From the NCBI RefSeq assembly GCF_034259325.1, contig NZ_JAXIVS010000012.1, positions 186,001 through 250,000 on the forward strand: a stretch of 64,000 nucleotides of DNA, in the 5' to 3' direction. This stretch comes from Hyalangium ruber (GTDB lineage: Bacteria > Myxococcota > Myxococcia > Myxococcales > Myxococcaceae). A program made the position numbers and the translations under genes. Under the pieces are notes generated by a model. That model was not told the origin of the DNA. It did no database searches and worked only from the letters and a program-made list of their open reading frames with translations. Shown one piece after another: positions 1 to 64,000 of this stretch. Positions within the stretch are counted from its first letter, which is position 1, and every line of letters starts with the position of its first letter.

Positions 1-587
1 AAGCCGACGCCTTCCGGGCGCTCGTCCTCGCACGCAGCGTCGATGATGCGTTCAAGCTCGCACCGGGTGCGCCGCTGCCCCGCACGCAGGCGGCCTTCGA
101 GGCGCTGGTCCGTGAGGGCTCACCGCGCATCGAGCGTGCGGCCCGGGACTGGGCGGGCGCCGTCGTTGCCACCTCCTCGGAGCTCGCTGCGACGCTCGCT
201 GCACTCAAGGCAGCCTCAAAGGGGCCAAGCGGCGCGGCGGCCGTGCGGGACATCCGCTCGCAGCTCGGGCACCTGTTCCCCGCGAACCTCATCGAGTGGA
301 TTCCCTTCGTGCGCCTGCTGAACTACCCGCGCTACCTCCGCGCGGCCCAGGCACGGCTGTCGCGTGCGGTGGCGAACCCTGGCAAGGACGCAGGGAAGGC
401 CGCGCCCTTCACCCCCCTGTGGGAGACCTTCCTCGCCAGGCGCGCCACCGTGCGTAACCAGGAGGCGGCGCAGGATCTGCGGTGGGCCTTCGAAGAGCTC
501 CGCGTGGCCATCTTCGCTCCGGAGGTGACGACGCCCGTGTCTGTGACGGTGGCGAATGTCGGCGCGGCCCTCGCGGCGCTGCGCTAG
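1..587 (+). CDS. hrpA: ATP-dependent RNA helicase HrpA, C-terminal end (partial)
   Basis: The reading frame is open from base 3 and ends at TAG 585-587; the start lies before the window. The roughly 194 visible codons match the C-terminal DUF3418 region that follows the helicase core in HrpA-type DExH RNA helicases: a leucine/proline-rich LIEWIPF stretch, a YPRYLRAAQARL helix, then a PLWETFL segment and a final LRWAFEELRVAIFAPE stretch. HrpA unwinds RNA and acts in mRNA processing and on stalled ribosomes; that role comes from the family, as the helicase motifs themselves are outside. The gene converges on the lipoprotein gene at 664-1425, with a strong hairpin between them. Confident on family, from the C-terminal signature only. 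Confidence 0.8.
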   Translation, partial: ADAFRALVLARSVDDAFKLAPGAPLPRTQAAFEALVREGSPRIERAARDWAGAVVATSSELAATLAALKAASKGPSGAAAVRDIRSQLGHLFPANLIEWIPFVRLLNYPRYLRAAQARLSRAVANPGKDAGKAAPFTPLWETFLARRATVRNQEAAQDLRWAFEELRVAIFAPEVTTPVSVTVANVGAALAALR

Positions 588-595
588 AAAAAACT

Positions 596-635
596 GGGGC
601 CGGAAGCCGCTGAACACTCAGCGGTTTCCGGCCCC
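596..635. terminator. Hairpin terminator between convergent genes
   Basis: Bases 596-613 pair with 618-635 in an 18-bp stem with one G-T wobble and an ACAC loop. A run of six A at 588-593 becomes a U-tract directly after the hairpin when read on the minus strand, so it is a classical intrinsic terminator for the lipoprotein gene ending at 664. On the plus strand it lies 8 bases after the hrpA stop but has only a weak T-rich tail, so its use there is less certain. Confidence 0.85.
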
Positions 636-663
636 GGTGCATTTCAGGCTTCAGCGCGTCGAA

Positions 664-1425
664 CTACTCCGAGTAGTCATACCGGGCGACGAGCTTCCAG
701 TTGCGGTTGTAGGTGTGCCGCATGGAGAACCAGCCGCTGTGGCAGCTGCCGCTGTTGCTGGCGATGTAGCCGTAGACGAAGCCGTTGTGGACGCGGGCTT
801 CGAGGCGAGGCGTGCCGGGGTTCTCGCAGGTCTGGGTGATGCGGACGGCCTGGTAGGCGGCCTCGGCGAGCACTTCCTCCTGGCCCTCGAAGTCGTAGAG
901 CGAGTGGACGATGTTGCCGGTAAAGGTGGCGAGCTGGCTGGCCTGCTGGGCGTCGCTCTGCGTGAGGAAGGACTGCAGGTGGGCCAGCGTGGTGGCCTCG
1001 GAGGTGATCGAGCCGACGAGGCGGTGAACCGCGCCGTCATTGTCGGAGAGCGCGGCACGGATGGCGGTGATGCCGGCCGAGCCCTGGTACACGGAGGTGT
1101 CGCCCCAGGTGAAGCTCAAGGCGCTGCCAGCGGTGTAGGCGCTGAGCGCGCAAGAGCCGCCGGCGCCGGCGGGCACGACGAGGATGATCTTACGGAGGCG
1201 GTGCTCGGGGTTCAGGAGGGCAATGCACTCGTTGCCGGCGACGCCGTCGTAGTTAGCGGCCGGGCGCACGGCCTCTACGATGTTGTGAACGCGGAACGCG
1301 GGATCCGTGGCCTGCTGCTCGATGGCCTGGAGGGTGTCCGTGTCCGTGTCCGTCTCTGGGCCGAGACAGCCGGCAGCGAGGGAGGACGCGAGGAGGAGGG
1401 AAGAGAGGCGGAGAGAGGTGTGCAT
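664..1425 (-). CDS. Secreted lipoprotein of unknown function
   Basis: A 253-residue protein with no function I recognise. It starts MHTSLRLSSLLLASSLAAGC: a short basic N-terminus, a hydrophobic stretch and a lipobox (SLAAGC), so it is probably lipid-anchored at Cys20. A longer start at 1476 is open, but the ATG at 1425 gives a proper signal peptide at the N-terminus. The mature part begins with a threonine/aspartate-rich TDTDTD linker. Several Cys residues in the C-terminal half (near CENPGTP and SCHSGW) could form disulfides, fitting an exported protein. It is followed by the strong terminator at 596-635 and appears monocistronic. Confidence 0.6.
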   Translation of the reverse strand: MHTSLRLSSLLLASSLAAGCLGPETDTDTDTLQAIEQQATDPAFRVHNIVEAVRPAANYDGVAGNECIALLNPEHRLRKIILVVPAGAGGSCALSAYTAGSALSFTWGDTSVYQGSAGITAIRAALSDNDGAVHRLVGSITSEATTLAHLQSFLTQSDAQQASQLATFTGNIVHSLYDFEGQEEVLAEAAYQAVRITQTCENPGTPRLEARVHNGFVYGYIASNSGSCHSGWFSMRHTYNRNWKLVARYDYSE

Positions 1426-1520
1426 GGCCGCGGAAGGTAACACGCGTAATTCGATTGATCCCGCACATTCATTCATAACGGGAGAACCCCTTCGGCGCCG
1501 CGGAGAGCGTTACACAAGCG

Positions 1521-1877
1521 TCACACAGAGGGGGGTTCGTCCACGGTGGGCACTGGAATTTCCGTGCCGCGCAGGCGACCTCTGAACACCGCGGCGCGCA
1601 TCAGGAACACGGTGGTGACCGGTCCGGTGAGTCCCATGAACACCGCGATGAGCAGCGCATGGACGTAGAGCTGCCCGTTCTCGAAGGAGACCTGCACCAC
1701 TGTCGCGAGGGTGAGGCACCAGGTTCCCAGGGTCGCGCCCAAGGTAGGCGCGTGGACGCGCTGGAAGAAGCTCCGCAGGCGCAGAACCCCGAACGATCCG
1801 ATCAGCGCCGCCAGCCCGCCGAGCGCCGCGAGCAGCCCCGTCACCGCATCCACCCACAGAGACGCCGACGCGCTCAT
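1521..1877 (-). CDS. mnhG: Monovalent cation/H+ antiporter subunit G
   Basis: A 118-residue membrane protein with three hydrophobic segments and the typical MrpG core (FGVLRLRSFFQRVHAPT, then a GTWCLTLATV helix and a LLIAVFMGLTGPVTT helix). It is the last subunit of the Mrp Na+(K+)/H+ antiporter, a multi-subunit exchanger in the inner membrane that uses the proton gradient to expel sodium. Its ATG at 1877 overlaps the stop of mnhF by 4 bases (ATGA), which fixes the start and implies translational coupling. Length is normal for the family. Confidence 0.93.
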   Translation of the reverse strand: MSASASLWVDAVTGLLAALGGLAALIGSFGVLRLRSFFQRVHAPTLGATLGTWCLTLATVVQVSFENGQLYVHALLIAVFMGLTGPVTTVFLMRAAVFRGRLRGTEIPVPTVDEPPSV

Positions 1878-2152
1878 TCGATGACCTCTCCGCGCAGGAG
1901 GAACTTGGACATCGCCGTGGAGCCCACGAACCCGAACAGGGCGATCAGGAGGGCCGCCTCGAAGTAGGAGCTGCTGCGGTAGATGAGCCCCAGCGAAAGG
2001 ATGACCAGCATCGTGTTGACGTACAGGCAGTCGAACGCCAACACGCGGTCCTCCGCCCTGGGCCCGAGAATCATTCGTGCGAGGGCCAGCATCATCGCGA
2101 GGGTGAGGCAGCCAAGGGCGAAGGCCAACGGCCAGGAGAGCAGCGGGCTCAT
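1874..2152 (-). CDS. mnhF: Monovalent cation/H+ antiporter subunit F
   Basis: A 92-residue protein with three predicted membrane helices. The ILGPRAEDRVLAFDCL motif is characteristic of MrpF. It sits between mnhE and mnhG with 4-base overlaps at both ends. The small F and G subunits are needed for assembly or function of the Mrp complex but carry no transport site of their own. Confidence 0.93.
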   Translation of the reverse strand: MSPLLSWPLAFALGCLTLAMMLALARMILGPRAEDRVLAFDCLYVNTMLVILSLGLIYRSSSYFEAALLIALFGFVGSTAMSKFLLRGEVIE

Positions 2153-2637
2153 TCGAAGATCTCCTTGAGCGGACTTTCATAACGACGCTTGATGAGCGCC
2201 ACCAGGTCCGCCTCGTTCTGAATGGCGAGGACGTGCAACAACAGGACGCGATTATCCGCCGAGAGCTGGGCCCAGGCAGTGCCTGGCGTGAACGTGACGA
2301 TCATCGCCAGCGCGGCCAACCCGTTCGGATCCCGCAGCTCGAGCGGAACGTGGACGAAGCCAGAGCGGATGTCGCGCGAGCGTCGCGTGAGGATCGCCCA
2401 GGCCACCTCGACGTTCGACCACAACATCTCGAGCAAGACCCGGCCGAACAGGTGTGCCATGACGAGCGGCCTGCGCAACCGCACCGGCGCCGGCCTGAGT
2501 TTCGCGGTCACCGCGGGCCAGAAGATCGCCAGGATGGCGCCGAGCACCAGTGTCCCCGCGCTCAACGACTGCATGAGCAGGATCCAGAGCAGGAACAGCG
2601 CCACCGAGAGCACGGGGGACGGCAGGAGCCACTTCAT
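2149..2637 (-). CDS. mnhE: Monovalent cation/H+ antiporter subunit E
   Basis: A 162-residue protein. Two N-terminal hydrophobic segments are followed by a soluble region with the MrpE hallmarks: VALIKRRYESPLKEIFE at the C-terminus and an ALAMIVTFTPGTAW stretch in the middle. It overlaps mnhD and mnhF by 4 bases each (ATGA). It is a structural subunit of the Mrp antiporter complex. Confidence 0.92.
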   Translation of the reverse strand: MKWLLPSPVLSVALFLLWILLMQSLSAGTLVLGAILAIFWPAVTAKLRPAPVRLRRPLVMAHLFGRVLLEMLWSNVEVAWAILTRRSRDIRSGFVHVPLELRDPNGLAALAMIVTFTPGTAWAQLSADNRVLLLHVLAIQNEADLVALIKRRYESPLKEIFE

Positions 2638-4274
2638 CGCGCGGCCTCCTGCGCCGGGGGCGGCGGCCGCACCGGGGCACCAAGGACCGCGTCGATGTAC
2701 CCGCGGCGATCATAGAGGGACTGCGCCGTCACACGCGCGAGATCCATCGTGGGGGCAGCCGCGATCGTCAGCGCTCCGCACGCGGCGAGGAGTGCCACCA
2801 CCGGGAATCCCTCCGCCGCCCGGACCCGGGGCGGCGCGCGCTGCATCTCCGACCAGAAGGTGCGGATCCCCGTTCGCGTGAGCGCGATGAGGACGAGCAG
2901 CCCGGAACCCAGTAGCCCGCCGGTGAACAGCCAGGCACGGGTGGGAACGCTCCCGGCCTCTTCACGCACCGCGAGCGCCGCCGACAACATGCCGAGCTTT
3001 CCGATGAAGGTGGACAGGGGGGGCAGGCCGGAGAGGAGCAGCGCGCAAGCGACGAATGCCAGCGCCATCAAGGCGGTGGACACGGGGAACGGCAGCGCGA
3101 CGAGCGGCTCCTCCTCGTCATCGAGGTTGACGTCCTGCGCTTCGAGCGTCGCGCTCAGGAAGGGCGCTTCGTCCACGACGGTGGCGCCCGCGCGCCAGCG
3201 CTCCACGATATCGACGAGCAGGAAGAACACGCAGGAGGCGAGCGTGGAGCTCACCAGGTAGAACACCGCGCCGCCGAGGACAGCCTGCTCGCCAAAGCCA
3301 AGCGCCGCCAGGAGCGTCCCAGCGGAGACCACCACCCCCCAGGCCGCCTGAGCAGCGAGCCGATGCGAGGCGATCATCCCGAGGGCCGCGAGCACCGAGG
3401 TGACCAGCCCGAACACGAACAACCCGTCCGCGCCAAATCCCGCCAGCGGTCCCCCGGCGAACATCAGCGTCCAGAGCCGCACCAGCGCGTAGATGCCGAC
3501 CTTCGTCAGCACGGCGAACAGCGCCGCCACGGGTGGAGTCGCCGACGCGTAGGCGGGGACGAGCCAGAAGTTGAGCGGCCAGGCCGCCGCCTTGGCCAGG
3601 AAGGCCACCGCGAGGATGGCCGCTCCCGCGTCGATGAGGTGCCGATTGGCCACCGCCCCCTCGGACAGGCGCGCGGAGAGCTCCGCCATGTTGAGCGTCC
3701 CCGTGATGCCGTAGATCATCGATACGCCGATGAGGAAGAGGGACGAGGCGGCGAGGTTGATGGCCACGTAATGCACACCCGCTCGGACTCGCGGTCTTCC
3801 GGCCCCATGCAGCAACAGGCCGTAGGAGGCGGCGAGCAGGATCTCGAAGAAGACGAAGAGGTTGAAGACGTCTGCCGTGAGGAACGCGCCAGACAGCCCC
3901 ATGAGCTGCAGCTGCGAGAGCGGGTGGAAGTGAACGCCCGCGCGGTGCCAGCGCACGGCGGCGAAGGACAAGGCACAGGCGCCGAGGACCCAGGTCAACA
4001 CCAGCATCACGGCCGAGAAGCGATCCACCGCGAGCGCGATCCCGAAACGCGCCGGCCAGTTGCCGGGCAGGTAGGCCACGACGCCGTATTCCTGTACCCA
4101 CACCAGCAGCGCCGCCGCGACGGCGAGCCCCAGGACCGCGGAGATCATCCCCAGCACCAGCTTGGCGGGGCGCTTCCCCTCCCCCAGGAGGAGCATTGTC
4201 GCCGCCGTCAGCATCGGTAGGAGGATGGGCGCCACAATCAGGTGTGGCATCAGAGCTTGAACGAGCGCCTTCAT
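2634..4274 (-). CDS. mnhD: Monovalent cation/H+ antiporter subunit D
   Basis: A 546-residue polytopic membrane protein of the NADH-quinone oxidoreductase antiporter-like family (NuoL/M/N relatives). A conserved Lys-containing helix is visible in FLAKAAAWPLNFWLVPAYASATPP. MrpD is one of the two large ion-translocating subunits of the Mrp complex. It is some 40-50 residues longer than typical MrpD because of a hydrophilic, acid-rich insert around residues 355-400 (with a DDEEEP run) between two late membrane helices. It lies between mnhC and mnhE with 4-base overlaps. Confidence 0.95.
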   Translation of the reverse strand: MKALVQALMPHLIVAPILLPMLTAATMLLLGEGKRPAKLVLGMISAVLGLAVAAALLVWVQEYGVVAYLPGNWPARFGIALAVDRFSAVMLVLTWVLGACALSFAAVRWHRAGVHFHPLSQLQLMGLSGAFLTADVFNLFVFFEILLAASYGLLLHGAGRPRVRAGVHYVAINLAASSLFLIGVSMIYGITGTLNMAELSARLSEGAVANRHLIDAGAAILAVAFLAKAAAWPLNFWLVPAYASATPPVAALFAVLTKVGIYALVRLWTLMFAGGPLAGFGADGLFVFGLVTSVLAALGMIASHRLAAQAAWGVVVSAGTLLAALGFGEQAVLGGAVFYLVSSTLASCVFFLLVDIVERWRAGATVVDEAPFLSATLEAQDVNLDDEEEPLVALPFPVSTALMALAFVACALLLSGLPPLSTFIGKLGMLSAALAVREEAGSVPTRAWLFTGGLLGSGLLVLIALTRTGIRTFWSEMQRAPPRVRAAEGFPVVALLAACGALTIAAAPTMDLARVTAQSLYDRRGYIDAVLGAPVRPPPPAQEAAR

Positions 4275-4612
4275 GCCTCGGTGCCGTCCACGTGATCAGT
4301 CCCCGCCATCCCACGCGAGGCCAGGATGACGACCAAGAGGAGCGCCGTCATCGCGAAGCCGATGACGATGGCGGTCAACACGAGCGCCTGGGGCACCGGG
4401 TCCGTGTAGTGCGAGAGATCCTGCGGGACCCCCTCCACGAGGATGGGTTCCTTGTCGATGGCGAGGCCCCCGATGCTGAAGATGAAGAGGTTGACCGCGT
4501 AAGAGAGGAGCGACAGGCCGACGACGAGCTGGAACGTGCGAGGCCGGAGCAGGAGCCACACGCCAGAGCCGGTCAGCACTCCGATGGCGATCGCGAGTAC
4601 CACTTCCATCAC
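4271..4612 (-). CDS. mnhC: Monovalent cation/H+ antiporter subunit C
   Basis: A 113-residue protein with three membrane helices, homologous to NuoK. GVWLLLRPRTFQLVVGLSLL and the following NLFIFSIG stretch are typical of MrpC, as is the PLPQALVLTAIVIG-like helix (here PVPQALVLTAIVIGFA). It overlaps the end of the A/B fusion gene and the start of mnhD by 4 bases each. Confidence 0.94.
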   Translation of the reverse strand: MMEVVLAIAIGVLTGSGVWLLLRPRTFQLVVGLSLLSYAVNLFIFSIGGLAIDKEPILVEGVPQDLSHYTDPVPQALVLTAIVIGFAMTALLLVVILASRGMAGTDHVDGTEA

Positions 4613-7500
4613 TCACCTCCCGAGGCTCGGTGCGCGCGGATCGACTGGTGAGCGATCGCCACGAGAATGAGCAACGTGGAGCCCAGCACCAGACAGAACA
4701 CGCCTAGATCGAAAAACGTCGCGCTCCCGATGTGGATCTCGCCCAGGACCGGAGCGTTCACATGGAAGGTATGCGAGGTGAGCAGCGGATAGCCGACCAC
4801 GAATGACCCCGCGGCCGTACCAAGGACCAGCAGGAGCCCGATCCCGATCAGCGCGCGCGGCGCGAGGCGCAGGTGCTCCTCGACCCACTCGGTTCCGGAG
4901 ACGAGGTACTGGAGCAGGAAGCCCACCGACATCACCAACCCCGCCACGAAGCCGCCTCCGGGCGCGTTGTGCCCTCTCAGGAAGAAGAACGTCGCCACCA
5001 CTCCCGTGACGGGCAGGAGCAGGCGAACCAGCACCGCCGGGACCATCAGGTACCCCACCGCGGTGTCCCGCGCCAGACGAGGGTTCACCAGATCCGTCTG
5101 CAAGTCCTTCGGGAGCGCCTGCTGCTGCGGGGGAAGTTCCATGACCTCGGACGCCGGCCGGAAGCGCCGCAGGAGCGCGTAGACCGTGAGCGCGACGAGC
5201 GACAGCACCACGCCCTCCCCGAAGGTGTCGAACCCTCGGAAGTCCACCAGCATCACGTTCACCACGTTCCGCCCTCCCCCTCCGCTCAGGGCGTTCTCGA
5301 GGAAGAACGAGGTGCGTTCGGGGAAGTCTCGCGTCATCACCGCGTACGCCAGGACCGCCATTCCACCGCCGGCACTCAGCGCGATGACGAAGTCGCGAGC
5401 CCGGCGGCCCCTGGCAACCCTCAAGGTGTGCGCATCGAACACGCCGCGGGTCGGCTCTCGCGGCGGAAGCCACCGGAGCCCGAGCAGGATGAGCAGCGTC
5501 GTCACCACCTCAACGGTGAGTTGGGTGAGCGCGAGGTCCGGCGCCGAGAACCAGATGAACGTGACGCAGCACACCGCGCCCGCGGTCCCCGACAGCATGA
5601 GCGCGGCGAGCCGATGGAACTTCGCCTGCCATGCGGCCCCTACCGCCGCCACCCCTCCAATCGCCCACAGCGCGATGAACGTCGGCGAGACAGGCACCAG
5701 GGGGCGCTCCCCCTCCCCAATGCCACCCCACAGCGCCAGGACGCCCACGCTCAGCGTGACCACCACCATCGCCAACACCTGCCGCTGGAGTCCCGCGGTC
5801 AGCAGCCAGCGCCGGGTCCATCTGCTCATGAGCGTGAGCCGCGTCAGCAGGGAGGTGAAGAGCCTCGCCCCATCCAGCCGAGCCAGAACGGGGCCACCGA
5901 GGCGCTCCCGTCTTGCCTCCCACCGCCGGACCGCTCGGTACAACACGCCGCCACCGACGAGCGCCAGCGCGCTCATCAGCAGCGGAGGCGTGAACCCATG
6001 CCATATCTTGAGGCTGTACTCCGGGAGGGGTCCACCTACGACCTGCAAGGCCGCGGCACCGAGGAGCGGCCCGATCGACACCGCGGGCGCGATGCCCACG
6101 ACCAGGCACACGAGGACCAGCACCTCGACAGGAACGCGCATCCACTTGGGCGGCTCCTCCGGGACGCGCGGAGTGTCCCGCGCGCTGGCGGGTCCGAAGA
6201 ACACCTTCGCCGCGAACCGGAGCGAGTAGGCGACGCTGCCCATGCCCGCCAGGGTCGCCGCGATCGGCAGGCCCCATTCGATGGCGGGACTGGCGTTGAG
6301 GAAGACCGTCTCCGCGAAGAACATCTCCTTCGACAGGAAGCCATTGAGCAGCGGGACTCCCGCCATCGCCGCCGTGGCGACGACCGCCAGCGTCCCGGTG
6401 ATGGGCATCAGGCGAAAGAGCCCCGACAACCGCCGGATGTCCCGCGTCCCCGTCTCATGATCGATGATCCCCACAGCCATGAATAGCGAGGCCTTGAAGG
6501 CCGCGTGGTTCATGAGGTGAAACACCGCCGCCACCGCCGCGAGCGGGCTGTTGAGCCCGAGCAGCAGCACCACCAAGCCGAGATGCGAGATGGTGGAGTA
6601 CGCGAGCAGCCCCTTCAGGTCGTGCTGGAACAGCGCCGCTCCCGCGCCGAGCAGCAGCGTGACGAGCCCCGCGGACCCGACGAGCCAGAACCAGGTCTCC
6701 GTTCCCGACAGCGCCGGCCACAGGCGCGCCAGCAGGAACACGCCCAGCTTCACCATCGTCGCCGAGTGCAGATACGCCGACACCGGCGTCGGCGCCGCCA
6801 TCGCGTTCGGGAGCCAGAAATGGAAGGGAAACTGGGCGCTCTTGGTGAACGCGCCGAGGAGGATGAGGCAGAGGGCCACCCGGTAGAGCGGGTGGGCCTT
6901 GATTGCCTCGGAGTTCCTGAGGACGACCTCCAACTCGTAGCTGCCCGCGATCTCGCCGAGCACCAGCAGCCCGGCGAAGAGGCACAGGCCTCCCATCCCG
7001 GTGACCGTGAGCGCCATCCGGGCCCCGCGCTGGGCGTCCTTCCGTTCGTTCCAATAGCCGATCAGCAGGAACGAGAAGAGGGAGGTCAGCTCCCAGAAGA
7101 ACGCCAGCAGCAGCAGGTTTCCCGAGAGGACCACGCCCAACATCGCGCCCATGAAGGCCAGGAGGAACGCGAAGAACCTCGGCACGGGATCCGACGGCGA
7201 GAGGTAGTACCTCGCATACAGCATCACCAGCGCGCCGATGCCCAAGACGAGCATGCAGAACGTCCAGGAGAGGCCATCGAGCCGCAGCACCAGCTCGAGC
7301 CCCAGCGAGGGCACCCACGGGATCCGCTCGACCCACAGGCCACCCCCCTGAACTTTCGGGAAATGGAGCGCCACTCCCACGAGCCCCACCAGGGCGGTAA
7401 GGCCCGCGAGCCCGGCCGCGCGGTTGCGGGCACTCGTGGGCAGCAACGCCGCGATGGCGCCAGAGACCGCGGGAAGGATCAAGAGAGCGAGAAGCGGCAT
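4609..7500 (-). CDS. mnhA: Monovalent cation/H+ antiporter, fused subunits A and B
   Basis: A 963-residue protein. Residues 1 to about 770 are MrpA: many membrane helices, the NuoL-like core with SATMVKLGVFLLARLWP, and a C-terminal extension. The last 140 or so residues are an MrpB domain (HNAPGGGFVAGLV and a final AIAHQSIRAHR). No separate mnhB exists, so this is a group-2 Mrp operon as in Pseudomonas and rhizobial Pha systems. The ATG at 7500 opens with a membrane helix (MPLLALLILPAVSGAIAALL); an upstream ATG at 7587 is open but adds a non-hydrophobic stretch unlike the family. It is the first gene of the operon, and the region 7501-7621 must hold its promoter. Confidence 0.95.
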   Translation of the reverse strand: MPLLALLILPAVSGAIAALLPTSARNRAAGLAGLTALVGLVGVALHFPKVQGGGLWVERIPWVPSLGLELVLRLDGLSWTFCMLVLGIGALVMLYARYYLSPSDPVPRFFAFLLAFMGAMLGVVLSGNLLLLAFFWELTSLFSFLLIGYWNERKDAQRGARMALTVTGMGGLCLFAGLLVLGEIAGSYELEVVLRNSEAIKAHPLYRVALCLILLGAFTKSAQFPFHFWLPNAMAAPTPVSAYLHSATMVKLGVFLLARLWPALSGTETWFWLVGSAGLVTLLLGAGAALFQHDLKGLLAYSTISHLGLVVLLLGLNSPLAAVAAVFHLMNHAAFKASLFMAVGIIDHETGTRDIRRLSGLFRLMPITGTLAVVATAAMAGVPLLNGFLSKEMFFAETVFLNASPAIEWGLPIAATLAGMGSVAYSLRFAAKVFFGPASARDTPRVPEEPPKWMRVPVEVLVLVCLVVGIAPAVSIGPLLGAAALQVVGGPLPEYSLKIWHGFTPPLLMSALALVGGGVLYRAVRRWEARRERLGGPVLARLDGARLFTSLLTRLTLMSRWTRRWLLTAGLQRQVLAMVVVTLSVGVLALWGGIGEGERPLVPVSPTFIALWAIGGVAAVGAAWQAKFHRLAALMLSGTAGAVCCVTFIWFSAPDLALTQLTVEVVTTLLILLGLRWLPPREPTRGVFDAHTLRVARGRRARDFVIALSAGGGMAVLAYAVMTRDFPERTSFFLENALSGGGGRNVVNVMLVDFRGFDTFGEGVVLSLVALTVYALLRRFRPASEVMELPPQQQALPKDLQTDLVNPRLARDTAVGYLMVPAVLVRLLLPVTGVVATFFFLRGHNAPGGGFVAGLVMSVGFLLQYLVSGTEWVEEHLRLAPRALIGIGLLLVLGTAAGSFVVGYPLLTSHTFHVNAPVLGEIHIGSATFFDLGVFCLVLGSTLLILVAIAHQSIRAHRASGGE

Positions 7501-7621
7501 CTTCTCTACTCCCGAGTCATCTTGGGCATCGCGCCACCATGCGCAACCCCACCGCGCGTTACAAGCGAAAGGAGCGGTGACGGTCACGATGGTTGAATGT
7601 GTGGCAGACCCGGCATGGCCC

Positions 7622-9751
7622 TCAGGGATGCGCGATCACGATGAGCGTCGGCGCCCGAGCCTCGACGCACGCCATCACCTTGCGCATGGTCACGGGATCC
7701 AGCGCTCCGAACGCCTCATCGAGCACCACGATCCTCGCCCGCTGCAGCAGCGCCCGCGCCACGAAGACGCGGCTCTGCTCCCCATGCGAGAGCTGCCAGC
7801 CGCTCTCGCCGACCATCTGCATCAACCCGGAGGGCATCCGGGAGAGCAGCTCCCCCAGTCCCAGCTCCTCGCAGAGTGCTCGTGCGACCCGTAGGTCCTC
7901 GGGAGTAGGAGGCCAGGCCCGTCCTAACAGCAGGTTCATGGCCAGCGTGCCGGACACCACATAGTTCTCGTGGAATTGAGGAGCACCGGCGATCTGCGCG
8001 CCCCACCCGTCCGTCGTCCAGGTCGCCCTGTCCAGGCCTCCCAGCAGCAACAACCCCGAGCCCTGGCCCCGCAGCCCCGTCAGGATGGAGGCAAACGTCG
8101 ACTTGCCCGAGCCCGAGGGCCCCTCCAGGAGCACGCGTTCACCCGAGCGCACCACCAACGACGCCCCTTCGAGCACCGCTCGGGGCGATCCCGGATGCCG
8201 GAACGCGAGATCACGCACCTCCAGCAAGGCCTGCTCTTCCGGAAGCGCCGCGCCTGGCGAGAGCGGAGACGCCCCGGGTACACCTTCGGAGCACTTCGCG
8301 GCCTTCAGGATGGGGCGGACGCTGCGAAACAGCACGCGCGCCCCCAGCAGGGCCAGGGAGCCGACGGTGAGCGCCCCCACGGCGCGCGCCGCCATGAGCG
8401 CTGCCCCTACCCCCACAGCAATCCTGGCCGCTGGGGCTCCCGCGAGCACGCCTGGCAGCGTGGCGAGGATCGCCACCGGCAGGAGACCCCTTCGCGCGAG
8501 CGTCATCACCCGCGCCGTGGACTCGTCCCACTGCTCGGAGGCCTTGGCATAGTGCGCCAGCTCCTGATCCTCCTCGTCATGCCATCGCTCTGGTTGCTCC
8601 TGCGCGAGCCGCGTCCGGTAGCCGAGCATCCGCTCGATGAGCGCATGCGTCATACCCACCCGAGCCTCCGTCCACCTGCGGAAGAGCAACGCCTGGCGGG
8701 CGACAAGCACCGCCATCCCGCAGCAGAAGCCCCCCAGCGCCACCAGCCCGTATCCGCCCGCCGGGCCCGCCGCCATGACACTCGCCGCCATCACCAGATC
8801 GATCACCGCCAGGACGCTGGCGAAGCTGCCAGCCAGCGACATCTGTTCCAGTCCCGCGCTCTCGTAGGTCCTCCCGACGTACTCGCCAATGCCGCCGCGC
8901 CGCGCCTCGTCCACGGGCAGGGCGAGCGCCCCCGCCAGCAGCTGCCTGCGCAGCAGCGCGGAGAGGTCCATCACCAGCGTTCCCTGGACCCAGGCCAGCG
9001 CCGCCTGGAGCGGCACCATCGTCAACCCCATGAGGGCCCACGCCCAGAGCCACCCCGGGTCCAGCTGTCCCTCGAAGGCGCCCCGCCCAATCAACCACCA
9101 CATGGAGAGCACGCCCGCCTGGATGACGCCCGCGAGCAGGAGGAGCAACAGCAGCCGCCATCCACCGCGCAGCGCCCGCAGGTGATGGCGCAGGCGGGCT
9201 CCGGGTGGCAGCCGGAGCGTGCGCCCGGCGACGAGGTAGGTATTGGCGAGCTGGAGCCCCAGCAACGCCCGCCGGGCCGTGGCCCGCTGAGGACCCCTCA
9301 GCCCCGTTCGCTCCAGGACACGATCGGCCACGGGGCCCTGGTGCCCCTCGGCGCGCGCCCGCACGGCCGCTGTCAGCGTGGAGAAAGGCACCTTGTGCAG
9401 CGACTCATCGGGGGCGATGAGCCGCGCGGTCTGCCCCGAGGACGACACGCGCAGCAGGGCAACCACCGCACTCCCCTGGGTGCTCACGACCTCCACGAGC
9501 GCGGGAGCCGCACGTCCCAGAGGCGTCTCGACTTCGCCGTGGCGCGTGTAGAGCAGCTTCAGCTCGAGCCCCAGGGCATGGGCCGCCGCGTCCAGCCACT
9601 CTCCCACGCGGCTCGGATCCTCTGGCACCGCGTGGGACAGAGCCGGGAGCGGGTTGGGCAGAGGCAACCGCGCCGCACGCGCCAAGGCTTCCAAGGCCTC
9701 GCCCGCACGCTCGATGGGCCAGGCCACTGCTTCCAGTGTCTCCTCCGACAT
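7622..9751 (-). CDS. ABC transporter permease/ATPase, second component of an NHLM-like peptide exporter
   Basis: A 709-residue protein with a soluble N-terminal region of about 190 residues, a six-helix membrane domain (about 200-480), and an ABC ATPase domain at the end. Walker A is GPSGSGKST, the signature is LSHGEQ, and Walker B is RIVVLDEAFGALD. The long soluble N-terminus before the membrane domain is the layout of the second ABC protein of NHLM bacteriocin export systems (TIGR03797 type). The chain stops at VIAHP, right after the H-loop histidine, so the usual C-terminal 30-40 residues of the ATPase are absent. The start at 9751 lies 5 bases past the stop of the peptidase-ABC gene, with which it surely forms an operon. 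The substrate is presumably a small peptide; that is inference. Confidence 0.75.
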   Translation of the reverse strand: MSEETLEAVAWPIERAGEALEALARAARLPLPNPLPALSHAVPEDPSRVGEWLDAAAHALGLELKLLYTRHGEVETPLGRAAPALVEVVSTQGSAVVALLRVSSSGQTARLIAPDESLHKVPFSTLTAAVRARAEGHQGPVADRVLERTGLRGPQRATARRALLGLQLANTYLVAGRTLRLPPGARLRHHLRALRGGWRLLLLLLLAGVIQAGVLSMWWLIGRGAFEGQLDPGWLWAWALMGLTMVPLQAALAWVQGTLVMDLSALLRRQLLAGALALPVDEARRGGIGEYVGRTYESAGLEQMSLAGSFASVLAVIDLVMAASVMAAGPAGGYGLVALGGFCCGMAVLVARQALLFRRWTEARVGMTHALIERMLGYRTRLAQEQPERWHDEEDQELAHYAKASEQWDESTARVMTLARRGLLPVAILATLPGVLAGAPAARIAVGVGAALMAARAVGALTVGSLALLGARVLFRSVRPILKAAKCSEGVPGASPLSPGAALPEEQALLEVRDLAFRHPGSPRAVLEGASLVVRSGERVLLEGPSGSGKSTFASILTGLRGQGSGLLLLGGLDRATWTTDGWGAQIAGAPQFHENYVVSGTLAMNLLLGRAWPPTPEDLRVARALCEELGLGELLSRMPSGLMQMVGESGWQLSHGEQSRVFVARALLQRARIVVLDEAFGALDPVTMRKVMACVEARAPTLIVIAHP

Positions 9752-9756
9752 GAGCG

Positions 9757-12441
9757 TCACCCCTCCTCCACGGCCCGCTCGGAGAGCACGCCTTGATCCA
9801 GGACCAGCCGCCTCCATCCCTCTCGCCCCGAGAGATCCCGTCGCATCCCCGCCTCCAGCTCCAGCAAGGCGCGATAGTGGGAGTCCTCCCGCGCCGCGAG
9901 CGTCCGAGGGTTCCCATCCTCGACCAGCGTCCCCTCCTGGATGACCAGGACACGATCGAACGAGAGCGTCTCGGCGATGTCATGCATGACGCAGAGCAAG
10001 GTGGCGCCCTTCACACCCTGCCGGGCCCGCTCCAGCAGCTCCGCGCGACGGTCACGCTCGAGCCCTCGGAACGGCTCATCGAAGATGGCCAGCCGCACCC
10101 CGGGGCGCAGTAACGCTCGGCCCAAGCGCACCCGCTGCCCCTCACCGCCTGACAACAACCCCCCCCCCTCTCCCAGCCGGGTCTGAAGCCCCTGGGGCAG
10201 CTTGTCGAGCACCTCGACGAGGTCGGCCCTGTGCAGCACCTGCCCCACCCGGGGCAGCGCCTCGCCCGCTTCGACTCCGTAGGCGAGGTTGTCCACCATC
10301 GACTTGTTCCAGAGCATCACCTCGGGCTCCACCCACGCCGTCTCCCGCCTCAGCCGCCACAACGCCGCTCCCTCCAGCGGCTCTCCATCCACCTCGACCC
10401 GGCCGCTGGCTGCCCGGTGCCACCCCAGCAGCACTCCCACCAGCGAGGACTTCCCAGCGCCCGAGGGGCCCACGATGGCGACGTGCTCCCCGGCTCGAAC
10501 CGAGACATCCACTCCCTGCAACAACGTGTGGCCAGAGGCTTTCACCTCCACCTGGCGCAATGAGAACGCCACTCCCCGTGCCACCTCCGCCGGTGGCTCC
10601 GTCTGCCTCCGTGCGGCCAGCGCGACGTGCGGAGCTACCTCGTCAGGAGCCAGCAGCGGCTCCATCAGGCGACCGGTGAGCGACGACGCGGCGGGGTACT
10701 GGCGCAACCCGTCGGCGAGCTGCCGGCCCAGCCCCGTCATCGCCAGCGCCCAGTAGACGAGCAGCAGGACCGCCCCAGGTTGTACTCCCCGCGAGAGCGC
10801 GTGCAGGACCACCGCCACCGCGCCCACGGTGGCGGCGAGCGAGCAGATCGTGTCGACGGTGATGCCTCGGCGCAGCAAGGTGCGCGCCGCGGAGACGAAG
10901 TGGTGCAGCGGCTCCTCATGGGCCCGGCGCAGCGTCAGCTCGGCACGGTGTGCCCGCAGCGCTACCCCCCCGCGCAGTGCATCGAGGTAGAAGCGCGAGA
11001 GCACACCGTCGAAGTCCCGTAGCCGGCGGTCGGCATCGAGCAGCGAGCGCTGCGCGAGCAAGGGAATGGCGATCGCCAGCCCGCCCGTCAGGAAGATCAA
11101 GGGCGCGCTTCGCGGTGCCAACCATGTCAGCCCCGCGAGTGTCACCAGCAGCTCGGCACAGCCGCGCAGCAAGAGGACCGCGAGGCTCGGCACCGCGCGC
11201 ACCATGTGGATGCCATGGCAGCGCTGAGCCATGTCCGAGACGAGCCGGCTGCGAAAATAGCGATCTCCCAAGCGGGGGATCTTCCCGAGGAACGCGAGCC
11301 GAAGGCGGAGTTCCAGGCGCCTCCCCAGTTGGAGCGTCCCGCGTGAGAGTGGCAGTTCCAGCATGAACAGCAGTCCCAGCAACGCGAGCAGCGTCGCGAC
11401 GCCGACGATCCGCTGCTCCGGAGTCGTGAGGTAGCGCCCCGCGTCGATGATCCCGCGCAGGAGCAGCGCCTCCACGAAGCCTCCCACCGCCGCGGTGACC
11501 CCGATGGCGGCAAGCACCGCCGGCTTGAGCACCCCGTCCCGGCGCAACAAGGCCACGAGCTCACGGAGCGGGCGGGTGGGGGCCTCGCGCAAAGCCGCCT
11601 CGAGTTCCGGAGACAGCGGCGGTGCATCGCTCCCTCTCTCGCCGCGCAGCCCCTTGGCCTGAACGCACACGCTCCCGCGAAGGGTGAGTTCATCGGCGCC
11701 CGGCTTCCCCAGTGCTGTCCAATAGATGGTGGGGATGAGTTCCTCGGCGCGCCCCTCCTCCAGGGCCGTCAGCACTTCGGGCAGGAGTTGCTCGACAAAC
11801 CTCGCGGCCAGCTCACCCCGCTTCAGGCCATCGCCGTCCACGAGCGTCTGCGCCAACCGCACCGTCGCATCCAGGCATGCCAGGCGCTTCCAGGTGGGGT
11901 CCCCGAGCGCCTCCTTGACCAGCCGCTCGGACGTGGGCCCGGCCGCGAGCACCGACAGCCTGCGACGCAGCCCCACCAGGAACTCCTCCGTGCCAGCCCA
12001 TTCGCGGAACGCCCCGGCGGACACGGTCATCGTGTGGATGAAGAGCCGGTCGAGCAGCTCGTCCACGGACACCCAGCGCCGCCCCAGCGCCGGATCCATG
12101 ATCTGAACGAGGTGGCCCCACTTCTTCCAGACCACCACGAAGTGCAGGTTGCCGTCCTCCAGCCGCACCACCACGATGGCCGGCAGTACCCCTGCTCCGG
12201 CCAGGAGCACATGATCCCGCGGGACCATGTGCTGCTCCGCCTCCAACCCCAGCTTGCCGGCCAGCTCCTCGAGCACATCAATGGAGGTGCCATCGACGTC
12301 GCTCTGACAGGCCTCGCGAAGCCTTCCATAGCTGATGGCCACGCCGAAGCCTTCGAGCAGGGCCTTGAGGGCCGCCGGGCCGCAGTCCATGGCCGAGGTC
12401 TGGATGACCTCCGGGACGAAGAGGCGCGGGGACCCGGTCAT
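9757..12441 (-). CDS. Peptidase C39-containing ABC exporter (PCAT) for peptide maturation and export
   Basis: An 894-residue protein. Residues 1-145 form a C39 cysteine-peptidase domain with all expected residues visible: Gln14, Cys20 in QTSAMDCGPA, His100 in NLHFVVVW and Asp116 in IMDPALG. Such domains cut leaders after a Gly-Gly or Gly-Ala pair during export. A poorly conserved insert of about 150 residues follows, then an ABC membrane domain (about 305-610) and an ATPase domain with GPSGAGKSS, signature LSGGE, and Walker B LAIFDEP. It is longer than the roughly 700 residues usual for PCATs because of the insert. The Q-loop region reads VEPEVMLW and lacks the expected Gln. It overlaps the upstream HlyD gene by 4 bases. 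Confidence 0.85.
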   Translation of the reverse strand: MTGSPRLFVPEVIQTSAMDCGPAALKALLEGFGVAISYGRLREACQSDVDGTSIDVLEELAGKLGLEAEQHMVPRDHVLLAGAGVLPAIVVVRLEDGNLHFVVVWKKWGHLVQIMDPALGRRWVSVDELLDRLFIHTMTVSAGAFREWAGTEEFLVGLRRRLSVLAAGPTSERLVKEALGDPTWKRLACLDATVRLAQTLVDGDGLKRGELAARFVEQLLPEVLTALEEGRAEELIPTIYWTALGKPGADELTLRGSVCVQAKGLRGERGSDAPPLSPELEAALREAPTRPLRELVALLRRDGVLKPAVLAAIGVTAAVGGFVEALLLRGIIDAGRYLTTPEQRIVGVATLLALLGLLFMLELPLSRGTLQLGRRLELRLRLAFLGKIPRLGDRYFRSRLVSDMAQRCHGIHMVRAVPSLAVLLLRGCAELLVTLAGLTWLAPRSAPLIFLTGGLAIAIPLLAQRSLLDADRRLRDFDGVLSRFYLDALRGGVALRAHRAELTLRRAHEEPLHHFVSAARTLLRRGITVDTICSLAATVGAVAVVLHALSRGVQPGAVLLLVYWALAMTGLGRQLADGLRQYPAASSLTGRLMEPLLAPDEVAPHVALAARRQTEPPAEVARGVAFSLRQVEVKASGHTLLQGVDVSVRAGEHVAIVGPSGAGKSSLVGVLLGWHRAASGRVEVDGEPLEGAALWRLRRETAWVEPEVMLWNKSMVDNLAYGVEAGEALPRVGQVLHRADLVEVLDKLPQGLQTRLGEGGGLLSGGEGQRVRLGRALLRPGVRLAIFDEPFRGLERDRRAELLERARQGVKGATLLCVMHDIAETLSFDRVLVIQEGTLVEDGNPRTLAAREDSHYRALLELEAGMRRDLSGREGWRRLVLDQGVLSERAVEEG

Positions 12442-13619
12442 GACTTCGGCTCCCGCCCTTCGGGAGCTCCGCCTCGCCTCGCCTCCCGGCCCAAGGTTCG
12501 AAGCACGAGCTGTGACGGCGTCGCCCGGTCCACCTCGATGTCCACCATGCCCGGCAGCCCGTGTTCGAGCGGAATGCCCAGCGGCAGCTCATCCAGCGAG
12601 AGCTCCACGCGCACCAGACCATCGCGAACCTCGCTCGCCACCGCCACCACCGTGGCCTTCAACATGCCGAACTCCGTCCAGGAGAAGCCCTCCAACCGCA
12701 TCCGCGCCCGCTGCCCCGCCCGTACCCTCCCCAGGGATGAGGCCGGGATGAACTGCGCGACGATGCGCACCGAGCCCCCCGCGACGACCGTGGCGATGGG
12801 GTCTCCCTCCCTGAGCTGCGCGCCCACTCGCACGGAGCTCGTCTCGCCGAGCACACCATCCGCCGGCGCTCGAATGATGCGGCGCTCCAGTTCCTCGCGC
12901 AGGCGCGCCACGCTGGCACGCGCCACGCTCTCGTCCGCCTCGAGTCGGGCGATCTCTCCCCGCAGCGCGGCGAGGCGGGTGCGCCGCTCGGTGGATTGCA
13001 CCGTGCCGCCCAACCTCGCGCTCGCCAACGCGGCTCGCGAGGCCTGCTCGGCGGCCAGGGTGCGCTCCAGCTCCGCGCGGGCCCTGCCCCACTCCATCTC
13101 GCTCACCACCCCCCGTTTCCAGAGCCGCTCGGTGCTCGTCGCCTCTTCCTGGGCGCGCCGCGACACCGTCTCCGCCTCGCTGAGCCGGGCCCGCGCCTCC
13201 TGAACTCCCGCGACCCCCTGCCCCTTTTGCTCCACCAGCGCGCTCTGCTCCGCCTCGAGCTGAGCGCGCGCTGCCTCGAGCTGCGGCCCCAGGCCTTGGA
13301 GCACGGCCTCTGCCTCCGCGACCTGGCGCTCCTCGTGCTCACGTGACAGCTCGACGAGGACCTCCCCCGCATGCACGGAGCGGTGAAGCTCCAGCTGCGT
13401 CTTCACCACCCGCCCCTCCACGGGTGAATCAATGGCATACACCTCGCGATGGAGCTCCAGCCGCGCCTGCACGCTGCGCTCGTAGACCGTGGTGGGCGCC
13501 AGCGTGAACCAGCCTCCCCAAAGCGCGAACAGCCCTACCGGCAACAGCCCGAACGCCCACCGTCCTCGCCCTCGGGCCAGCGCGCGCAAGGTACGTGGGA
13601 AAATGCCTTCGACCTTCAT
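12438..13619 (-). CDS. HlyD-family membrane fusion protein of the peptide exporter
   Basis: A 393-residue periplasmic adaptor. A single membrane anchor lies at about residues 18-40 (FGLLPVGLFALWGGWFTL). It is followed by a biotinyl-lipoyl-like half-motif (YAIDSPVEGRVV), a long Ala/Glu/Arg-rich coiled coil (about 95-225), the second half-motif (RIIRAPADGVLG), and a beta-barrel end. It links an inner-membrane exporter to the outer membrane. It is the first gene of the three-gene minus-strand export operon and overlaps the PCAT start by 4 bases. Its start at 13619 faces the divergent gene at 13791, so 13620-13790 holds promoters for both arms of the locus. Confidence 0.85.
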   Translation of the reverse strand: MKVEGIFPRTLRALARGRGRWAFGLLPVGLFALWGGWFTLAPTTVYERSVQARLELHREVYAIDSPVEGRVVKTQLELHRSVHAGEVLVELSREHEERQVAEAEAVLQGLGPQLEAARAQLEAEQSALVEQKGQGVAGVQEARARLSEAETVSRRAQEEATSTERLWKRGVVSEMEWGRARAELERTLAAEQASRAALASARLGGTVQSTERRTRLAALRGEIARLEADESVARASVARLREELERRIIRAPADGVLGETSSVRVGAQLREGDPIATVVAGGSVRIVAQFIPASSLGRVRAGQRARMRLEGFSWTEFGMLKATVVAVASEVRDGLVRVELSLDELPLGIPLEHGLPGMVDIEVDRATPSQLVLRTLGREARRGGAPEGREPKS

Positions 13620-13790
13620 GGAGGCCCCCGCTTCGACTCCGCCCTCCAGGGCATAGAGCCGAGCCAGCCGGCCTTGTGAGGAACTTCAGTGCTCCCGGGG
13701 AATCAGCCCGCTCGTCCTGCCAGCAACCCTTCCGAGAGGGCTTCTCATCACAGGGGCCTCGCTCCGGACTCCATCGACCCGAGGAACTCC

Positions 13791-15578
13791 ATGAGTGAGA
13801 ACGCCGCGTCGGTCGACCCCCATGAGATGCTGTACCTGCCCCTTCGGCGTCGCTTCATGAGCGAGTACGTGGACACCCCCGAAGGCACCAAGGAGCTGCG
13901 CCTCTTCTTCGGCTTCAAGGAGATCTCGTTCGATGAACCGGAGCTGTTCTCCTTTGGCGAGACACTGATCAAGCAGGAACAGTTCATGGCGGGCAGCGCC
14001 ACCACATGGAGCTCGGGTGAGCCCCTTCCGTGGGAGCGCGTGAAGAACATGCTCGAAGCGTTGCTGAACGAGGAGGTTCTCTCACGCGAACCCCCGAAGC
14101 CCCCTCCCGAGAGCGAGCACCATCGGAAGATGCTGGAGGCCGAGGCCCTACGGGACGCGCCTACCGAGCCCCTGTGGTGGAACCCGGACTGCCCGCGTGT
14201 CATGGAGCGCCTGGTGGGCCGGCCGCTGGAGCTGGGCTTCCTCGAGTCGGTGCTCCCTGTCCACCGCATTGCCCACCCCGCGTTCGACGCCGAGGGCCGC
14301 CACGTCGGAGAGAGCAACGTCTTCCCCGATGCCATGCGCATGAAGCTCCAGACGGAGTGGCGCGTGTGCCGCTACCCGGGCAGCCGCTATCTCAACGAGG
14401 CGCTGATGAACCTGACCGCGCTCAAGGCGATGACGCGGTACTGGAAGCCCATTCTGCAGGAGGTGCTGGAGGTGCGCGCGGAGTTCCTGCGCCGCTATCC
14501 CCCGCCTCCAGACGGAAGCTGGCGGATGGGAGACCTTCACGCCATGGCCTACTCGGTGCTGGCCCTGCCAACCTTGATGCTGATGCGCGCGAACGCCCCC
14601 GTCCCCAACGGCGCGTTGGATCCCGTGCTGTCCTCCCTGTTCCGGGTGACGGATGGCGTGCGGATGGTCACGGCCTATCTGCTCTTCCTGCCGGAAATGC
14701 CGATGACGTACGACACGCCCATGACGGCAGCCGAGCTGTTCCGCGTCACGGAGCATGACAACCACTTCATCTCGAACCGGGGCGTCTGCGCCGGCCCGCA
14801 ACTCATGGTGGAGGAGTTCTTCGGGACGCTGCTGGATGGCAAGCCCGTGGCGAACGCGCCCCCGCCCCAGGCAGCGTGGGACGCCGAGATCCCCGCCGCG
14901 GTGGATTACGCGCTCCACGGGCTGAAACTCTATTGTCTCCAGTTCAATCTCTGGAGCCACATGTGCCGCGCCTACGAGCTGATTCGCGCGGCGCTGCTCG
15001 AGGTGGAGGATGCGCCAGAGAGCGTCCTGGGCCGGCTGCGCGCGCGCATCGAGCGCGATTGGCAGCACATCCTGCCCACCCGCTTGAACCAGTCCACCCA
15101 ACGAGATTGGGCCGAGGCCCGCTACATCGAGATGTTCGACCAGGCCCAGCGTGGCCTGAGGGGCTTCCGAGAGGACGCGCGGATGCACCTGCGGGACGCA
15201 TTCACCCCTGCCAGGGATGAGGTGGATGAGAATGCCCGGCGGCAGCTCCAGGAGCTGCTCCGCACGCGCGCGGGGTCGCTCTCCGAGGCTCGAAGGCACG
15301 CCCTCGATGCCGTGGCGAATACCCTCGCGGGGTATCTGGCTATCGAGCGCTCAACGCTACGGGCCCTGGAGAACGTTCAGCGACAGGTCAATGCATTGCT
15401 CCAACGCCCCCACCCGGCGCGGAAGTTCTCCAATACGGACCTCTCACTCCATCACCGCCTGCGCGTCGGCACCATCGGAGTGCTGCCCTACTTGCCGGAG
15501 GTGTTCCGAGACGAGCTGGGTATCGCCATCGAGAACACGGAGGATGCCACCCGCTTCAGCCCCATCAGCTCTGCCTGA
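13791..15578 (+). CDS. Unknown 595-residue protein of a candidate RiPP locus
   Basis: I do not recognise this family. The ATG at 13791 is preceded by GAGGAA at 13781-13786. The protein has no signal peptide or membrane segment and looks like a soluble cytoplasmic protein. Residues 1-95 alternate short beta and helical segments (RLFFGFKEISF, then LPWERVKNMLEALLNEEVLS), which could be a small winged-helix peptide-recognition (RRE-like) fold; this is a guess from pattern only. The rest is mostly helical, with histidine-containing stretches (HRIAHPAFDAEGRH, TEHDNHF). It is the first gene of the plus-strand arm, 78 bases upstream of the small peptide gene, so a role in modifying or escorting that peptide is plausible but unproven. 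Confidence 0.6.
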   Translation: MSENAASVDPHEMLYLPLRRRFMSEYVDTPEGTKELRLFFGFKEISFDEPELFSFGETLIKQEQFMAGSATTWSSGEPLPWERVKNMLEALLNEEVLSREPPKPPPESEHHRKMLEAEALRDAPTEPLWWNPDCPRVMERLVGRPLELGFLESVLPVHRIAHPAFDAEGRHVGESNVFPDAMRMKLQTEWRVCRYPGSRYLNEALMNLTALKAMTRYWKPILQEVLEVRAEFLRRYPPPPDGSWRMGDLHAMAYSVLALPTLMLMRANAPVPNGALDPVLSSLFRVTDGVRMVTAYLLFLPEMPMTYDTPMTAAELFRVTEHDNHFISNRGVCAGPQLMVEEFFGTLLDGKPVANAPPPQAAWDAEIPAAVDYALHGLKLYCLQFNLWSHMCRAYELIRAALLEVEDAPESVLGRLRARIERDWQHILPTRLNQSTQRDWAEARYIEMFDQAQRGLRGFREDARMHLRDAFTPARDEVDENARRQLQELLRTRAGSLSEARRHALDAVANTLAGYLAIERSTLRALENVQRQVNALLQRPHPARKFSNTDLSLHHRLRVGTIGVLPYLPEVFRDELGIAIENTEDATRFSPISSA

Positions 15579-15656
15579 AAATAATTCCATCACACGGGCT
15601 CCCTTCCTCACTCATTCGGAATGAACCCCAACGCAACACCCAGGAGGAGCAAACAC

Positions 15657-15791
15657 ATGAAGATCAAGACGACCGTTCGTGGTGGCCTCGCGCTCATCGA
15701 CCCCACGGTTTACCCCGGTGGTTATGGTGGCCGCGGGTGCCCGGGTGGTGGCGGCTACCCCATCCGCAAGCTGACCTACCTGGTGCCGTAA
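15657..15791 (+). CDS. Tyr/Gly-rich 44-residue peptide, candidate RiPP precursor
   Basis: An open frame from ATG 15657 to TAA 15789-15791, with a near-consensus ribosome site AGGAGG at 15642-15647 and a 9-base spacer. The peptide begins MKIKTTVRGG and ends YPIRKLTYLVP. It contains Gly-Gly pairs at 9-10, 21-22 and 24-25, a run of four Gly at 30-33, Tyr at 19, 23, 34 and 41, and one Cys at 28. GG pairs are the cleavage sites of C39 peptidases such as the one encoded at 9757-12441. Cutting after Gly22 would leave a 22-residue Tyr/Gly-rich product. Glycine codons are often GGT, unlike the neighbouring genes, which supports it being a genuine, selected gene. No known precursor family is recognised. 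Confidence 0.7.
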   Translation: MKIKTTVRGGLALIDPTVYPGGYGGRGCPGGGGYPIRKLTYLVP

Positions 15792-15827
15792 TCCAGGTCG
15801 GCGGCGGCCGCGGGTGATTCGAGTCGT

Positions 15828-15853
15828 CAGTGGGCGCCAGGCTGCGCCCGCTG
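15828..15853 (+). terminator. Hairpin between peptide gene and peroxidase gene
   Basis: Bases 15828-15837 pair with 15844-15853 in a 10-bp stem with one G-T wobble and a 6-base loop, followed by GCGGCTTTGTCTTTG. It lies 36 bases after the peptide stop. This could be a partial terminator that keeps peptide mRNA abundant relative to the peroxidase downstream, as is common for bacteriocin precursor genes. The U-tract is imperfect, so read-through is likely. Confidence 0.5.
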
Positions 15854-15968
15854 GCGGCTTTGTCTTTGTGGAGTAACCCTCCCTTGCAGAGCCTCCAGGA
15901 CGATTTCGGCTCACAGATGCGTCGAGCACTCTCCGTCTCGGTTGCAGGCACTACCCGGAGGAAAATCG

Positions 15969-17468
15969 ATGCCCTCAATTCATGGTCGTCTGGTGCGCAA
16001 TGGAGAAGGAACTCCGATGGGGCAGTTCGTCCCCTCGGGCAAATTCGGCAGGATCTTCCCGACACTGCAGCCGCTGATCCCGCCGCTGGCCGCGTTGGAG
16101 GAGCTCGGCCGCGCGATGAAGGATGCCAACCCCGCGGACCCCAAGGGAGACAACGAAGACATCCCCGCGGGCTTCACCTACCTGGGCCAGTTCATCGACC
16201 ACGACATCACCTTCGACACCACCTCCATCCAGGAGGTGCAGGTCGACCCGTTGGCCCTGCACAACTTCCGCACGCCCGCGCTCGATCTGGACTGCGTTTA
16301 TGGCCGAGGTCCGGGCGACCAGCCCTACCTCTACCAGCTGCCTCCCAATGACGCGCTCTTCCTCATCGGGACCACCAGCGCCAACACGCCGGGCGGCGAT
16401 CCGAAGGTACAGACTTCGCTGCCGTTCGACCTGCCGCGAGGCCCGCAGTCGCTGGCCATCATCGGGGACCCTCGCAACGACGAGAACCTCATCGTCGCCC
16501 AGCTGCACCTGGCATTTCTCCGCTTCCACAACAAGGTGGTCGCGGGGCTTCAGAACGGCACCATCACGCCTCCGCCCTCCGCGACCCAGTCCTCCCTCTT
16601 CGAGCAGGCCCGCCGGCTCGTCACCTGGCACTACCAGTGGATCGTCGTGAACGACTTCCTGCGAAAGGTGGTGGATCCGCACGTACTCGACCACGTGCTC
16701 GAGCGCGGCCGGGCGTTCTACCTGCCGAAGGGTGATGCCTTCATCCCCGTGGAGTTCTCCGCCGCCGCCTACCGCCTGGGCCACAGCATGGTGCGCGAGG
16801 CCTATGACTTCAACGAGGTGTTCACCTTCAAGCCCAGCCCGCGCCAGGTGGTGCCGGCGACGCTCCAGCTGCTGTTCAACTTCTCCGGGCGCTCCGGCGT
16901 GGGCGTGCCGATCCCCAGCGATTGGATCATCGACTGGCGGCGGTTCTTCCGGTTCCCCAACGACGGGGTCACGGCCGGTCTCAGCCGCAGGCTCGACCCG
17001 TTCCTGGCGCCGACACTCGCGGAGATCCCCGACCACGGCGTGCTGCCCGGCGTCAACCTGCCCATCGCCAACCTCAAGCGCGGGCGCAGCCTCGGCCTGC
17101 CCTCCGCGCAGAACGTGGCCCGGCGCATGCGCATCGAGCCGCTCTCGCCCAAGGACATCGCCAAGGGGCCGGATGGCGCGGTCGCCGAGAAGCACAACCT
17201 GCACGTCGAGACCCCGCTCTGGTACTACATCCTCAAGGAGGCCGAGCAGCGCGGCGGCGCCAAGCGCCTGGGGCCCGTGGGCAGCCGCATCCTGGCCGAG
17301 GTCTTCGTGGGCCTGCTCGAGCTGGACGCGAGCTCCTACCTGGCCAGCAACCCGCAGTGGAAGCCCACCCTGCCCTCGGCCAAGAAGGGCGACTTCGCGA
17401 TGACGGATCTGCTCTCCTTCGCGGGAGACCTGTCGCCGATCAACGATCCGAAGAACGTGAAGCCCTGA
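15969..17468 (+). CDS. Animal-type haem peroxidase
   Basis: A 499-residue protein of the animal haem peroxidase (myeloperoxidase/peroxidasin) superfamily. Distal motif FTYLGQFIDHDITFD carries the distal His and adjacent Asp. FRTPALDLDCVYG is the calcium-loop/haem-linked region, and AAYRLGHSMVREAY carries the proximal His. GGAGG at 15957-15961 sets the ATG at 15969; an upstream in-frame ATG at 15942 lacks a site. There is no signal peptide. Members oxidise halides or phenols with H2O2, and animal relatives cross-link tyrosines. Placement 177 bases after a tyrosine-rich peptide gene suggests oxidative tailoring of that peptide, which is my inference. It converges on the next gene with a 4-base gap. 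Confidence 0.85.
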   Translation: MPSIHGRLVRNGEGTPMGQFVPSGKFGRIFPTLQPLIPPLAALEELGRAMKDANPADPKGDNEDIPAGFTYLGQFIDHDITFDTTSIQEVQVDPLALHNFRTPALDLDCVYGRGPGDQPYLYQLPPNDALFLIGTTSANTPGGDPKVQTSLPFDLPRGPQSLAIIGDPRNDENLIVAQLHLAFLRFHNKVVAGLQNGTITPPPSATQSSLFEQARRLVTWHYQWIVVNDFLRKVVDPHVLDHVLERGRAFYLPKGDAFIPVEFSAAAYRLGHSMVREAYDFNEVFTFKPSPRQVVPATLQLLFNFSGRSGVGVPIPSDWIIDWRRFFRFPNDGVTAGLSRRLDPFLAPTLAEIPDHGVLPGVNLPIANLKRGRSLGLPSAQNVARRMRIEPLSPKDIAKGPDGAVAEKHNLHVETPLWYYILKEAEQRGGAKRLGPVGSRILAEVFVGLLELDASSYLASNPQWKPTLPSAKKGDFAMTDLLSFAGDLSPINDPKNVKP

Positions 17469-17472
17469 GGCT

Positions 17473-18495
17473 TCACTTCGGCCAGAGCGTCACGGCTCTG
17501 GCCGTCTCGGAGCTCCACACCCGCTTCCGTCCCCGGTACATCCGGGGATGGGCGCCGGAGTCGGCGAGCGAGACGAGCAGGTACGGCCCGCGGACCTGGA
17601 GGCTGATCATGTCGTTCGGCCGATAGGGGTACGCGGGCAGTGCCACCACCTTCCCCTTGTCGAGCCACCGGATGAGCCCGGTCGACAGCAGATCGTTGCC
17701 GAAGGGCGTGCTCCAGATCGCCAGCCGGTGCGCCCCGCTCCGGAACTCGGACCACTGCCCCTCGGGCTGCTCCGGGGAGAGCTCGTAGAGCGGATCGAGC
17801 ACCGCGTCGTCTTCGATCTCCAGGGCCTCGAACCGGGGATCGAGCGCGCGAATCGACCGCTCCCCCAGCTGCTTGCGGTGCTCCAGGGCCGCGGTGCCCA
17901 GCCCGTCCTGGGAGGCCTTCGACTCCATCCGAAGCCACTTCCCGCCCAGGAAGGCGAATGCGTGGGCCACCATCGGAGGCCGCGACTCCCGGGCGTCGAG
18001 CGGGAGCATGGCCTTGTCGAGGGTCACCCCGAAGAACCGCGCCTGCTCGGCCGTGACGCTCTGAAGGGCGAGCCCGAGCAGGCGGCCTCCCGAGTCGAAG
18101 CCGTACTCGATGAGCTCCCCCTCCGGAGGCAGCGGCAGCTCCTCGACGCCGCTCGTGGTGAGGTCCACGAGGAACAGCCGGTCCCGGAACGCCGAGCTGG
18201 GGAATGGCTCGGGGAAGGTGGGCTTGCCCACCACGGGCATGCTGACCGCGCCGCGCCAGAACCGCACCGCGCCGCGCTTGCCGTCCCGGCTCAAGGCGGT
18301 GCTGCCCCCCTGGCAGCCCGCCGCGAGGCGCGCGAGCACCTGGCGCTTCGAGGCCACGGGCTCCACCTTCACCCACTCGCACTGGCCTTCGACGGGCTCC
18401 AGCAGCGAGAGCGTGGCATCGGTCTCCGCCGCGCCTCCTGGGAAGACAGGCGCGAGCAGGACCGAGGCGAACAGGGCGAACGAGAGCGTCTTCAA
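17473..18495 (-). CDS. Secreted protein of unknown function
   Basis: No ATG or GTG fits the beginning. The best start is the TTG at 18495, which yields MKTLSFALFASVLLAPVF followed by a signal-peptidase-like PGGAAE site; the protein is then 340 residues. The mature part is rich in beta-strand-like segments (RLFLVDLTTSGVEELPLP, LIEYGFDSGGRLLGLAL, GPYLLVSLADSG), suggesting a propeller-like fold, but I recognise no family. The TTG start is preceded by GGTGGG in 18496-18505. It is divergent from the helicase gene. Confidence 0.5.
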   Translation of the reverse strand: MKTLSFALFASVLLAPVFPGGAAETDATLSLLEPVEGQCEWVKVEPVASKRQVLARLAAGCQGGSTALSRDGKRGAVRFWRGAVSMPVVGKPTFPEPFPSSAFRDRLFLVDLTTSGVEELPLPPEGELIEYGFDSGGRLLGLALQSVTAEQARFFGVTLDKAMLPLDARESRPPMVAHAFAFLGGKWLRMESKASQDGLGTAALEHRKQLGERSIRALDPRFEALEIEDDAVLDPLYELSPEQPEGQWSEFRSGAHRLAIWSTPFGNDLLSTGLIRWLDKGKVVALPAYPYRPNDMISLQVRGPYLLVSLADSGAHPRMYRGRKRVWSSETARAVTLWPK

Positions 18496-18601
18496 GGTCC
18501 CACCATTGTCCCACAAGCTCCGGGGCGAGAAAGGATTCCATCCCGGACACCCCCAGGCGAATAGGCCTGTGCGATGCCGGGCCCCATGGTACCCATGCGG
18601 C

Positions 18602-19852
18602 GTGAGCGCTCCCTTTGACCAGCTCGGCCTGTCGCCCGAGGCTCTTGAAGCCGTGCGCCGCGCACGCTTCGCCCAGCCCACCCCCATCCAGCAGCGGGCC
18701 ATTCCTCCCGCCCTGGCGGGCAAGGATGTCATCGGCTGCGCCGCCACGGGCACCGGCAAGACGGCCGCCTACGTGCTCCCCCTGGTGGAGCGCTTCGCCG
18801 GCCGCCAGGGCACCCTCGGGCTGGTGCTGGCGCCCACCCGTGAGCTGGTCCAACAGATCGCCGAGCCCGTGCGCTTCTTCTCCGAGCCGCGCGGCCTCCA
18901 CCACGCGGTGGTCATTGGCGGCGAGGACATGGCGGCCCAGGTGGATGCCCTGAAGCAGCGCCCCACCTTCGTGCTCGCCACCCCGGGCCGGCTGGTCGAT
19001 CTGCTGGAGAACGGCGCTGCTTCGTTCTCACACCTGGAGGCCCTGGTGCTCGACGAGGCGGACCGGATGCTCGACATGGGCTTCCTGCCCCAGATCGAGC
19101 GCATCCTCGCCGCCCTCCCCCGCCGCCGGCAGACGCTGCTGTTCTCCGCCACCCTGGGCCCGGACGTGAGCCGCTTCGCGCGCGAGCAGCTGCGCCAGCC
19201 CGTGCGCATCGAGGTGACCCGCAGTGGCACCCCCGCCGAGCGCGCCGAGCAGCGACTGTACCTGGTGAAGCCCGAGGAGAAGTCTCCGTTGCTGCTTGCG
19301 CTGCTGGCGCGCGACGAGGCGACCGCGCTCGTCTTCACCCGCACCCGCGAACGCGCGGACAAGGTCCACCGGACCCTGCAGCGCGCGGGGTACCGGTGCG
19401 GCGTGCTGCACGCGGACCGCACCCAGAACCAGCGCCAGCAGGCCATGGACGCCTTCCGCAAGGGCACCTATCGCTGCCTCGTCGCCACCGACATCGCCGC
19501 GCGCGGGCTGGACGTGGAGGACGTGGGGCACGTCATCAACTACGACCTGCCCCACGCGCCCGAGGACTATGTCCACCGCATCGGCCGCACCGCGCGCGCG
19601 GCGGCCAGTGGGGTCGCCTCCACGTTCGCCACGTCCCGGGAGTCCGCGACGCTCGCGAGCATCGAGCGTGTCATGCGCGCGAAGATCCCCCGCCGCCCCG
19701 TGCCTCGCGAGGATCCGATCTTCCAGGCGGAGTGGGAGCGGCTCCAGACCGCGCAGCGCGATCCCGGCCCGCCCCAGAAGGACCATGGCGTCTCGAAGCG
19801 CGCGGAGGGGCATGCGCCCGGACGCCACGCGAGGACGCACAAGCGACGCTAG
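18602..19852 (+). CDS. DEAD-box RNA helicase, RhlE-like
   Basis: A 416-residue protein with all helicase motifs: a Q motif (FAQPTPIQQRAIP), Walker A (ATGTGKTAAYVLPL), DEAD in VLDEADRMLDMGF, SAT in LFSATLG, and motifs V-VI in ARGLDVEDVGHVINYD and YVHRIGRTAR. A short basic tail ends HARTHKRR. It unwinds short RNA duplexes using ATP, probably in ribosome assembly or RNA decay. The start is GTG at 18602, directly before the Q-motif region; no ATG is in frame nearby and the ribosome site is weak. The short tail fits small RhlE-type proteins rather than CsdA or DbpA. Confidence 0.9.
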   Translation: MSAPFDQLGLSPEALEAVRRARFAQPTPIQQRAIPPALAGKDVIGCAATGTGKTAAYVLPLVERFAGRQGTLGLVLAPTRELVQQIAEPVRFFSEPRGLHHAVVIGGEDMAAQVDALKQRPTFVLATPGRLVDLLENGAASFSHLEALVLDEADRMLDMGFLPQIERILAALPRRRQTLLFSATLGPDVSRFAREQLRQPVRIEVTRSGTPAERAEQRLYLVKPEEKSPLLLALLARDEATALVFTRTRERADKVHRTLQRAGYRCGVLHADRTQNQRQQAMDAFRKGTYRCLVATDIAARGLDVEDVGHVINYDLPHAPEDYVHRIGRTARAAASGVASTFATSRESATLASIERVMRAKIPRRPVPREDPIFQAEWERLQTAQRDPGPPQKDHGVSKRAEGHAPGRHARTHKRR

Positions 19853-19905
19853 CCCGCCCCCGAGGCCGCTAGACCGCCACCGATTCTCCAGGCAGGGTAG
19901 GCCTC

Positions 19906-20424
19906 GTGGCGAAGAACGCAGATCGAGAGCTGAGGGACTTGCTCGAGTCGACGCAGGCGGAGGTCAAACGCCTCAAGGCCGAGCTGACCGCGCGTGAGAG
20001 CACGGGGTACGAGACGGCGCAGCGGGAGCTGGAAAAGGAACTCCAGGCGCTGCGAGCACGGGCCCAGGCGCTGGAGAAGGAGAACGCGGCGCTCCGAAAG
20101 GGCCGCGAGGCTGCGGCCAGCGAGCGACTCGCCGCGCTCAAGGCCGAGCTGAGTCATGTACGTCAGGAGGCCAGCCAGGCGAGCGATGAGGCAAAGCAGT
20201 TGAAGAAGCGCCTGGAGGCCACGACCCGAGAGTTGGAAAAATCGCGGGCCAAGGTGCAGCGCCTGAGCAATCTCCCCTCTCGCGACAGCAGTTCCCTGCG
20301 GGACAGGGTGGCCGCTTTCTTCTCCCGGTCGACGCGGACTGAACTCGAGCGCGCGCAAAAAGAGATAACCCGGCTCAACCAGCAACTCAGCCTGGTGCAG
20401 GTCCCTCGGAGGCGCGGCCGCTGA
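19906..20424 (+). CDS. Coiled-coil protein of unknown function
   Basis: A 172-residue protein starting with GTG at 19906. Nearly the whole chain is heptad-rich and highly charged (Leu/Glu/Lys/Arg/Ala) with a predicted coiled coil over about residues 5-125. An interruption near 127-145 (SRDSSSLRDRVAAFFS) is followed by a second short coil and a basic tail (RRRGR). It has no signal peptide or membrane segment. It lies 53 bases after the helicase gene and could be co-transcribed. No function can be assigned. Confidence 0.6.
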   Translation: MAKNADRELRDLLESTQAEVKRLKAELTARESTGYETAQRELEKELQALRARAQALEKENAALRKGREAAASERLAALKAELSHVRQEASQASDEAKQLKKRLEATTRELEKSRAKVQRLSNLPSRDSSSLRDRVAAFFSRSTRTELERAQKEITRLNQQLSLVQVPRRRGR

Positions 20425-20491
20425 CTCCCAAGTGAGGCCACGCGCGCCCTCCTGCTGTACAATTGCGTTACCAACAACAGGAGGAGGAGTG

Positions 20492-20815
20492 GTGAAGACG
20501 ATGAAACTTGGATGGGTTGTGCTGGGTGCATGGATGCTTGGGTGCGCCACGACTTCGCCGCAGCCTCAGAGCACGAGCACGAGCACGCCCCAGTCCACGA
20601 GCACGGCCAGCTCGAACCTCGCGGCCAACAAGGGCGCCGTTGCCTCCAACAAGGCGGACCCCGACAAGACGCTCGTCTGCGAGGACAAGGCCATCACCGG
20701 CACCCGCATCCCCAAGAAGATCTGCCGGACGCAGCGCCAGGTGGAACAGGAGCGCGAGGCGGCCCAGAAGCAGGTTCGCGAAGGGGACCGCATCAACCGC
20801 GAGATGGGCAACTAG
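20492..20815 (+). CDS. Small lipoprotein with a conserved Cys/Arg motif
   Basis: About 107 residues from the GTG at 20492, or 104 from the ATG at 20501. AGGAGGAGGAG at 20479-20489 suits the GTG best. The N-terminus is a lipoprotein signal (LGWVVLGAWMLGC), followed by a low-complexity Ser/Thr/Gln linker. The C-terminal part has CEDKAITGTRIPKKICRTQRQ and a charged helix, a pattern seen in small proteobacterial proteins of unknown role. The two Cys could form a disulfide in the periplasm. Confidence 0.6.
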   Translation: MKTMKLGWVVLGAWMLGCATTSPQPQSTSTSTPQSTSTASSNLAANKGAVASNKADPDKTLVCEDKAITGTRIPKKICRTQRQVEQEREAAQKQVREGDRINREMGN

Positions 20816-20836
20816 CGGGCGCGCCCTCATGCGCAA

Positions 20837-20865
20837 GTCACACGTATCCACGCGATACGTGTGAC
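20837..20865. promoter_or_regulatory. Perfect 12-bp inverted repeat upstream of the DUF885 gene
   Basis: Bases 20837-20848 (GTCACACGTATC) are the exact reverse complement of 20854-20865, with a 5-base spacer. The dyad ends 12 bases before the ATG at 20878 and 21 bases after the stop at 20815. It has no T-tract, so it looks more like an operator or an mRNA hairpin masking the start region than a terminator. What binds it is unknown. Confidence 0.6.
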
Positions 20866-20877
20866 ACACTCCCGCGC

Positions 20878-22668
20878 ATGAACGCTCGCTCCCTGTTGGC
20901 CCTGGTGTGGTTGACCGCTACGGCTTGCGCCACCACGCCTTCGACTTCGTCGGATCCTTCTCTGTCCTCGGCCACCGCCGAGGACGCGCGCTTCACCACC
21001 CTCCTGAAAGAGGACTGGGAGCGCGACCTGCGCGAGTTTCCCGTCTTCGCCACCTTCATCGGCGACCCGCGCTACAACGATCGGCTGAGCGACATGTCGC
21101 TCGAGGCCATCGCACGCCGCAAGCAGGAGGCTCGCGAGCTGCTCGAGCGCGTGAAGGGGATCGACCGCTCGCGCCTCTCCGAGCCCCAGCAGCTCAACTA
21201 TGATCTCTTCCGCCTGAACGTGGAGCGCGGCATCGAGGGCCAGCGCTTCCCGGAGGAGTACCAGCAGATCAGCCAGCTGGGCGGCATCCACGACATGATG
21301 GCGGAGCTCGCCCAGAGCGTGCCCAAGCGCAACGCGAAGGACTACGAGGACTTCGTCAAGCGCCTGCGCGAGGTCCCCCGCGTGCTGGACGAGTCCATGG
21401 TGCTGATGCGCAAGGGCCTGGAGGCCGGCGTCACCCCGCCGAAGGTGACGCTGCGGGACGTGGCGGGCCTCATCCGCAACCAGATCGTCGACTCGCCCGA
21501 GCAGAGCCCCATCTACCGCGCGGCCTTCGAGGGCTTCCCGCTCTCGCTCAAGCCGGAAGAGGCGCGGCTGCGCGGGGCGGTGGCCGCGGCGATCCGCGAG
21601 GCGGTGGTGCCCGCCACCCGCAAGCTGCTGACCTTCTTCGAGTCCGAGTACCTGCCGCACGCCCGTGAGCCGATCGCCATGTCCGCACTGCCCGACGGCG
21701 AGGCCTGGTACGCGTACCGGGTGAAGGGGATGACCACCACGGACCTCTCGCCCGACGCCATCCACCAGATTGGCCTGGCGGAGGTGAAGCGCATCCTCGC
21801 CGAGATGGAGCAGGTGAAGGTCGAGGCGGGCTTCCAGGGCACGCGCGCCCAGTTCGCGCAGCACCTGCTCAAGGACCCGCGCTACGCCTTCAAGTCGCGC
21901 GAGGAGCTGCTGATGACGTACCGCGACCTGGCCAAGCGCCTGGACCCGGAGCTGCCCAAGCTCTTCGGCACGCTGCCCCGGCTGACGTACGGCATCCTCC
22001 CCGTGCCCGAGTTCTCGGAGAAGACGGTGCCCGCCGGCTACTACATGCCGGGCTCGATCGAGGCGGGCCGCGCCGGGTTCTTCTTCGTCAACACCTATGA
22101 CCTGCCCTCACGGCCCCGCTGGTCCGCGGACGCGCTGGTGCTGCACGAGGCCGTGCCAGGCCACCACTTCCAGCTCGCCATCGCCCAGGAGCAGGGCGGT
22201 GACGTGCCCGCCTTCCGCCGCCACGGCTACTACGGCGCCTATATCGAGGGCTGGGGTCTGTACGCCGAGTCCCTGGGCTACGAGCTGGGCGTCTACAAGG
22301 ACCCGTACTCGAAGTTCGGCCGGCTCGCCTCCGAGATGCTGCGCGCCGTGCGCCTCGTGGTGGACACCGGCCTGCACTCCAAGGGTTGGACGCGTGACCA
22401 GGCCATCACCTACTTCCGCGAGAACTCCGGCGAGCCCGAGCACGACATCATCGTCGAGGTGGACCGCTACATCGTCAATCCGGGTCAGGCGCTCTCATAC
22501 AAGGTGGGTGAGCTGAAGATCCACGAGCTGCGCACCCAGGCCTCCCAGGCGCTGGGCTCGCGCTTCGACGTGCGCGCCTTCCACGATGTGGTGCTCGGCT
22601 CCGGCGCGCTGCCCCTGTCCGTGCTGGAGGCGCGCGTGAAGGCGTGGGTGGCCCGCCAGAAGGAATGA
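20878..22668 (+). CDS. DUF885 zinc metallopeptidase, lipoprotein
   Basis: A 596-residue protein. The N-terminus (MNARSLLALVWLTATAC) is a lipoprotein signal. The body matches the DUF885 family: LVLHEAVPGHHFQLAIAQEQ holds the HExxxGHH zinc-binding motif, and IEGWGLYAESLGYELG holds the distal Glu region. The family comprises predicted gluzincin-type peptidases of the cell envelope; substrates are unknown. The length is typical. The start lies just after the perfect inverted repeat at 20837-20865. Confidence 0.85.
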   Translation: MNARSLLALVWLTATACATTPSTSSDPSLSSATAEDARFTTLLKEDWERDLREFPVFATFIGDPRYNDRLSDMSLEAIARRKQEARELLERVKGIDRSRLSEPQQLNYDLFRLNVERGIEGQRFPEEYQQISQLGGIHDMMAELAQSVPKRNAKDYEDFVKRLREVPRVLDESMVLMRKGLEAGVTPPKVTLRDVAGLIRNQIVDSPEQSPIYRAAFEGFPLSLKPEEARLRGAVAAAIREAVVPATRKLLTFFESEYLPHAREPIAMSALPDGEAWYAYRVKGMTTTDLSPDAIHQIGLAEVKRILAEMEQVKVEAGFQGTRAQFAQHLLKDPRYAFKSREELLMTYRDLAKRLDPELPKLFGTLPRLTYGILPVPEFSEKTVPAGYYMPGSIEAGRAGFFFVNTYDLPSRPRWSADALVLHEAVPGHHFQLAIAQEQGGDVPAFRRHGYYGAYIEGWGLYAESLGYELGVYKDPYSKFGRLASEMLRAVRLVVDTGLHSKGWTRDQAITYFRENSGEPEHDIIVEVDRYIVNPGQALSYKVGELKIHELRTQASQALGSRFDVRAFHDVVLGSGALPLSVLEARVKAWVARQKE

Positions 22669-22683
22669 ACCAGGGGTGGCAAC

Positions 22684-22718
22684 TGTCCGAACGGACACCG
22701 AGGGGAAACCCTCCCCTC
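22684..22718. terminator. Dyad plus short hairpin after the DUF885 gene
   Basis: Two adjacent dyads occur 16-50 bases after the stop at 22668. TGTCCGAACGGACA (22684-22697) has 6-bp arms around AA. A hairpin with arms 22700-22706 and 22712-22718 (GAGGGGA/TCCCCTC) follows. There is no clear T-tract, so a terminator role is only likely. Confidence 0.4.
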
Positions 22719-22739
22719 GCCCACCCGGGCCCGCTTTCT

Positions 22740-22753
22740 GGGAAGATCTTCCC
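22740..22753. promoter_or_regulatory. Perfect 14-bp palindrome upstream of the cupin gene
   Basis: GGGAAGATCTTCCC is a perfect 14-base palindrome, 66 bases before the start codon of the cupin gene at 22819. Size and position fit an operator for a dimeric regulator. No regulator gene is adjacent. Confidence 0.45.
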
Positions 22754-22818
22754 GGCTGGCCGTGTCCCAGCTTCGGGCTTGCCAGCTGCATCGCGGCCCT
22801 CGCCCCTGGAGGTTTCAC

Positions 22819-23256
22819 ATGTCGGAGAAGAGCGCGATGGAGAGAATGGTCGTCCGCACCCCGGAGATGGACTGGAAGCCGCTGGGTCCGGGCACCTCGG
22901 TCAAGATCCTCCGCGTGAGCGCGGAGACCGGCATGTGGACCATGCTGCTGAAGATGGAGAAGGGCGCCGTCTTCGCCCCCCACAAGCACCTGGGCCCCGC
23001 CGAGTACTTCATGCTCGAGGGGCTGGTGGATGTAGGCAAGGGCGTGCTCGAGCGCACCGGTGATTACGGCTACGAGCCGCTGGGCACCACGCACGAGGCC
23101 ACCATCGCCCTGGAGGACTCGCTGATGACCTTCACCTCATACGGCCCCATCGCCTTCCTCGACGAGAAGGGCAACATCCTCCAGGTGCTGGGCGGGGACT
23201 ACCTGCTGCAAGAGCAGGCGCAGAACCCCCAGCTCAGCGCCAAGAAGGTCGCCTGA
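22819..23256 (+). CDS. Single-domain cupin, ChrR/acetylacetone-dioxygenase-like
   Basis: A 145-residue protein. The ATG at 22819 follows GGAGG about 7 bases upstream. Cupin motif 1 is GAVFAPHKHLGPAEYFMLEG (His, His and Glu metal ligands) and motif 2 is EPLGTTHEATI (third His), so a mononuclear metal site is complete. It resembles cupins of the ChrR anti-sigma C-terminal or acetylacetone-cleaving type. The reaction cannot be told from sequence. A long segment upstream with dyads (22684-22753) suggests its own regulated promoter. Confidence 0.75.
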   Translation: MSEKSAMERMVVRTPEMDWKPLGPGTSVKILRVSAETGMWTMLLKMEKGAVFAPHKHLGPAEYFMLEGLVDVGKGVLERTGDYGYEPLGTTHEATIALEDSLMTFTSYGPIAFLDEKGNILQVLGGDYLLQEQAQNPQLSAKKVA

Positions 23257-23263
23257 GGCGGCC

Positions 23264-24142
23264 TCACCTCCGCTTCTGACCGCTCGCCTGCGCGTTGAAG
23301 GTGTCGCACGCCTCGAGGGTGCCCTGCTCCAGCCCTCGGCGGAACCAGGCGACGCGCTGGGCGGATGAGCCGTGGGTAAAGGACTCGGGGGCGACGCGGC
23401 CTCGCGCGCGCCGCTGAAGAGTGTCGTCACCAATGGCCGAGGCCGCGGCCAGCCCCTCCTCGACGTCTCCCTGTTCGAGCACCTGGCGCTGACGCTGGGC
23501 GTGGTGGGCCCAGATGCCGGCGAAGCAGTCCGCCTGGAGCTCCTGCAGCACGGACAAGGCGTTGGCCTCCGTCTGGGACATGCGGCCGCGCAGCGAGTGG
23601 ACGCGCTCGGAGATGCCGAGCAGGTTCTGCACGTGGTGCCCCACTTCGTGCGCCACCACATAGGCCTGGGCGAAGTCGCCCGGAGCACCGAAGCGGCGGT
23701 CCAGCTCGTTGAAGAAGGTCAGGTCCAGGTACACGCGCTGATCCAGCGGGCAATAGAAGGGCCCCACCGCGCTCTCCTGGAAGCCGCAGGCCGACTCCAC
23801 CGCGTCCGAGAAAAGGACCATGCGCGGCTCGATGTAGCGCACCCCCTGCGGCTCCAGCAGGCCCGGCCACGTGTCCTCGGTGTCCGCGAGGACGACGGAG
23901 ACGAACTGCTTGAACTCCTCCTGCGCGGGATCCACCGGCGCTCCCGAGCCTCCGATGCCGACGTCGCCCGATGGGCCCGCGGCGTCACCCGGCGCGTAGT
24001 CCGAGGGGCTCCCGCCAAACAGGAGCACCAGCACGAGCGTCACCAGACCCGCGGCGCCTCCGCCCACCGCCAGTGGACGCCCCGCGCGCATGCCACGCCG
24101 ATCCTCGATGTTCGTGCTGCGCCGTCCCCCCTGCCATCGCAT
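23264..24142 (-). CDS. ypfJ: YpfJ-type neutral zinc metallopeptidase
   Basis: A 292-residue protein with an N-terminal membrane anchor at about 25-43 (GLVTLVLVLLFGG) after a charged MRWQGGRRSTNIEDRRG segment typical of this family. The zinc motif is VAHEVGHHVQN, with a later ELQADCFAGIWAHHA stretch carrying the third ligand region. This is the full YpfJ architecture of putative membrane-bound neutral zinc metallopeptidases. The physiological substrate is unknown. It converges on the cupin gene with a 7-base gap. Confidence 0.88.
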   Translation of the reverse strand: MRWQGGRRSTNIEDRRGMRAGRPLAVGGGAAGLVTLVLVLLFGGSPSDYAPGDAAGPSGDVGIGGSGAPVDPAQEEFKQFVSVVLADTEDTWPGLLEPQGVRYIEPRMVLFSDAVESACGFQESAVGPFYCPLDQRVYLDLTFFNELDRRFGAPGDFAQAYVVAHEVGHHVQNLLGISERVHSLRGRMSQTEANALSVLQELQADCFAGIWAHHAQRQRQVLEQGDVEEGLAAASAIGDDTLQRRARGRVAPESFTHGSSAQRVAWFRRGLEQGTLEACDTFNAQASGQKRR

Positions 24143-24282
24143 CTCGCGCCCCCTCCCGAAGAATCCTTCCGTCCAAAGTAGGCAGCCCGCCCTCCCCCGT
24201 GGAGGAAGAGCAGCCAGGGAGGCAAGCGCCTGGCGTGATCGATTCCTCTGCGCCGATGGTCTAGCCTTCCGGAACCTTCTCC

Positions 24283-24915
24283 ATGGCCTCCCAAACCCTC
24301 GTCTCTTCCCTGCTCCAGCGGCTGCGTCAGGCCCACCCGGATGCGCGCTACGAGCTCAACTGGACGACGCCCTTCGAGCTGCTCGTCGCCACCATCCTGG
24401 CCGCGCAGTGTACGGACGAGCGCGTCAACCGCGTCACCGCCACGCTCTTCCAGAAGTACCCGGGCCCTCGGGCCTTCGCCGAGGCGAACACCCCCGAGCT
24501 CGAGGAGGACCTCAAGCCCACCGGCTTCTACAAGCAGAAGGCGAAGTCGGTGCAGAACATGAGCCGCGAGCTGGTCTCCCGCTTTGGCGGCGAGGTGCCC
24601 CAGGACATGGAGCAGCTCGTGACGCTGCCCGGCGTGGCCCGCAAGACGGCCAACGTCGTGCTCAACACGGCCTTCAACCTCCCCTCGGGCATCATCGTCG
24701 ACACCCACGTGGCGCGCGTCAGCCAGCGCCTGGGCATCACGAAGAAGGAGAAGCCCGAGGAGATCGAGAAGGACCTCATGCGGCTCGTCCCCCAGGACCA
24801 GTGGACCTTCTTCGGCCCCGCGACCGTGCTCCACGGCCGCTACACCTGCATGGCTCGCAAGCCCCGTTGCGAGGCCTGCCCCATGAACGATGTCTGCCCG
24901 AAGATCGGGCTCTGA
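24283..24915 (+). CDS. nth: Endonuclease III (DNA glycosylase/AP lyase)
   Basis: A 210-residue protein, standard for Nth. The helix-hairpin-helix is LPGVARKTANVVL with the catalytic Lys. The catalytic Asp lies in IIVDTHVARV, and a C-terminal 4Fe-4S cluster is formed by Cys residues spaced C-x6-C-x2-C-x5-C (CMARKPRCEACPMNDVC). It removes oxidised pyrimidines from DNA and cuts the abasic site in base-excision repair. It converges on the ABC ATPase gene with only 3 bases between. Confidence 0.97.
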   Translation: MASQTLVSSLLQRLRQAHPDARYELNWTTPFELLVATILAAQCTDERVNRVTATLFQKYPGPRAFAEANTPELEEDLKPTGFYKQKAKSVQNMSRELVSRFGGEVPQDMEQLVTLPGVARKTANVVLNTAFNLPSGIIVDTHVARVSQRLGITKKEKPEEIEKDLMRLVPQDQWTFFGPATVLHGRYTCMARKPRCEACPMNDVCPKIGL

Positions 24916-24918
24916 GCC

Positions 24919-25746
24919 CTACTTCCCCACGACCTCCAGCCGGCTGCCGCGCGAGAGCTCGCCCAGCTCGTGCGTGAGTTCCTCCAGCTCGCGACCACCC
25001 GCCATGCGCTGGATGAGCTCCTCGCGGGAGATCTGATCCTTGGAGAAGGTGCCTTGGCTCCGGCCCCGGTTGAGGATCGTGAAGCGATCGCCGATGAGCC
25101 ATGCGTGGTGCGGGTTGTGGGTGACCAGAATGACCCCACAGCCGCGCGAGCGGGCCTGGGCGATGTAGCGCAGAACGATGCCGGCCTGCTTCACGCCGAG
25201 CGCCGAGGTCGGCTCATCGAGGATGAGCACCTTGGCGCCGAAGTAGACGGCGCGGGCGATGGCGATGGACTGGCGCTCCCCGCCCGACAAAGTCCCCACG
25301 GGCTCCGACGAGTCCCGCACGTGGATGCCCATCTTGTCGAGCTCGGCGCGAACGATCGCGTCCGCCGCGCGCAGATCGAAGCGCCGGAAGGGCCAGATGC
25401 CCTTGAGCGGCTCGGCGCCCAGGAAGAAGTTCCGCACGATGGAGAGCATCGGCACCATCGCCAGGTCCTGGTACACGGTGGCGATGCCGCGCTCGCGCGC
25501 ATGGCGAGGGGAGGCAAGGCGCACCTCTTCTCCCGACACGAGCATGCGGCCCCGATCCGGCAGGTGTACCCCGGACAGGGTCTTGATGAGGGTCGACTTG
25601 CCGGCGCCGTTGTCGCCGAGCACGCACATGACCTCGCCGGCGTACACGCGCATCGAGACGTCCTCGATGGCCGACACCCTGCCGAAGGACTTCGCCAGCC
25701 CCTCCACCTCGAGCAGCGGCGCGCGCTGCACCTCGGGGATGCTCAT
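24919..25746 (-). CDS. Sugar ABC importer, ATPase subunit
   Basis: A 275-residue single-domain ATPase. Walker A is GDNGAGKST, the signature is [14 protein letters not shown], Walker B is [12 protein letters not shown], and the H-loop is VTHN. The one-domain form with the [15 protein letters not shown] region resembles FrcA-type fructose/ribose importers rather than two-domain RbsA. It energises uptake through the permease at 25743-26726, whose stop codon it overlaps by 4 bases. Confidence 0.88.
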
Positions 25747-26726
25747 CGCCGTGCCTCCACCATCCTGCCGCGGACGTAGGTGTTCACCAGCACCGCGACG
25801 ATCAACATCGCCCCCAGGAAGACCCGGTACCAGTCGGAGTCGACGCCCGCGAACACGATGCCCTGCTGCACCATGCCGAAGATGAGCGCTCCGAACGCGG
25901 CGCCCACCACCGAGCCATGGCCGCCCGTGAGCAGCGTGCCTCCGAGGACGGCGGCGAGGATCGCCTCCAGCTCCTTGCCCGTGCCGCGCAGCACGTCCGA
26001 GCCGGTGAACTTCACGGCCTGGAACGTCGCGATGAGGCACGCGCAGAACGCCGTCGTCATGAACAGCGCGATCTTCACCCGTTGCACCGGGACGCCGAGG
26101 TTGCGCGCGGCGTCCGGAGCACCACCCGCCCCGAAGATCCAGTTGCCGAAGCGCGAGCGCAACAGCACCCAGGTGGCCAGCACGGTGATGGCCACCCACC
26201 AGATCACGGAGACGGAGAAGCCACCCACCCGGCTGGCGAAGATCGTCTCGGCCGAGGCGTAGTGGAGCGCCTCGTGCAGCCCTCCCACCTGGGTGCGACC
26301 GGTCACGAGCCGCGTCACGCCGATGGTCGCCCCGCTGAGAATGAAGAGCGAGCCGAGCGTGACAATGAAGGACGGCAGCCGCGTCCGGACGACGACCACG
26401 CCGTTGGCGAAGCCCACCGCCAGCGACAGGACCATGGCCACCGCGATACCGCCCCAGATCGACCAGCCGAGCCGCTCGCAGAGCAGCGAGATCGTCATGC
26501 CGCTGGCGGCGATCATCGAGCCGACCGAGAGGTCGAACTCCCCAGCGATCATGAGCAGCGAGACGGCGGCGGCCAGGATCCCCAGCTCGGAGGCGATCTC
26601 GAGGTACGTCGCGGACCCGGCCCAGGACAGGAAGCCGGATCCCCCCGCGTAGAGGGCGAAGAAGACCCAGACGGCTACCACGCCACACGCCGCGCCGAGT
26701 TCAGGGCGGTTGAAGATTCTGCGCAT
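25743..26726 (-). CDS. Sugar ABC importer, permease subunit
   Basis: A 327-residue membrane protein of the BPD_transp_2 family (RbsC/FrcC type) with about 9-10 hydrophobic helices. The [15 protein letters not shown] segment is characteristic, as is [13 protein letters not shown]-like text (here [19 protein letters not shown]) in the cytoplasmic coupling region. It forms the membrane channel of the importer. Confidence 0.9.
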
Positions 26727-26732
26727 TGACTG

Positions 26733-27734
26733 CTACCGGATGCCTTGCTTGCTGAGCTCGATGACCCGAGCCGCGGTGTCCTTGGTCACGAAGCCGGGGC
26801 CCGTCGGCAGGATCCCTCCCGCCGGCATCACCCCGTACTGCTTGTACTGGGACAGGATCACGATCGGCAGGTAGCCCTGCAGGTACTGCTGCTGATCGAT
26901 GGCGAACTCCAGCTCGCCGTCCCGGATGCCCGTGAGCACGTCGGGCGTCAGGTCGAACGTGCCCAGCTTCACCTTGCCCAGGTTGCCGCCCTGCTTGAGC
27001 GCGGCCAGCGCGGCGCGCGAACCCAGGGGGCCCAGGGTGAGGATGCCGTCGGCGCCCTCGCCCAGCGCGGCGGTGACCTTCTGCTGCGAGTCGGTCGGGT
27101 CCGCCGCGTTCACCGCGAGCACCTTGCCCGTGCCTCCCGCCTTGGTGATCGCGTCCAGGAAGCCCTTGCAGCGCAGATCGAGCGAGGCGTTGCCCACCTC
27201 GTGGTTGACGCACAGGGCGTTCTTCACGCCCGAGGCCGCCATCTTCTCGCCGCCGCCGACTCCGGCCTCATACTCCGTCTGGCCGACGTGCAGCAGCACG
27301 CCGAGCTGCTTGTACACGTCGCTGCCGGAGTTGATCGAGATGACGGGGATGCCCGCCTCCACCGCGGCCTTGATCGAGCGCGAGAGGGCGTTGGGGTCCG
27401 GGATGGAGACCACCAGTCCGTCCGGCTTCTTCGCCACCTCGGCGTCGATCAGGCGGCTCATGGCCACCATGTCGAAGGTCTGCGGCGCGTTGTAGGTGAC
27501 GGTGACCCCGAGGTCCTTGGCGCCGTTGTCGACACCGTTCTTCACCACGGACCAGAACGTATCGGAGGCCTGCCCATGCGTGACGACGGCGATCTTGATG
27601 TCCTTGCGAGGCGCGCTCTCGGCTGAGGGCGCGGGCGCCGATGCGGGCTTGGCCGGCTCGCTGCCCTTGGTACACGCCGCCGCGAGGAGGATGGCGACCC
27701 CTCCGATCAGTGCCCGGACCCTCTGCATACGCAT
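26733..27734 (-). CDS. Sugar ABC importer, substrate-binding lipoprotein
   Basis: A 333-residue lipoprotein. The signal and lipobox (ILLAAAC) are followed by an Ala/Pro-rich linker, then a periplasmic-binding-protein fold of the Peripla_BP_4 type. [18 protein letters not shown] opens the first lobe, and [20 protein letters not shown] and [11 protein letters not shown] are typical strand-loop elements. It is the first gene of the importer operon. The substrate could be fructose, ribose or an inositol; the neighbouring kinase supports a sugar or polyol but does not decide it. Confidence 0.88.
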
Positions 27735-27898
27735 GTCTTCCCCTCTTCTTGTTTGAAAGCGGGCGGAATCTAGCCCGGCCCTGGCCGATTCGTGGAACCC
27801 CGAATTTCGTCGAGGGCTCCACTCTCAGTCCGGGTTGCCCGCCCTCCGAGCGCCCTACCGCTCGACGCCCGAGCGCCTTTTGGCGTACCTAGGGGGCC

Positions 27899-28738
27899 AT
27901 GACCGCACGCCCCGAGTTGCTCGTCGTTGGCCACGTCACCCGCGATTACATCCGGGGAGAAACCCGCCTGGGTGGCGCCGCCTCGTTCTCCTCACGGGTC
28001 GCGGCCACGCTCGGCATCGAGACGGCGCTCGTCACGTCGGCCCCTTCGGACTACGCGCTGATGGCCCCGCTGCGGTCGCTGCCCGGGCTGTCGATCCATG
28101 TCGTGCCGAGCCCGACGGTGACCACCTTCGAGCTCGACTACAGCGGCCCGCGCCGCCGCCTCTATCTGCGCGAGGTGGCGCGCCCCATCCGCATCGAGGA
28201 CATCCCGCCCGAATGGCGCGACATCCCCGTGGCTTATGTGGCGCCCGTGGCGGGCGAGTGCGATCGGGCGCTCGTCGAGGGGCTGCGCTCGAAGCTGATC
28301 TGTGTGGGGCTCCAGGGCTGGCTCCGGAAGACCGCCCCGGATGGGCTCGTGGAGCCGAGCATCCACTCCGAGGCCTCCGAGCCTCCCCGAGGGTTGGGCG
28401 CGGCCGTCTTCTCCGAAGAGGACCATCCCGAGGCCGAGTTCCTCGCCGAGCAGTTCGCCCGCCGGGGCCCGGTCGTGGCCCTCACGCGGGGCCGGCGCGG
28501 CTCCACCGTGCGCGCGGGCAGCCAGCAGTGGGAGATCCCCGCCGCGCCCGCCAACGAGGTGGATCCGACAGGCGCTGGGGACGTGTTCGGGATTGGCTTG
28601 ACGCTCGCGCTCGCGCGGGGCGCCTCGGCTCCGGACGCGGCACGGGCCGCCGCCGCGATCGCCGCGCGCGTCGTCGAGGGCCCTGAGATGGGGAACCTCT
28701 CGGCGGCGGATGCCATGCACCTGCCTCCGCGCCCGTGA
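27899..28738 (+). CDS. PfkB-family carbohydrate kinase
   Basis: A 279-residue kinase. ELLVVGHVTRDYI opens the fold. GGAASFSSRVAATLG is the N-terminal substrate-binding signature, and NEVDPTGAGDVFGIGL is PfkB signature 2 with the anion hole and catalytic Asp. It phosphorylates a sugar or nucleoside using ATP. It is divergent from the importer operon (164 bases between starts), so it probably acts on the imported compound. It is shorter than typical ribokinases (about 300). Confidence 0.85.
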   Translation: MTARPELLVVGHVTRDYIRGETRLGGAASFSSRVAATLGIETALVTSAPSDYALMAPLRSLPGLSIHVVPSPTVTTFELDYSGPRRRLYLREVARPIRIEDIPPEWRDIPVAYVAPVAGECDRALVEGLRSKLICVGLQGWLRKTAPDGLVEPSIHSEASEPPRGLGAAVFSEEDHPEAEFLAEQFARRGPVVALTRGRRGSTVRAGSQQWEIPAAPANEVDPTGAGDVFGIGLTLALARGASAPDAARAAAAIAARVVEGPEMGNLSAADAMHLPPRP

Positions 28739-28747
28739 GCCACCCGC

Positions 28748-29977
28748 TCACCAGCGCACGGGCAACGCGTCGAAGCCGCGGAAGACCAGGCTGTTGCACT
28801 TGATACGGGGAGGCCGCTCTTCGTCCAGGCGCAGCCCCGGCATGCGCCGCAAGAGCGCTCCGAAGGAGAGATCCAGCTCGCGGCGCGCCAGGCCTGCGCC
28901 CAGGCACAGGTGCGGCCCGAACGCGAAGCTCAGGTGCTTGTTGTTCGCGCGGGTGATGTCGAAGCGGTCCGGCTCCGGGAAGACGGACGGATCGCGGTTC
29001 GCGGCGGCGATGCCGAGGAAGACGATCTGCCCACGGCGGATGCTCCTCCCGCGCAGCTCCAGATCCTCGATGGCGATGCGGTGCATGAAGGGCACGGCGG
29101 GGGCGTAGCGCAGCACCTCCTCCACCGCGGACATGAGGAGCGTGGGGTTCTCTCGCAGCTTCTGGAGCTGCTCGGGGTGCGTGAGCAGGGCATGCACGCC
29201 ATTGCTGAGCTGATCGATCGTGGTGACGTGGCCAGCGGTCAGGATGAGGATCGCGTTGGCGACGAGCTGGTCCTCGTCCATGCGGCCCTCTGCCTGGGCC
29301 TGGATCATCATGCTGAGGATGTCCCGGCCCGGGGACTTGCGGCGCTCCTGGGCGAGCGCTCCCAGGTACCGGGCCAGGTTCCTCATCGCGTCATTGGCGC
29401 GCAGGGCCGCCTCTTCCATCCCCTCCACGGGCGAGCCGAAGAACCGGGCGATGCAGTTGGCCCAGATCTGGAAGTCCTCGCGGTGGGCCACGGGGATGTC
29501 GAAGAACTCCATGATGATGAGTGAGGGCAGCGGCTCCGAGAAGTCCAACACCAGATCCATCCGCCCCATGTCCTGGACGCGATCCAGCAACGTGTCGACG
29601 ACCCGGTGGATCATCGGTCGCCAGCCATCGAGCGCCTGCGTGGTGAAGCCCGGGTTGGTCTGACGGCGCAGGCGGGAGTGCTCGGCCCCGTCCTTCATCA
29701 ACATCTGCTGACTGGCGTAGTGCAGGTAGTCCCGGACCTTGTCGGTCCCTACTCCGCGCAGTTGCTGCTCGACGACGAGCTGGGTCCGCTCGGCGCTCAG
29801 GCGCGGATCCCGGAAGCAGGCCGCCACATCCTCGTGGCGGGTGACGAACCACGCTTGCAGCGTGTCCGACCAGTACACGGGCTCCGACTCGAGCAGGTGC
29901 TTGTAGAGAGGGTTCGGGTCGAGCAGGTTCTCGGGACTGACGACGTCGAGCGCGATTTTCTCTGCGGCAACCGTCAT
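28748..29977 (-). CDS. Cytochrome P450
   Basis: A 409-residue soluble bacterial P450. The haem-binding loop is FAFGPHLCLGAGLAR with the Cys ligand, the ExxR motif is EEVLRYA, and the I-helix reads ILTAGHVTTIDQ. The acid that normally precedes the conserved Thr is Val here, as happens in some P450s with unusual chemistry or alternative proton delivery. It resembles CYP107-type enzymes of secondary metabolism. No ferredoxin or obvious cluster partner is adjacent, so the substrate is unknown. Confidence 0.92.
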   Translation of the reverse strand: MTVAAEKIALDVVSPENLLDPNPLYKHLLESEPVYWSDTLQAWFVTRHEDVAACFRDPRLSAERTQLVVEQQLRGVGTDKVRDYLHYASQQMLMKDGAEHSRLRRQTNPGFTTQALDGWRPMIHRVVDTLLDRVQDMGRMDLVLDFSEPLPSLIIMEFFDIPVAHREDFQIWANCIARFFGSPVEGMEEAALRANDAMRNLARYLGALAQERRKSPGRDILSMMIQAQAEGRMDEDQLVANAILILTAGHVTTIDQLSNGVHALLTHPEQLQKLRENPTLLMSAVEEVLRYAPAVPFMHRIAIEDLELRGRSIRRGQIVFLGIAAANRDPSVFPEPDRFDITRANNKHLSFAFGPHLCLGAGLARRELDLSFGALLRRMPGLRLDEERPPRIKCNSLVFRGFDALPVRW

Positions 29978-30184
29978 GTGGACTCCCCCCTGTCAGCGGT
30001 GAATTTTCGGCCGAGGTTGCCTCCGGAACCCATAGCCCTGCCGGACAGGGTGGGAAGTGACTGGGTCACGAAGAAGACGGCAAGCCCGCCCCTGCCCGCT
30101 CGGCCGCACCCGAGGGCCACCCATCCAACCGGCCAATGCGGCGCGTAGGTTCTCATGAATAGAGAAGTCATGGGGGACACAAAC

Positions 30185-30649
30185 ATGAGCAACCTTGAAA
30201 CAGTCCAGTCGATCTATGCCGCCTTCAGCCGAGGCGACGTCCGCTCGATCCTCGAGCACCTGTCCGAGGACGTGGAGTGGGAGTACGGGGTCGCTCCGAA
30301 CGATGTGCCCTGGCTGCAGGCGAGGCACGGCCGCTCCGGTGCGCTGGAGTTCCTCCAGAGCCTGCAGGCGCTCGAGTTCCACACCTTCGAGCCGAAGACC
30401 TTCCTCGAGGCGCCAAGGCTGGTGGTCGTCCTGGTGGACATCGATCTGGAGGTCAAGGCGACGGGTCAGCGCATCGCCGAGAAGGAAGAGGTCCACATCT
30501 GGCGCTTCGATGAGACGGGCCAGGTGGTCCGCTTCCGTCACGCCGTGGACAGCTACCAACACTCCCGGGCGCTGCGGGCAGGCACCGCGTCGGAGTCCAC
30601 CGGCTCCACGGGCGACTTCGCGCTGCCATGGGGTCCGACCCTGGCTTGA
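30185..30649 (+). CDS. SnoaL/NTF2-like protein
   Basis: A 154-residue protein. MSNLETVQSIYAAFSRGDV opens an NTF2-like cone fold of the SnoaL-like type. DVEWEYG and the later EEVHIWRFDETGQVVRFRHAVD strand are typical. The ATG at 30185 follows GGGGGA and is preferred; the ATG at 30170 would add MGDTN. Such proteins are small cyclases, isomerases or uncharacterised stress proteins. It is divergent from the P450 gene (207 bases), so a shared pathway is possible but not shown. Confidence 0.75.
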   Translation: MSNLETVQSIYAAFSRGDVRSILEHLSEDVEWEYGVAPNDVPWLQARHGRSGALEFLQSLQALEFHTFEPKTFLEAPRLVVVLVDIDLEVKATGQRIAEKEEVHIWRFDETGQVVRFRHAVDSYQHSRALRAGTASESTGSTGDFALPWGPTLA

Positions 30650-30690
30650 GGCCGAGCCGCTCTCCGCGTCGAGCGCCCCGTGACAGGCGG

Positions 30691-31749
30691 TCAGTTCCCC
30701 TTGGCCTGGGAGCGGCGGGAGAAGCGCAGAATGGAACGGAAGAGCTCCTCCACCGCCTCGGCCTCTAGCCCCAGCTCCGCGGCCCAGGCGCGCCTCTCCG
30801 CGAGGAGCGATTCTTCTCGCGCCGGGTCGAGCACCGGGCGCCCTTCTCGTGCCTTGGCTCGGGCCGCCCGCTGTGCCAGCTCGGTCCTGCGGGCCAGCAA
30901 CTCCATCAGCTCTCGATCAAGCTGGTCGATGTGCGCCCGGGCCTCGGTCAGCTCCGGCGAGCCCGCCTGGGGGGCTGGAATCGCCATGTGCCCTGCTTCC
31001 TGAGCGCTCGACTCGGGGGGCAGGCGCTCCAGCTCCCCGTGGATCTCCTCGAGGGCCTTGAGCAGGTGGCTCCGGGCCTCCGAGGCGAAGGGGTTCTCTC
31101 GCTGGATGGCGGCGAAGAGGTGCCCGGCGTCCGAGCGAACCACCTCGATGGTACGGGCCAGCGCCTTGAAGCTCGCGGGAGCGAACGGGACATTGATGCC
31201 CGTCCCCGCGTCGATCATCCCCTTGGCCACGAAGAACGTGAGGGCGTGAGTGTGCGCCATCACCCGGTCGTGGTTCTCGGGCGTCTGCTCGACGATCTCG
31301 CAGCCCAGCCGCTCGTAGAAGCGGCGCGCTCGCCCGGCGGCCTCTGGGTGCTGGGGGTTGGGGCAGATGACCACCCGAAGAGGCCGCTCGGCCATCGCCA
31401 GGCTGAGCGGGCCGAAGAGTGGATGGGTGCCCACCCAGGGGACCTTGGTGCCGAGCACCTCGGCGAGCGCCTCCACCGGCTTCACCTTCACACTGCCCAC
31501 ATCCATCACGAGCTGCTCAGGTCGCAGGTGCGGACGCAGCGCTTCGAGAACGGAGTGCAGTCGCGGCACGGGAACAGCTACCACCACGAGCTCCGCCCCC
31601 GCGACCAACTCTGGAAGCGAGGTGACACGGTAGGGCTCTGGAACCTCGGAGAACGGATCCAGGGCCCGGTAGCTCATGCCGGACTCCACCAGGAGCGTGC
31701 CCAGCGCGCGACCGAACCGCCCGTACCCCACCAGCGCAACCTGCGTCAT
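30691..31749 (-). CDS. tyrA: Prephenate dehydrogenase with C-terminal chorismate mutase domain
   Basis: A 352-residue bifunctional enzyme. Residues 1-260 are prephenate dehydrogenase: a Rossmann motif VALVGYGRFGRALG, the THPLFGPL active-site segment, and NHDRVMAHTHALTFF helices. Residues 270-350 are an AroQ-type chorismate mutase (LTEARAHIDQLDRELMELLARR, then LDPAREESLLAERR). It would convert chorismate to prephenate and then to 4-hydroxyphenylpyruvate for tyrosine. The domain order is reversed compared with enterobacterial TyrA, where the mutase comes first. It lies 38 bases after the U32 gene, probably in one transcript. Confidence 0.9.
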   Translation of the reverse strand: MTQVALVGYGRFGRALGTLLVESGMSYRALDPFSEVPEPYRVTSLPELVAGAELVVVAVPVPRLHSVLEALRPHLRPEQLVMDVGSVKVKPVEALAEVLGTKVPWVGTHPLFGPLSLAMAERPLRVVICPNPQHPEAAGRARRFYERLGCEIVEQTPENHDRVMAHTHALTFFVAKGMIDAGTGINVPFAPASFKALARTIEVVRSDAGHLFAAIQRENPFASEARSHLLKALEEIHGELERLPPESSAQEAGHMAIPAPQAGSPELTEARAHIDQLDRELMELLARRTELAQRAARAKAREGRPVLDPAREESLLAERRAWAAELGLEAEAVEELFRSILRFSRRSQAKGN

Positions 31750-31787
31750 GTGGCACCTCGTACTCGATCAATTCGCCGTCCGGGTGC

Positions 31788-34397
31788 TCAGCGCGCTGAC
31801 GGGGCCGGCGGGCTGAGCACCTTCATGGTGCCGCGGGTCACGCCGAACTGCTCGTGGACCGCCGCGCGCCGGGTGGCCTCGGCCGGGGTGAGCCGGCCCG
31901 CGAGCAGCTCCTGGTAGGCCGCCAGCACCCGCGCCGCCTCCTCCTGGGACTCCCGCACGAACTCCACCCGGAAGCGCCGTACCCCGCTCTCCAGCAGCCG
32001 GGGCACCAGCGAAGCCGCACTCTGGGCCTGGGCGTTGAACACCGTGTTGCGGCAGCCCACGTCCACGATCACCGGGTGGTCCAACCCCAACCTGTCCCGC
32101 AGCGAGATCTGGTGCTTCTCACACGGCCGTCCGCAGGTGCGGAAGTCACGCCCGTTGGACAACGTGTGCGAGTACACGCAGTGCTCGGTGTGGAACGTGG
32201 CGATGTGGTGGTGCAGCGCCACCGTGAAGCGGTGCGCCGGTGCGTTCGCCAGCAGCGCGGACACCTGCGTCGCGTCCAGATCGTGCGAGCACGTGAGCGT
32301 GTCCAACCCCAGCCCCAACAGGTACGCGGCCGTCAGCGAGTTGGTGACGTTGAGCGAGAAGTCCCCGTGCAGCACCGGGCGAGGCTGGCCCGCCGGACGC
32401 TCCAGGAAGTGCATCATCGCGCCCCAGTGGCGCACCAGCACCGCATCCGGGCGCAGCCGGTCGATGCGCTGGTCGTAGCCCTCCTCGCCCGGCTTCTGCA
32501 CCCGCACCGTCGCGATCGTCACCCGCAGCCCCGCCGCCTTCGCTCGCTCCACCGCCCGCTGCAACCCCACCAGCTCCATCCAGTCCAGCTCTACCTCGGG
32601 CAGACCGGCGGCGATGACCGCCTCGAGCTGCGCGTCGTTGCGGCACAGGGGAATCAGCCGCGCGCTCTCCTCTGCTGGAGCCGCGGGCACCCGCTCAGAG
32701 AGCGAGACGCGCGTCGACTCGAGCACCGGCGTCTCGATGACCGTCCGGCGGTAGCCGCGCTCCACCGCCGTGGTGAGCTCCGTCACCAACTGGCGCCGCA
32801 GCGCCTTGAGCTCGGAGACCGGCAGGTGCAAGCCCGGCGTCAGGCCCGACATATCCAAACCCGCGAGGCGGAAGGTCGTGCCTCCAAACGCCCCGAGCTT
32901 GTCTCGCAGCAGCGCCTCATCCAGGCCTCCCGCACGCGCAGGGGTCAGCGTCCCCTGGCTGGAGGCCGAGGACTCATGCCCCCAGGCGCTGGCCTGCACA
33001 CGCAGCACTGCGCCCTCCGAGCCCGAGACCTTCAGCTCGAGAGGGATGCGGCCCTCCGGCTCGCCCTGCGCCAGCAGCCCCTCGACGCGACGCACCATGG
33101 ACGGATCGCTGTTGAGCCACACGCGCTGCCCGGCCGCCACGCGCCCCAGATCCGGACCCGGGTGACCAAAGCCCAGCACCCACCCATCGCCCTGACGCTC
33201 CACGCGGAAGATGGGGCCGCCCGGCTCGTTCTTGTCCTCCGGATGGCCCGCGTCGAAGACCACGCCCATTCCTGGACGGGGATCGATCGCCTCGGGCGCG
33301 GGCTCTCCTTCCAGGGGCGAGGCCACCTTGCCAGCAGGAGCCTCCGGGCGCTCCTCGCCCAGCCCCAGGGCGCCCGTCCACGGACGCTCATCGGGGACGA
33401 TCCACACCTCCTTGCCGGAGATGGACCGGACGCGGCCCAGGTACAGCCCTCGGTGCTTGGGGAAGCGGCCCTCGACGAGCGTCTGGTGGTCCGAGCCCGC
33501 CAGGAACCCATTGGAGAAGCCACGGCTGTACGCCAGCGACATGTCCGCCAGGTCCCGCTTCAGCCGCGCCTCGTCCGGCGCCCCCGCGAGGATGCTCTCC
33601 ACCCAGCGCTGATAGCCCTGCACGGTGGAGGAGACGTACGCCGGGCCCTTGAGCCGACCTTCGATCTTCAGCCCGTGGACGCCGATCTCCACCAGCTCGG
33701 GCACCGCGCGCACGCCCGCGAGATCCTTCGGGCTGAGCAGGTACTTCACCTCGCCCAGCTCCCGCGTCTCCCCATCCACCACGAGATCGTACGGCAGGCG
33801 GCAGGACTGGGCGCACTGGCCCCGGTTGGCGGAGCGCCCACCCCACGCCTCGCTCGTCAGGCACTGCCCGCTCCAGGACATGCACAGCGCGCCATGGATG
33901 AAGACCTCCAGCTCGACATCCGTCTGCCCGGCCAGCCGGCGGATCTCCGCCACGGAGAGCTCACGCGGCACCACCACCCGGCAGATGCCCAGCCCCTGGG
34001 CGAAGCGCACGCCCTCGGCGCTGGAGATCGTCATCTGCGTGGAGGCGTGCAGCTCCAGCTGCGGGCAGAGCGCCCGGGCCAGCAGCGCCACGGCGGGATC
34101 CTGGATGATGAGGGCGTCGATACCCGCCGAGGCCGCTCCCCGCACGAGGTGCTCGACGATGGGCAGCTCGGGCTCGAAGACCAGCGTGTTCAGGGTGAGG
34201 TAGGCACGAGCCCCCGCGCGGTGGATGAGGGCCACCGTCTCCGGCAGGCGCTCCAGGGAGAAGTTCTCGGCGCGGGCCCGGGCGTTGAAGCCCTCGTCCA
34301 GCCCGAAGTAGACGGCGTCCGCCCCACTGGCGAGCGCGGCCTGGAGGGACTCGATATCTCCCGCGGGAGCAAGAATTTCAGGGCGGCGGGCAGGCAT
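31788..34397 (-). CDS. U32 peptidase-family protein, RlhA-like 23S rRNA hydroxylation factor
   Basis: An 869-residue protein. The ATG at 34397 follows AGGAGG at a good distance; a longer open frame to 34622 lacks a site. It begins PEILAPAGDIESLQAALASG, the U32 opening. The U32 signature lies in CMSWSGQCLTSEAWGGRSAN followed by an RGQCAQSCRLPYDL cysteine cluster, and a second conserved Cys region with CGRPCEKH lies near the C-terminus. The long central region matches the DUF3656 collagenase-associated part found in RlhA (YdcP), which hydroxylates C2501 of 23S rRNA. It is longer than E. coli RlhA (about 670). rRNA hydroxylation is inferred from family membership. Confidence 0.8.
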   Translation of the reverse strand: MPARRPEILAPAGDIESLQAALASGADAVYFGLDEGFNARARAENFSLERLPETVALIHRAGARAYLTLNTLVFEPELPIVEHLVRGAASAGIDALIIQDPAVALLARALCPQLELHASTQMTISSAEGVRFAQGLGICRVVVPRELSVAEIRRLAGQTDVELEVFIHGALCMSWSGQCLTSEAWGGRSANRGQCAQSCRLPYDLVVDGETRELGEVKYLLSPKDLAGVRAVPELVEIGVHGLKIEGRLKGPAYVSSTVQGYQRWVESILAGAPDEARLKRDLADMSLAYSRGFSNGFLAGSDHQTLVEGRFPKHRGLYLGRVRSISGKEVWIVPDERPWTGALGLGEERPEAPAGKVASPLEGEPAPEAIDPRPGMGVVFDAGHPEDKNEPGGPIFRVERQGDGWVLGFGHPGPDLGRVAAGQRVWLNSDPSMVRRVEGLLAQGEPEGRIPLELKVSGSEGAVLRVQASAWGHESSASSQGTLTPARAGGLDEALLRDKLGAFGGTTFRLAGLDMSGLTPGLHLPVSELKALRRQLVTELTTAVERGYRRTVIETPVLESTRVSLSERVPAAPAEESARLIPLCRNDAQLEAVIAAGLPEVELDWMELVGLQRAVERAKAAGLRVTIATVRVQKPGEEGYDQRIDRLRPDAVLVRHWGAMMHFLERPAGQPRPVLHGDFSLNVTNSLTAAYLLGLGLDTLTCSHDLDATQVSALLANAPAHRFTVALHHHIATFHTEHCVYSHTLSNGRDFRTCGRPCEKHQISLRDRLGLDHPVIVDVGCRNTVFNAQAQSAASLVPRLLESGVRRFRVEFVRESQEEAARVLAAYQELLAGRLTPAEATRRAAVHEQFGVTRGTMKVLSPPAPSAR

Positions 34398-34603
34398 GGC
34401 TCCTCCTTTAACACGCTGCGGAAGCGAACCCCGCTCGGGAGGCTCCGAGCACCCCGCGCTCTCGCCCCCCTGCTCACCGGGCATCTTCGACTCCCAGCCG
34501 GTCCGCGCCATAGAATCCAGCATCGCGGAGAGCAAGTGCTTTCGGCGCTCCCCGTGAAAGCCGCCAGCCGAGCCAGCCAAGAAGCCCGTGCGGACCCCCT
34601 GGA

Positions 34604-36832
34604 TTGTCCGGCATGCTTTCATCTCGGGGGCTCAGTCGGCAAAAGGGCGTGAAGGAGACCCGCGTTTTGACATTTGCCAGTCCTCCCATCCGGTTCCTGC
34701 TCTACCCCCTGCATGGGGAGATGCGGGCACACGTCCGGGCGGAGTTCTTCGGCAAGGTGTTATCCCAGCGGGTCGGCCGGCCCGTGCTGGTGGAGATCTC
34801 CCGAACCTATGAGCAGGTGGCCCAGGAGCTGGCCGAGGGCCGGGTCGACATGGCCTGGGCCACGGCGGAGCAGTGCGATCACTTCGCCCCCCAAGCCCGC
34901 GCGGTCCTGCGCGCGGTGCGCTCCGGACGCTGGTACTACTCCGCCGCCTTCGTCTGCCGGGCGGACACCCCGCTCACGCTCGAGGGCCTGCGGGGCTTGC
35001 GCGCCGCCTGGGTGGATCCGCTGTCCACCGGTGGGCACCTGCTGCCCAAGCGCTACCTGGAGTCGCGGGGACTGAAGCCCTCGGAGCTGTTCTCCGAAGA
35101 GCACTTCCATGGCAGCTACCGCGCGGCGATGCAGGCGGTGCTGCGCCGGGAGGCGGACGTCGCGACGATCTTCACCACCCACCCGGACACGCACACCGTC
35201 TACGCCGGCCTGACCGAGCGGCTGGGCCCCGACGCGCGCCTGCTGTACCCCTTCGCCTTCACCGAGCCGTGCCTCGCCGACGGGCTCATCCTGACCTCCC
35301 ACCTGTCGGAGTGGGAGGCCTCGACCCTGGCCTCGGCGATCACCGCCATGAGCAGCGATGAGGGCGGGATCGAACCCCTGCTGGGGCTCTTCTCCATCGA
35401 GGGATTCGTCCCGGCGACCTCCATCCACGTCCAGATGCCCCGGCTGCGCCCCGCCCGGCGCACCGAGTACCTCGTGGCGGACATGGACACCGAGGATCGC
35501 TGCCAGCGCCTGTGGTCCTCCACCGGCATGGCGTTCGGGCGGAGCGTCCAAGAGGGTGAGGGGTCCAAGCTCCCGGAGCTGCTGCCTCCGGAGGCGGGCG
35601 TGCCCCTGGAGGCGCTCGTGCGCGCGGCGCGGGGCGGCTTCATCGGCGGGCGCATGGAGCTCCGCATGGAAGTGTCCGGAGAGATGCGCGTGTACGCCGC
35701 CGAAGTCACCCCGCGCATGCTGGACTCGGGTTCCCCCGCGCCGAACATGGCCCTGCTGGTGCGCGACGTCACCGGACAGCAGGCGCTGGAGACCGAGCTG
35801 TACCGGCTGGCCTCCTTCCCCCAGCTCCACCCCGAGCCGATGCTGGAGTTGGAGCCCGAGGGCGCCCCGCGCTACGCCAACCCCGCCGCGCACGCCGCGT
35901 TCCCGGATCTGCTGTGGCGCGGGGTGAGCCACCCGCTGGTGGAGGCGGCGCTCGACTGGGCCTGGCACGGCGCGCAGGGAGAGGGCTCTCCGCAGGTGCA
36001 GGTGGCCGGCCGCTGCTGGGAGCTGGTCGTCTCGCACCTGCAGGACATCGGCGTCATCCGCGTCTTCGCCAAGGATGTGACGTCGCGCAAGCAGCTGGAG
36101 GCGAGCCTGCTGCACGCCGATCGCATGTCGGCGCTGGGCAAGCTGTCGGCGCGCGTGGGCCACGAGATGAACAACCCGTTGGCCTTCGTCATGTCCAACC
36201 TCTCCTTCGCCCGCGAGGAGATCCACCGGCTGAAGGCGGCCCTGACGGGCGCCAAGGAGCGCGTGAACCCCCAGGACATCGAGGAGGTCATCGACGCGCT
36301 GGGCGAGGCCCAGGAGGGCGCGGAGCGGCTGAAGGAGATCGTCCAGGACCTGCGACTGCTGGCGCGAGAGCCCCCACGGCACCGAGCGCGGGTAGAGTTG
36401 CAGCCCGTGCTGGAGGACACGCTGAAGCTGGTGCGCAACGAGCTGCGCCACCGCGCCCGGCTGGAGAAGGACTTCCAGCCCGTGCCGCCGGTGGAGGCGG
36501 ACGAGGCGGGGCTCGCGCAGGTGTTCCTCAACCTGATGCTCAACGCCGTGCAGGCCATGTCCGAGCACGATGCGGTTCGCAACGTGCTGCGGGTGACCAC
36601 CCGCACCAGCCCGGACGGGGAGGCGATCGTCGAAGTGCGGGATACCGGAGCGGGGATGACGCCCGAGGTGCTGTCGCGCCTCTTCGAGCCCTTCTTCACC
36701 ACCCGTCCCAACAGCGTGGGCATGGGGTTGTCGGTGAGCCACGCCATCGTGACGAGCCTGGGCGGCAGCCTGCACGCGGAGAGTCAGCCCGGCGTGGGCA
36801 CCCGCTTCGTCCTCGTCCTGCCGGCCGCGTGA
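34604..36832 (+). CDS. Sensor histidine kinase with PhnD-like binding domain
   Basis: A 742-residue protein. Residues 20-280 resemble PhnD/phosphonate-type periplasmic binding proteins (RFLLYPLHGEMRAHVRAEFF, then CRADTPLTLEGLRGLRAAW and STGGHLLPKRYL). A PAS-like stretch covers about 285-500, a HisKA domain follows with His520 in VGHEMNNPLAF, and the HATPase domain shows NLMLNAVQAM, DTGAGM and GMGLSVSHAIV. I see no signal peptide and no membrane helix, so the binding domain seems to be in the cytoplasm, which is unusual. Start is uncertain: ATG 34604, ATG 34613 or GTG 34649. It is likely an operon with the next kinase (7-base gap). Confidence 0.8.
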   Translation: MSGMLSSRGLSRQKGVKETRVLTFASPPIRFLLYPLHGEMRAHVRAEFFGKVLSQRVGRPVLVEISRTYEQVAQELAEGRVDMAWATAEQCDHFAPQARAVLRAVRSGRWYYSAAFVCRADTPLTLEGLRGLRAAWVDPLSTGGHLLPKRYLESRGLKPSELFSEEHFHGSYRAAMQAVLRREADVATIFTTHPDTHTVYAGLTERLGPDARLLYPFAFTEPCLADGLILTSHLSEWEASTLASAITAMSSDEGGIEPLLGLFSIEGFVPATSIHVQMPRLRPARRTEYLVADMDTEDRCQRLWSSTGMAFGRSVQEGEGSKLPELLPPEAGVPLEALVRAARGGFIGGRMELRMEVSGEMRVYAAEVTPRMLDSGSPAPNMALLVRDVTGQQALETELYRLASFPQLHPEPMLELEPEGAPRYANPAAHAAFPDLLWRGVSHPLVEAALDWAWHGAQGEGSPQVQVAGRCWELVVSHLQDIGVIRVFAKDVTSRKQLEASLLHADRMSALGKLSARVGHEMNNPLAFVMSNLSFAREEIHRLKAALTGAKERVNPQDIEEVIDALGEAQEGAERLKEIVQDLRLLAREPPRHRARVELQPVLEDTLKLVRNELRHRARLEKDFQPVPPVEADEAGLAQVFLNLMLNAVQAMSEHDAVRNVLRVTTRTSPDGEAIVEVRDTGAGMTPEVLSRLFEPFFTTRPNSVGMGLSVSHAIVTSLGGSLHAESQPGVGTRFVLVLPAA

Positions 36833-36839
36833 GGGATCG

Positions 36840-38669
36840 ATGCTGCGCTGGCTCCTCCCTACCCTCGTGACCCTCGGATGCGGCCTGCTGGCCATCGGCT
36901 GGGGGCTGGTGAGCCTGCAGCGCATCTTCGCCCAGGAGACCGAGGACGCCCGCGCGCAGCTTTTCGCCCGCCGGGACGAGCTCGAGCGCTACGCCATCGA
37001 GGCCGTGCGGCAGAAGCTCACCCAGAAGCTCGCCGAGAGCGCCCCCAGCATCAAACGCGCCGCCGAGGATCCCCTCGCCCAAGCCGATGGGCTCTACCTC
37101 GGCTTCCGGGAGTATCAGTTCCTGCCCCGCCTCTCCCGCCCCAGGCCCGGGGCACAGACCCCCGCCCAAAGGATCCACGAGGAGCTCGCCCTGTTGCTCC
37201 AGGCCGCCTCGGCTCCAGAGCCCTGGCAGGAGCGGATGAACCTGCTGCGCGCCATCGAGGCCGCGCTCGCCAGAAAGGAGCCTGAGCGCGCCGAGGAGTA
37301 CCTGGAGGCGCTGCTGCGCTACCGGACGGAGCACCCCCTGCATGCCTCCCGCGAGATTCCCTTCACCGTGTTCGTCGCGGAGCGGCTCCAGCGCGGCCCG
37401 GACACGCCGGAGCTCGTGCGCCGGCTCATCACCGGCGAGCTCGCCGATGAGTTCGGAGGGATCGCCCAGGGCGCCGGGCTGCAGCGCGACCTGCTGCGGG
37501 AGTGCTACCGCTTCACCCAGCCGGACTTCGACTTCCTGAACGAGCGGATCCTCCGCCTGAGCTGGCAGATGGGCGAGCCCACCGAGGACTTCGAGGCACG
37601 CGTCCAGGAGCTCGGGGCCGGCGCGCTGGTCATCCCGGCGAAGCTCAGCGGACCCACGCTCATCGGCGAGCGCTGGTACCTGGAGCCCGATGGCGAGGTG
37701 GTCCGCGGCATCGCCGTGCAGCTCGAGGACCTGCTGCCGGTCGTCTCGCGGGAGATGCGCGAGCGGGCGCTCTTCGACGCGGAGGACGAGGTGCGGTTGG
37801 GAGACCTCGACCCGGTGCAGCCGCTCTCGTCGCTGAAGCTCGCGGTGGTCATGCCCCGGTGGGCCGCCACGGAGAAGGACATCACCCAGCGCTACGGGCT
37901 CAAGACGGTGCTGGTGGCCATCTGCGGCGCGCTCGCGGTGGCCATCGTGGTGCTCGCTGGGCTCGCCCAGCACCGCAAGTACCGCTTCCTGGAGCTCAAG
38001 AGCGACTTCGTGGCCACCGTCTCCCACGAGCTGCGCACGCCCCTGGCCTCCATCCGACTGTTGGCTGAGACGCTGGAGCGCAAGGCCCGGAACACGCCCG
38101 AGGTGCGCGACTACCCCGCGCGCATCATCCAGGCCACCGACGGGCTGCACTTCCTGGTCGAGAACATCCTGTCCTTCAATCGCATCGACAAGGGCCGCTG
38201 GGCGCCCCAGTTTGCCCAGGTGCGACTGGAGGAACTGGTGGGCACGCTCCGATCCGATCTCGCCGGCGCCACCAGCGTCCCGGTGCAGCTCACCTCCGAC
38301 GTGGGCGAGGTGGAGCTCACGGCGGACCCGTCCCTGCTGCGCCTGCTCTTCTCCAACTTGGGGCGCAACGCGTGCGCCTACAACCACCGTGCCCCGGTGG
38401 AGATCTCTCTGCATGCCCACGCCGTGCCCGGCAAGGGCTGCACGGTGCTCTTCGGGGACAACGGCATCGGCATCCCCGAGCGCGAGTGGGAGAATGTCTT
38501 CCAGGACTTCTACCGGCTCAAACACCCCGGGCCCGAGGTACACGGCAGCGGGCTGGGGCTGGCGCTCTGCCGAAGGATCATGCACGTGCATGGAGGCACC
38601 CTGCGCATCGCCTCCTCCAGCCCCCAGGGCACCACCTTCGCGCTGATCTTCCCGGAGCCGCGCCGATGA
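36840..38669 (+). CDS. Membrane sensor histidine kinase
   Basis: A 609-residue kinase. TM1 is at about 5-27 (LLPTLVTLGCGLLAIGWGLV), an extracytoplasmic region of about 330 residues follows, and TM2 is at about 360-380 (VLVAICGALAVAIVVLAGLA). HisKA has the phospho-acceptor His in VSHELRTPLASIRL, and HATPase has NLGRNACAYN, FGDNGIGIPE and SGLGLALCRRI. It signals to the OmpR-type regulator whose ATG overlaps its TGA stop. The sensed signal is unknown. Confidence 0.92.
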   Translation: MLRWLLPTLVTLGCGLLAIGWGLVSLQRIFAQETEDARAQLFARRDELERYAIEAVRQKLTQKLAESAPSIKRAAEDPLAQADGLYLGFREYQFLPRLSRPRPGAQTPAQRIHEELALLLQAASAPEPWQERMNLLRAIEAALARKEPERAEEYLEALLRYRTEHPLHASREIPFTVFVAERLQRGPDTPELVRRLITGELADEFGGIAQGAGLQRDLLRECYRFTQPDFDFLNERILRLSWQMGEPTEDFEARVQELGAGALVIPAKLSGPTLIGERWYLEPDGEVVRGIAVQLEDLLPVVSREMRERALFDAEDEVRLGDLDPVQPLSSLKLAVVMPRWAATEKDITQRYGLKTVLVAICGALAVAIVVLAGLAQHRKYRFLELKSDFVATVSHELRTPLASIRLLAETLERKARNTPEVRDYPARIIQATDGLHFLVENILSFNRIDKGRWAPQFAQVRLEELVGTLRSDLAGATSVPVQLTSDVGEVELTADPSLLRLLFSNLGRNACAYNHRAPVEISLHAHAVPGKGCTVLFGDNGIGIPEREWENVFQDFYRLKHPGPEVHGSGLGLALCRRIMHVHGGTLRIASSSPQGTTFALIFPEPRR

Positions 38670-39391
38670 CGACCCAGAGTTCTCAGCCCTCCTTCCGCCC
38701 CGCCATCCTCGTCGTCGAGGACGACCCGAACCTGCGGCTCGGCCTGCAGGACAACCTCCAGGACGAGGGATTCGACGTCGCCGTCGCCTCCAACGCCCAG
38801 GACGCGGAGGGGCTGCTGCGCGCGCGCACCTTCGATCTGCTCATCCTCGACGTCATGCTCCCGGGCGAGGACGGCTACTCCCTGTGCCGACGGCTGCGTG
38901 CCGGGGGCCTGCAGAGCATGGTGATGATGCTCACCGCGCGCACGCTGGAGGACGACATCGTCCGCGGCTTCGAGGCTGGCGCGCAGGACTACCTGACCAA
39001 GCCCTACCGGCTGCGGGAGCTGCTCGCCCGGGTACGGGCCCTCGTGCGCCGGGCCGGTACCGCTCCGCCCCAGGTGCTGGGCTTCGCCAGCTTCACCCTG
39101 GACCTCGTCCGCCGCGCCCTGGCCCGGGCCGATGGGAGCATCGTCGAGCTGACCCGCACGGAGTTCGATCTGCTGGCCTTCCTCGTGCGCCACAGAGACC
39201 GCGCCCTCACCCGCCAGGAGATCCTCGACGCGGTCTGGGGACAGGACGTGGTGGTGGACCCGCGCACCGTGGACAACTTCGTCTCCAACCTGAAGAAGAA
39301 GCTCGGGTGGACGAGCACCTCGGGCTTCACCATCCACACCATCCGCGGCGTGGGCTACCGCATGGAGATCGACTCCGTGACGAAACCATGA
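38666..39391 (+). CDS. OmpR-family response regulator
   Basis: A 241-residue regulator. The receiver domain has the acidic pair EDD, the phospho-acceptor Asp in LLILDVMLPGEDG and the Lys in YLTKPY. The C-terminal winged-helix DNA-binding domain runs from VELTRTEFDLLAFL to IRGVGYRME. ATGA overlap with the kinase at 38666-38669 sets the start and marks them as a cognate pair. Confidence 0.95.
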   Translation: MTTQSSQPSFRPAILVVEDDPNLRLGLQDNLQDEGFDVAVASNAQDAEGLLRARTFDLLILDVMLPGEDGYSLCRRLRAGGLQSMVMMLTARTLEDDIVRGFEAGAQDYLTKPYRLRELLARVRALVRRAGTAPPQVLGFASFTLDLVRRALARADGSIVELTRTEFDLLAFLVRHRDRALTRQEILDAVWGQDVVVDPRTVDNFVSNLKKKLGWTSTSGFTIHTIRGVGYRMEIDSVTKP

Positions 39392-39543
39392 CGGAAAGAT
39401 GGACGGCCCACGGCCATCGGCACGCCGCGATTCCCTACCTTGAGGGTGCGTGGACAGGGGCGCTCTAGACGTCAGCCCACGCCGGTGAGGGGCCGCATGG
39501 TGTGGCCTTCCCCGGTAGGAGCGCCGGTCTGTGGGAGGCCAGG

Positions 39544-40287
39544 ATGTTCCAGTCAGTCGTCGATCAGCGAGGGTGGCGTTCCGGTCGTATCGGTACAGGC
39601 GCGGGGGTGTCCGTGCTGGTGCATGCGGGAGTCTTCGCCGCGGCACTCTTCCTCTCGGCGGGGGCCGCGAAGGAGATCACCCAGGAGCCGCCCGAGGTCG
39701 TCTTCAAGGTGGCCCCGCCGCAGCCTCCCCGGGGAAACCCGAACCCCTCCACCCCCAAGCAGGTGGCTCAGCCCAAGCCCAAGCCCAAGCCCAAGAAGTT
39801 CACACAGCCCAGCGTCATCCCCCCCACGCCTCCGCCCGAGGTCGAGCCGGCCACCACGCCCGAGCCGGATCCCGTGGACGATCTCCCCTACATCGAGGGC
39901 AGCGATCCGGACGGTGTGGATGAGGGCGGCGTGCCCGGCGCCAAGGTCATCACCGGCCTGGAGCAGGCGCTCACCGCCCTGGAGCCCACGGGCGACGAGA
40001 CGGTCCCCTTCGGCCAGGGCATGAAGCCTCCCAAGCTGGTGTCCGGCGCCCCCATCCAGTACACGCGCGAGGCGCTCGAGGCCAGCGTGCGCGGCATGCT
40101 CGTCGCCAAGTGCGTCATCACCCGCGAGGGCGAGGTGGAGAACTGCAAGGTCATCAAGGGCCTGCCGCACATGGACGTCGCGGTGCTCTCCGCCCTGGAG
40201 ACGCGGCAGTACAGCCCGGTGATGTGGCAGGGCAAGCCGATCAGCGTCTCCTATATGTTCAACATCAAGCTGGAGATGCCCCGCTAG
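39544..40287 (+). CDS. TonB-family energy transducer-like protein
   Basis: A 247-residue protein. An N-terminal membrane anchor (VSVLVHAGVFAAALFLSAG) is followed by a Pro/Lys-rich spacer with PKPKPKPKK, an acidic linker, and a C-terminal TonB-like domain (CVITREGEVENCKVIKGL, TRQYSPVMWQGKPISV). The HAG motif in the anchor is common in TonB-like proteins. It may couple the inner-membrane proton gradient to outer-membrane transport. No ExbBD or receptor gene is adjacent. The ATG at 39544 follows GGGAGG. Confidence 0.85.
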   Translation: MFQSVVDQRGWRSGRIGTGAGVSVLVHAGVFAAALFLSAGAAKEITQEPPEVVFKVAPPQPPRGNPNPSTPKQVAQPKPKPKPKKFTQPSVIPPTPPPEVEPATTPEPDPVDDLPYIEGSDPDGVDEGGVPGAKVITGLEQALTALEPTGDETVPFGQGMKPPKLVSGAPIQYTREALEASVRGMLVAKCVITREGEVENCKVIKGLPHMDVAVLSALETRQYSPVMWQGKPISVSYMFNIKLEMPR

Positions 40288-40316
40288 TCACGGGGCCCTC
40301 GGCGGCGGCGCTCCTC

Positions 40317-42749
40317 TCAGAAGGAGAGGAGCTTGCCCCGGATGCGCCGGCTCCCCTGCTCCGGCTCGGTGTCGTAGCGCGAGTGGACGACCAGGGACTG
40401 CCGGGCGCCCGCCGAGGCCAGGGACAGGCCCTCTTCCGAGGTCCGCACGTTCCGGGTCACCAGGAAGCCCTCCGGAGTGATGACCCTGCCCGAGGGCGTC
40501 ACCTGCGTGGCGTAGATGTCCCAGACCGTGTCATCGCGGTGGTCCGCCCAGGCCGTCACGTAGGACGTCCCATCGAACGTCACCGCGGGCACGTACTGGT
40601 TCGTGGCGTCGGTGCAGAGCGCCAGCCCGGAGGCGTCCAGCACCTCACCGCCGCTCGACACCCGCGCCCCGTAGACGTCGGCATTGCCCAGGCGGGAGTC
40701 CGACCAGGTGACGAAGTAGTCCTTCCCGTTGGACGCCACCGCAGGGGCGTACTGCTCCTGGGTCTCGCGGGAGACGGAGAGGCCCGTGGGCTCCAGGACG
40801 CTGCCCTCGTTCGTCACCCGCGCCCCCACGATGTCCCAGCTCGTGGCGGCATGGTTCTCGGCCCAGACGACGAAGTAGTCGGTCCCGTTGGAGGCGGCCC
40901 GGGGCCCGTAGTGCTCCACGAGGCTCGAGGAGATGGGGATGCCGCTTGGATCCAGCACCTCGCCGCCGCTCGATACCCGCGCGCCATGGACATTGCCCTG
41001 CGCGTCGGGATCCTGCCGCCAGGTCACCAGGTAGTCCGTCCCGTTGGAGGCCACGGAGGGGCTGTCCTGGAAGTCGGAATGGCCCGAGATGAGGAGCCCC
41101 TTCGAGTCCAGCACGGCGCTGGCGCTGTCACCCGCGCCAAGCACCCGCGCCCCATGGATGTCCCAGTTGATGTCGCGGAAGTCCATCCACGCCACGAGGT
41201 AGTCCTTCCCGTTGGAGGCCACCATCGGCGACTGCCGCTCGCGCGGCCCCTGGGCGATGAGCAGCCCCGCGGGATCGAGCACTCCGCCCTGCAGCGCGAC
41301 GCGCGTGCCGTAGATCTGGATGCCCTCGGCCCCCGTCTCCGTCCAGACAACGAGGTAGTTGCTCCCGTTGGAGGCCACCGCGGCCTCTGTCTGGTGGAGC
41401 GCGGTGCTGTTCACGGGGAAGCCCTCTCCCGGGGTGATCGTCCCCGCCAGGGAGACCCAGGCACTGCGCAGCTCGGTCACCGCGCCCGAGATGCACTCCC
41501 AGGCCAGGAAGAAGCCCGCCTCGCCCACCGCCACGCTCGAGTTCTGGCAGTTGCCGCCACTGTCGGAGAAGACGCCGTGGGTCTTCGCCACCACGCCCGA
41601 GGTGGACACCTGACGCCCGAAGATCTGCCGCGTCGAGTTGGCGGTGTCCCACTCCGTCCACGTCACGTAATAGTCGCTGCCCCGCGAGGTCACCGCCGCA
41701 TACGACTCGGTGCGGGTCGGGTGGGTGGCGATGGCGATTCCCGTGTGATCGAACACCTCGCCCTTGCCCGACACCCGCGCGCCGTAGAGATCGCGGCTGC
41801 CGGCGTTGCGCCAGTCCAGCCAGGCGATGAAGAAGTCCTCCCCGTTGGAGGTCACGACCGGAATGTTCTGGGAGCTCGGGATCGACACCGGGAAGCTCTC
41901 GCCATCGAGCACCTCGCCGTCGTTCGACACGCGCGTGGCGTAGGCGCGCGGATAGCCGTCACGCTCGTCCTCCCAGGCCACGAGGTAGATCGTCCCGTTC
42001 GAGGCGAGCGAGGGCGAGCGCTCCTGCAGGTACTCCCCGGCGCGGAGGGTGATGCTGGCGTCCTCCATCGGCAGGCCCGTCGTGCCCGACATCCGCCGGC
42101 CATAGATGTGCGTGTACCCATCGGGGCCCGTGCCCTGCCAGACCACCAGGTAGTCCACCCCGTTGGAGGCCACCTTGGGCGAGAGCTGGAACGTGGACTC
42201 CGACGCGATGGGCCGGCCGCCCGGGAAGGCGACCTCGCCGGCCGCGCTCACCGGAGTGCCATGGATGTTCCATTTGCCCCCCCGGTTGTCGTTCCACACG
42301 ACGAAGAAGTCCCTTCCGTTGGAGGCCACATGGGGGGTGGCCGCTTCTCCGGGGCCGGTCGTCACGGCGATTCCGTTCGGGTCCAGGACGACGCCGGAGA
42401 TCGACACCCGCGTAGCGTAGAGATCGAACAAGCCGCCGCGCCCACTCCTCCAAACGAGGAGGTAGTCCTTCCCATTGAAGGCCAGCACGGGATGGGTCCG
42501 CACCTGGCTGTCAGCGGGCGTCCGCCGGCCATCGATGATCATCTCGTCCTGCTCCGGCCGGGAGGCGGCGCGCACCTGACGGATGATGGCCTCCACGTCG
42601 AACGGCACCTGCTCGGCGCCGGAGATGGCGGCTGACGGGAGTGCGGCCTCCGCGAAGGGCTCCCCCTCGCCCTGGCAGCCGATGCCCCAGCCCATGGCGA
42701 TGACGACCGCTACTCGCAGAATAATCCGGTGAATCTGTAGTCCGAACAC
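40317..42749 (-). CDS. Large lipoprotein built of about 13 tandem repeats
   Basis: An 810-residue protein. The GTG at 42749 follows AGGAGGGG, and the N-terminus (IILRVAVVIAMGWGIGC) is a lipoprotein signal. From about residue 80 onward it is almost entirely a degenerate repeat of about 50-58 residues with the consensus VASNGxDYLVxW, a short acidic loop, DIxGARVS, then GxVLDPxGI. I count about 13 copies plus a degenerate end. The pattern suggests beta-propeller blades or a solenoid on the cell surface. I know no function. Confidence 0.7.
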   Translation of the reverse strand: MFGLQIHRIILRVAVVIAMGWGIGCQGEGEPFAEAALPSAAISGAEQVPFDVEAIIRQVRAASRPEQDEMIIDGRRTPADSQVRTHPVLAFNGKDYLLVWRSGRGGLFDLYATRVSISGVVLDPNGIAVTTGPGEAATPHVASNGRDFFVVWNDNRGGKWNIHGTPVSAAGEVAFPGGRPIASESTFQLSPKVASNGVDYLVVWQGTGPDGYTHIYGRRMSGTTGLPMEDASITLRAGEYLQERSPSLASNGTIYLVAWEDERDGYPRAYATRVSNDGEVLDGESFPVSIPSSQNIPVVTSNGEDFFIAWLDWRNAGSRDLYGARVSGKGEVFDHTGIAIATHPTRTESYAAVTSRGSDYYVTWTEWDTANSTRQIFGRQVSTSGVVAKTHGVFSDSGGNCQNSSVAVGEAGFFLAWECISGAVTELRSAWVSLAGTITPGEGFPVNSTALHQTEAAVASNGSNYLVVWTETGAEGIQIYGTRVALQGGVLDPAGLLIAQGPRERQSPMVASNGKDYLVAWMDFRDINWDIHGARVLGAGDSASAVLDSKGLLISGHSDFQDSPSVASNGTDYLVTWRQDPDAQGNVHGARVSSGGEVLDPSGIPISSSLVEHYGPRAASNGTDYFVVWAENHAATSWDIVGARVTNEGSVLEPTGLSVSRETQEQYAPAVASNGKDYFVTWSDSRLGNADVYGARVSSGGEVLDASGLALCTDATNQYVPAVTFDGTSYVTAWADHRDDTVWDIYATQVTPSGRVITPEGFLVTRNVRTSEEGLSLASAGARQSLVVHSRYDTEPEQGSRRIRGKLLSF

Positions 42750-42929
42750 TGCCCCTCCTGGAAAAATCGATACCGAGTGAATTTCGTGGGGGCGCCATCG
42801 CACGGATCCGTACATCTAGGAAAGGGGGTGTGTCCTCCAGGGAACAGAGTTTCGCCCTGCGGGGATTAGCTGGATTTTCAAGAAGGACATGTTTTTTCAC
42901 TTTGACTGGGTTACTATCGAAGTGCCCCC

Positions 42930-43874
42930 ATGACCCGGTCGGCCATCCAGCAATGGGCGGAGTCCTTCGCCGAGGCGCTCGTCCGGCGCGCCACGCAGTT
43001 GGGCGCCTCGCACCGAGACGATCTGGGCAGGCGTTCGCGGGAGATCCTCACGCGGCTGCAGAGCGCCGTGCTGCGCTTCGAGTCCCAGAACTTCGGCGGT
43101 CCGGACCTGAGCTGGGGCCGGGCGAACGAGCAGGACGTGGCCGCCCTGCCCCGCCCTCCGGTGTCCTCGGGCCGGCTGGTCTGCATCCCGTACTACGTGC
43201 ACCACCACGCGGAGGTGTCCGAGGCCTGGGACTACGGCTCGGGGGTGGCGTTCATCCACGATGAGGACGAGGTGGCCGCGGTCAGCTTCGGCCGGGGGCG
43301 TCGGACGCTGTCCGTCTCCCTGCACGAGGGCGAGGCGCGCATCGGCTTCGGCGGAGACATGCCGTTGATCGACGACGTGCCCGGCCTGGACACGCTCGCC
43401 CCACCTCCGCAGAACGTGCTCCCTCCCTTCTGGGCCCTGGCGCGCTGCATCCTCGGCGTGGAGGGCTACGGCACCTGTTTCCTCGAGGGCCACCGCGTCT
43501 CCGCCCGCTGCATGAGCCCGGAGGCCAACATCATCTCGGTGTTCCGCCGCGCGCTCGGGATGCACATCGAGAACGAGTACGGCGAGTCCTCCTGGCACGA
43601 CCACGTCTACTGCGCGCTGGCCTGGACGCCCGAGGCCCTGGAGCGCTGGCGCCGGCTGCGTGAGCCGGCGGTGCGCGCGGGCGTGGGGGATGCCTGCCCC
43701 ATGTGCGGGGGCCGGCTCGAGGACGCGGAGCTGCTCGCGGCGCCCCCGCCGCAGGACCCCTCCGGCTTCGTGCGCCTGCGCTGCGAGGTGTGCGCCACGC
43801 TCTTCCGCTCCTCCAGCCGACGCGGCGTGGACCTGGGCTCGGGGCGGCTGTCCTACGTCAGCAAGAACCTGTGA
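42930..43874 (+). CDS. Zinc-ribbon protein of unknown function
   Basis: A 314-residue protein with no recognised family. The N-terminal part is helical (QQWAESFAEALVRRATQ), the middle alternates strands, and near the C-terminus two Cys pairs (CPMCGG and CEVC, about 33 residues apart) look like a zinc ribbon. It lacks a signal peptide. The 70 bases before the ATG are unusually AT-rich for this window (TTTTTT and TTGACT with a TACTAT box at 42912-42917), which may be the promoter. It converges on the glucosidase gene with 1 base between. Confidence 0.6.
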   Translation: MTRSAIQQWAESFAEALVRRATQLGASHRDDLGRRSREILTRLQSAVLRFESQNFGGPDLSWGRANEQDVAALPRPPVSSGRLVCIPYYVHHHAEVSEAWDYGSGVAFIHDEDEVAAVSFGRGRRTLSVSLHEGEARIGFGGDMPLIDDVPGLDTLAPPPQNVLPPFWALARCILGVEGYGTCFLEGHRVSARCMSPEANIISVFRRALGMHIENEYGESSWHDHVYCALAWTPEALERWRRLREPAVRAGVGDACPMCGGRLEDAELLAAPPPQDPSGFVRLRCEVCATLFRSSSRRGVDLGSGRLSYVSKNL

Positions 43875-43875
43875 C

Positions 43876-46560
<2,685 letters not shown>

Positions 46561-46604
46561 GGCGCGAACCATAGATGAAGTGAGACGATACAGGCGCACG
46601 CCGT

Positions 46605-47903
46605 ATGTCGACCTCTCTGGTTTCCTCCGACAGCCCGGCCTCCGAGGCCGAACCGCGTCCCGCGGAGACGGGCCCCCTGGAGCAGCGGGTTCGAGAGCTG
46701 GAGGCCAAGGCCCGGAGTCTGGATGCCATCAACCGGCTCGCGAGCTCGCTGCTCCATGGCCAGACGAACGTGGATGACATCCTCTGGGACGTGGCCCAGG
46801 GCGTCGTCGCCCACCTGGGGCTGGAAGACTGCGTCATCTACCTGTTCGACGAGCGGCGCGAGTACCTCCTCCAGCGAGCGGCCTTCGGGCCGAAGAACCC
46901 CCGGGAGCGGGAGATCCTCTCGCCCATCCGGATCAAGCCCGGCACGGGCATCGTCGGCACGGTGGCGCTCACCGGCAAGGCCGAGATCATCGCCGACACC
47001 CGCCGGGACGCGCGCTACATCCAGGACGACCAGCAGCGGCTGTCCGAGCTGGCCCTGCCCATCTTCTTCCGCGACCAGGTGATCGGCGTGCTCGACTCGG
47101 AGCACACGCAGGAGGGCTTCTTCACCGAGGAGCACCTGCACACCCTCCAGACGGTGGCGTCCATGACGGCGGCGCGGGTGAGCCAGGCGCTGCTCGAGGA
47201 GCAGCTGCGCGACGCCAACCGGCTGCTGGAGGCACGCATCATCGAGCGCACGCGCGAGCTGTCCGATGCGCAGCAGCGCTCCGAGCGGTTGCTGCACAAC
47301 GTGCTGCCCCACAGCATCGCCGAGCGGCTCCAGCGCGGGGAGCACGCCGACGCCGAGCGCTTCGAGGAGGTCACCGTCCTGTTCGCCGATCTGGTGGACT
47401 TCACCCGCTGGTCGGCGCCACTGCCGCCCGAGCACACCGTGGAGATCTTGAGCCAGGTGTTCACCGAGTTCGACTCGCTGACCGAGCGCTACGGGCTGGA
47501 GAAGATCAAGACGATCGGGGATGCGTACATGGTGGTGGCCGGGGTGCCCTTGGCCCGCGTCGACCACCGCGAGGCGATGGCCTCGATGGCGCTCGACATC
47601 CTGGAGACCATCCGCCGGCTGAGGCGGGTGCTGGACGCCTCGCTGGACGTGCGGGTGGGGATGCACAGCGGCCCCGTGGTCGCGGGCATCATCGGCACGC
47701 GCAAGTTCGCCTACGACTTGTGGGGCGACACGGTGAACATGGCCAGCCGTCTCGAGGCCCATGGCATGAGCGGGCGCATCCATGTCTGCGAGCAGACCTC
47801 GGTGGCGCTGAGCGAGCGCTTCTCCTTCGAGCCGCGCGGAGAGATCGAGGTGAAGAGCCTGGGCCGGGTAAAGACGTGGTTCCTGACAGGGCGGCGCGGG
47901 TAG
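46605..47903 (+). CDS. Class III adenylate cyclase with GAF domain
   Basis: A 432-residue soluble protein. A short coiled coil (20-50) and a GAF domain (about 50-205, VVAHLGLEDCVIYLFDERRE to FFTEEHLHTL) lead into a linker helix and a class III cyclase domain (250-432). The metal-binding Asp residues lie in LFADLVDFT and GDAYMVV. Lys in KIKTIGDAY and Asp in AYDLWGDTVNMASR are the adenine-selecting residues, and the Asn/Arg pair sits in NMASR, so it should make cAMP. A small ligand sensed by the GAF domain likely regulates it. Confidence 0.9.
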   Translation: MSTSLVSSDSPASEAEPRPAETGPLEQRVRELEAKARSLDAINRLASSLLHGQTNVDDILWDVAQGVVAHLGLEDCVIYLFDERREYLLQRAAFGPKNPREREILSPIRIKPGTGIVGTVALTGKAEIIADTRRDARYIQDDQQRLSELALPIFFRDQVIGVLDSEHTQEGFFTEEHLHTLQTVASMTAARVSQALLEEQLRDANRLLEARIIERTRELSDAQQRSERLLHNVLPHSIAERLQRGEHADAERFEEVTVLFADLVDFTRWSAPLPPEHTVEILSQVFTEFDSLTERYGLEKIKTIGDAYMVVAGVPLARVDHREAMASMALDILETIRRLRRVLDASLDVRVGMHSGPVVAGIIGTRKFAYDLWGDTVNMASRLEAHGMSGRIHVCEQTSVALSERFSFEPRGEIEVKSLGRVKTWFLTGRRG

Positions 47904-47954
47904 CCCGGACCAACATCGACACCCGATCCCCGTGGCTGTAACGTCCGCGCGCCC

Positions 47955-49448
47955 ATGCGCCGTCTCCCGCTCGCCTCGGTCCTGTTCGCGGTCCTCGCGC
48001 TCTCGGGGTGCCACCGCGAAGTCCGCCCCTCCACCCCGCCCCAGCCCACCCTCTCTCAAGTCGCGGATGAGCTGTTCACCGCCATCGAGGGCGAGGGGGC
48101 CCTCACCAGCGTGCTCGTGCTGGATGCCCAGACGGGCGAGCCGCTCTACGCGCGCCGTGAGCATCTGCGCTCGCTGCCCGCGTCGACGATGAAGGTGGTC
48201 TCCACCGCCTCGGTCCTCGCCGCGCTCGGGCCGGAGTTCCGCTTCCGCACGAAGGTGTTGCTCGAGGGCACCCGGCAGGGCGAGCTCTTCACGGGCGATC
48301 TGGTGGTGGAGGCCTCGGGAGACCCCACCCTGGGCTCGTGGCGCTTCCCGGAGACGACGCTGACCTGCGACCAGATCGCCGAGGCGATGACGGGACGCGG
48401 CATCCGCAAGTGGCGCGGCGCGCTGCAGGTGCGCGGCCCCGACACGGGGCTGGATGGGCCGCTGGGCCCCGGCTGGGCGTGGGACGACGTGGCCTACTCC
48501 ATGAGCGCCGCGCCCATGCCGTTCGTCTTCCGGGAGAACGTGGTCGACTTCTCGATGCTGCGCGCCGAAGGAGCCCCGTGCTCGGCGCAGCCCGCCATCC
48601 AGCTCACCCCCCGCTTCGCCCCGTTCTCCGCCGTCGTGCAGATCGACACGAAGGGCTCCCGCTCGGGCTTCGCCTGCCTGCGCGAGCACAACCCCTCGCG
48701 GACCCGGTGCGTGTGGCGCTCCACCGGCGGCTCGTGCCCGCGCGCCATGTCCACGCGCCTCGCCATCGATGATCCCCAGGCGCTCTTCGCCGCCTGCGTG
48801 GAGGATGCCCTCACCCGGCGCGGAATCACTCGCATCCCCGCCCCCCCGGCACCGCGCGACGCGGCACCGCCGCCGGTGAATGAGCCGCTCATCGAGCTGG
48901 TGAGCCCCCAGCTCGGGGAGATCGTCAAGGTGACGAACAAGGAGTCCCACAACCTCTACGCGGAGCGGCTGGCCCTGCGCTTCGCCCGGGAGCGCACGGG
49001 CAGCGAGGACTACGCGGCGCTGCGCAAGGCGATGGCCGCGGAGCTGACCCGCCGTGGCATCTCTCCCCGGGACCTGCGACCGATCGATGGCAGCGGCCTG
49101 TCGCGCTACAACCTGGCCACCGCGCGCGGGCTGGCGCAGCTGCTCTACACGAGCCTGAAGGAGCCCTACGGAGAGGCCTTCGTCGAGAGTCTGCCCATCG
49201 CCGGCGTCGACGGGACCCTGGGCAGCCAGCCCCTCTCCGCCGAGGCCCTGGCGCGCCTGCGCGCGAAGACGGGCACGCTCTCCAGTCAGAAGGCGTACGT
49301 CGGCGTCGCCGAGCGCCCGCACGACGCGGAGCATCCCCGCGTCGTCTTCGCCCTGATGCTGGGCAACATGGACGAACAGCCCGCGGTCTCCGCGGGCGGC
49401 GCCTTCCAGCGCTTCGCGGAGGCGCTCATCCACCTGCCCCTACGGTGA
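47955..49448 (+). CDS. dacB: D-alanyl-D-alanine carboxypeptidase/endopeptidase, PBP4 type
   Basis: A 497-residue class C penicillin-binding protein. Lipoprotein signal: SVLFAVLALSGC. Catalytic motifs are SxxK in PASTMKVVSTAS, SxN in KESHNLYAERLALR, and KTG in RAKTGTLSSQKAYVG. It trims cell-wall peptides by removing the terminal D-Ala or cutting cross-bridges. Its last 9 bases overlap the end of the convergent ATP-grasp gene (49440-50471). Confidence 0.93.
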   Translation: MRRLPLASVLFAVLALSGCHREVRPSTPPQPTLSQVADELFTAIEGEGALTSVLVLDAQTGEPLYARREHLRSLPASTMKVVSTASVLAALGPEFRFRTKVLLEGTRQGELFTGDLVVEASGDPTLGSWRFPETTLTCDQIAEAMTGRGIRKWRGALQVRGPDTGLDGPLGPGWAWDDVAYSMSAAPMPFVFRENVVDFSMLRAEGAPCSAQPAIQLTPRFAPFSAVVQIDTKGSRSGFACLREHNPSRTRCVWRSTGGSCPRAMSTRLAIDDPQALFAACVEDALTRRGITRIPAPPAPRDAAPPPVNEPLIELVSPQLGEIVKVTNKESHNLYAERLALRFARERTGSEDYAALRKAMAAELTRRGISPRDLRPIDGSGLSRYNLATARGLAQLLYTSLKEPYGEAFVESLPIAGVDGTLGSQPLSAEALARLRAKTGTLSSQKAYVGVAERPHDAEHPRVVFALMLGNMDEQPAVSAGGAFQRFAEALIHLPLR

Positions 49449-50471
49449 AGTCGCGAGCCGCAGCGCGGGCTCGCTCCGAGGCAGCGGCCTGGGCCCGAGC
49501 CGGCGGGCCGCGCGCCCGGCGAGCACGTCCGCCAGCGCCTCGTCGACGGGCAGACCCGGGTGCTGCACCAGCCACATGAACTCCCCCGAGGGGTTCACCT
49601 CCAGGAAGACGTGCCGCCCCTGCGGGGTGACGATGAAGTCGAACGCCCCGTAGTTGAGCCCCAGCGCATCCATCATTCCCAGCACCTGGAGCCGCAGCGA
49701 CTCCGGCAGCGTGTAGGGCTGCCACGACCTGATGAGCGCCAGCCCCTCGCGCCGCCAGTCATTGCGTGCTCCCGGCAGTGCCTGCGAGTCGATGGCCGCC
49801 GCCATCACCTGCGTCCCCACCACCGTCACCCGCAGCTCCACTGCCTTGGTCACGTGCTCCTGGAAGGTCATCGGGCACAGGTCCAGCCCGTCCAGATCCT
49901 TCAGTTCCCGCGCGCCCAGGGGCGTGGTGAACACCACCTGCTCCAGCCCCTGCTCGTCATACACGGCGAACGAGGCCATCATCTTCGTTACCACCCCGCT
50001 CGGGCAGCTCGCGGCGAAGGCACGCACCGCCTCCGGATCATTGGTCATCAGCGTGCGCGGCACCTCCATCCCCAGCTGGCGCGCCAGCTTGAGCTGCAGC
50101 GGCTTGTGCTCCGAGCGCCGCACGTGCTCGAGCGCGTCCAGTTGGAAGACGCCCAGCGCGGCCATCATCCCGAACACCACGCGGCGGCTCTCCTCCACCG
50201 CCGGCTGGCGAAGCTGCGAGTCCAGGTCCCGGGGAATGCGCTCCGCGATCGCGCAGCGGCGGTACCAGACCGCCGAGAACTCCTCCAGCGCCACCTCGCC
50301 CTCGGGCCCGGAGAGCCGGCCTCTCCCGGCCTCGTCGAGCGAGAGCTGGAGTTCGGTGGGGAAGAGATCGGTGTCGAACCGGTAGACGCGCTCGCCGCGC
50401 GCCTCGAGAGCCCGCGTGACCGCGGCGGGTGCTTCGTTGTCTCGGGACCGGGTCACGATGAGGATGGCCAT
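49440..50471 (-). CDS. mvdD: Graspetide ATP-grasp ligase, MvdD/MdnC type (lactone-forming)
   Basis: A 343-residue ATP-grasp enzyme. It opens MAILIVTRSRDNEAPA; RFDTDLFPTELQL, VWYRRCAI, the central KPLQLKLARQLGM, CPMTFQEHVTKAVELRVTVVG and FLEVNPSGEFMWL are the segments expected of MdnC/MvdD-type microviridin ligases. These use ATP to join Thr/Ser side chains to Asp/Glu in the precursor core, forming omega-esters first. The ATG at 50471 lies 20 bases after the stop of the MvdC-type gene. It is the last gene of the three-gene cluster. Confidence 0.9.
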   Translation of the reverse strand: MAILIVTRSRDNEAPAAVTRALEARGERVYRFDTDLFPTELQLSLDEAGRGRLSGPEGEVALEEFSAVWYRRCAIAERIPRDLDSQLRQPAVEESRRVVFGMMAALGVFQLDALEHVRRSEHKPLQLKLARQLGMEVPRTLMTNDPEAVRAFAASCPSGVVTKMMASFAVYDEQGLEQVVFTTPLGARELKDLDGLDLCPMTFQEHVTKAVELRVTVVGTQVMAAAIDSQALPGARNDWRREGLALIRSWQPYTLPESLRLQVLGMMDALGLNYGAFDFIVTPQGRHVFLEVNPSGEFMWLVQHPGLPVDEALADVLAGRAARRLGPRPLPRSEPALRLATSP

Positions 50472-50491
50472 GGGCTTTCCCGTGGAGAGGG

Positions 50492-51511
50492 TTAGCGGGG
50501 GCGATCCTCGGCGAGGAGCGCTTCGGCCAGGGCCGCGGCGATGGGCAGGTCGAGCTCGTGCTCGATCATTCCCCACTCACCCCCAGGGTTCACCTCGAGA
50601 AAGAGGTGCCGCCCCTCGGGTGTGACGATGAGATCCACGGCGCCGTAGAGCAGCCCCAGGCCCGCTACCAGGCGGACCAGACGATCGGCGATCTCCACCG
50701 GCACCTCGCCCCGTGTCCAGCTGCATTCCCCGGCGCGTGCCCGTCGCCAGTCCACCTGCCCCGCGACCGAGCGCGAGGCGTCGATGGCGCCCACGAAGCA
50801 GCGTCCGCCCACCACGATCACCCGCAGCTCGCGGGCCTTGTCGATGCGCTCCTGGAAGATCATGGGGCTGTGGCGCAGTCCCTCCAGCGCCTCCAGGTCC
50901 TCGGGACCGATCGCGCTCGTGTACACGAAGGGCTGGTCGCCACTCATGGACTGGGTCAGGGGCGTCTGCATCTTGGCCACCATGCGCCCCCGCACCTCCT
51001 GGAAGAAGGCACGCACCCGCGCCGCGTCGTTCGTCACCAGGGTGCGCGGCACCTCGAGCCCCAGCGCACGGGCCAACCGGAGCTGGCGCAGCTTGTTGCC
51101 CGCCGCCAGCCCCGCTTCGAGCGGGTTGACGAAGCGGCAGCCCAGCGCGCCCAGCCCGTCCAGGAATCCTTCCACCGCCGCGTGCGACTCGCGCCAGCAG
51201 CTCGCGCGCCACTCGGGATCCAATGTCTCGTCGAGCCGGGCCGGCACCAGCCGCCGCAGCCACGCGCCTCGCACGCGCTCTCCGCGCACCTCGCCGTCGG
51301 CGGTGTGCAGCACCACCTCGCCTCCCTCTCGGCTCAACGCCACCGTCAGCTCCAGCTCCGAAGGAAAGCGGTCCGTGTCCACGCGCAGAGGATGCCCCCC
51401 GCGCCGTGACACCTCCTGCGCCACCCGGTCGACCGTGTAGTGGTCACCGCTGTGCGTGAGGAGCAGGACGATGTCGCGGGCGGGGGGCATGGGGACCTCG
51501 ACTTCCGTCAC
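50492..51511 (-). CDS. mvdC: Graspetide ATP-grasp ligase, MvdC/MdnB type (lactam-forming)
   Basis: A 339-residue ATP-grasp enzyme. DIVLLLTHSGDHYTVDRVA, RVDTDRFPSELELTV, AGNKLRQLRLARALGLEVPRT (split by me at the Lys), SPMIFQERIDKARELRVIVVGG and FLEVNPGGEWGMIE match the MvdC/MdnB family, which closes the Lys-Glu amide ring after the esters are made. I prefer the GTG start at 51511, since it overlaps the precursor TGA as GTGA (51508-51511), implying coupling; the ATG at 51490 is the alternative (332 residues). Confidence 0.9.
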   Translation of the reverse strand: MTEVEVPMPPARDIVLLLTHSGDHYTVDRVAQEVSRRGGHPLRVDTDRFPSELELTVALSREGGEVVLHTADGEVRGERVRGAWLRRLVPARLDETLDPEWRASCWRESHAAVEGFLDGLGALGCRFVNPLEAGLAAGNKLRQLRLARALGLEVPRTLVTNDAARVRAFFQEVRGRMVAKMQTPLTQSMSGDQPFVYTSAIGPEDLEALEGLRHSPMIFQERIDKARELRVIVVGGRCFVGAIDASRSVAGQVDWRRARAGECSWTRGEVPVEIADRLVRLVAGLGLLYGAVDLIVTPEGRHLFLEVNPGGEWGMIEHELDLPIAAALAEALLAEDRPR

Positions 51512-51693
51512 TTGCAGATGTCCTCGTCGCTGTCCGAGGGGTACTTCAGGGTGAAAACCTCGTCCTGGTCCGAGGGAGCCTTCCGGGTCACGCCGATGCC
51601 TCCGGCGGCCTGCTCCAGTTCCTGCGCCTCCAGCAAGCGCGCGAAGAACGGCTTGCGTCCCTTCTGTGCCTTGTCCGTTGCGTTCTTCTTCAT
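51508..51693 (-). CDS. mvdA: Microviridin-type graspetide precursor
   Basis: A 61-residue precursor with AGGAGG 9 bases before its ATG. The leader carries PFFARLLE at 15-22, the recognition helix of microviridin precursors. The core is TLKYPSDSDE at 48-57, matching the TxKYPSD consensus, followed by DICK. By analogy the ring pairs would be Thr48-Asp54 and Ser53-Asp56 (esters) and Lys50-Glu57 (amide). Two oddities: the usual Trp after KYPSD is Ser55, and the second ester acceptor is Asp56 rather than Glu. A Gly-Gly at 31-32 could be a processing site. Mature microviridins inhibit serine proteases. Confidence 0.9.
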   Translation of the reverse strand: MKKNATDKAQKGRKPFFARLLEAQELEQAAGGIGVTRKAPSDQDEVFTLKYPSDSDEDICK

Positions 51694-51868
51694 GTCCCTG
51701 CCTCCTGCCGCCTCTCCATCCAGCGGCTGAAAAGAGGAGCGCGGTTCCCAATTCGAGAACGCCTCCTCGACAGGGATCGACTGCGCGCATTCCGGGATGT
51801 GATGGCCCGTTCATCCGGTGGCCCGATCTCCTGCTCGCCTCGTGAAAGGGCGCGGATGTGGGCTCGAC

Positions 51869-51889
51869 CGGAATGTCAGACCCATTCCG
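51869..51889. promoter_or_regulatory. Inverted repeat between the microviridin operon and the subtilisin gene
   Basis: CGGAATG at 51869-51875 is the reverse complement of CATTCCG at 51883-51889 (7-base spacer). A further CATTCCGG occurs near 51789-51796 in the same 273-base divergent region. The arrangement could be an operator shared by the precursor operon and the protease gene; no regulator is known. Confidence 0.4.
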
Positions 51890-51966
51890 TAGAACCGCGT
51901 TGTCCCTGAGGGCAGCGATTAAGCCGCCTTCACCGACAGAGCAGTTCTCCATTGAAAGGTGAAAAT

Positions 51967-54825
51967 GTGAGAAGCCCCCATTTGAAGGTACTGACAGGTG
52001 CGCTGGCGAGCTTGATGCTGGCCGGCTGCGGCAGTGAGTCCTCTCAGCAGCCCACCGCCGAGCCCATGGCTCGCGCTCAGAGCGATTTGAAGCCGGCCAT
52101 CCCCGGCAAGCAGCTCATCCCCAACCGCTTCATCGTCGTGCTCAAGCAGCCCTCCCCTTCCGAGCGGCTCCAGGCGCAGGACGTGCGGCAGATGGCCTCG
52201 AGCCTCGCCCAGCAGTACGGCGCGCAGGTATCCCGCACGTACACCCACGCGCTCAGCGGCTTCGTCGCCGAGATGGATGAGCGGCGGGTCGAAGCCCTGC
52301 GGATGGATCCTCGCGTCGCCTTCGTCGAGCAGGACGCCGTGGTGCGTCTGGCCGCCGATCAGGCCAACCCCACCTGGGGCCTGGACCGCATCGACCAGGC
52401 GGACCTGCCCCTCAACAACCTCTACAGCTACGGCATGACGGGCGTGGGCGTGCATGCCTACGTCATCGACACGGGCATCCGCCAGAGCCACTCCGAGTTC
52501 CAGGGTCGCATGGGGGCCGGCTTCGACTCCGTCACCCCGGGTGGCTCGGCGGAGGACTGCAATGGCCACGGCACGCACGTCGCCGGCACCATCGGCGGCA
52601 GCAGCTACGGCGTCGCCAAGGGCGTCACCCTGCACCCGGTCCGCGTGCTCGACTGCGGTGGCTCGGGCACCTGGGCGGGCGTCATCGGCGGCGTGGACTG
52701 GGTCACCGCCAACCATGTCGCTCCCGCCGTCGCCAACATGAGCCTGGGTGGCGGAGGCTCGGACGCGCTGGATCAGGCCGTGCGCAACTCCATCGCCGCG
52801 GGCGTCACCTACGCCCTGGCCGCGGGCAACGAGACCACGGACGCCTGCACCCGCTCTCCGGCGCGCACCGCCGAGGCCATCACCGTGGGCGCCACGGACA
52901 TCAACGACATCCAGGCCTCCTGGTCCAACTACGGCACCTGCGTGGACATCTACGCGCCGGGCGTCGACATCACCTCGGCCTGGTACACCGGTGACAGCGC
53001 CACGAACACCATCAGCGGCACCTCCATGGCCGCGCCGCACGTGGCGGGCGTGGCCGCGCTCTACCTGCAGGGCAACCCCTCCGCCTCGCCCGACACCGTC
53101 GGCGCGGCGCTGACGGGCTTCGCCTCCGCCGGGCGGGTGATCAACCCGGGCCCCGGCTCGCCCAACCGGCTGCTCTTCTCGGGCTTCATCCAGCCGGGCG
53201 GAGACGTCACCGCGCCCCAGGCGCAGCTCACCGCTCCTGGCGCGGGCGCCAACGTGCAGGGCACCGTGCTCCTGAAGGCCAACGCCTCGGACGACGTGGC
53301 CGTCGGTCGGGTGGAGTTCTGGGTCAACGGTCAGCTCCAGGGCAGCGACTCCTCCGCGCCCTATGAGTTCTCCTGGGACACGACGCAGGGAGCCAACGGC
53401 CCCGCCACGCTGGTGGCCAAGGCGTTCGACACCTCCTACAACGCCGGCAGCAGCGCCGCCGTCACCGTCTCGGTGCAGAACCCCGGCTTCGCCAGCTACG
53501 ATCCGACGTGGCTCGCGCCGATCTGCGCCACCTCGGGCGCCGCCTGCGACACCGGCGCGCTCATCATGGGCCGTGGCAACCTCGGCCCGGAGAGCAACGC
53601 GCCGAACACCATCGCCTCCAGCTGCGCGGACGGCAACTCCGGCTCCTACCACGGTGACGAGTCGCTGGACCGGCTGCGCATCTCCACCGTGGACGGCGGC
53701 CCGCTCGCCCCCGGCAAGGAAGTGAACATCGCGGCAACCGTGTGGGCCTGGTCGGGCTTCACCTCCGACTCGCTGGACCTCTACCACGCGCCCGACGCCA
53801 GCAACCCGGTGTGGACGCACCTGGCCACGATCGCCCCGACCCAGGCGGGCAGCCATGTCCTCACCAGCAGCTTCACGCTGCCCGAGGGCAACCTGCAGGC
53901 CATCCGCGGCATCTTCCGCTACCAGGGCTCCGCCGCGAGCTGCGGCACGGGCAGCTACACCGACAACGACGATCTGATCTTCGCCGTGGGCGCCGTGGAC
54001 GCTCCTCCCCAGGTGGCGCTCACCGGTCCCGGCCCGGATGCGGTCGTGGGCGGCACGGTGGCGATCTCGGCCAGCGCCAGCGATGACCAGGGCATCGCGC
54101 GTGTCCTCTTCTACGCGGGCACCAAGTACCTCGGGTACGATCCCAAGGCGCCGTACGAGCTGAACTGGAACTCGGCCAACGTGGCGGACGGGACGCACGT
54201 CATTACCGCCCGGGCCATCGACAGCGCGGGTCAGACGACCACCTCGTCCGGCATCTCCGTGGTGGTGGACAACACCGCGCCCGGCGTGTCGCTGAGCGCG
54301 CCCGCCGAGGGCGCCGTGCTGGAGGGCATCGTGAACCTGGAGGCCCTGGCGAACGATCCCCACGGCGTCTCCCGCGTGGAGTTCTACGACGGGGACGTGC
54401 TGCTCGCCTCGGACGACAGCGCCCCGTACAGCCTGGCCTGGGACACGAAGAGCGCCGCCAACGGCAGCCACACCCTCAAGGCGAAGGCCTTCGACTCGCT
54501 GGGCAACGCCAGCCAGGCGCAGGTGTCGGTGACGGTCGACAATGACATCACCGCGCCCAGCGTCAGCGTCACCTCGCCAAGCTCGGGCGCCGTGGTGAGC
54601 GGCACCGTCACGCTCACCGCCAACGCCGCGGACAACCGCGCCGTGGACCGGGTCACCTTCTACGTGGGCACCAAGTACATCACCTACGACTCGAAGGCTC
54701 CCTACTCGGTGAACTTCAACTCGCTGAACCTGGCCAACGGCACCTACGCCGTCACCGCCAGGGCCATCGACACGGCGGGCAACATCACCGTGTCCGAGGG
54801 CGTGAGCATCACCATCCAGAACTGA
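51967..54825 (+). CDS. Secreted subtilisin-like serine protease with Ig-like domains
   Basis: A 952-residue S8 protease. GTG at 51967 follows AAGGTGA; TTG at 51952 is the alternative. A lipoprotein-like signal ([11 protein letters not shown]) leads to an I9-type propeptide (about 40-125) and the S8 domain (about 135-395) of the proteinase K/aqualysin kind. The catalytic triad is Asp168 in VIDTGI, His201 in NGHGTHVAG and Ser353 in SGTSMAAPH. It is followed by four or five Ig-like modules (Big_7-like, [11 protein letters not shown] and [10 protein letters not shown] repeats) with a separate carbohydrate-binding-like jelly-roll region near 510-670. It should digest proteins outside the cell, as in predatory feeding. 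It is divergent from the microviridin operon. Confidence 0.9.
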
Positions 54826-54841
54826 GGTAGTCGGCTCATCG

Positions 54842-54873
54842 GGCGCCGGGGGGAGCTTCTTCCCCTCGGCGCC
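54842..54873. terminator. Hairpin terminator between convergent genes
   Basis: Bases 54842-54854 pair with 54861-54873 in a 13-bp GC-rich stem with one G-T wobble and a 6-base loop. It lies 17 bases after the protease stop and 9 bases from the stop of the minus-strand gene, so it can serve both. The T-tract after it (TCTCGTCGTT) is weak. Confidence 0.6.
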
Positions 54874-54882
54874 TCTCGTCGT

Positions 54883-55569
54883 TCAGTCCTCGAGATCGTT
54901 GACGTGCTGGAAGGGCTCGCCGGGCGCGATGGTCGTCCCGTCCGAGGCCTGGCGCTCCGCGGTGGAGATGCTCCACACGTCCAGCGTGGAGTCCCTGTCG
55001 ATGTTGCCCGCGCACACGATGGCGATGCTGCAATTATCGGGGCACTCGCCAGAGATTCCCGCGATGCGGGCCACGTCCGGCGGGAGCTGATTGAAGGTGA
55101 CCGGCGTCTGGTCCTTGTGCGTGAAGGTGTCCACGCCGATGGCGTGCGCCTCCTCGGTGCCGGTGGCCTGAGGGCCACTGCGGTCCTCCATCGGCCCCGA
55201 GCCCGCGAAGTAGGCGTAGCGGTTGCCCCGCTCGGGGAGGAACTGCGACTTGGAGAGCACGGGATCGTAGTCCGAGTCGGGCCGGGTCGCCTGGGCCATG
55301 TGGAGGGTCTTCAGGTTGATGACGCACTCCGACTGCTTCGCCCGGGACTGGAACCGCATGAAGTTGGGGATGGCGATCGCGCCGAGAATGCCGAAGCAGG
55401 TGCAGCTCAGCAGCGCGAGCCCCGCGCCGACCCATACGAAGAGCGCCCGCTTGCTCGTGCCCGGCTTGGGCACCGCCACCGCGTTGCCGCACTCGCAGGT
55501 GAGCACAGAGCCGGGCTGCAACCCGGCGACGTCCAGCATACGGCCGCACTTCGGACACTTCACTTTCAT
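54883..55569 (-). CDS. Zinc-ribbon plus pilin-like membrane protein
   Basis: A 228-residue protein. Residues 1-32 are a zinc ribbon (MKVKCPKCGRMLDV with a second CECGN pair). A membrane helix follows (ALFVWVGAGLALLSCTCFG), directly joined to GAIAIPNFMRFQSRAKQSEC, which is the mature N-terminal helix of type IV pilin-like proteins. The rest resembles the variable globular part of pseudopilins. There is no prepilin-peptidase motif before the helix, so it is probably a membrane protein with the zinc ribbon inside the cell. The start at 55569 is chosen because it opens on the zinc ribbon. Confidence 0.65.
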   Translation of the reverse strand: MKVKCPKCGRMLDVAGLQPGSVLTCECGNAVAVPKPGTSKRALFVWVGAGLALLSCTCFGILGAIAIPNFMRFQSRAKQSECVINLKTLHMAQATRPDSDYDPVLSKSQFLPERGNRYAYFAGSGPMEDRSGPQATGTEEAHAIGVDTFTHKDQTPVTFNQLPPDVARIAGISGECPDNCSIAIVCAGNIDRDSTLDVWSISTAERQASDGTTIAPGEPFQHVNDLED

Positions 55570-55702
55570 GAACCAACCCCTCGTGGATACCTGGCGGGCG
55601 CGGACCGTACACCCCGAGATATCCACCAAGCCACACCCGCGTGACCCAGGACTTGCCTTGGAACCGGGGCTCGGGCCTTGATCCCGCCCGGGGGGTTATT
55701 CC

Positions 55703-56107
55703 ATGACCAGCAACGTGAACCAGGTGCTCATCGTCGATGACGATCGGCTGTTCGGAAAGACGCTCGAGATGCTCCTGGAAGAGAGCCACGGCGTCACCTA
55801 CTACCCGAGCCCTCGCGAGGCCCTGAGCCATCTGCGACAAGGGGCACGCTACGACGCCATCCTCTGTGACTTGATGATGGTGGAGATGTCGGGGATGCAG
55901 TTCCTCGAGGCCCTCGGCCAGGTCGCCCCCGAGCTGACTCGCCGTGTCATCTTCATGAGCGGAGGGGCCTGCACTCCGTCAGCGCAGCGATTCGTGGACC
56001 AGATGACACAACCGCTGCTCACCAAGCCCTTCCGTCACAAGGAACTGACGAAGGTGCTTGCACCGTTCCTCGGCGTGGAGGCCACGAGTCCGCACGTCCA
56101 AAGTTGA
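55703..56107 (+). CDS. Single-domain response regulator
   Basis: A 134-residue receiver domain with no output domain. It has an acidic pair in [11 protein letters not shown], the phospho-acceptor Asp in [13 protein letters not shown], and the Lys in [11 protein letters not shown]. Such stand-alone receivers relay phosphate or bind a partner protein. No kinase is adjacent. It lies 76 bases upstream of glgC. Confidence 0.85.
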
Positions 56108-56183
56108 TGCGCGGCGATATCTCGTCAATCCTCTCGGGCCAGAACCGCCTCGGGGTACTCCCCGCGGCCATGAAAGGCCCAGT

Positions 56184-57428
56184 ATGGCGAGCCGCATCCT
56201 CGGAATGATCCTGGCCGGTGGTCAGGGGACCCGACTGGCCCCGTTGACCTCGAGGCGCTCCAAGCCCGCGGTGCCCTTCGGCTCGAAGTTCCGCATCATC
56301 GACTTCGCGCTCAACAACTTCATCAACTCGGGCATCTACTCCATCTACGTGTTGACGCAGTTCAAGGCCCAGTCGCTCACCGAGCACATCCAGCGCGGCT
56401 GGCGCTTCGGCAGCTTCCTGTCGGACTACTTCATCACGCTGGTGCCGGCGCAGATGTACCGCTTCGAGGAGCTGGGCCCCGTCTGGTACCGCGGCACGGC
56501 CGACGCCATCTACCAGAACCTCCACCTGGTGGAGAACCACGCGGCGGACACGGTGGCCATCTTCTCCGGCGACCACATCTACAAGATGAACGTGGCGCAC
56601 ATGGCGGAGATGCACGAGTCGCAGCGGGCCGACATCACCATCGCCGCCTACCCGGTGCCGCTGGCCGAGGGCAACCGCTTCGGCATCATGCAGGTGGACG
56701 CGCGCGGCCGCGTCACCGAGTTCCAGGAGAAGCCCCAGAACCCCACGCCCATGCCGGACCGCCCGGAGATGGCGCTGGCCAGCATGGGCAACTACATCTT
56801 CAAGCGCCAGGTGCTGCAGGACCTGCTGGAGATGGACGCGCGCGAGGAGGGCTCGCAGCACGACTTCGGCAAGAACATCCTCCCGAAGGCGCTCAAGGAC
56901 GGCTACCACATCCAGACGTACGACTTCACGCGCAACCCCATCCCCGGGCGGGACGCGCCCAACACGTACTGGCGGGACGTGGGGACGCTGCAGGCGTACC
57001 ACGAGGCCTCGATGGACCTGGTCTCGGTCAACCCGGAGTTCGACCTGTACAACCCGAAGTGGCCGCTGCGCACGGCGAACGAGTACAGCCCGCCGGCGAA
57101 GTTCGTCCACGAGTCGGGAGACCGGATCGGCCGCTCGCTCAACTCGCTGGTAGCCGGCGGCTGCATCGTCTCCGGCGGCGTGGTGCGCGAGAGCATCCTG
57201 TTCCGCTGGGTGCGCGTGAACTCCTACTCGGAGGTGTTCCGCTCGGTCATCTTCGATGAGGTGGACATCGGCCGCCACGCGCAGATCAAGAACGCCATCA
57301 TCGACAAGGGCGTGCGGGTGCCGGCCAACACGCGCATCGGCCACGATCTGGAACAGGACAAGGCGCGCGGCTTCACCCTCACCGAGAACGGCATCGTCGT
57401 CGTGCCCAAGGGCTACAAGTTCGCTTGA
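56184..57428 (+). CDS. glgC: Glucose-1-phosphate adenylyltransferase
   Basis: A 414-residue ADP-glucose pyrophosphorylase. The nucleotide-binding motif is [14 protein letters not shown], catalytic and regulatory segments include [21 protein letters not shown] (split by me at FGS), [10 protein letters not shown], and [10 protein letters not shown], and the C-terminal left-handed beta-helix shows [13 protein letters not shown] and [17 protein letters not shown]-type repeats. It makes ADP-glucose from glucose-1-phosphate and ATP, the committed step of glycogen synthesis. Start ATG 56184 follows GAAAGG; length is normal. Confidence 0.95.
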
Positions 57429-57432
57429 GGGC

Positions 57433-58428
57433 TCAGCCCAGCCGCTCCAGCTCGCGAGTCAGCAGCGTCTCCAGCTCGCGGATGCTCCGGTAGACGATGC
57501 AGCGGTAGGAGGCGACGTCGAAGCGCAGCTCCTTCACGTCGCGCACCATGAGCACCGTGGGCCGCCCTTTGCCCCAGGCGTAGCCGACCTCCAGGTACAC
57601 GTTCGGGTTGGCCATGGACAGGTCGGCGATGACCACCTTCGCCGTGTCGATGCGCTCCCGGATGCGCTGGATGATGGGGCCGTCGAACACCGCTTGATCC
57701 ACGCGCTCGCACAAGAGCCCCGCCGCTTTCACCGGGCCGAGGATTCCGTAGTGGTAGGTGTCCTCCAGCTCGGGCGCGAAGGGCATCGCCACGAAGGCGT
57801 GCGGCTTGTCCATGGACACCGTGCCGGCCGTGGCCAGCGGAGGGGCCTGGACGAACGCCGTCATGCGCTGCACGCGGAAGCCTCCGCCTCCTGGTAGCGC
57901 CTGCACGCCGGGGGTTCCTCCCAACCCGCGCTCCAGCGCCTTGCGCAGCCGCTGCGCGCGCTTGGGCTGGAGCTCCACCACGGTGAGCCGCTCCAGCCCC
58001 TCGGGCCCGCTGCCCCGCTGGAAGGCCTCCACCAGCCCGCCCACGAGCGCCAGCACCGCCTCGTCCTCGTCCAGGCCGTAGTTGGGGCCGTGGACCGTGG
58101 TGACCACGTGGCGCACGCCGGAGCGGGACTCCAGCGCCTTGAGCGCGCGGACCGCGAACTGGCGGATCTCGTGGTAGCCGAACTGCCCCAGGCGCACGGT
58201 GCCCAGGAAGAGGGCCAGGGGCGCCATGAGTGCTCCCCGGGTCTCCACGAAGCGGAGGTCCCCGACCGGCGCCTCGAGCTGGGATCCGGGGATGCCCACC
58301 TGATCCAGCTTGCGCGCGACGACAGACGACGCACCGTAGAAGCTCTGGGCGTACTTGAAGAGCGCCACGTCCGCGCGCGCCTGGGTGATGTCTCCTACGT
58401 CCAGCACTACTTCGAGGGCCGTGCTCAT
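57433..58428 (-). CDS. Fusion of a macro-like domain and a TIR/deoxyribosyltransferase-like domain
   Basis: A 331-residue soluble protein. Residues 1-185 begin ALEVVLDVGDITQARADVAL, resembling the first strand and loop of macro domains (or the related M17-peptidase N-terminal fold). A middle HVVTTVHGPNYGLDEDEAV segment follows. Residues 205-331 resemble the nucleoside 2-deoxyribosyltransferase/TIR superfamily: HAFVAMPFAPELEDTY, ADLSMANPNVYLEVGYAWG with the conserved catalytic Glu, and GRPTVLMVRD. Together they suggest binding or cutting of NAD-type nucleotides. The start at 58428 is preferred; an ATG at 58509 is open but adds a hydrophobic tail. It converges on glgC. Confidence 0.6.
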   Translation of the reverse strand: MSTALEVVLDVGDITQARADVALFKYAQSFYGASSVVARKLDQVGIPGSQLEAPVGDLRFVETRGALMAPLALFLGTVRLGQFGYHEIRQFAVRALKALESRSGVRHVVTTVHGPNYGLDEDEAVLALVGGLVEAFQRGSGPEGLERLTVVELQPKRAQRLRKALERGLGGTPGVQALPGGGGFRVQRMTAFVQAPPLATAGTVSMDKPHAFVAMPFAPELEDTYHYGILGPVKAAGLLCERVDQAVFDGPIIQRIRERIDTAKVVIADLSMANPNVYLEVGYAWGKGRPTVLMVRDVKELRFDVASYRCIVYRSIRELETLLTRELERLG

Positions 58429-58507
58429 CACCGCCACTGTAGCCAGAAGGGCCAGGAGCTGTCGCTTGCCGGCCCCACCCCGCCGGGTTCCGTCGTAGAA
58501 CCGGCGC

Positions 58508-59662
58508 ATGCGGCGCAAAGTCCGGATCTCACTCGCGGTGGTGCTGGGAGCCGGGCTGCTGCTGGCCCTCTTCGTGGTGCCGGACCTGCTGCGTGGGCTC
58601 GCCCTGGTCATCCGCGCCGCGGGCATGCAGGAGCAGTGGTTCGGCTCGCTCGCCCACTGGCAAACAGGACCGTTCGAGGTGTCCGAGCTGCAGGTCCCCT
58701 CGCGGTACGGGCCCCTGCGCGCCCGCCTCTATCGTCCCCGGGAGCCCCGGGATCATCCCGTGGTGCTGACCTCCGGCGTCCATGCGGATGGCATCGATGA
58801 GCCACGGCTGGTGAAGCTGGCCCGGGACCTCGCCGCCGGTGGCCAGGTGGTCCTCACCCCCGAGCCGACCGATCTGCTCCGCTACGAGATCACGCCTCGG
58901 CTCCCCGACATGATCGAGGACGCGGCCCGCTGGCTCTCGGAGCAGCGGGAGCTGGCGCCCGATGGCAAGGTGAGCCTGTTAGGCATCAGCTTCTCGGGCG
59001 GGCTCTCCGTGGTCGCCGCGGGGCGGCCCGCGTTGAAGGAGAAGGTGGCGGCCACGCTCTCACTGGGAGGACATGGAGACCTCTCCCGTGTGCTCTCCTT
59101 CCTCTGTACCGGGGTGCTGCCGGACGGCCAATCCCTAAAGCCCCATGACTATGGGGTGGTGGTCATCCTGCTCAACGTGGCCGACCGGCTCGTTCCACCG
59201 GAGCAGGTCGAGCCGCTGCGCGCCGCCATCCGCACCTTCCTTCGGGCCTCCCACCTCACCCTGACCGACGCCCGTCGGGCCGAGGAGACCTTCGAGGAGG
59301 CAAGGAGGCTCCAGCGCCAGCTCCCGGAGCCGGCCGCCACGTTGATGGGGTACGTCAACACGCGCGAAGTGACGGCGCTCGGGGCGCGGTTGTTGCCCCA
59401 CGTCCAGGCCTTCGCCGCGGATCCCTCGGTCTCCCCCGAGCGTTCGCCGCCTCCGGCCTCGCCCGTCTACCTGCTGCACGGCGCGGATGACACGGTCATC
59501 CCCGCCATGGAGGCTTCACTGCTCGCCCAGGCCCTGCGCCCGCATACAAAGGTACACTTGCTGGCGACGCCCCTCATCACTCATGCCGAGGTCGATCGAA
59601 GCGCCCAGTTCGGAGACGTATGGGAGCTCGTCTCGTTCTGGGCGCGGCTGATCGATGAGTAG
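58508..59662 (+). CDS. Alpha/beta hydrolase, membrane-anchored
   Basis: A 384-residue protein with an N-terminal hydrophobic anchor (ISLAVVLGAGLLLALFVVP). The hydrolase fold shows the nucleophile elbow GISFSGG, an Asp in LHGADDTVIP, and a His in LITHAEVD, which make up a complete triad. It is probably an esterase or peptidase-like hydrolase in the periplasm or membrane. Substrate unknown. It is divergent from the macro/TIR-like gene (79 bases). Confidence 0.75.
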   Translation: MRRKVRISLAVVLGAGLLLALFVVPDLLRGLALVIRAAGMQEQWFGSLAHWQTGPFEVSELQVPSRYGPLRARLYRPREPRDHPVVLTSGVHADGIDEPRLVKLARDLAAGGQVVLTPEPTDLLRYEITPRLPDMIEDAARWLSEQRELAPDGKVSLLGISFSGGLSVVAAGRPALKEKVAATLSLGGHGDLSRVLSFLCTGVLPDGQSLKPHDYGVVVILLNVADRLVPPEQVEPLRAAIRTFLRASHLTLTDARRAEETFEEARRLQRQLPEPAATLMGYVNTREVTALGARLLPHVQAFAADPSVSPERSPPPASPVYLLHGADDTVIPAMEASLLAQALRPHTKVHLLATPLITHAEVDRSAQFGDVWELVSFWARLIDE

Positions 59663-59668
59663 CTTCGC

Positions 59669-60301
59669 TCAGGCGGTCCCGCTCGCGGCGACCGGCGAGG
59701 TCAGGGACTGGATGAACTCCTCCAGGAGCCGTCTGCCGTCGCGGAAGACGCACCAGCCGTCTCCCAACAACAGGGCGTCCAGCCGCGCATAGGCGAGCAG
59801 GCGCTGGAGCGACGCCGTCGCGCGGGCCGGGTCCTTCAAGCCCTGCTCCGGCCGCAGCAGCATCAACTCTCCGGCGCGGTGGGACCGCAGCAGATCGCCG
59901 GCGATCAGCGTCGTGTCCTCCAGCATCAGGGCCAGCTCGCCCGGCGTCTTCGAGCCCTCAAGCTCCATCACCCGCAGCCCGGGGTGGATGTCATCGCCCT
60001 CCTTCAGCCACCGGTCGCAGGGGATGGGGAAGCCTTCCCGCTCCGCCGCGGGCCCCGCGATGCGACCGCCGAACTCGGCGGCGAGTTCCTTGGCCGCGCG
60101 CACGTGGCTGGAGTTGGTCAGGACGATCCACGCCGCGCCGCCCAGGTCTCGCAGGTGCTTGCGGTCATGCTCCGAGAGCGGGAGCGGATCCACGACGACG
60201 TTCCCGCGCTCGTGAATCCACGCGAAGCTGTTGAAGTCGATGTCGAGCCTCTCGTTGAAGGTCGACCAGCAGTAGAGGTCCCGGCGGTGAAGGCGCTTCA
60301 T
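59669..60301 (-). CDS. Metallo-beta-lactamase-fold protein, degenerate
   Basis: A 210-residue protein resembling metallo-beta-lactamase hydrolases: NVVVDPLPLSEHDRKHL, WIVLTNSSHVRAAKEL where a metal motif HxHxDH would sit, LALMLEDTTLIAGDLL and LLLGDGWCVF. The usual HxHxD ligand cluster is replaced (NSSHVRA), so catalysis by two zincs is doubtful. Start ATG 60301 follows GGAG. Function unknown. Confidence 0.6.
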   Translation of the reverse strand: MKRLHRRDLYCWSTFNERLDIDFNSFAWIHERGNVVVDPLPLSEHDRKHLRDLGGAAWIVLTNSSHVRAAKELAAEFGGRIAGPAAEREGFPIPCDRWLKEGDDIHPGLRVMELEGSKTPGELALMLEDTTLIAGDLLRSHRAGELMLLRPEQGLKDPARATASLQRLLAYARLDALLLGDGWCVFRDGRRLLEEFIQSLTSPVAASGTA

Positions 60302-60378
60302 GGTGAGTTCTCCAGGAGTACGAGCAGGGTGCGCGACACCTTCACCCTAGCCTCCCCGTCGAGCCCGAGCGGTGACTT

Positions 60379-61716
60379 TCAGAGGTGGCCGTGCGGCACC
60401 CGCCCCTGGCGCAACGCGTCTACCTGCATGAACGTGAAGGGCTGATCATAGAGCACCCGATCCTGCTGGCGCGTCCGGAACAGGTCCACGATGAGGTTCA
60501 TCCGGTCCCCCAGCTCGCCCCAGTCCCGCGCCGCGCTCCCGGCCGTGTCATTCGGGGTTCGATCCAGCGTCCCCATGAGCGAGACCAGCTCCGGGTGCTC
60601 CACCCGCGCCAGCGAGGGCGGGAAGTCCCGCTCGGCGTTCAGCGCCGGGATGTCCTCTCCGAGCCGCAGCACCCCATCGGGCAGCTCCATCCGCATGAGC
60701 GCCCGCGTGGACAGCTCCCGCCACAGCCGCTCCAGCCGGGCCGCCAGCGGCCCGAAGGTGCCCCGCAGCGACATCTCCTGCAGCGGGTTCGCCCGGCGTG
60801 TGGAGGACACCCCCAGGAACTCCACCACCTCATCGAGGAACACCTGCCGCAGCGGCGCATGCAGCGCGCCGATGAGCGGCCCCTGGAGGCGCGTCTGCTC
60901 GTGGTAGCCCACCAGCGCGTTGGCCAGGAAGATGCGCTCCGCCCGAGCCTTGGGATCCTGCTCGAACATCGCCTCGTAGTAGTGGGTGAAGGCGCGAATC
61001 AACAGATCCTGCCCCTCCCGGGACACCGGCCCCCGCGAGAGTCGTGACAGGAAGCGATCGAGCGTGCCCTGGTCGTAGCGCTCACCGCCCGAGAAGTGCT
61101 CCAGCATCGCCGCGTAGAGCGGCGCGAGCTCCTCGAAGACGAGCAGGTTGCCGCGAGAGAGCTGTCGGGCGATCTCGTCCGCGATCTGCTGGAGGGCTCG
61201 GGTGAGCAGGGCCTGGAGCCCGAAGGGCGCGGCCCACGTGCCCAGGAAGTCTTCCGGCAGTCCTCCCGCCATGCTCCGCGTCATGGCGTCCGCGCGCTCC
61301 AGCAGGTCGCGGATGAGCCCCGGCACCACCTCCTTGCGGATGAAGAAGCCGGCCGTCTTCGAGGCCCAGGTGGCGTAGGCGCACCAGGAGACGTTCTCCT
61401 CTCCCAGCAGGTCCGTCATCGCGATCGTCAGGACGTGGTAGGTCTGGGTGATGTGCAGATTGCGGAGGACCGGATCGGTCATCCGCACGATGGAGGCGAT
61501 CTCCTCCTGGCTCGGCACGGGCCAGAGGCGCGGCAGCGTGCCCCGCACCACCACGAGCCGCTCCTGTCCCAGGCTCGAAGCCTCGGGCCCGGTGAGCCGC
61601 GCCGTTCCGGCCTGTCGCCCCTCGGCGCGCGTTGACGCTCCTCGCCTGCTCCCCCTGGGGCGGCGCGTCGAGGAAGGCCTGCGGGGGTTCCGAGTTGAAG
61701 AAGTCCGAGCTGCCAT
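60379..61716 (-). CDS. Unknown 445-residue protein with an NLHITQTYH motif
   Basis: No known function. The ATG at 61716 follows AAAGGAG; a GTG at 61734 is the alternative. A basic, Ser/Arg-rich N-terminal 45 residues look disordered. The folded part starts with RNLHITQTYHVLTIAMTDLL, a motif I associate with a group of actinobacterial and myxobacterial hypothetical proteins, and the rest is mostly helical with SWCAYATWASKTAGFFIRKE. There is no membrane segment. Confidence 0.55.
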   Translation of the reverse strand: MAARTSSTRNPRRPSSTRRPRGSRRGASTRAEGRQAGTARLTGPEASSLGQERLVVVRGTLPRLWPVPSQEEIASIVRMTDPVLRNLHITQTYHVLTIAMTDLLGEENVSWCAYATWASKTAGFFIRKEVVPGLIRDLLERADAMTRSMAGGLPEDFLGTWAAPFGLQALLTRALQQIADEIARQLSRGNLLVFEELAPLYAAMLEHFSGGERYDQGTLDRFLSRLSRGPVSREGQDLLIRAFTHYYEAMFEQDPKARAERIFLANALVGYHEQTRLQGPLIGALHAPLRQVFLDEVVEFLGVSSTRRANPLQEMSLRGTFGPLAARLERLWRELSTRALMRMELPDGVLRLGEDIPALNAERDFPPSLARVEHPELVSLMGTLDRTPNDTAGSAARDWGELGDRMNLIVDLFRTRQQDRVLYDQPFTFMQVDALRQGRVPHGHL

Positions 61717-61872
61717 CACCCGCTCCTTTCCCACGGGAGCCAGCGGCCCTCGATGCGAACGCTTGCTCGATCCCCCTCTCGTTCCGGCGGGCGGAACGCC
61801 GAGCGCACTCCCCTCTTAGGATGATGGGGAGTGTGGCCCGGTTCGGGAAGCCCTCGACGAAGGGATCAACGC

Positions 61873-62832
61873 TCAGAGCTTGAGGCCAGGACCGAGCCGC
61901 TTGCGCAGCGGCTCGAACTTCCGCGCGTCGTAGTAGATGCCGCTCAGATCCAGGTGCGTCAGCCGGGGCATCACCTTGGCCGAGCGGAAGACGAGCCCCC
62001 CTGCCTCGGAGAGTTCGTTGCGCGCCAGCTCCAGACGCTCCAGGTTCTGCAAGGGCTCGCTGTTCGCCAGCGCCTTGGCGTCGTCGTCCGTCAGGCCCGC
62101 GCGGTTCAGGGCCAGCCACTTCAGCGACTGAAGCCTCTCCGCCTCCACCCAGTCGCCAAGGCCCTCCTCGAACTGCAGGCCCGTCAGGAACAAGCGCTCC
62201 AGCGTGAACGCTCCCTGCACCAGCGGCGCGAGGCTCTCGCCATCGAGCGCGTCGCTGCCCGTGAGGCTGAGCATGCGCAACCTCTGGAGGCCCTCGCTCT
62301 TCGCCAGCGCGGCGAGCCCCTTGGACGTCGCGCCGGGCACGAGCAGCGATTCGAGCTTCCCGACATGGGGCGCCACCGCCAGCGACCGAACCCCCGCATC
62401 CCCTTTCCCCGTCAGCTTCAGCCAGCGAATGCGCTCGAACCAGGGCTGCGCCGCCACCTTCTCCAGCCCCTTGCCGTCCTGAACCTGGACGTGCAGCCGG
62501 AACACCGGCTCGCGCGTCAGCAGCTCCTCGCCTTGCTCCGCGAGCCGCGCCTCGGTGAACTCCAGCTCCTCGATGAAGCCTCGGCTGTAGCGCGCCTCCG
62601 GGAACTCGGCCTCCCAGGGCTTCAGGTGCTGCTTCAGCAGCGCTTCCACCCGCGCCTTCAGCGCGTTTCGCTTCGCGGGATCCACCCGGGTCCGTAGCGC
62701 GAGCTGAGCGCGGATGAGCTCGGCGCGCGACCCCTCGCCGTGCTTCTCGAACCACTCCGCACCGGCCAGGCGCGGCGCCGGGTCCTCCGGGTGGGCGGCG
62801 ATCTTCGACAGCAGCTCAGGTTCGGGCCTCAT
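61873..62832 (-). CDS. TIGR02996-type repeat-companion protein with leucine-rich repeats
   Basis: A 319-residue protein. Residues 1-50 (LLSKIAAHPEDPAPRLAGAEWFEKHGE) match the repeat-companion domain TIGR02996, frequent in myxobacteria and planctomycetes. The remainder consists of leucine-rich-type repeats (LQRLRMLSLTGSDAL, LQSLKWLALNRAGL, LQNLERLELARNEL, MPRLTHLDLSGIYY) that form a solenoid. No enzymatic motif is visible. ATGA overlap with the retron RT (62829-62832) means the two are co-translated. Confidence 0.75.
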   Translation of the reverse strand: MRPEPELLSKIAAHPEDPAPRLAGAEWFEKHGEGSRAELIRAQLALRTRVDPAKRNALKARVEALLKQHLKPWEAEFPEARYSRGFIEELEFTEARLAEQGEELLTREPVFRLHVQVQDGKGLEKVAAQPWFERIRWLKLTGKGDAGVRSLAVAPHVGKLESLLVPGATSKGLAALAKSEGLQRLRMLSLTGSDALDGESLAPLVQGAFTLERLFLTGLQFEEGLGDWVEAERLQSLKWLALNRAGLTDDDAKALANSEPLQNLERLELARNELSEAGGLVFRSAKVMPRLTHLDLSGIYYDARKFEPLRKRLGPGLKL

Positions 62833-64000
62833 CCTCCGAGCAACTCCTTCACCTCGCGCTGCCAGCGCGCGCCCAGCTCCGGGTGAACCATGCGCACGTA
62901 GGCCGCGTAGCCCCGCAGCCAGCCCGCGAAGTCCTTGCGGCCCCGCGCCTGCGAGGCCACCCCGTGCTTGCGGCAGTTGGCGAGGATGGCCTTGAACCGG
63001 CGGCGCTCCGAGCGAGGGATGGAGACCTGCTGGTTCACCGTCAGGCCCGTCACCCGCTGGCGCAGGCCCCTGCGCATCACCCGCCGCTTCGGCGCGTTCT
63101 CGGTGAAGCCCTCCTGCTGGAGGATGGCGTTCACCCACCAGAGGAAGCGCCCCATCCGCTCTGGCGGCGTCTTGAATGAGAAGGACAGGTCATCCGCGTA
63201 GCGCGTGTAGGAGGCCCCCAGCTTCTTCGCCAGCGCCGTGAGCCGCGCGTCCATCCGGCGGCACACCAAGTTGGCGAGGGCCGGAGAGGTCGGCGCCCCT
63301 TGCGGCAGCGCGCCCGGCCACACCACCGTGCCATCGGGCAGCTTCGGACGGTGCGTGGTGAGCCCGGCGAGCGTGCTGGCCACCTCGTCTCCGTAGCCGT
63401 GCGCCTGGAACAGGCCCTTCACGCGCCGGAAGTGGACCGTGGGGAAGAAGTCCTCCAGGTCCACCCGCACCACCACGGTGGCGCCCGTGTGGGGCTCGGC
63501 GTTGCTCACCGTGGAGCGCCCCTGCACGAAGCCATGCGCCGCCTCGTGCGGGGGCATGTGCGCGAGCACCTTGTCCAGCAGCGCGCGCTGTACCTCCTTG
63601 AGCCGCGCGCGCGGGGCCGAGATGCGGCGCACGCCGCCCGTGCGCTTGGGGACCTCGAACTCCACGTACCCCGAGCCCGCCTCCGTGCCCGGGCGCATCA
63701 GCGCGTCCAGCTCCGACTCCTTCACGCCGACCAGCTCCGCCACATCCTGGCGCGTGCGAAGCGCGGGCAGCTTGCCCGTGGTGGGCGGCGAGCGCTTGGC
63801 ACGCGAGCCCCACCGCGCCTGGGGAATACCGAAGTTCCAGCCCGTCGGGTTCCACCCGCCCAGCGCCATGGGGCGGGGAGTGCGCGGCGGGCGGAAGCGG
63901 CGATCCGGCGGGGAGACATCCGCGAGCCCCAGCTTGTGCACCGCCGCCCGCGCGGCCCGCGACACCCGCTCGTTCGGGTCCTTCACCAGGCGCCGAAGCT
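62829..64000 (-). CDS. Retron reverse transcriptase (partial at the window edge)
   Basis: About 390 codons are visible and the frame is open to the window end, so the N-terminus is missing. Motif A is VRVDLEDFFPTV. LPQGAPTSPALANLVC is motif 4, YTRYADDLSFSF is the catalytic YADD motif, and QRVTGLTVNQQ is the retron VTG motif. EFEVPKRTGGVRRISAPRA is the usual opening. The layout resembles the RTs of myxobacterial retrons such as Mx162. It copies a structured RNA (msr-msd) into branched multicopy single-stranded DNA; that RNA gene should lie just beyond base 64000. The gene overlaps the TIGR02996 protein start by 4 bases. Retrons commonly act in phage defence, so a partner role is plausible for the downstream protein. 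Confidence 0.88.
   Translation of the reverse strand, partial: LRRLVKDPNERVSRAARAAVHKLGLADVSPPDRRFRPPRTPRPMALGGWNPTGWNFGIPQARWGSRAKRSPPTTGKLPALRTRQDVAELVGVKESELDALMRPGTEAGSGYVEFEVPKRTGGVRRISAPRARLKEVQRALLDKVLAHMPPHEAAHGFVQGRSTVSNAEPHTGATVVVRVDLEDFFPTVHFRRVKGLFQAHGYGDEVASTLAGLTTHRPKLPDGTVVWPGALPQGAPTSPALANLVCRRMDARLTALAKKLGASYTRYADDLSFSFKTPPERMGRFLWWVNAILQQEGFTENAPKRRVMRRGLRQRVTGLTVNQQVSIPRSERRRFKAILANCRKHGVASQARGRKDFAGWLRGYAAYVRMVHPELGARWQREVKELLGG

Follow-up and report, generated by a model that had tools for sequence, protein, structure and literature searches.

RiPP recognition elements (RREs) take up the leader of a precursor peptide between beta3 and alpha3, in the form of a beta strand. 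Export of double-glycine peptides through C39 systems without any modification is also common. According to an excerpt of PMC10885120, the substrate leaders of C39 peptidases carry a double glycine and hydrophobic residues at positions -4, -7 and -12, and the same excerpt gives the Nif11 and nitrile-hydratase leaders as longer than 70 residues.

In the window, the whole 64,000-nucleotide stretch of DNA that was analysed, a C39 exporter lies beside a short peptide gene and a gene for a 595-residue protein (U595). With moderate confidence, we assign this locus to a RiPP-type family that is new: U595 would bind the leader and modify the core, and the C39 exporter would cut after Gly10. The peptide family is apparently undescribed and myxobacterial. 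Its leader and core strings had no match in the literature, and topic searches, covering titles and abstract starts of mostly non-subscription papers, returned no description of it. An earlier note on this DNA had proposed a RiPP-like locus that includes a C39 exporter, joining parts that no described class combines. The precursor family and the intact exporter bear out the first point, and within the partial texts searched no such class was found.

Organisation of the locus

Every gene of the set listed in the earlier note was present, namely HlyD, the C39-ABC protein, a second ABC protein, the divergent 595-residue protein, the 44-codon gene and the peroxidase (Table 1). The Pfam scores for Peptidase_C39, ABC_tran and An_peroxidase were all above the cut-off, and scans with Pfam and NCBIfam gave no meaningful family match for either the peptide or U595.

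Table 1 Features of the peptide locus and its flanks in the window.
Feature	Position	Strand	Evidence
ABC2, second ABC protein (permease + ATPase)	7622-9817	-	PF00005, 63.2 bits
C39 peptidase-ABC exporter	9757-12441	-	PF03412 Peptidase_C39, 72.4 bits; PF00005 ABC_tran, 79.2 bits
HlyD-type periplasmic adaptor	12438-13619	-	PF13437, 50.3 bits
U595, 595-residue protein, likely modifying protein	13791-15578	+	Relatives in 32/195 genomes; structure models
U595 RRE-like domain (winged helix), residues 6-101 approximately	13806-14093	+	Predicted structure alignment
U595 helical domain, residues 128-595	14172-15575	+	Conserved C-x-Y-x-G-S-R (C193) and VCAGP (C333) in alignments
Precursor peptide, 44 aa, MKIKTTVRGG-LALIDPTVYPGGYGGRGCPGGGGYPIRKLTYLVP	15657-15791	+	Family of related peptides
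Leader MKIKTTVRGG, predicted cut after Gly10	15657-15686	+	Leader common to relatives
Terminator-like stem-loop between peptide and peroxidase genes	15821-15860	+	Weak prediction
Animal-type haem peroxidase (PF03098)	15969-17468	+	An_peroxidase, 77.8 bits

The sequence AGGAGGAG precedes the 44-codon peptide gene. The stem-loop was the only one found in the scanned 4 kb, against 1.2 expected in shuffles, and the peroxidase reading frame also contains a TTG further upstream, at 15942. The start codon of ABC2 is uncertain: an internal Met23 is possible, and the homologues differ, with alignments beginning only at about residue 15-19 in some and at residue 1-5 in others.

A peptide family that co-occurs with U595

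Relatives of U595 fall into several groups. Group A (59-100% identity) comprises 24 copies in 14 of the 195 genomes, and group B (about 36% identity) occurs in 23 genomes besides G028. A peptide with the leader was located within about 7 kb of all 24 group A copies (the window and 23 other loci). The 10-residue leader, of the type MKIKTxVRGG, was present in all 14 genomes with group A U595 and in only 2 of the 181 others. The corresponding DNA pattern matched 16 of the 195 genomes, i.e. the 14 group A genomes, G028, where a U595 relative is present, and G008; the reversed control pattern matched none. On this sequence evidence the 44-codon peptide is a real gene, beyond chance, as the earlier note had supposed. 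A sister leader, MKIK[IL]HVRGGPKAR, with a core of 4-5 residues, was found in exactly 23 of the 195 genomes, those with group B U595, and the pattern MKIKxHVRGGP picked out the same 23 genomes with no control matches.

The co-occurrence was also tight within genera. The leader was found in exactly the nine genomes with group A U595 among the 27 of genus g19, and in exactly four of the six of genus g3, again those with group A. Exporter relatives were found in 41 of the 195 genomes, of which 11 lack group A or B U595; since G008 alone among these 11 has the leader, the distribution of the leader fits that of U595 better than that of the exporter. Residue 6 of the leader also matches the clade within group A, with four clades marked by T/A, N, R and K (SH-aLRT support 97, 94, 100 and 99, respectively), a match that could be caused by plain co-inheritance.

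Gene clustering around the 24 group A loci recovered U595 at all 24, exporter genes at 13-14 and the next most frequent gene at 8, all in genus g19; HlyD shared a stretch with U595 at 14 of the 24, the window included. U595 thereby stands as the sole recurring candidate modifying gene at group A loci, and as the candidate enzyme. A scan of genome contigs with one protein gave five close loci. No relatives were found in viral contigs, and a plasmid search returned one distant match, in Burkholderia arboris.

Leader and core of the peptides

Across 98 distinct peptides, a constant leader is followed by a variable core, the arrangement of gene-encoded RiPP precursors; these peptides were picked by the leader motif, so that leader conservation among them is partly by construction. 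Small genes listed irrespective of any motif showed this leader as well. Pairwise codon differences in the leader were distributed over positions 1, 2 and 3 as 33/14/53%, a split that is no selection test since the rows were chosen by leader motif.

Exactly one core Cys was present in 93 of the 98 peptides, and Arg occupied position -2 of the core Cys in 89 of 94 (R-x-C; R26-G27-C28 in the window). A single Cys downstream of an Arg, rather than tyrosine, is what the cores conserve. The cores of group B and G028 (PKAR, LTKIR, VLVKGR) have no Cys, which means that the target cannot be Cys in every case. The NPQPDPP-type orphan peptides have no Cys either, and two of the three have no Arg.

The genomes of this peptide group had between one and more than twenty leader-type peptides (23 genes in G138), and as many as 14 precursors were arrayed at a single locus (G116, G117 and G120). 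As each of these genomes has one exporter locus, a single exporter probably serves all of its leader-type peptides.

Export and leader cleavage

With a C39 domain carrying Gln14, Cys20, His100 and Asp116 and an ABC ATPase, the protein at 9757-12441 is a C39-type ABC exporter; the earlier note had read Cys20, His100 and Asp116 as intact, and Gln14 can be added. No C39 domain was found in ABC2 by Pfam scan. For the leader, cleavage after Gly22 or Gly10 had been proposed. Gly10 is the likely site for the C39 domain, judging from the shared motif, and Gly22 is not favoured, because Gly-Gly (or Ala-Gly) stands at positions 9-10 across the family, including the genes listed without a motif filter.

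U595 as a likely modifying protein

The structure model of U595 had a mean pLDDT of 85.5 and is predicted to begin with a winged-helix domain resembling RREs. In this model, residues 6-100 aligned in order with McbB (6gri; Z 6.3, 77 aligned, 2.7 A), TbiB1 with its leader (5v1v; Z 6.1, 80 aligned, 3.2 A) and LynD (4v1u; Z 5.3, 75 aligned, 2.9 A), the RRE rows lying at Z 5.2-6.3, a range where, by the tool's warning, similarity may reflect no more than a shared arrangement. The top fold matches were the winged helices of MINA53/NO66 (Z up to 9.6). A profile of the N-terminal domain against the PDB gave no RRE by sequence, and the PqqD/RRE family was absent from the Pfam and NCBIfam scans of U595. 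The model places strands first and then helices, the reverse of the order given in an excerpt on RRE-Finder (PMC7470986). In L071, another protein carries a piece resembling the RRE-like domain at its C-terminal end.

The helical domain (468 residues) matched no family or fold among those searched. Foldseek and VIA against the PDB gave no convincing fold (best VIA row, a helical bundle: Z 5.4, 152 aligned, 6.0 A), by which the fold is not shown to be new, and Foldseek against viral models gave nothing convincing. In the alignment, C193, GSR, VCAGP and E519-R520 were invariant across groups A-C, and these residues may form an active site, which they resemble; by eye, C193 and GSR are seemingly lost in the divergent G069 member. 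We take VCAGP to be reminiscent of the Cys loop of cytochromes P450. No P450 was among the matches listed for either model, and haem is not claimed.

In the preferred reading, the locus would encode a ribosomally made peptide belonging to a new family. The RRE-like domain of U595 would bind the 10-residue leader, and the helical domain would modify the core, in group A most likely at Arg-x-Cys. The C39 domain would then cut after Gly10, and the HlyD/C39-ABC/ABC2 complex would secrete the core, which may have a biological activity.

Alternatively, U595 may be a leader-binding escort or adaptor, or a self-protection protein for the exporter, with the peptides secreted unmodified as signals or bacteriocins. 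We regard this as a lesser but serious possibility. It would fit the helical domain, for which Pfam/NCBIfam scans and fold searches found no cofactor motif, the general frequency of unmodified double-glycine peptides in C39 systems, and G008, where U595 was not detected despite leaders and a related exporter. However, 10 of the 24 group A copies have a peptide nearby and no exporter genes in the stretches examined, and the invariant residues look like an active site. Group C, in which the RRE-like part was not matched, also speaks against an escort: its members have Cupin_8 proteins, a PRMT-like methyltransferase, an ATP-grasp ligase or an NRPS-like gene nearby, which suggests a biosynthetic setting. 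An N-oxidation role, suggested by the PRMT-like and Cupin_8 neighbours, is only an analogy to streptozotocin biosynthesis.

More speculatively, and with rather low confidence, U595 might found a new natural-product enzyme superfamily of undescribed fold and chemistry. With the RRE it would act on ribosomal peptides (R-x-C cores in group A; very small cores such as Pro-Lys-Ala-Arg in group B), and the RRE-free group C would act on amino acids, either free or bound to a carrier, in NRPS-like and amino-acid-ligase clusters that lie close to Cupin_8 proteins and PRMT-like methyltransferases. The theme common to all would be an Arg within the target or adjacent to it.

The peroxidase and the NHLM system

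The earlier note had assigned the modification to the peroxidase, which would cross-link or halogenate the four tyrosines of the peptide. The gene does start 177 bases 3' of the peptide on the same strand, and the G066 peptide also has several tyrosines (three). However, the copy in the window is alone among the 98 distinct peptides in having four tyrosines, 69 of the 98 have no Tyr at all, and a terminator-like hairpin separates the two genes, though this is weak. No peroxidase relative was found in any of 36 stretches around U595 relatives. Around the 23 other group A copies (about 9 kb each side) there was none, so that of the expected constant flanks of U595 the peptide held and the peroxidase failed. 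Its six closest relatives (79-85% identity) all lie in other surroundings, which counts against the model by the note's own refutation test; in G066 the peroxidase is 2 Mb from U595, and G095 and G097, which hold two of the six, have neither U595 nor the leader. As a general mechanism the model is refuted, and we consider it very improbable here; the eye-catching peroxidase appears to be an incidental neighbour that proved misleading.

Membership of the NHLM (nitrile hydratase/Nif11 leader) RiPP system is scarcely credible: the three-gene layout agrees, as the note's "NHLM-like" implied, and NHLM_micro_ABC1 is the best NCBIfam match of the C39-ABC protein, but the exporter scores lie far under the cut-offs of TIGR03794/03796/03797 (31.2 (HlyD) vs 156.2, 165.6 vs 853.3 and 94 vs 709.4 bits), the peptide and U595 have no meaningful Pfam/NCBIfam match, and the leader has 10 residues rather than the more than 70 given in the excerpt of PMC10885120.

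Comparison with known systems

Loci with the leader or U595 were found in at least 38 of 195 myxobacterial-phylum genomes when groups A and B and G028 are added with overlaps counted, and in 30 without overlap. Should U595 prove to be the modifying enzyme, one protein would define a RiPP family, within a small system of two genes (peptide and U595), and a protein family of unrecognised fold would be added.

Among described systems, the animal-type haem peroxidases (PF03098) include the downstream gene, which is unlinked to the peptide family in the relative stretches examined. The ribosomal oxygenases MINA53/NO66 share their winged helix with the N-terminus of U595 as its highest-scoring match, but no JmjC domain was found in U595. 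NHLM export likewise combines HlyD, a C39-peptidase ABC protein and a second ABC protein, here with low scores and no NHLP/Nif11 leader. PCAT exporters resemble this one in the intact Gln/Cys/His/Asp, the leader ending in GG (or AG) and the hydrophobic residue at -4 (V/I), whereas the leader here is too short for -12 and has Lys, not a hydrophobic residue, at -7. Unlike the RRE-containing RiPP proteins LynD, McbB and TbiB1, U595 has a fused domain with no Pfam/NCBIfam family or solved-fold match, the leader has only 10 residues, and the loci have no further modifying enzyme in common; it shares with them a predicted RRE-type winged helix, terminal in a larger protein, and an adjoining precursor with a leader and a variable core.

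Genes of the locus

All the genes named in the earlier note were found intact in the window, and Gln14, Cys20, His100 and Asp116 of the C39 domain are all preserved in the exporter. In Pfam and NCBIfam scans the 44-codon peptide had no family match, and the 595-residue protein (U595) drew just two Pfam models, with E-values of 0.12-0.19, far under the cut-offs. The exporter genes adjoin what, read by eye, is an apparent and ordinary Mrp-type cation/proton antiporter operon (window 1874-7587).

Genes of the Hyalangium ruber locus, in window coordinates
Gene	Position	Strand
ABC2	7622-9817	-
C39-peptidase ABC exporter (C39-ABC)	9757-12441	-
HlyD	12438-13619	-
U595 (595 residues)	13791-15578	+
44-codon peptide	15657-15791	+
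Animal-type haem peroxidase	15969-17468	+

U595 and the leader occur together

Relatives of U595 were found in 32 of the 195 genomes of the phylum set. Group A comprises 24 copies in 14 genomes (59-100% identity), group B, at about 36% identity, is in 23 genomes and additionally in G028, and group C has three members at 26-28% identity, whose alignment begins only at about residue 162; in G156 the similarity is limited to a short piece. A profile built from group C sequences alone matches group A with a best E of 2e-44 and group B with a best E of 6e-29, so the three groups are homologous.

Each group A stretch holds at least one small gene with a product starting with M[KQ][IV]K[TS]x[VI]R[GAS]G, the leader, which is followed by the core. 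At G119, G128 and G131 the peptide gene lies about 7 kb from U595, past the exporter genes, and several loci hold peptide arrays, with 14 pattern matches each at G116, G117 and G120. A degenerate DNA pattern for the leader hit 16 of the 195 genomes and its reversed control none (0/195); the 16 are the 14 group A genomes, G028, in which a U595 relative is present, and G008, in which no U595 was found. Group A U595 and leader are carried by the identical genomes in genus g19 (9 of 27) and genus g3 (4 of 6). Group B peptides start with MKIK[IL]HVRGGPKAR, at times with one additional residue, in 8/8 stretches inspected, divergent and upstream of HlyD, and this pattern is confined to group B: all 23 of its genomes have it, and no other genome of the 195 does. 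G138 holds 23 leader-pattern genes in one genome (L121-L126, L133), several of them without U595 in the surrounding stretch. Same-type leaders (MKIKTNIKAG and similar) are scattered across the G008 genome (L114-L118), with very different, Cys-free cores, and for one of them a related exporter is about 6 kb away.

When 28 U595 proteins (24 of group A and 4 of group B type) were placed on a quick tree, four group A clades emerged (SH-aLRT 97, 94, 100 and 99), whose leaders carry T/A, N, R and K, respectively, at position 6, with no exceptions. This agreement is consistent with recognition of the leader by U595, and plain co-inheritance would look alike.

Just two elements recur widely across the group A loci, namely U595, present at all 24, and the exporter genes, present at 13-14. 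This leaves U595 as the sole candidate modifying protein; the next commonest neighbour is present at 8 loci, every one in genus g19. Group A genomes with exporter genes beside U595 have one such locus each. The gene order in group B is outer-membrane efflux protein, U595, APH-type kinase (Pfam, representative L067), and L060 shows it too by inspection. Relatives of the C39 exporter, searched with its N-terminal third, occur in 41 of the 195 genomes. U595 of group A or B is missing from 11 of the 41, and among these 11 the leader is found in G008 only; the exporter family is broader than the system, and the leader tracks U595.

Five further stretches (L180-L184, from G112, G122, G127, G132 and G126) hold HlyD/C39-ABC/ABC2 relatives (C39-ABC 48-50% identity) without U595, beside genes for a JmjC_2 protein (Pfam, L181), an AurF-like protein (L180, under the Pfam cut-off) and an enterochelin-esterase-like protein (L183), possibly another exporter-linked system. 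A second, more distantly related member of this exporter family is present elsewhere in the window's own genome, next to a WD40-like protein (contig C5, L185:7897-13974), and G090 (L190) has a similar locus with an FGE-sulfatase-like gene.

A conserved Arg-x-Cys in the peptide core

The cores were surveyed in 40 stretches (the window, L036-L059 and L119-L133; those of G008 and G028 were left out), which yielded 98 distinct peptides from 107 distinct gene copies. The peptides were chosen by leader motif, so leader conservation is partly built in and the core figures are not affected. Exactly one core Cys is present in 93 peptides, three in 1 and none in 4; of the 94 peptides with Cys, 89 have Arg two positions before it, and the residue found most often on either side is Gly (RGCGGG). 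The four Cys-free peptides are one of group B and three orphans of NPQPDPP/NPQPEPP type (G061, G062). The orphans (L119:9016-9197 and L120:9245-9304) begin with MKVKT[HN]IRGG and continue with FNPQPDPPG or LNPQPEPPG, and neither U595 nor exporter was found in their stretches. Four peptides are present in G028, where the cores include MKIR and VLVKGR.

Predicted structure and conserved residues of U595

The AlphaFold2 model of U595 (mean pLDDT 85.5, pTM 0.79) places a winged-helix domain at residues ~6-100. VIA-align matched it to the winged helices of MINA53 (Z 9.6) and NO66 (Z 7.4), and to solved RiPP recognition elements (RREs), those of McbB 6gri (Z 6.3, 77 aligned, 2.7 A), TbiB1 with leader 5v1v (Z 6.1, 80 aligned, 3.2 A) and LynD 4v1u (Z 5.3, 75 aligned, 2.9 A), where Z below 8 may reflect just a common arrangement. 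A sequence profile of the domain found no RRE. Judged from the alignments, this RRE-like domain behaves as a module: group C has no match to it and a similar piece (E 2.4e-5) forms the C-terminal end of a 460-residue protein of G156 (L071:3017-4399), itself without a Pfam match.

The rest of U595, modelled alone (pLDDT 88.3, pTM 0.91), gave no convincing match among solved and viral folds. In the alignment, C193-x-Y-x-G-S-R, VCAGP and E519-R520 are common to groups A, B and C; by eye, the divergent protein of G069 has apparently lost C193 and GSR.

Proposed mechanism

Most likely, U595 would bind the leader via its RRE-like domain and modify the core close to R-x-C. Cleavage after Gly10 would fall to the C39 domain, and export of the product to HlyD, C39-ABC and ABC2. 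The cut and the export are predicted from what is established for C39 exporters; modification of the core by U595 is what we infer. Counting against this reading are the group B and G028 cores, which have no Cys, the orphans, which have none either, and the leaders and related exporter of G008, where no U595 was detected.

In the main rival reading, U595 would be an escort without catalytic activity. Two observations speak against this: 10 of the 24 group A copies have no exporter genes in the fetched stretch, and group C relatives, without a match to the RRE-like part, have biosynthetic genes close by. At G135 these encode two Cupin_8 proteins and a PRMT-like methyltransferase, with the same gene order (by inspection) at G124, and at G101 a Cupin_8 protein, an ATP-grasp ligase and an M28 peptidase. 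On a Burkholderia arboris replicon (NZ_CP101526.1, L134:9446-13272), a relative without the RRE-like part likewise neighbours genes for a metallo-beta-lactamase-like protein, a thioesterase and a Cupin_8 protein and, by eye, an NRPS-like gene.

The peroxidase, probably an accidental neighbour

The earlier note proposed to test whether a small peptide and a peroxidase always flank U595. For the peptide this held, with at least one such gene in 24/24 group A stretches (window counted), but the peroxidase had no relative in any of the 36 stretches of relatives. Some peroxidase relative occurs in 21 of 189 genomes searched. The six closest (79-85% identity; G066, G062, G095, G061, G064 and G097) lie in stretches that lack every other gene called in window bases 1-40,000; in G066 the peroxidase is 2 Mb from U595, and G095 and G097 have neither U595 nor leader. 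A terminator-like hairpin separates peptide and peroxidase (15821-15860), about one such site being expected by chance. The peroxidase beside the peptide appears to be an accident of the window genome, though it may have been recruited recently and specially there. The proposal that it acts on the peptide's tyrosines is not supported, its relatives lying elsewhere and 69 of the 98 peptides having no Tyr; the window peptide, with four, is the extreme.

Comparison with known systems

The gene parts match the general plan of a RiPP locus. The window exporter is of the C39 type and its layout resembles NHLM, although its scores fail the NHLM model thresholds. The statement that no described class joins these parts agrees with our literature search, confined mostly to papers outside subscription, which found none among the papers listed. 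We rate the system as a RiPP-type family whose defining feature is a new protein family, U595.
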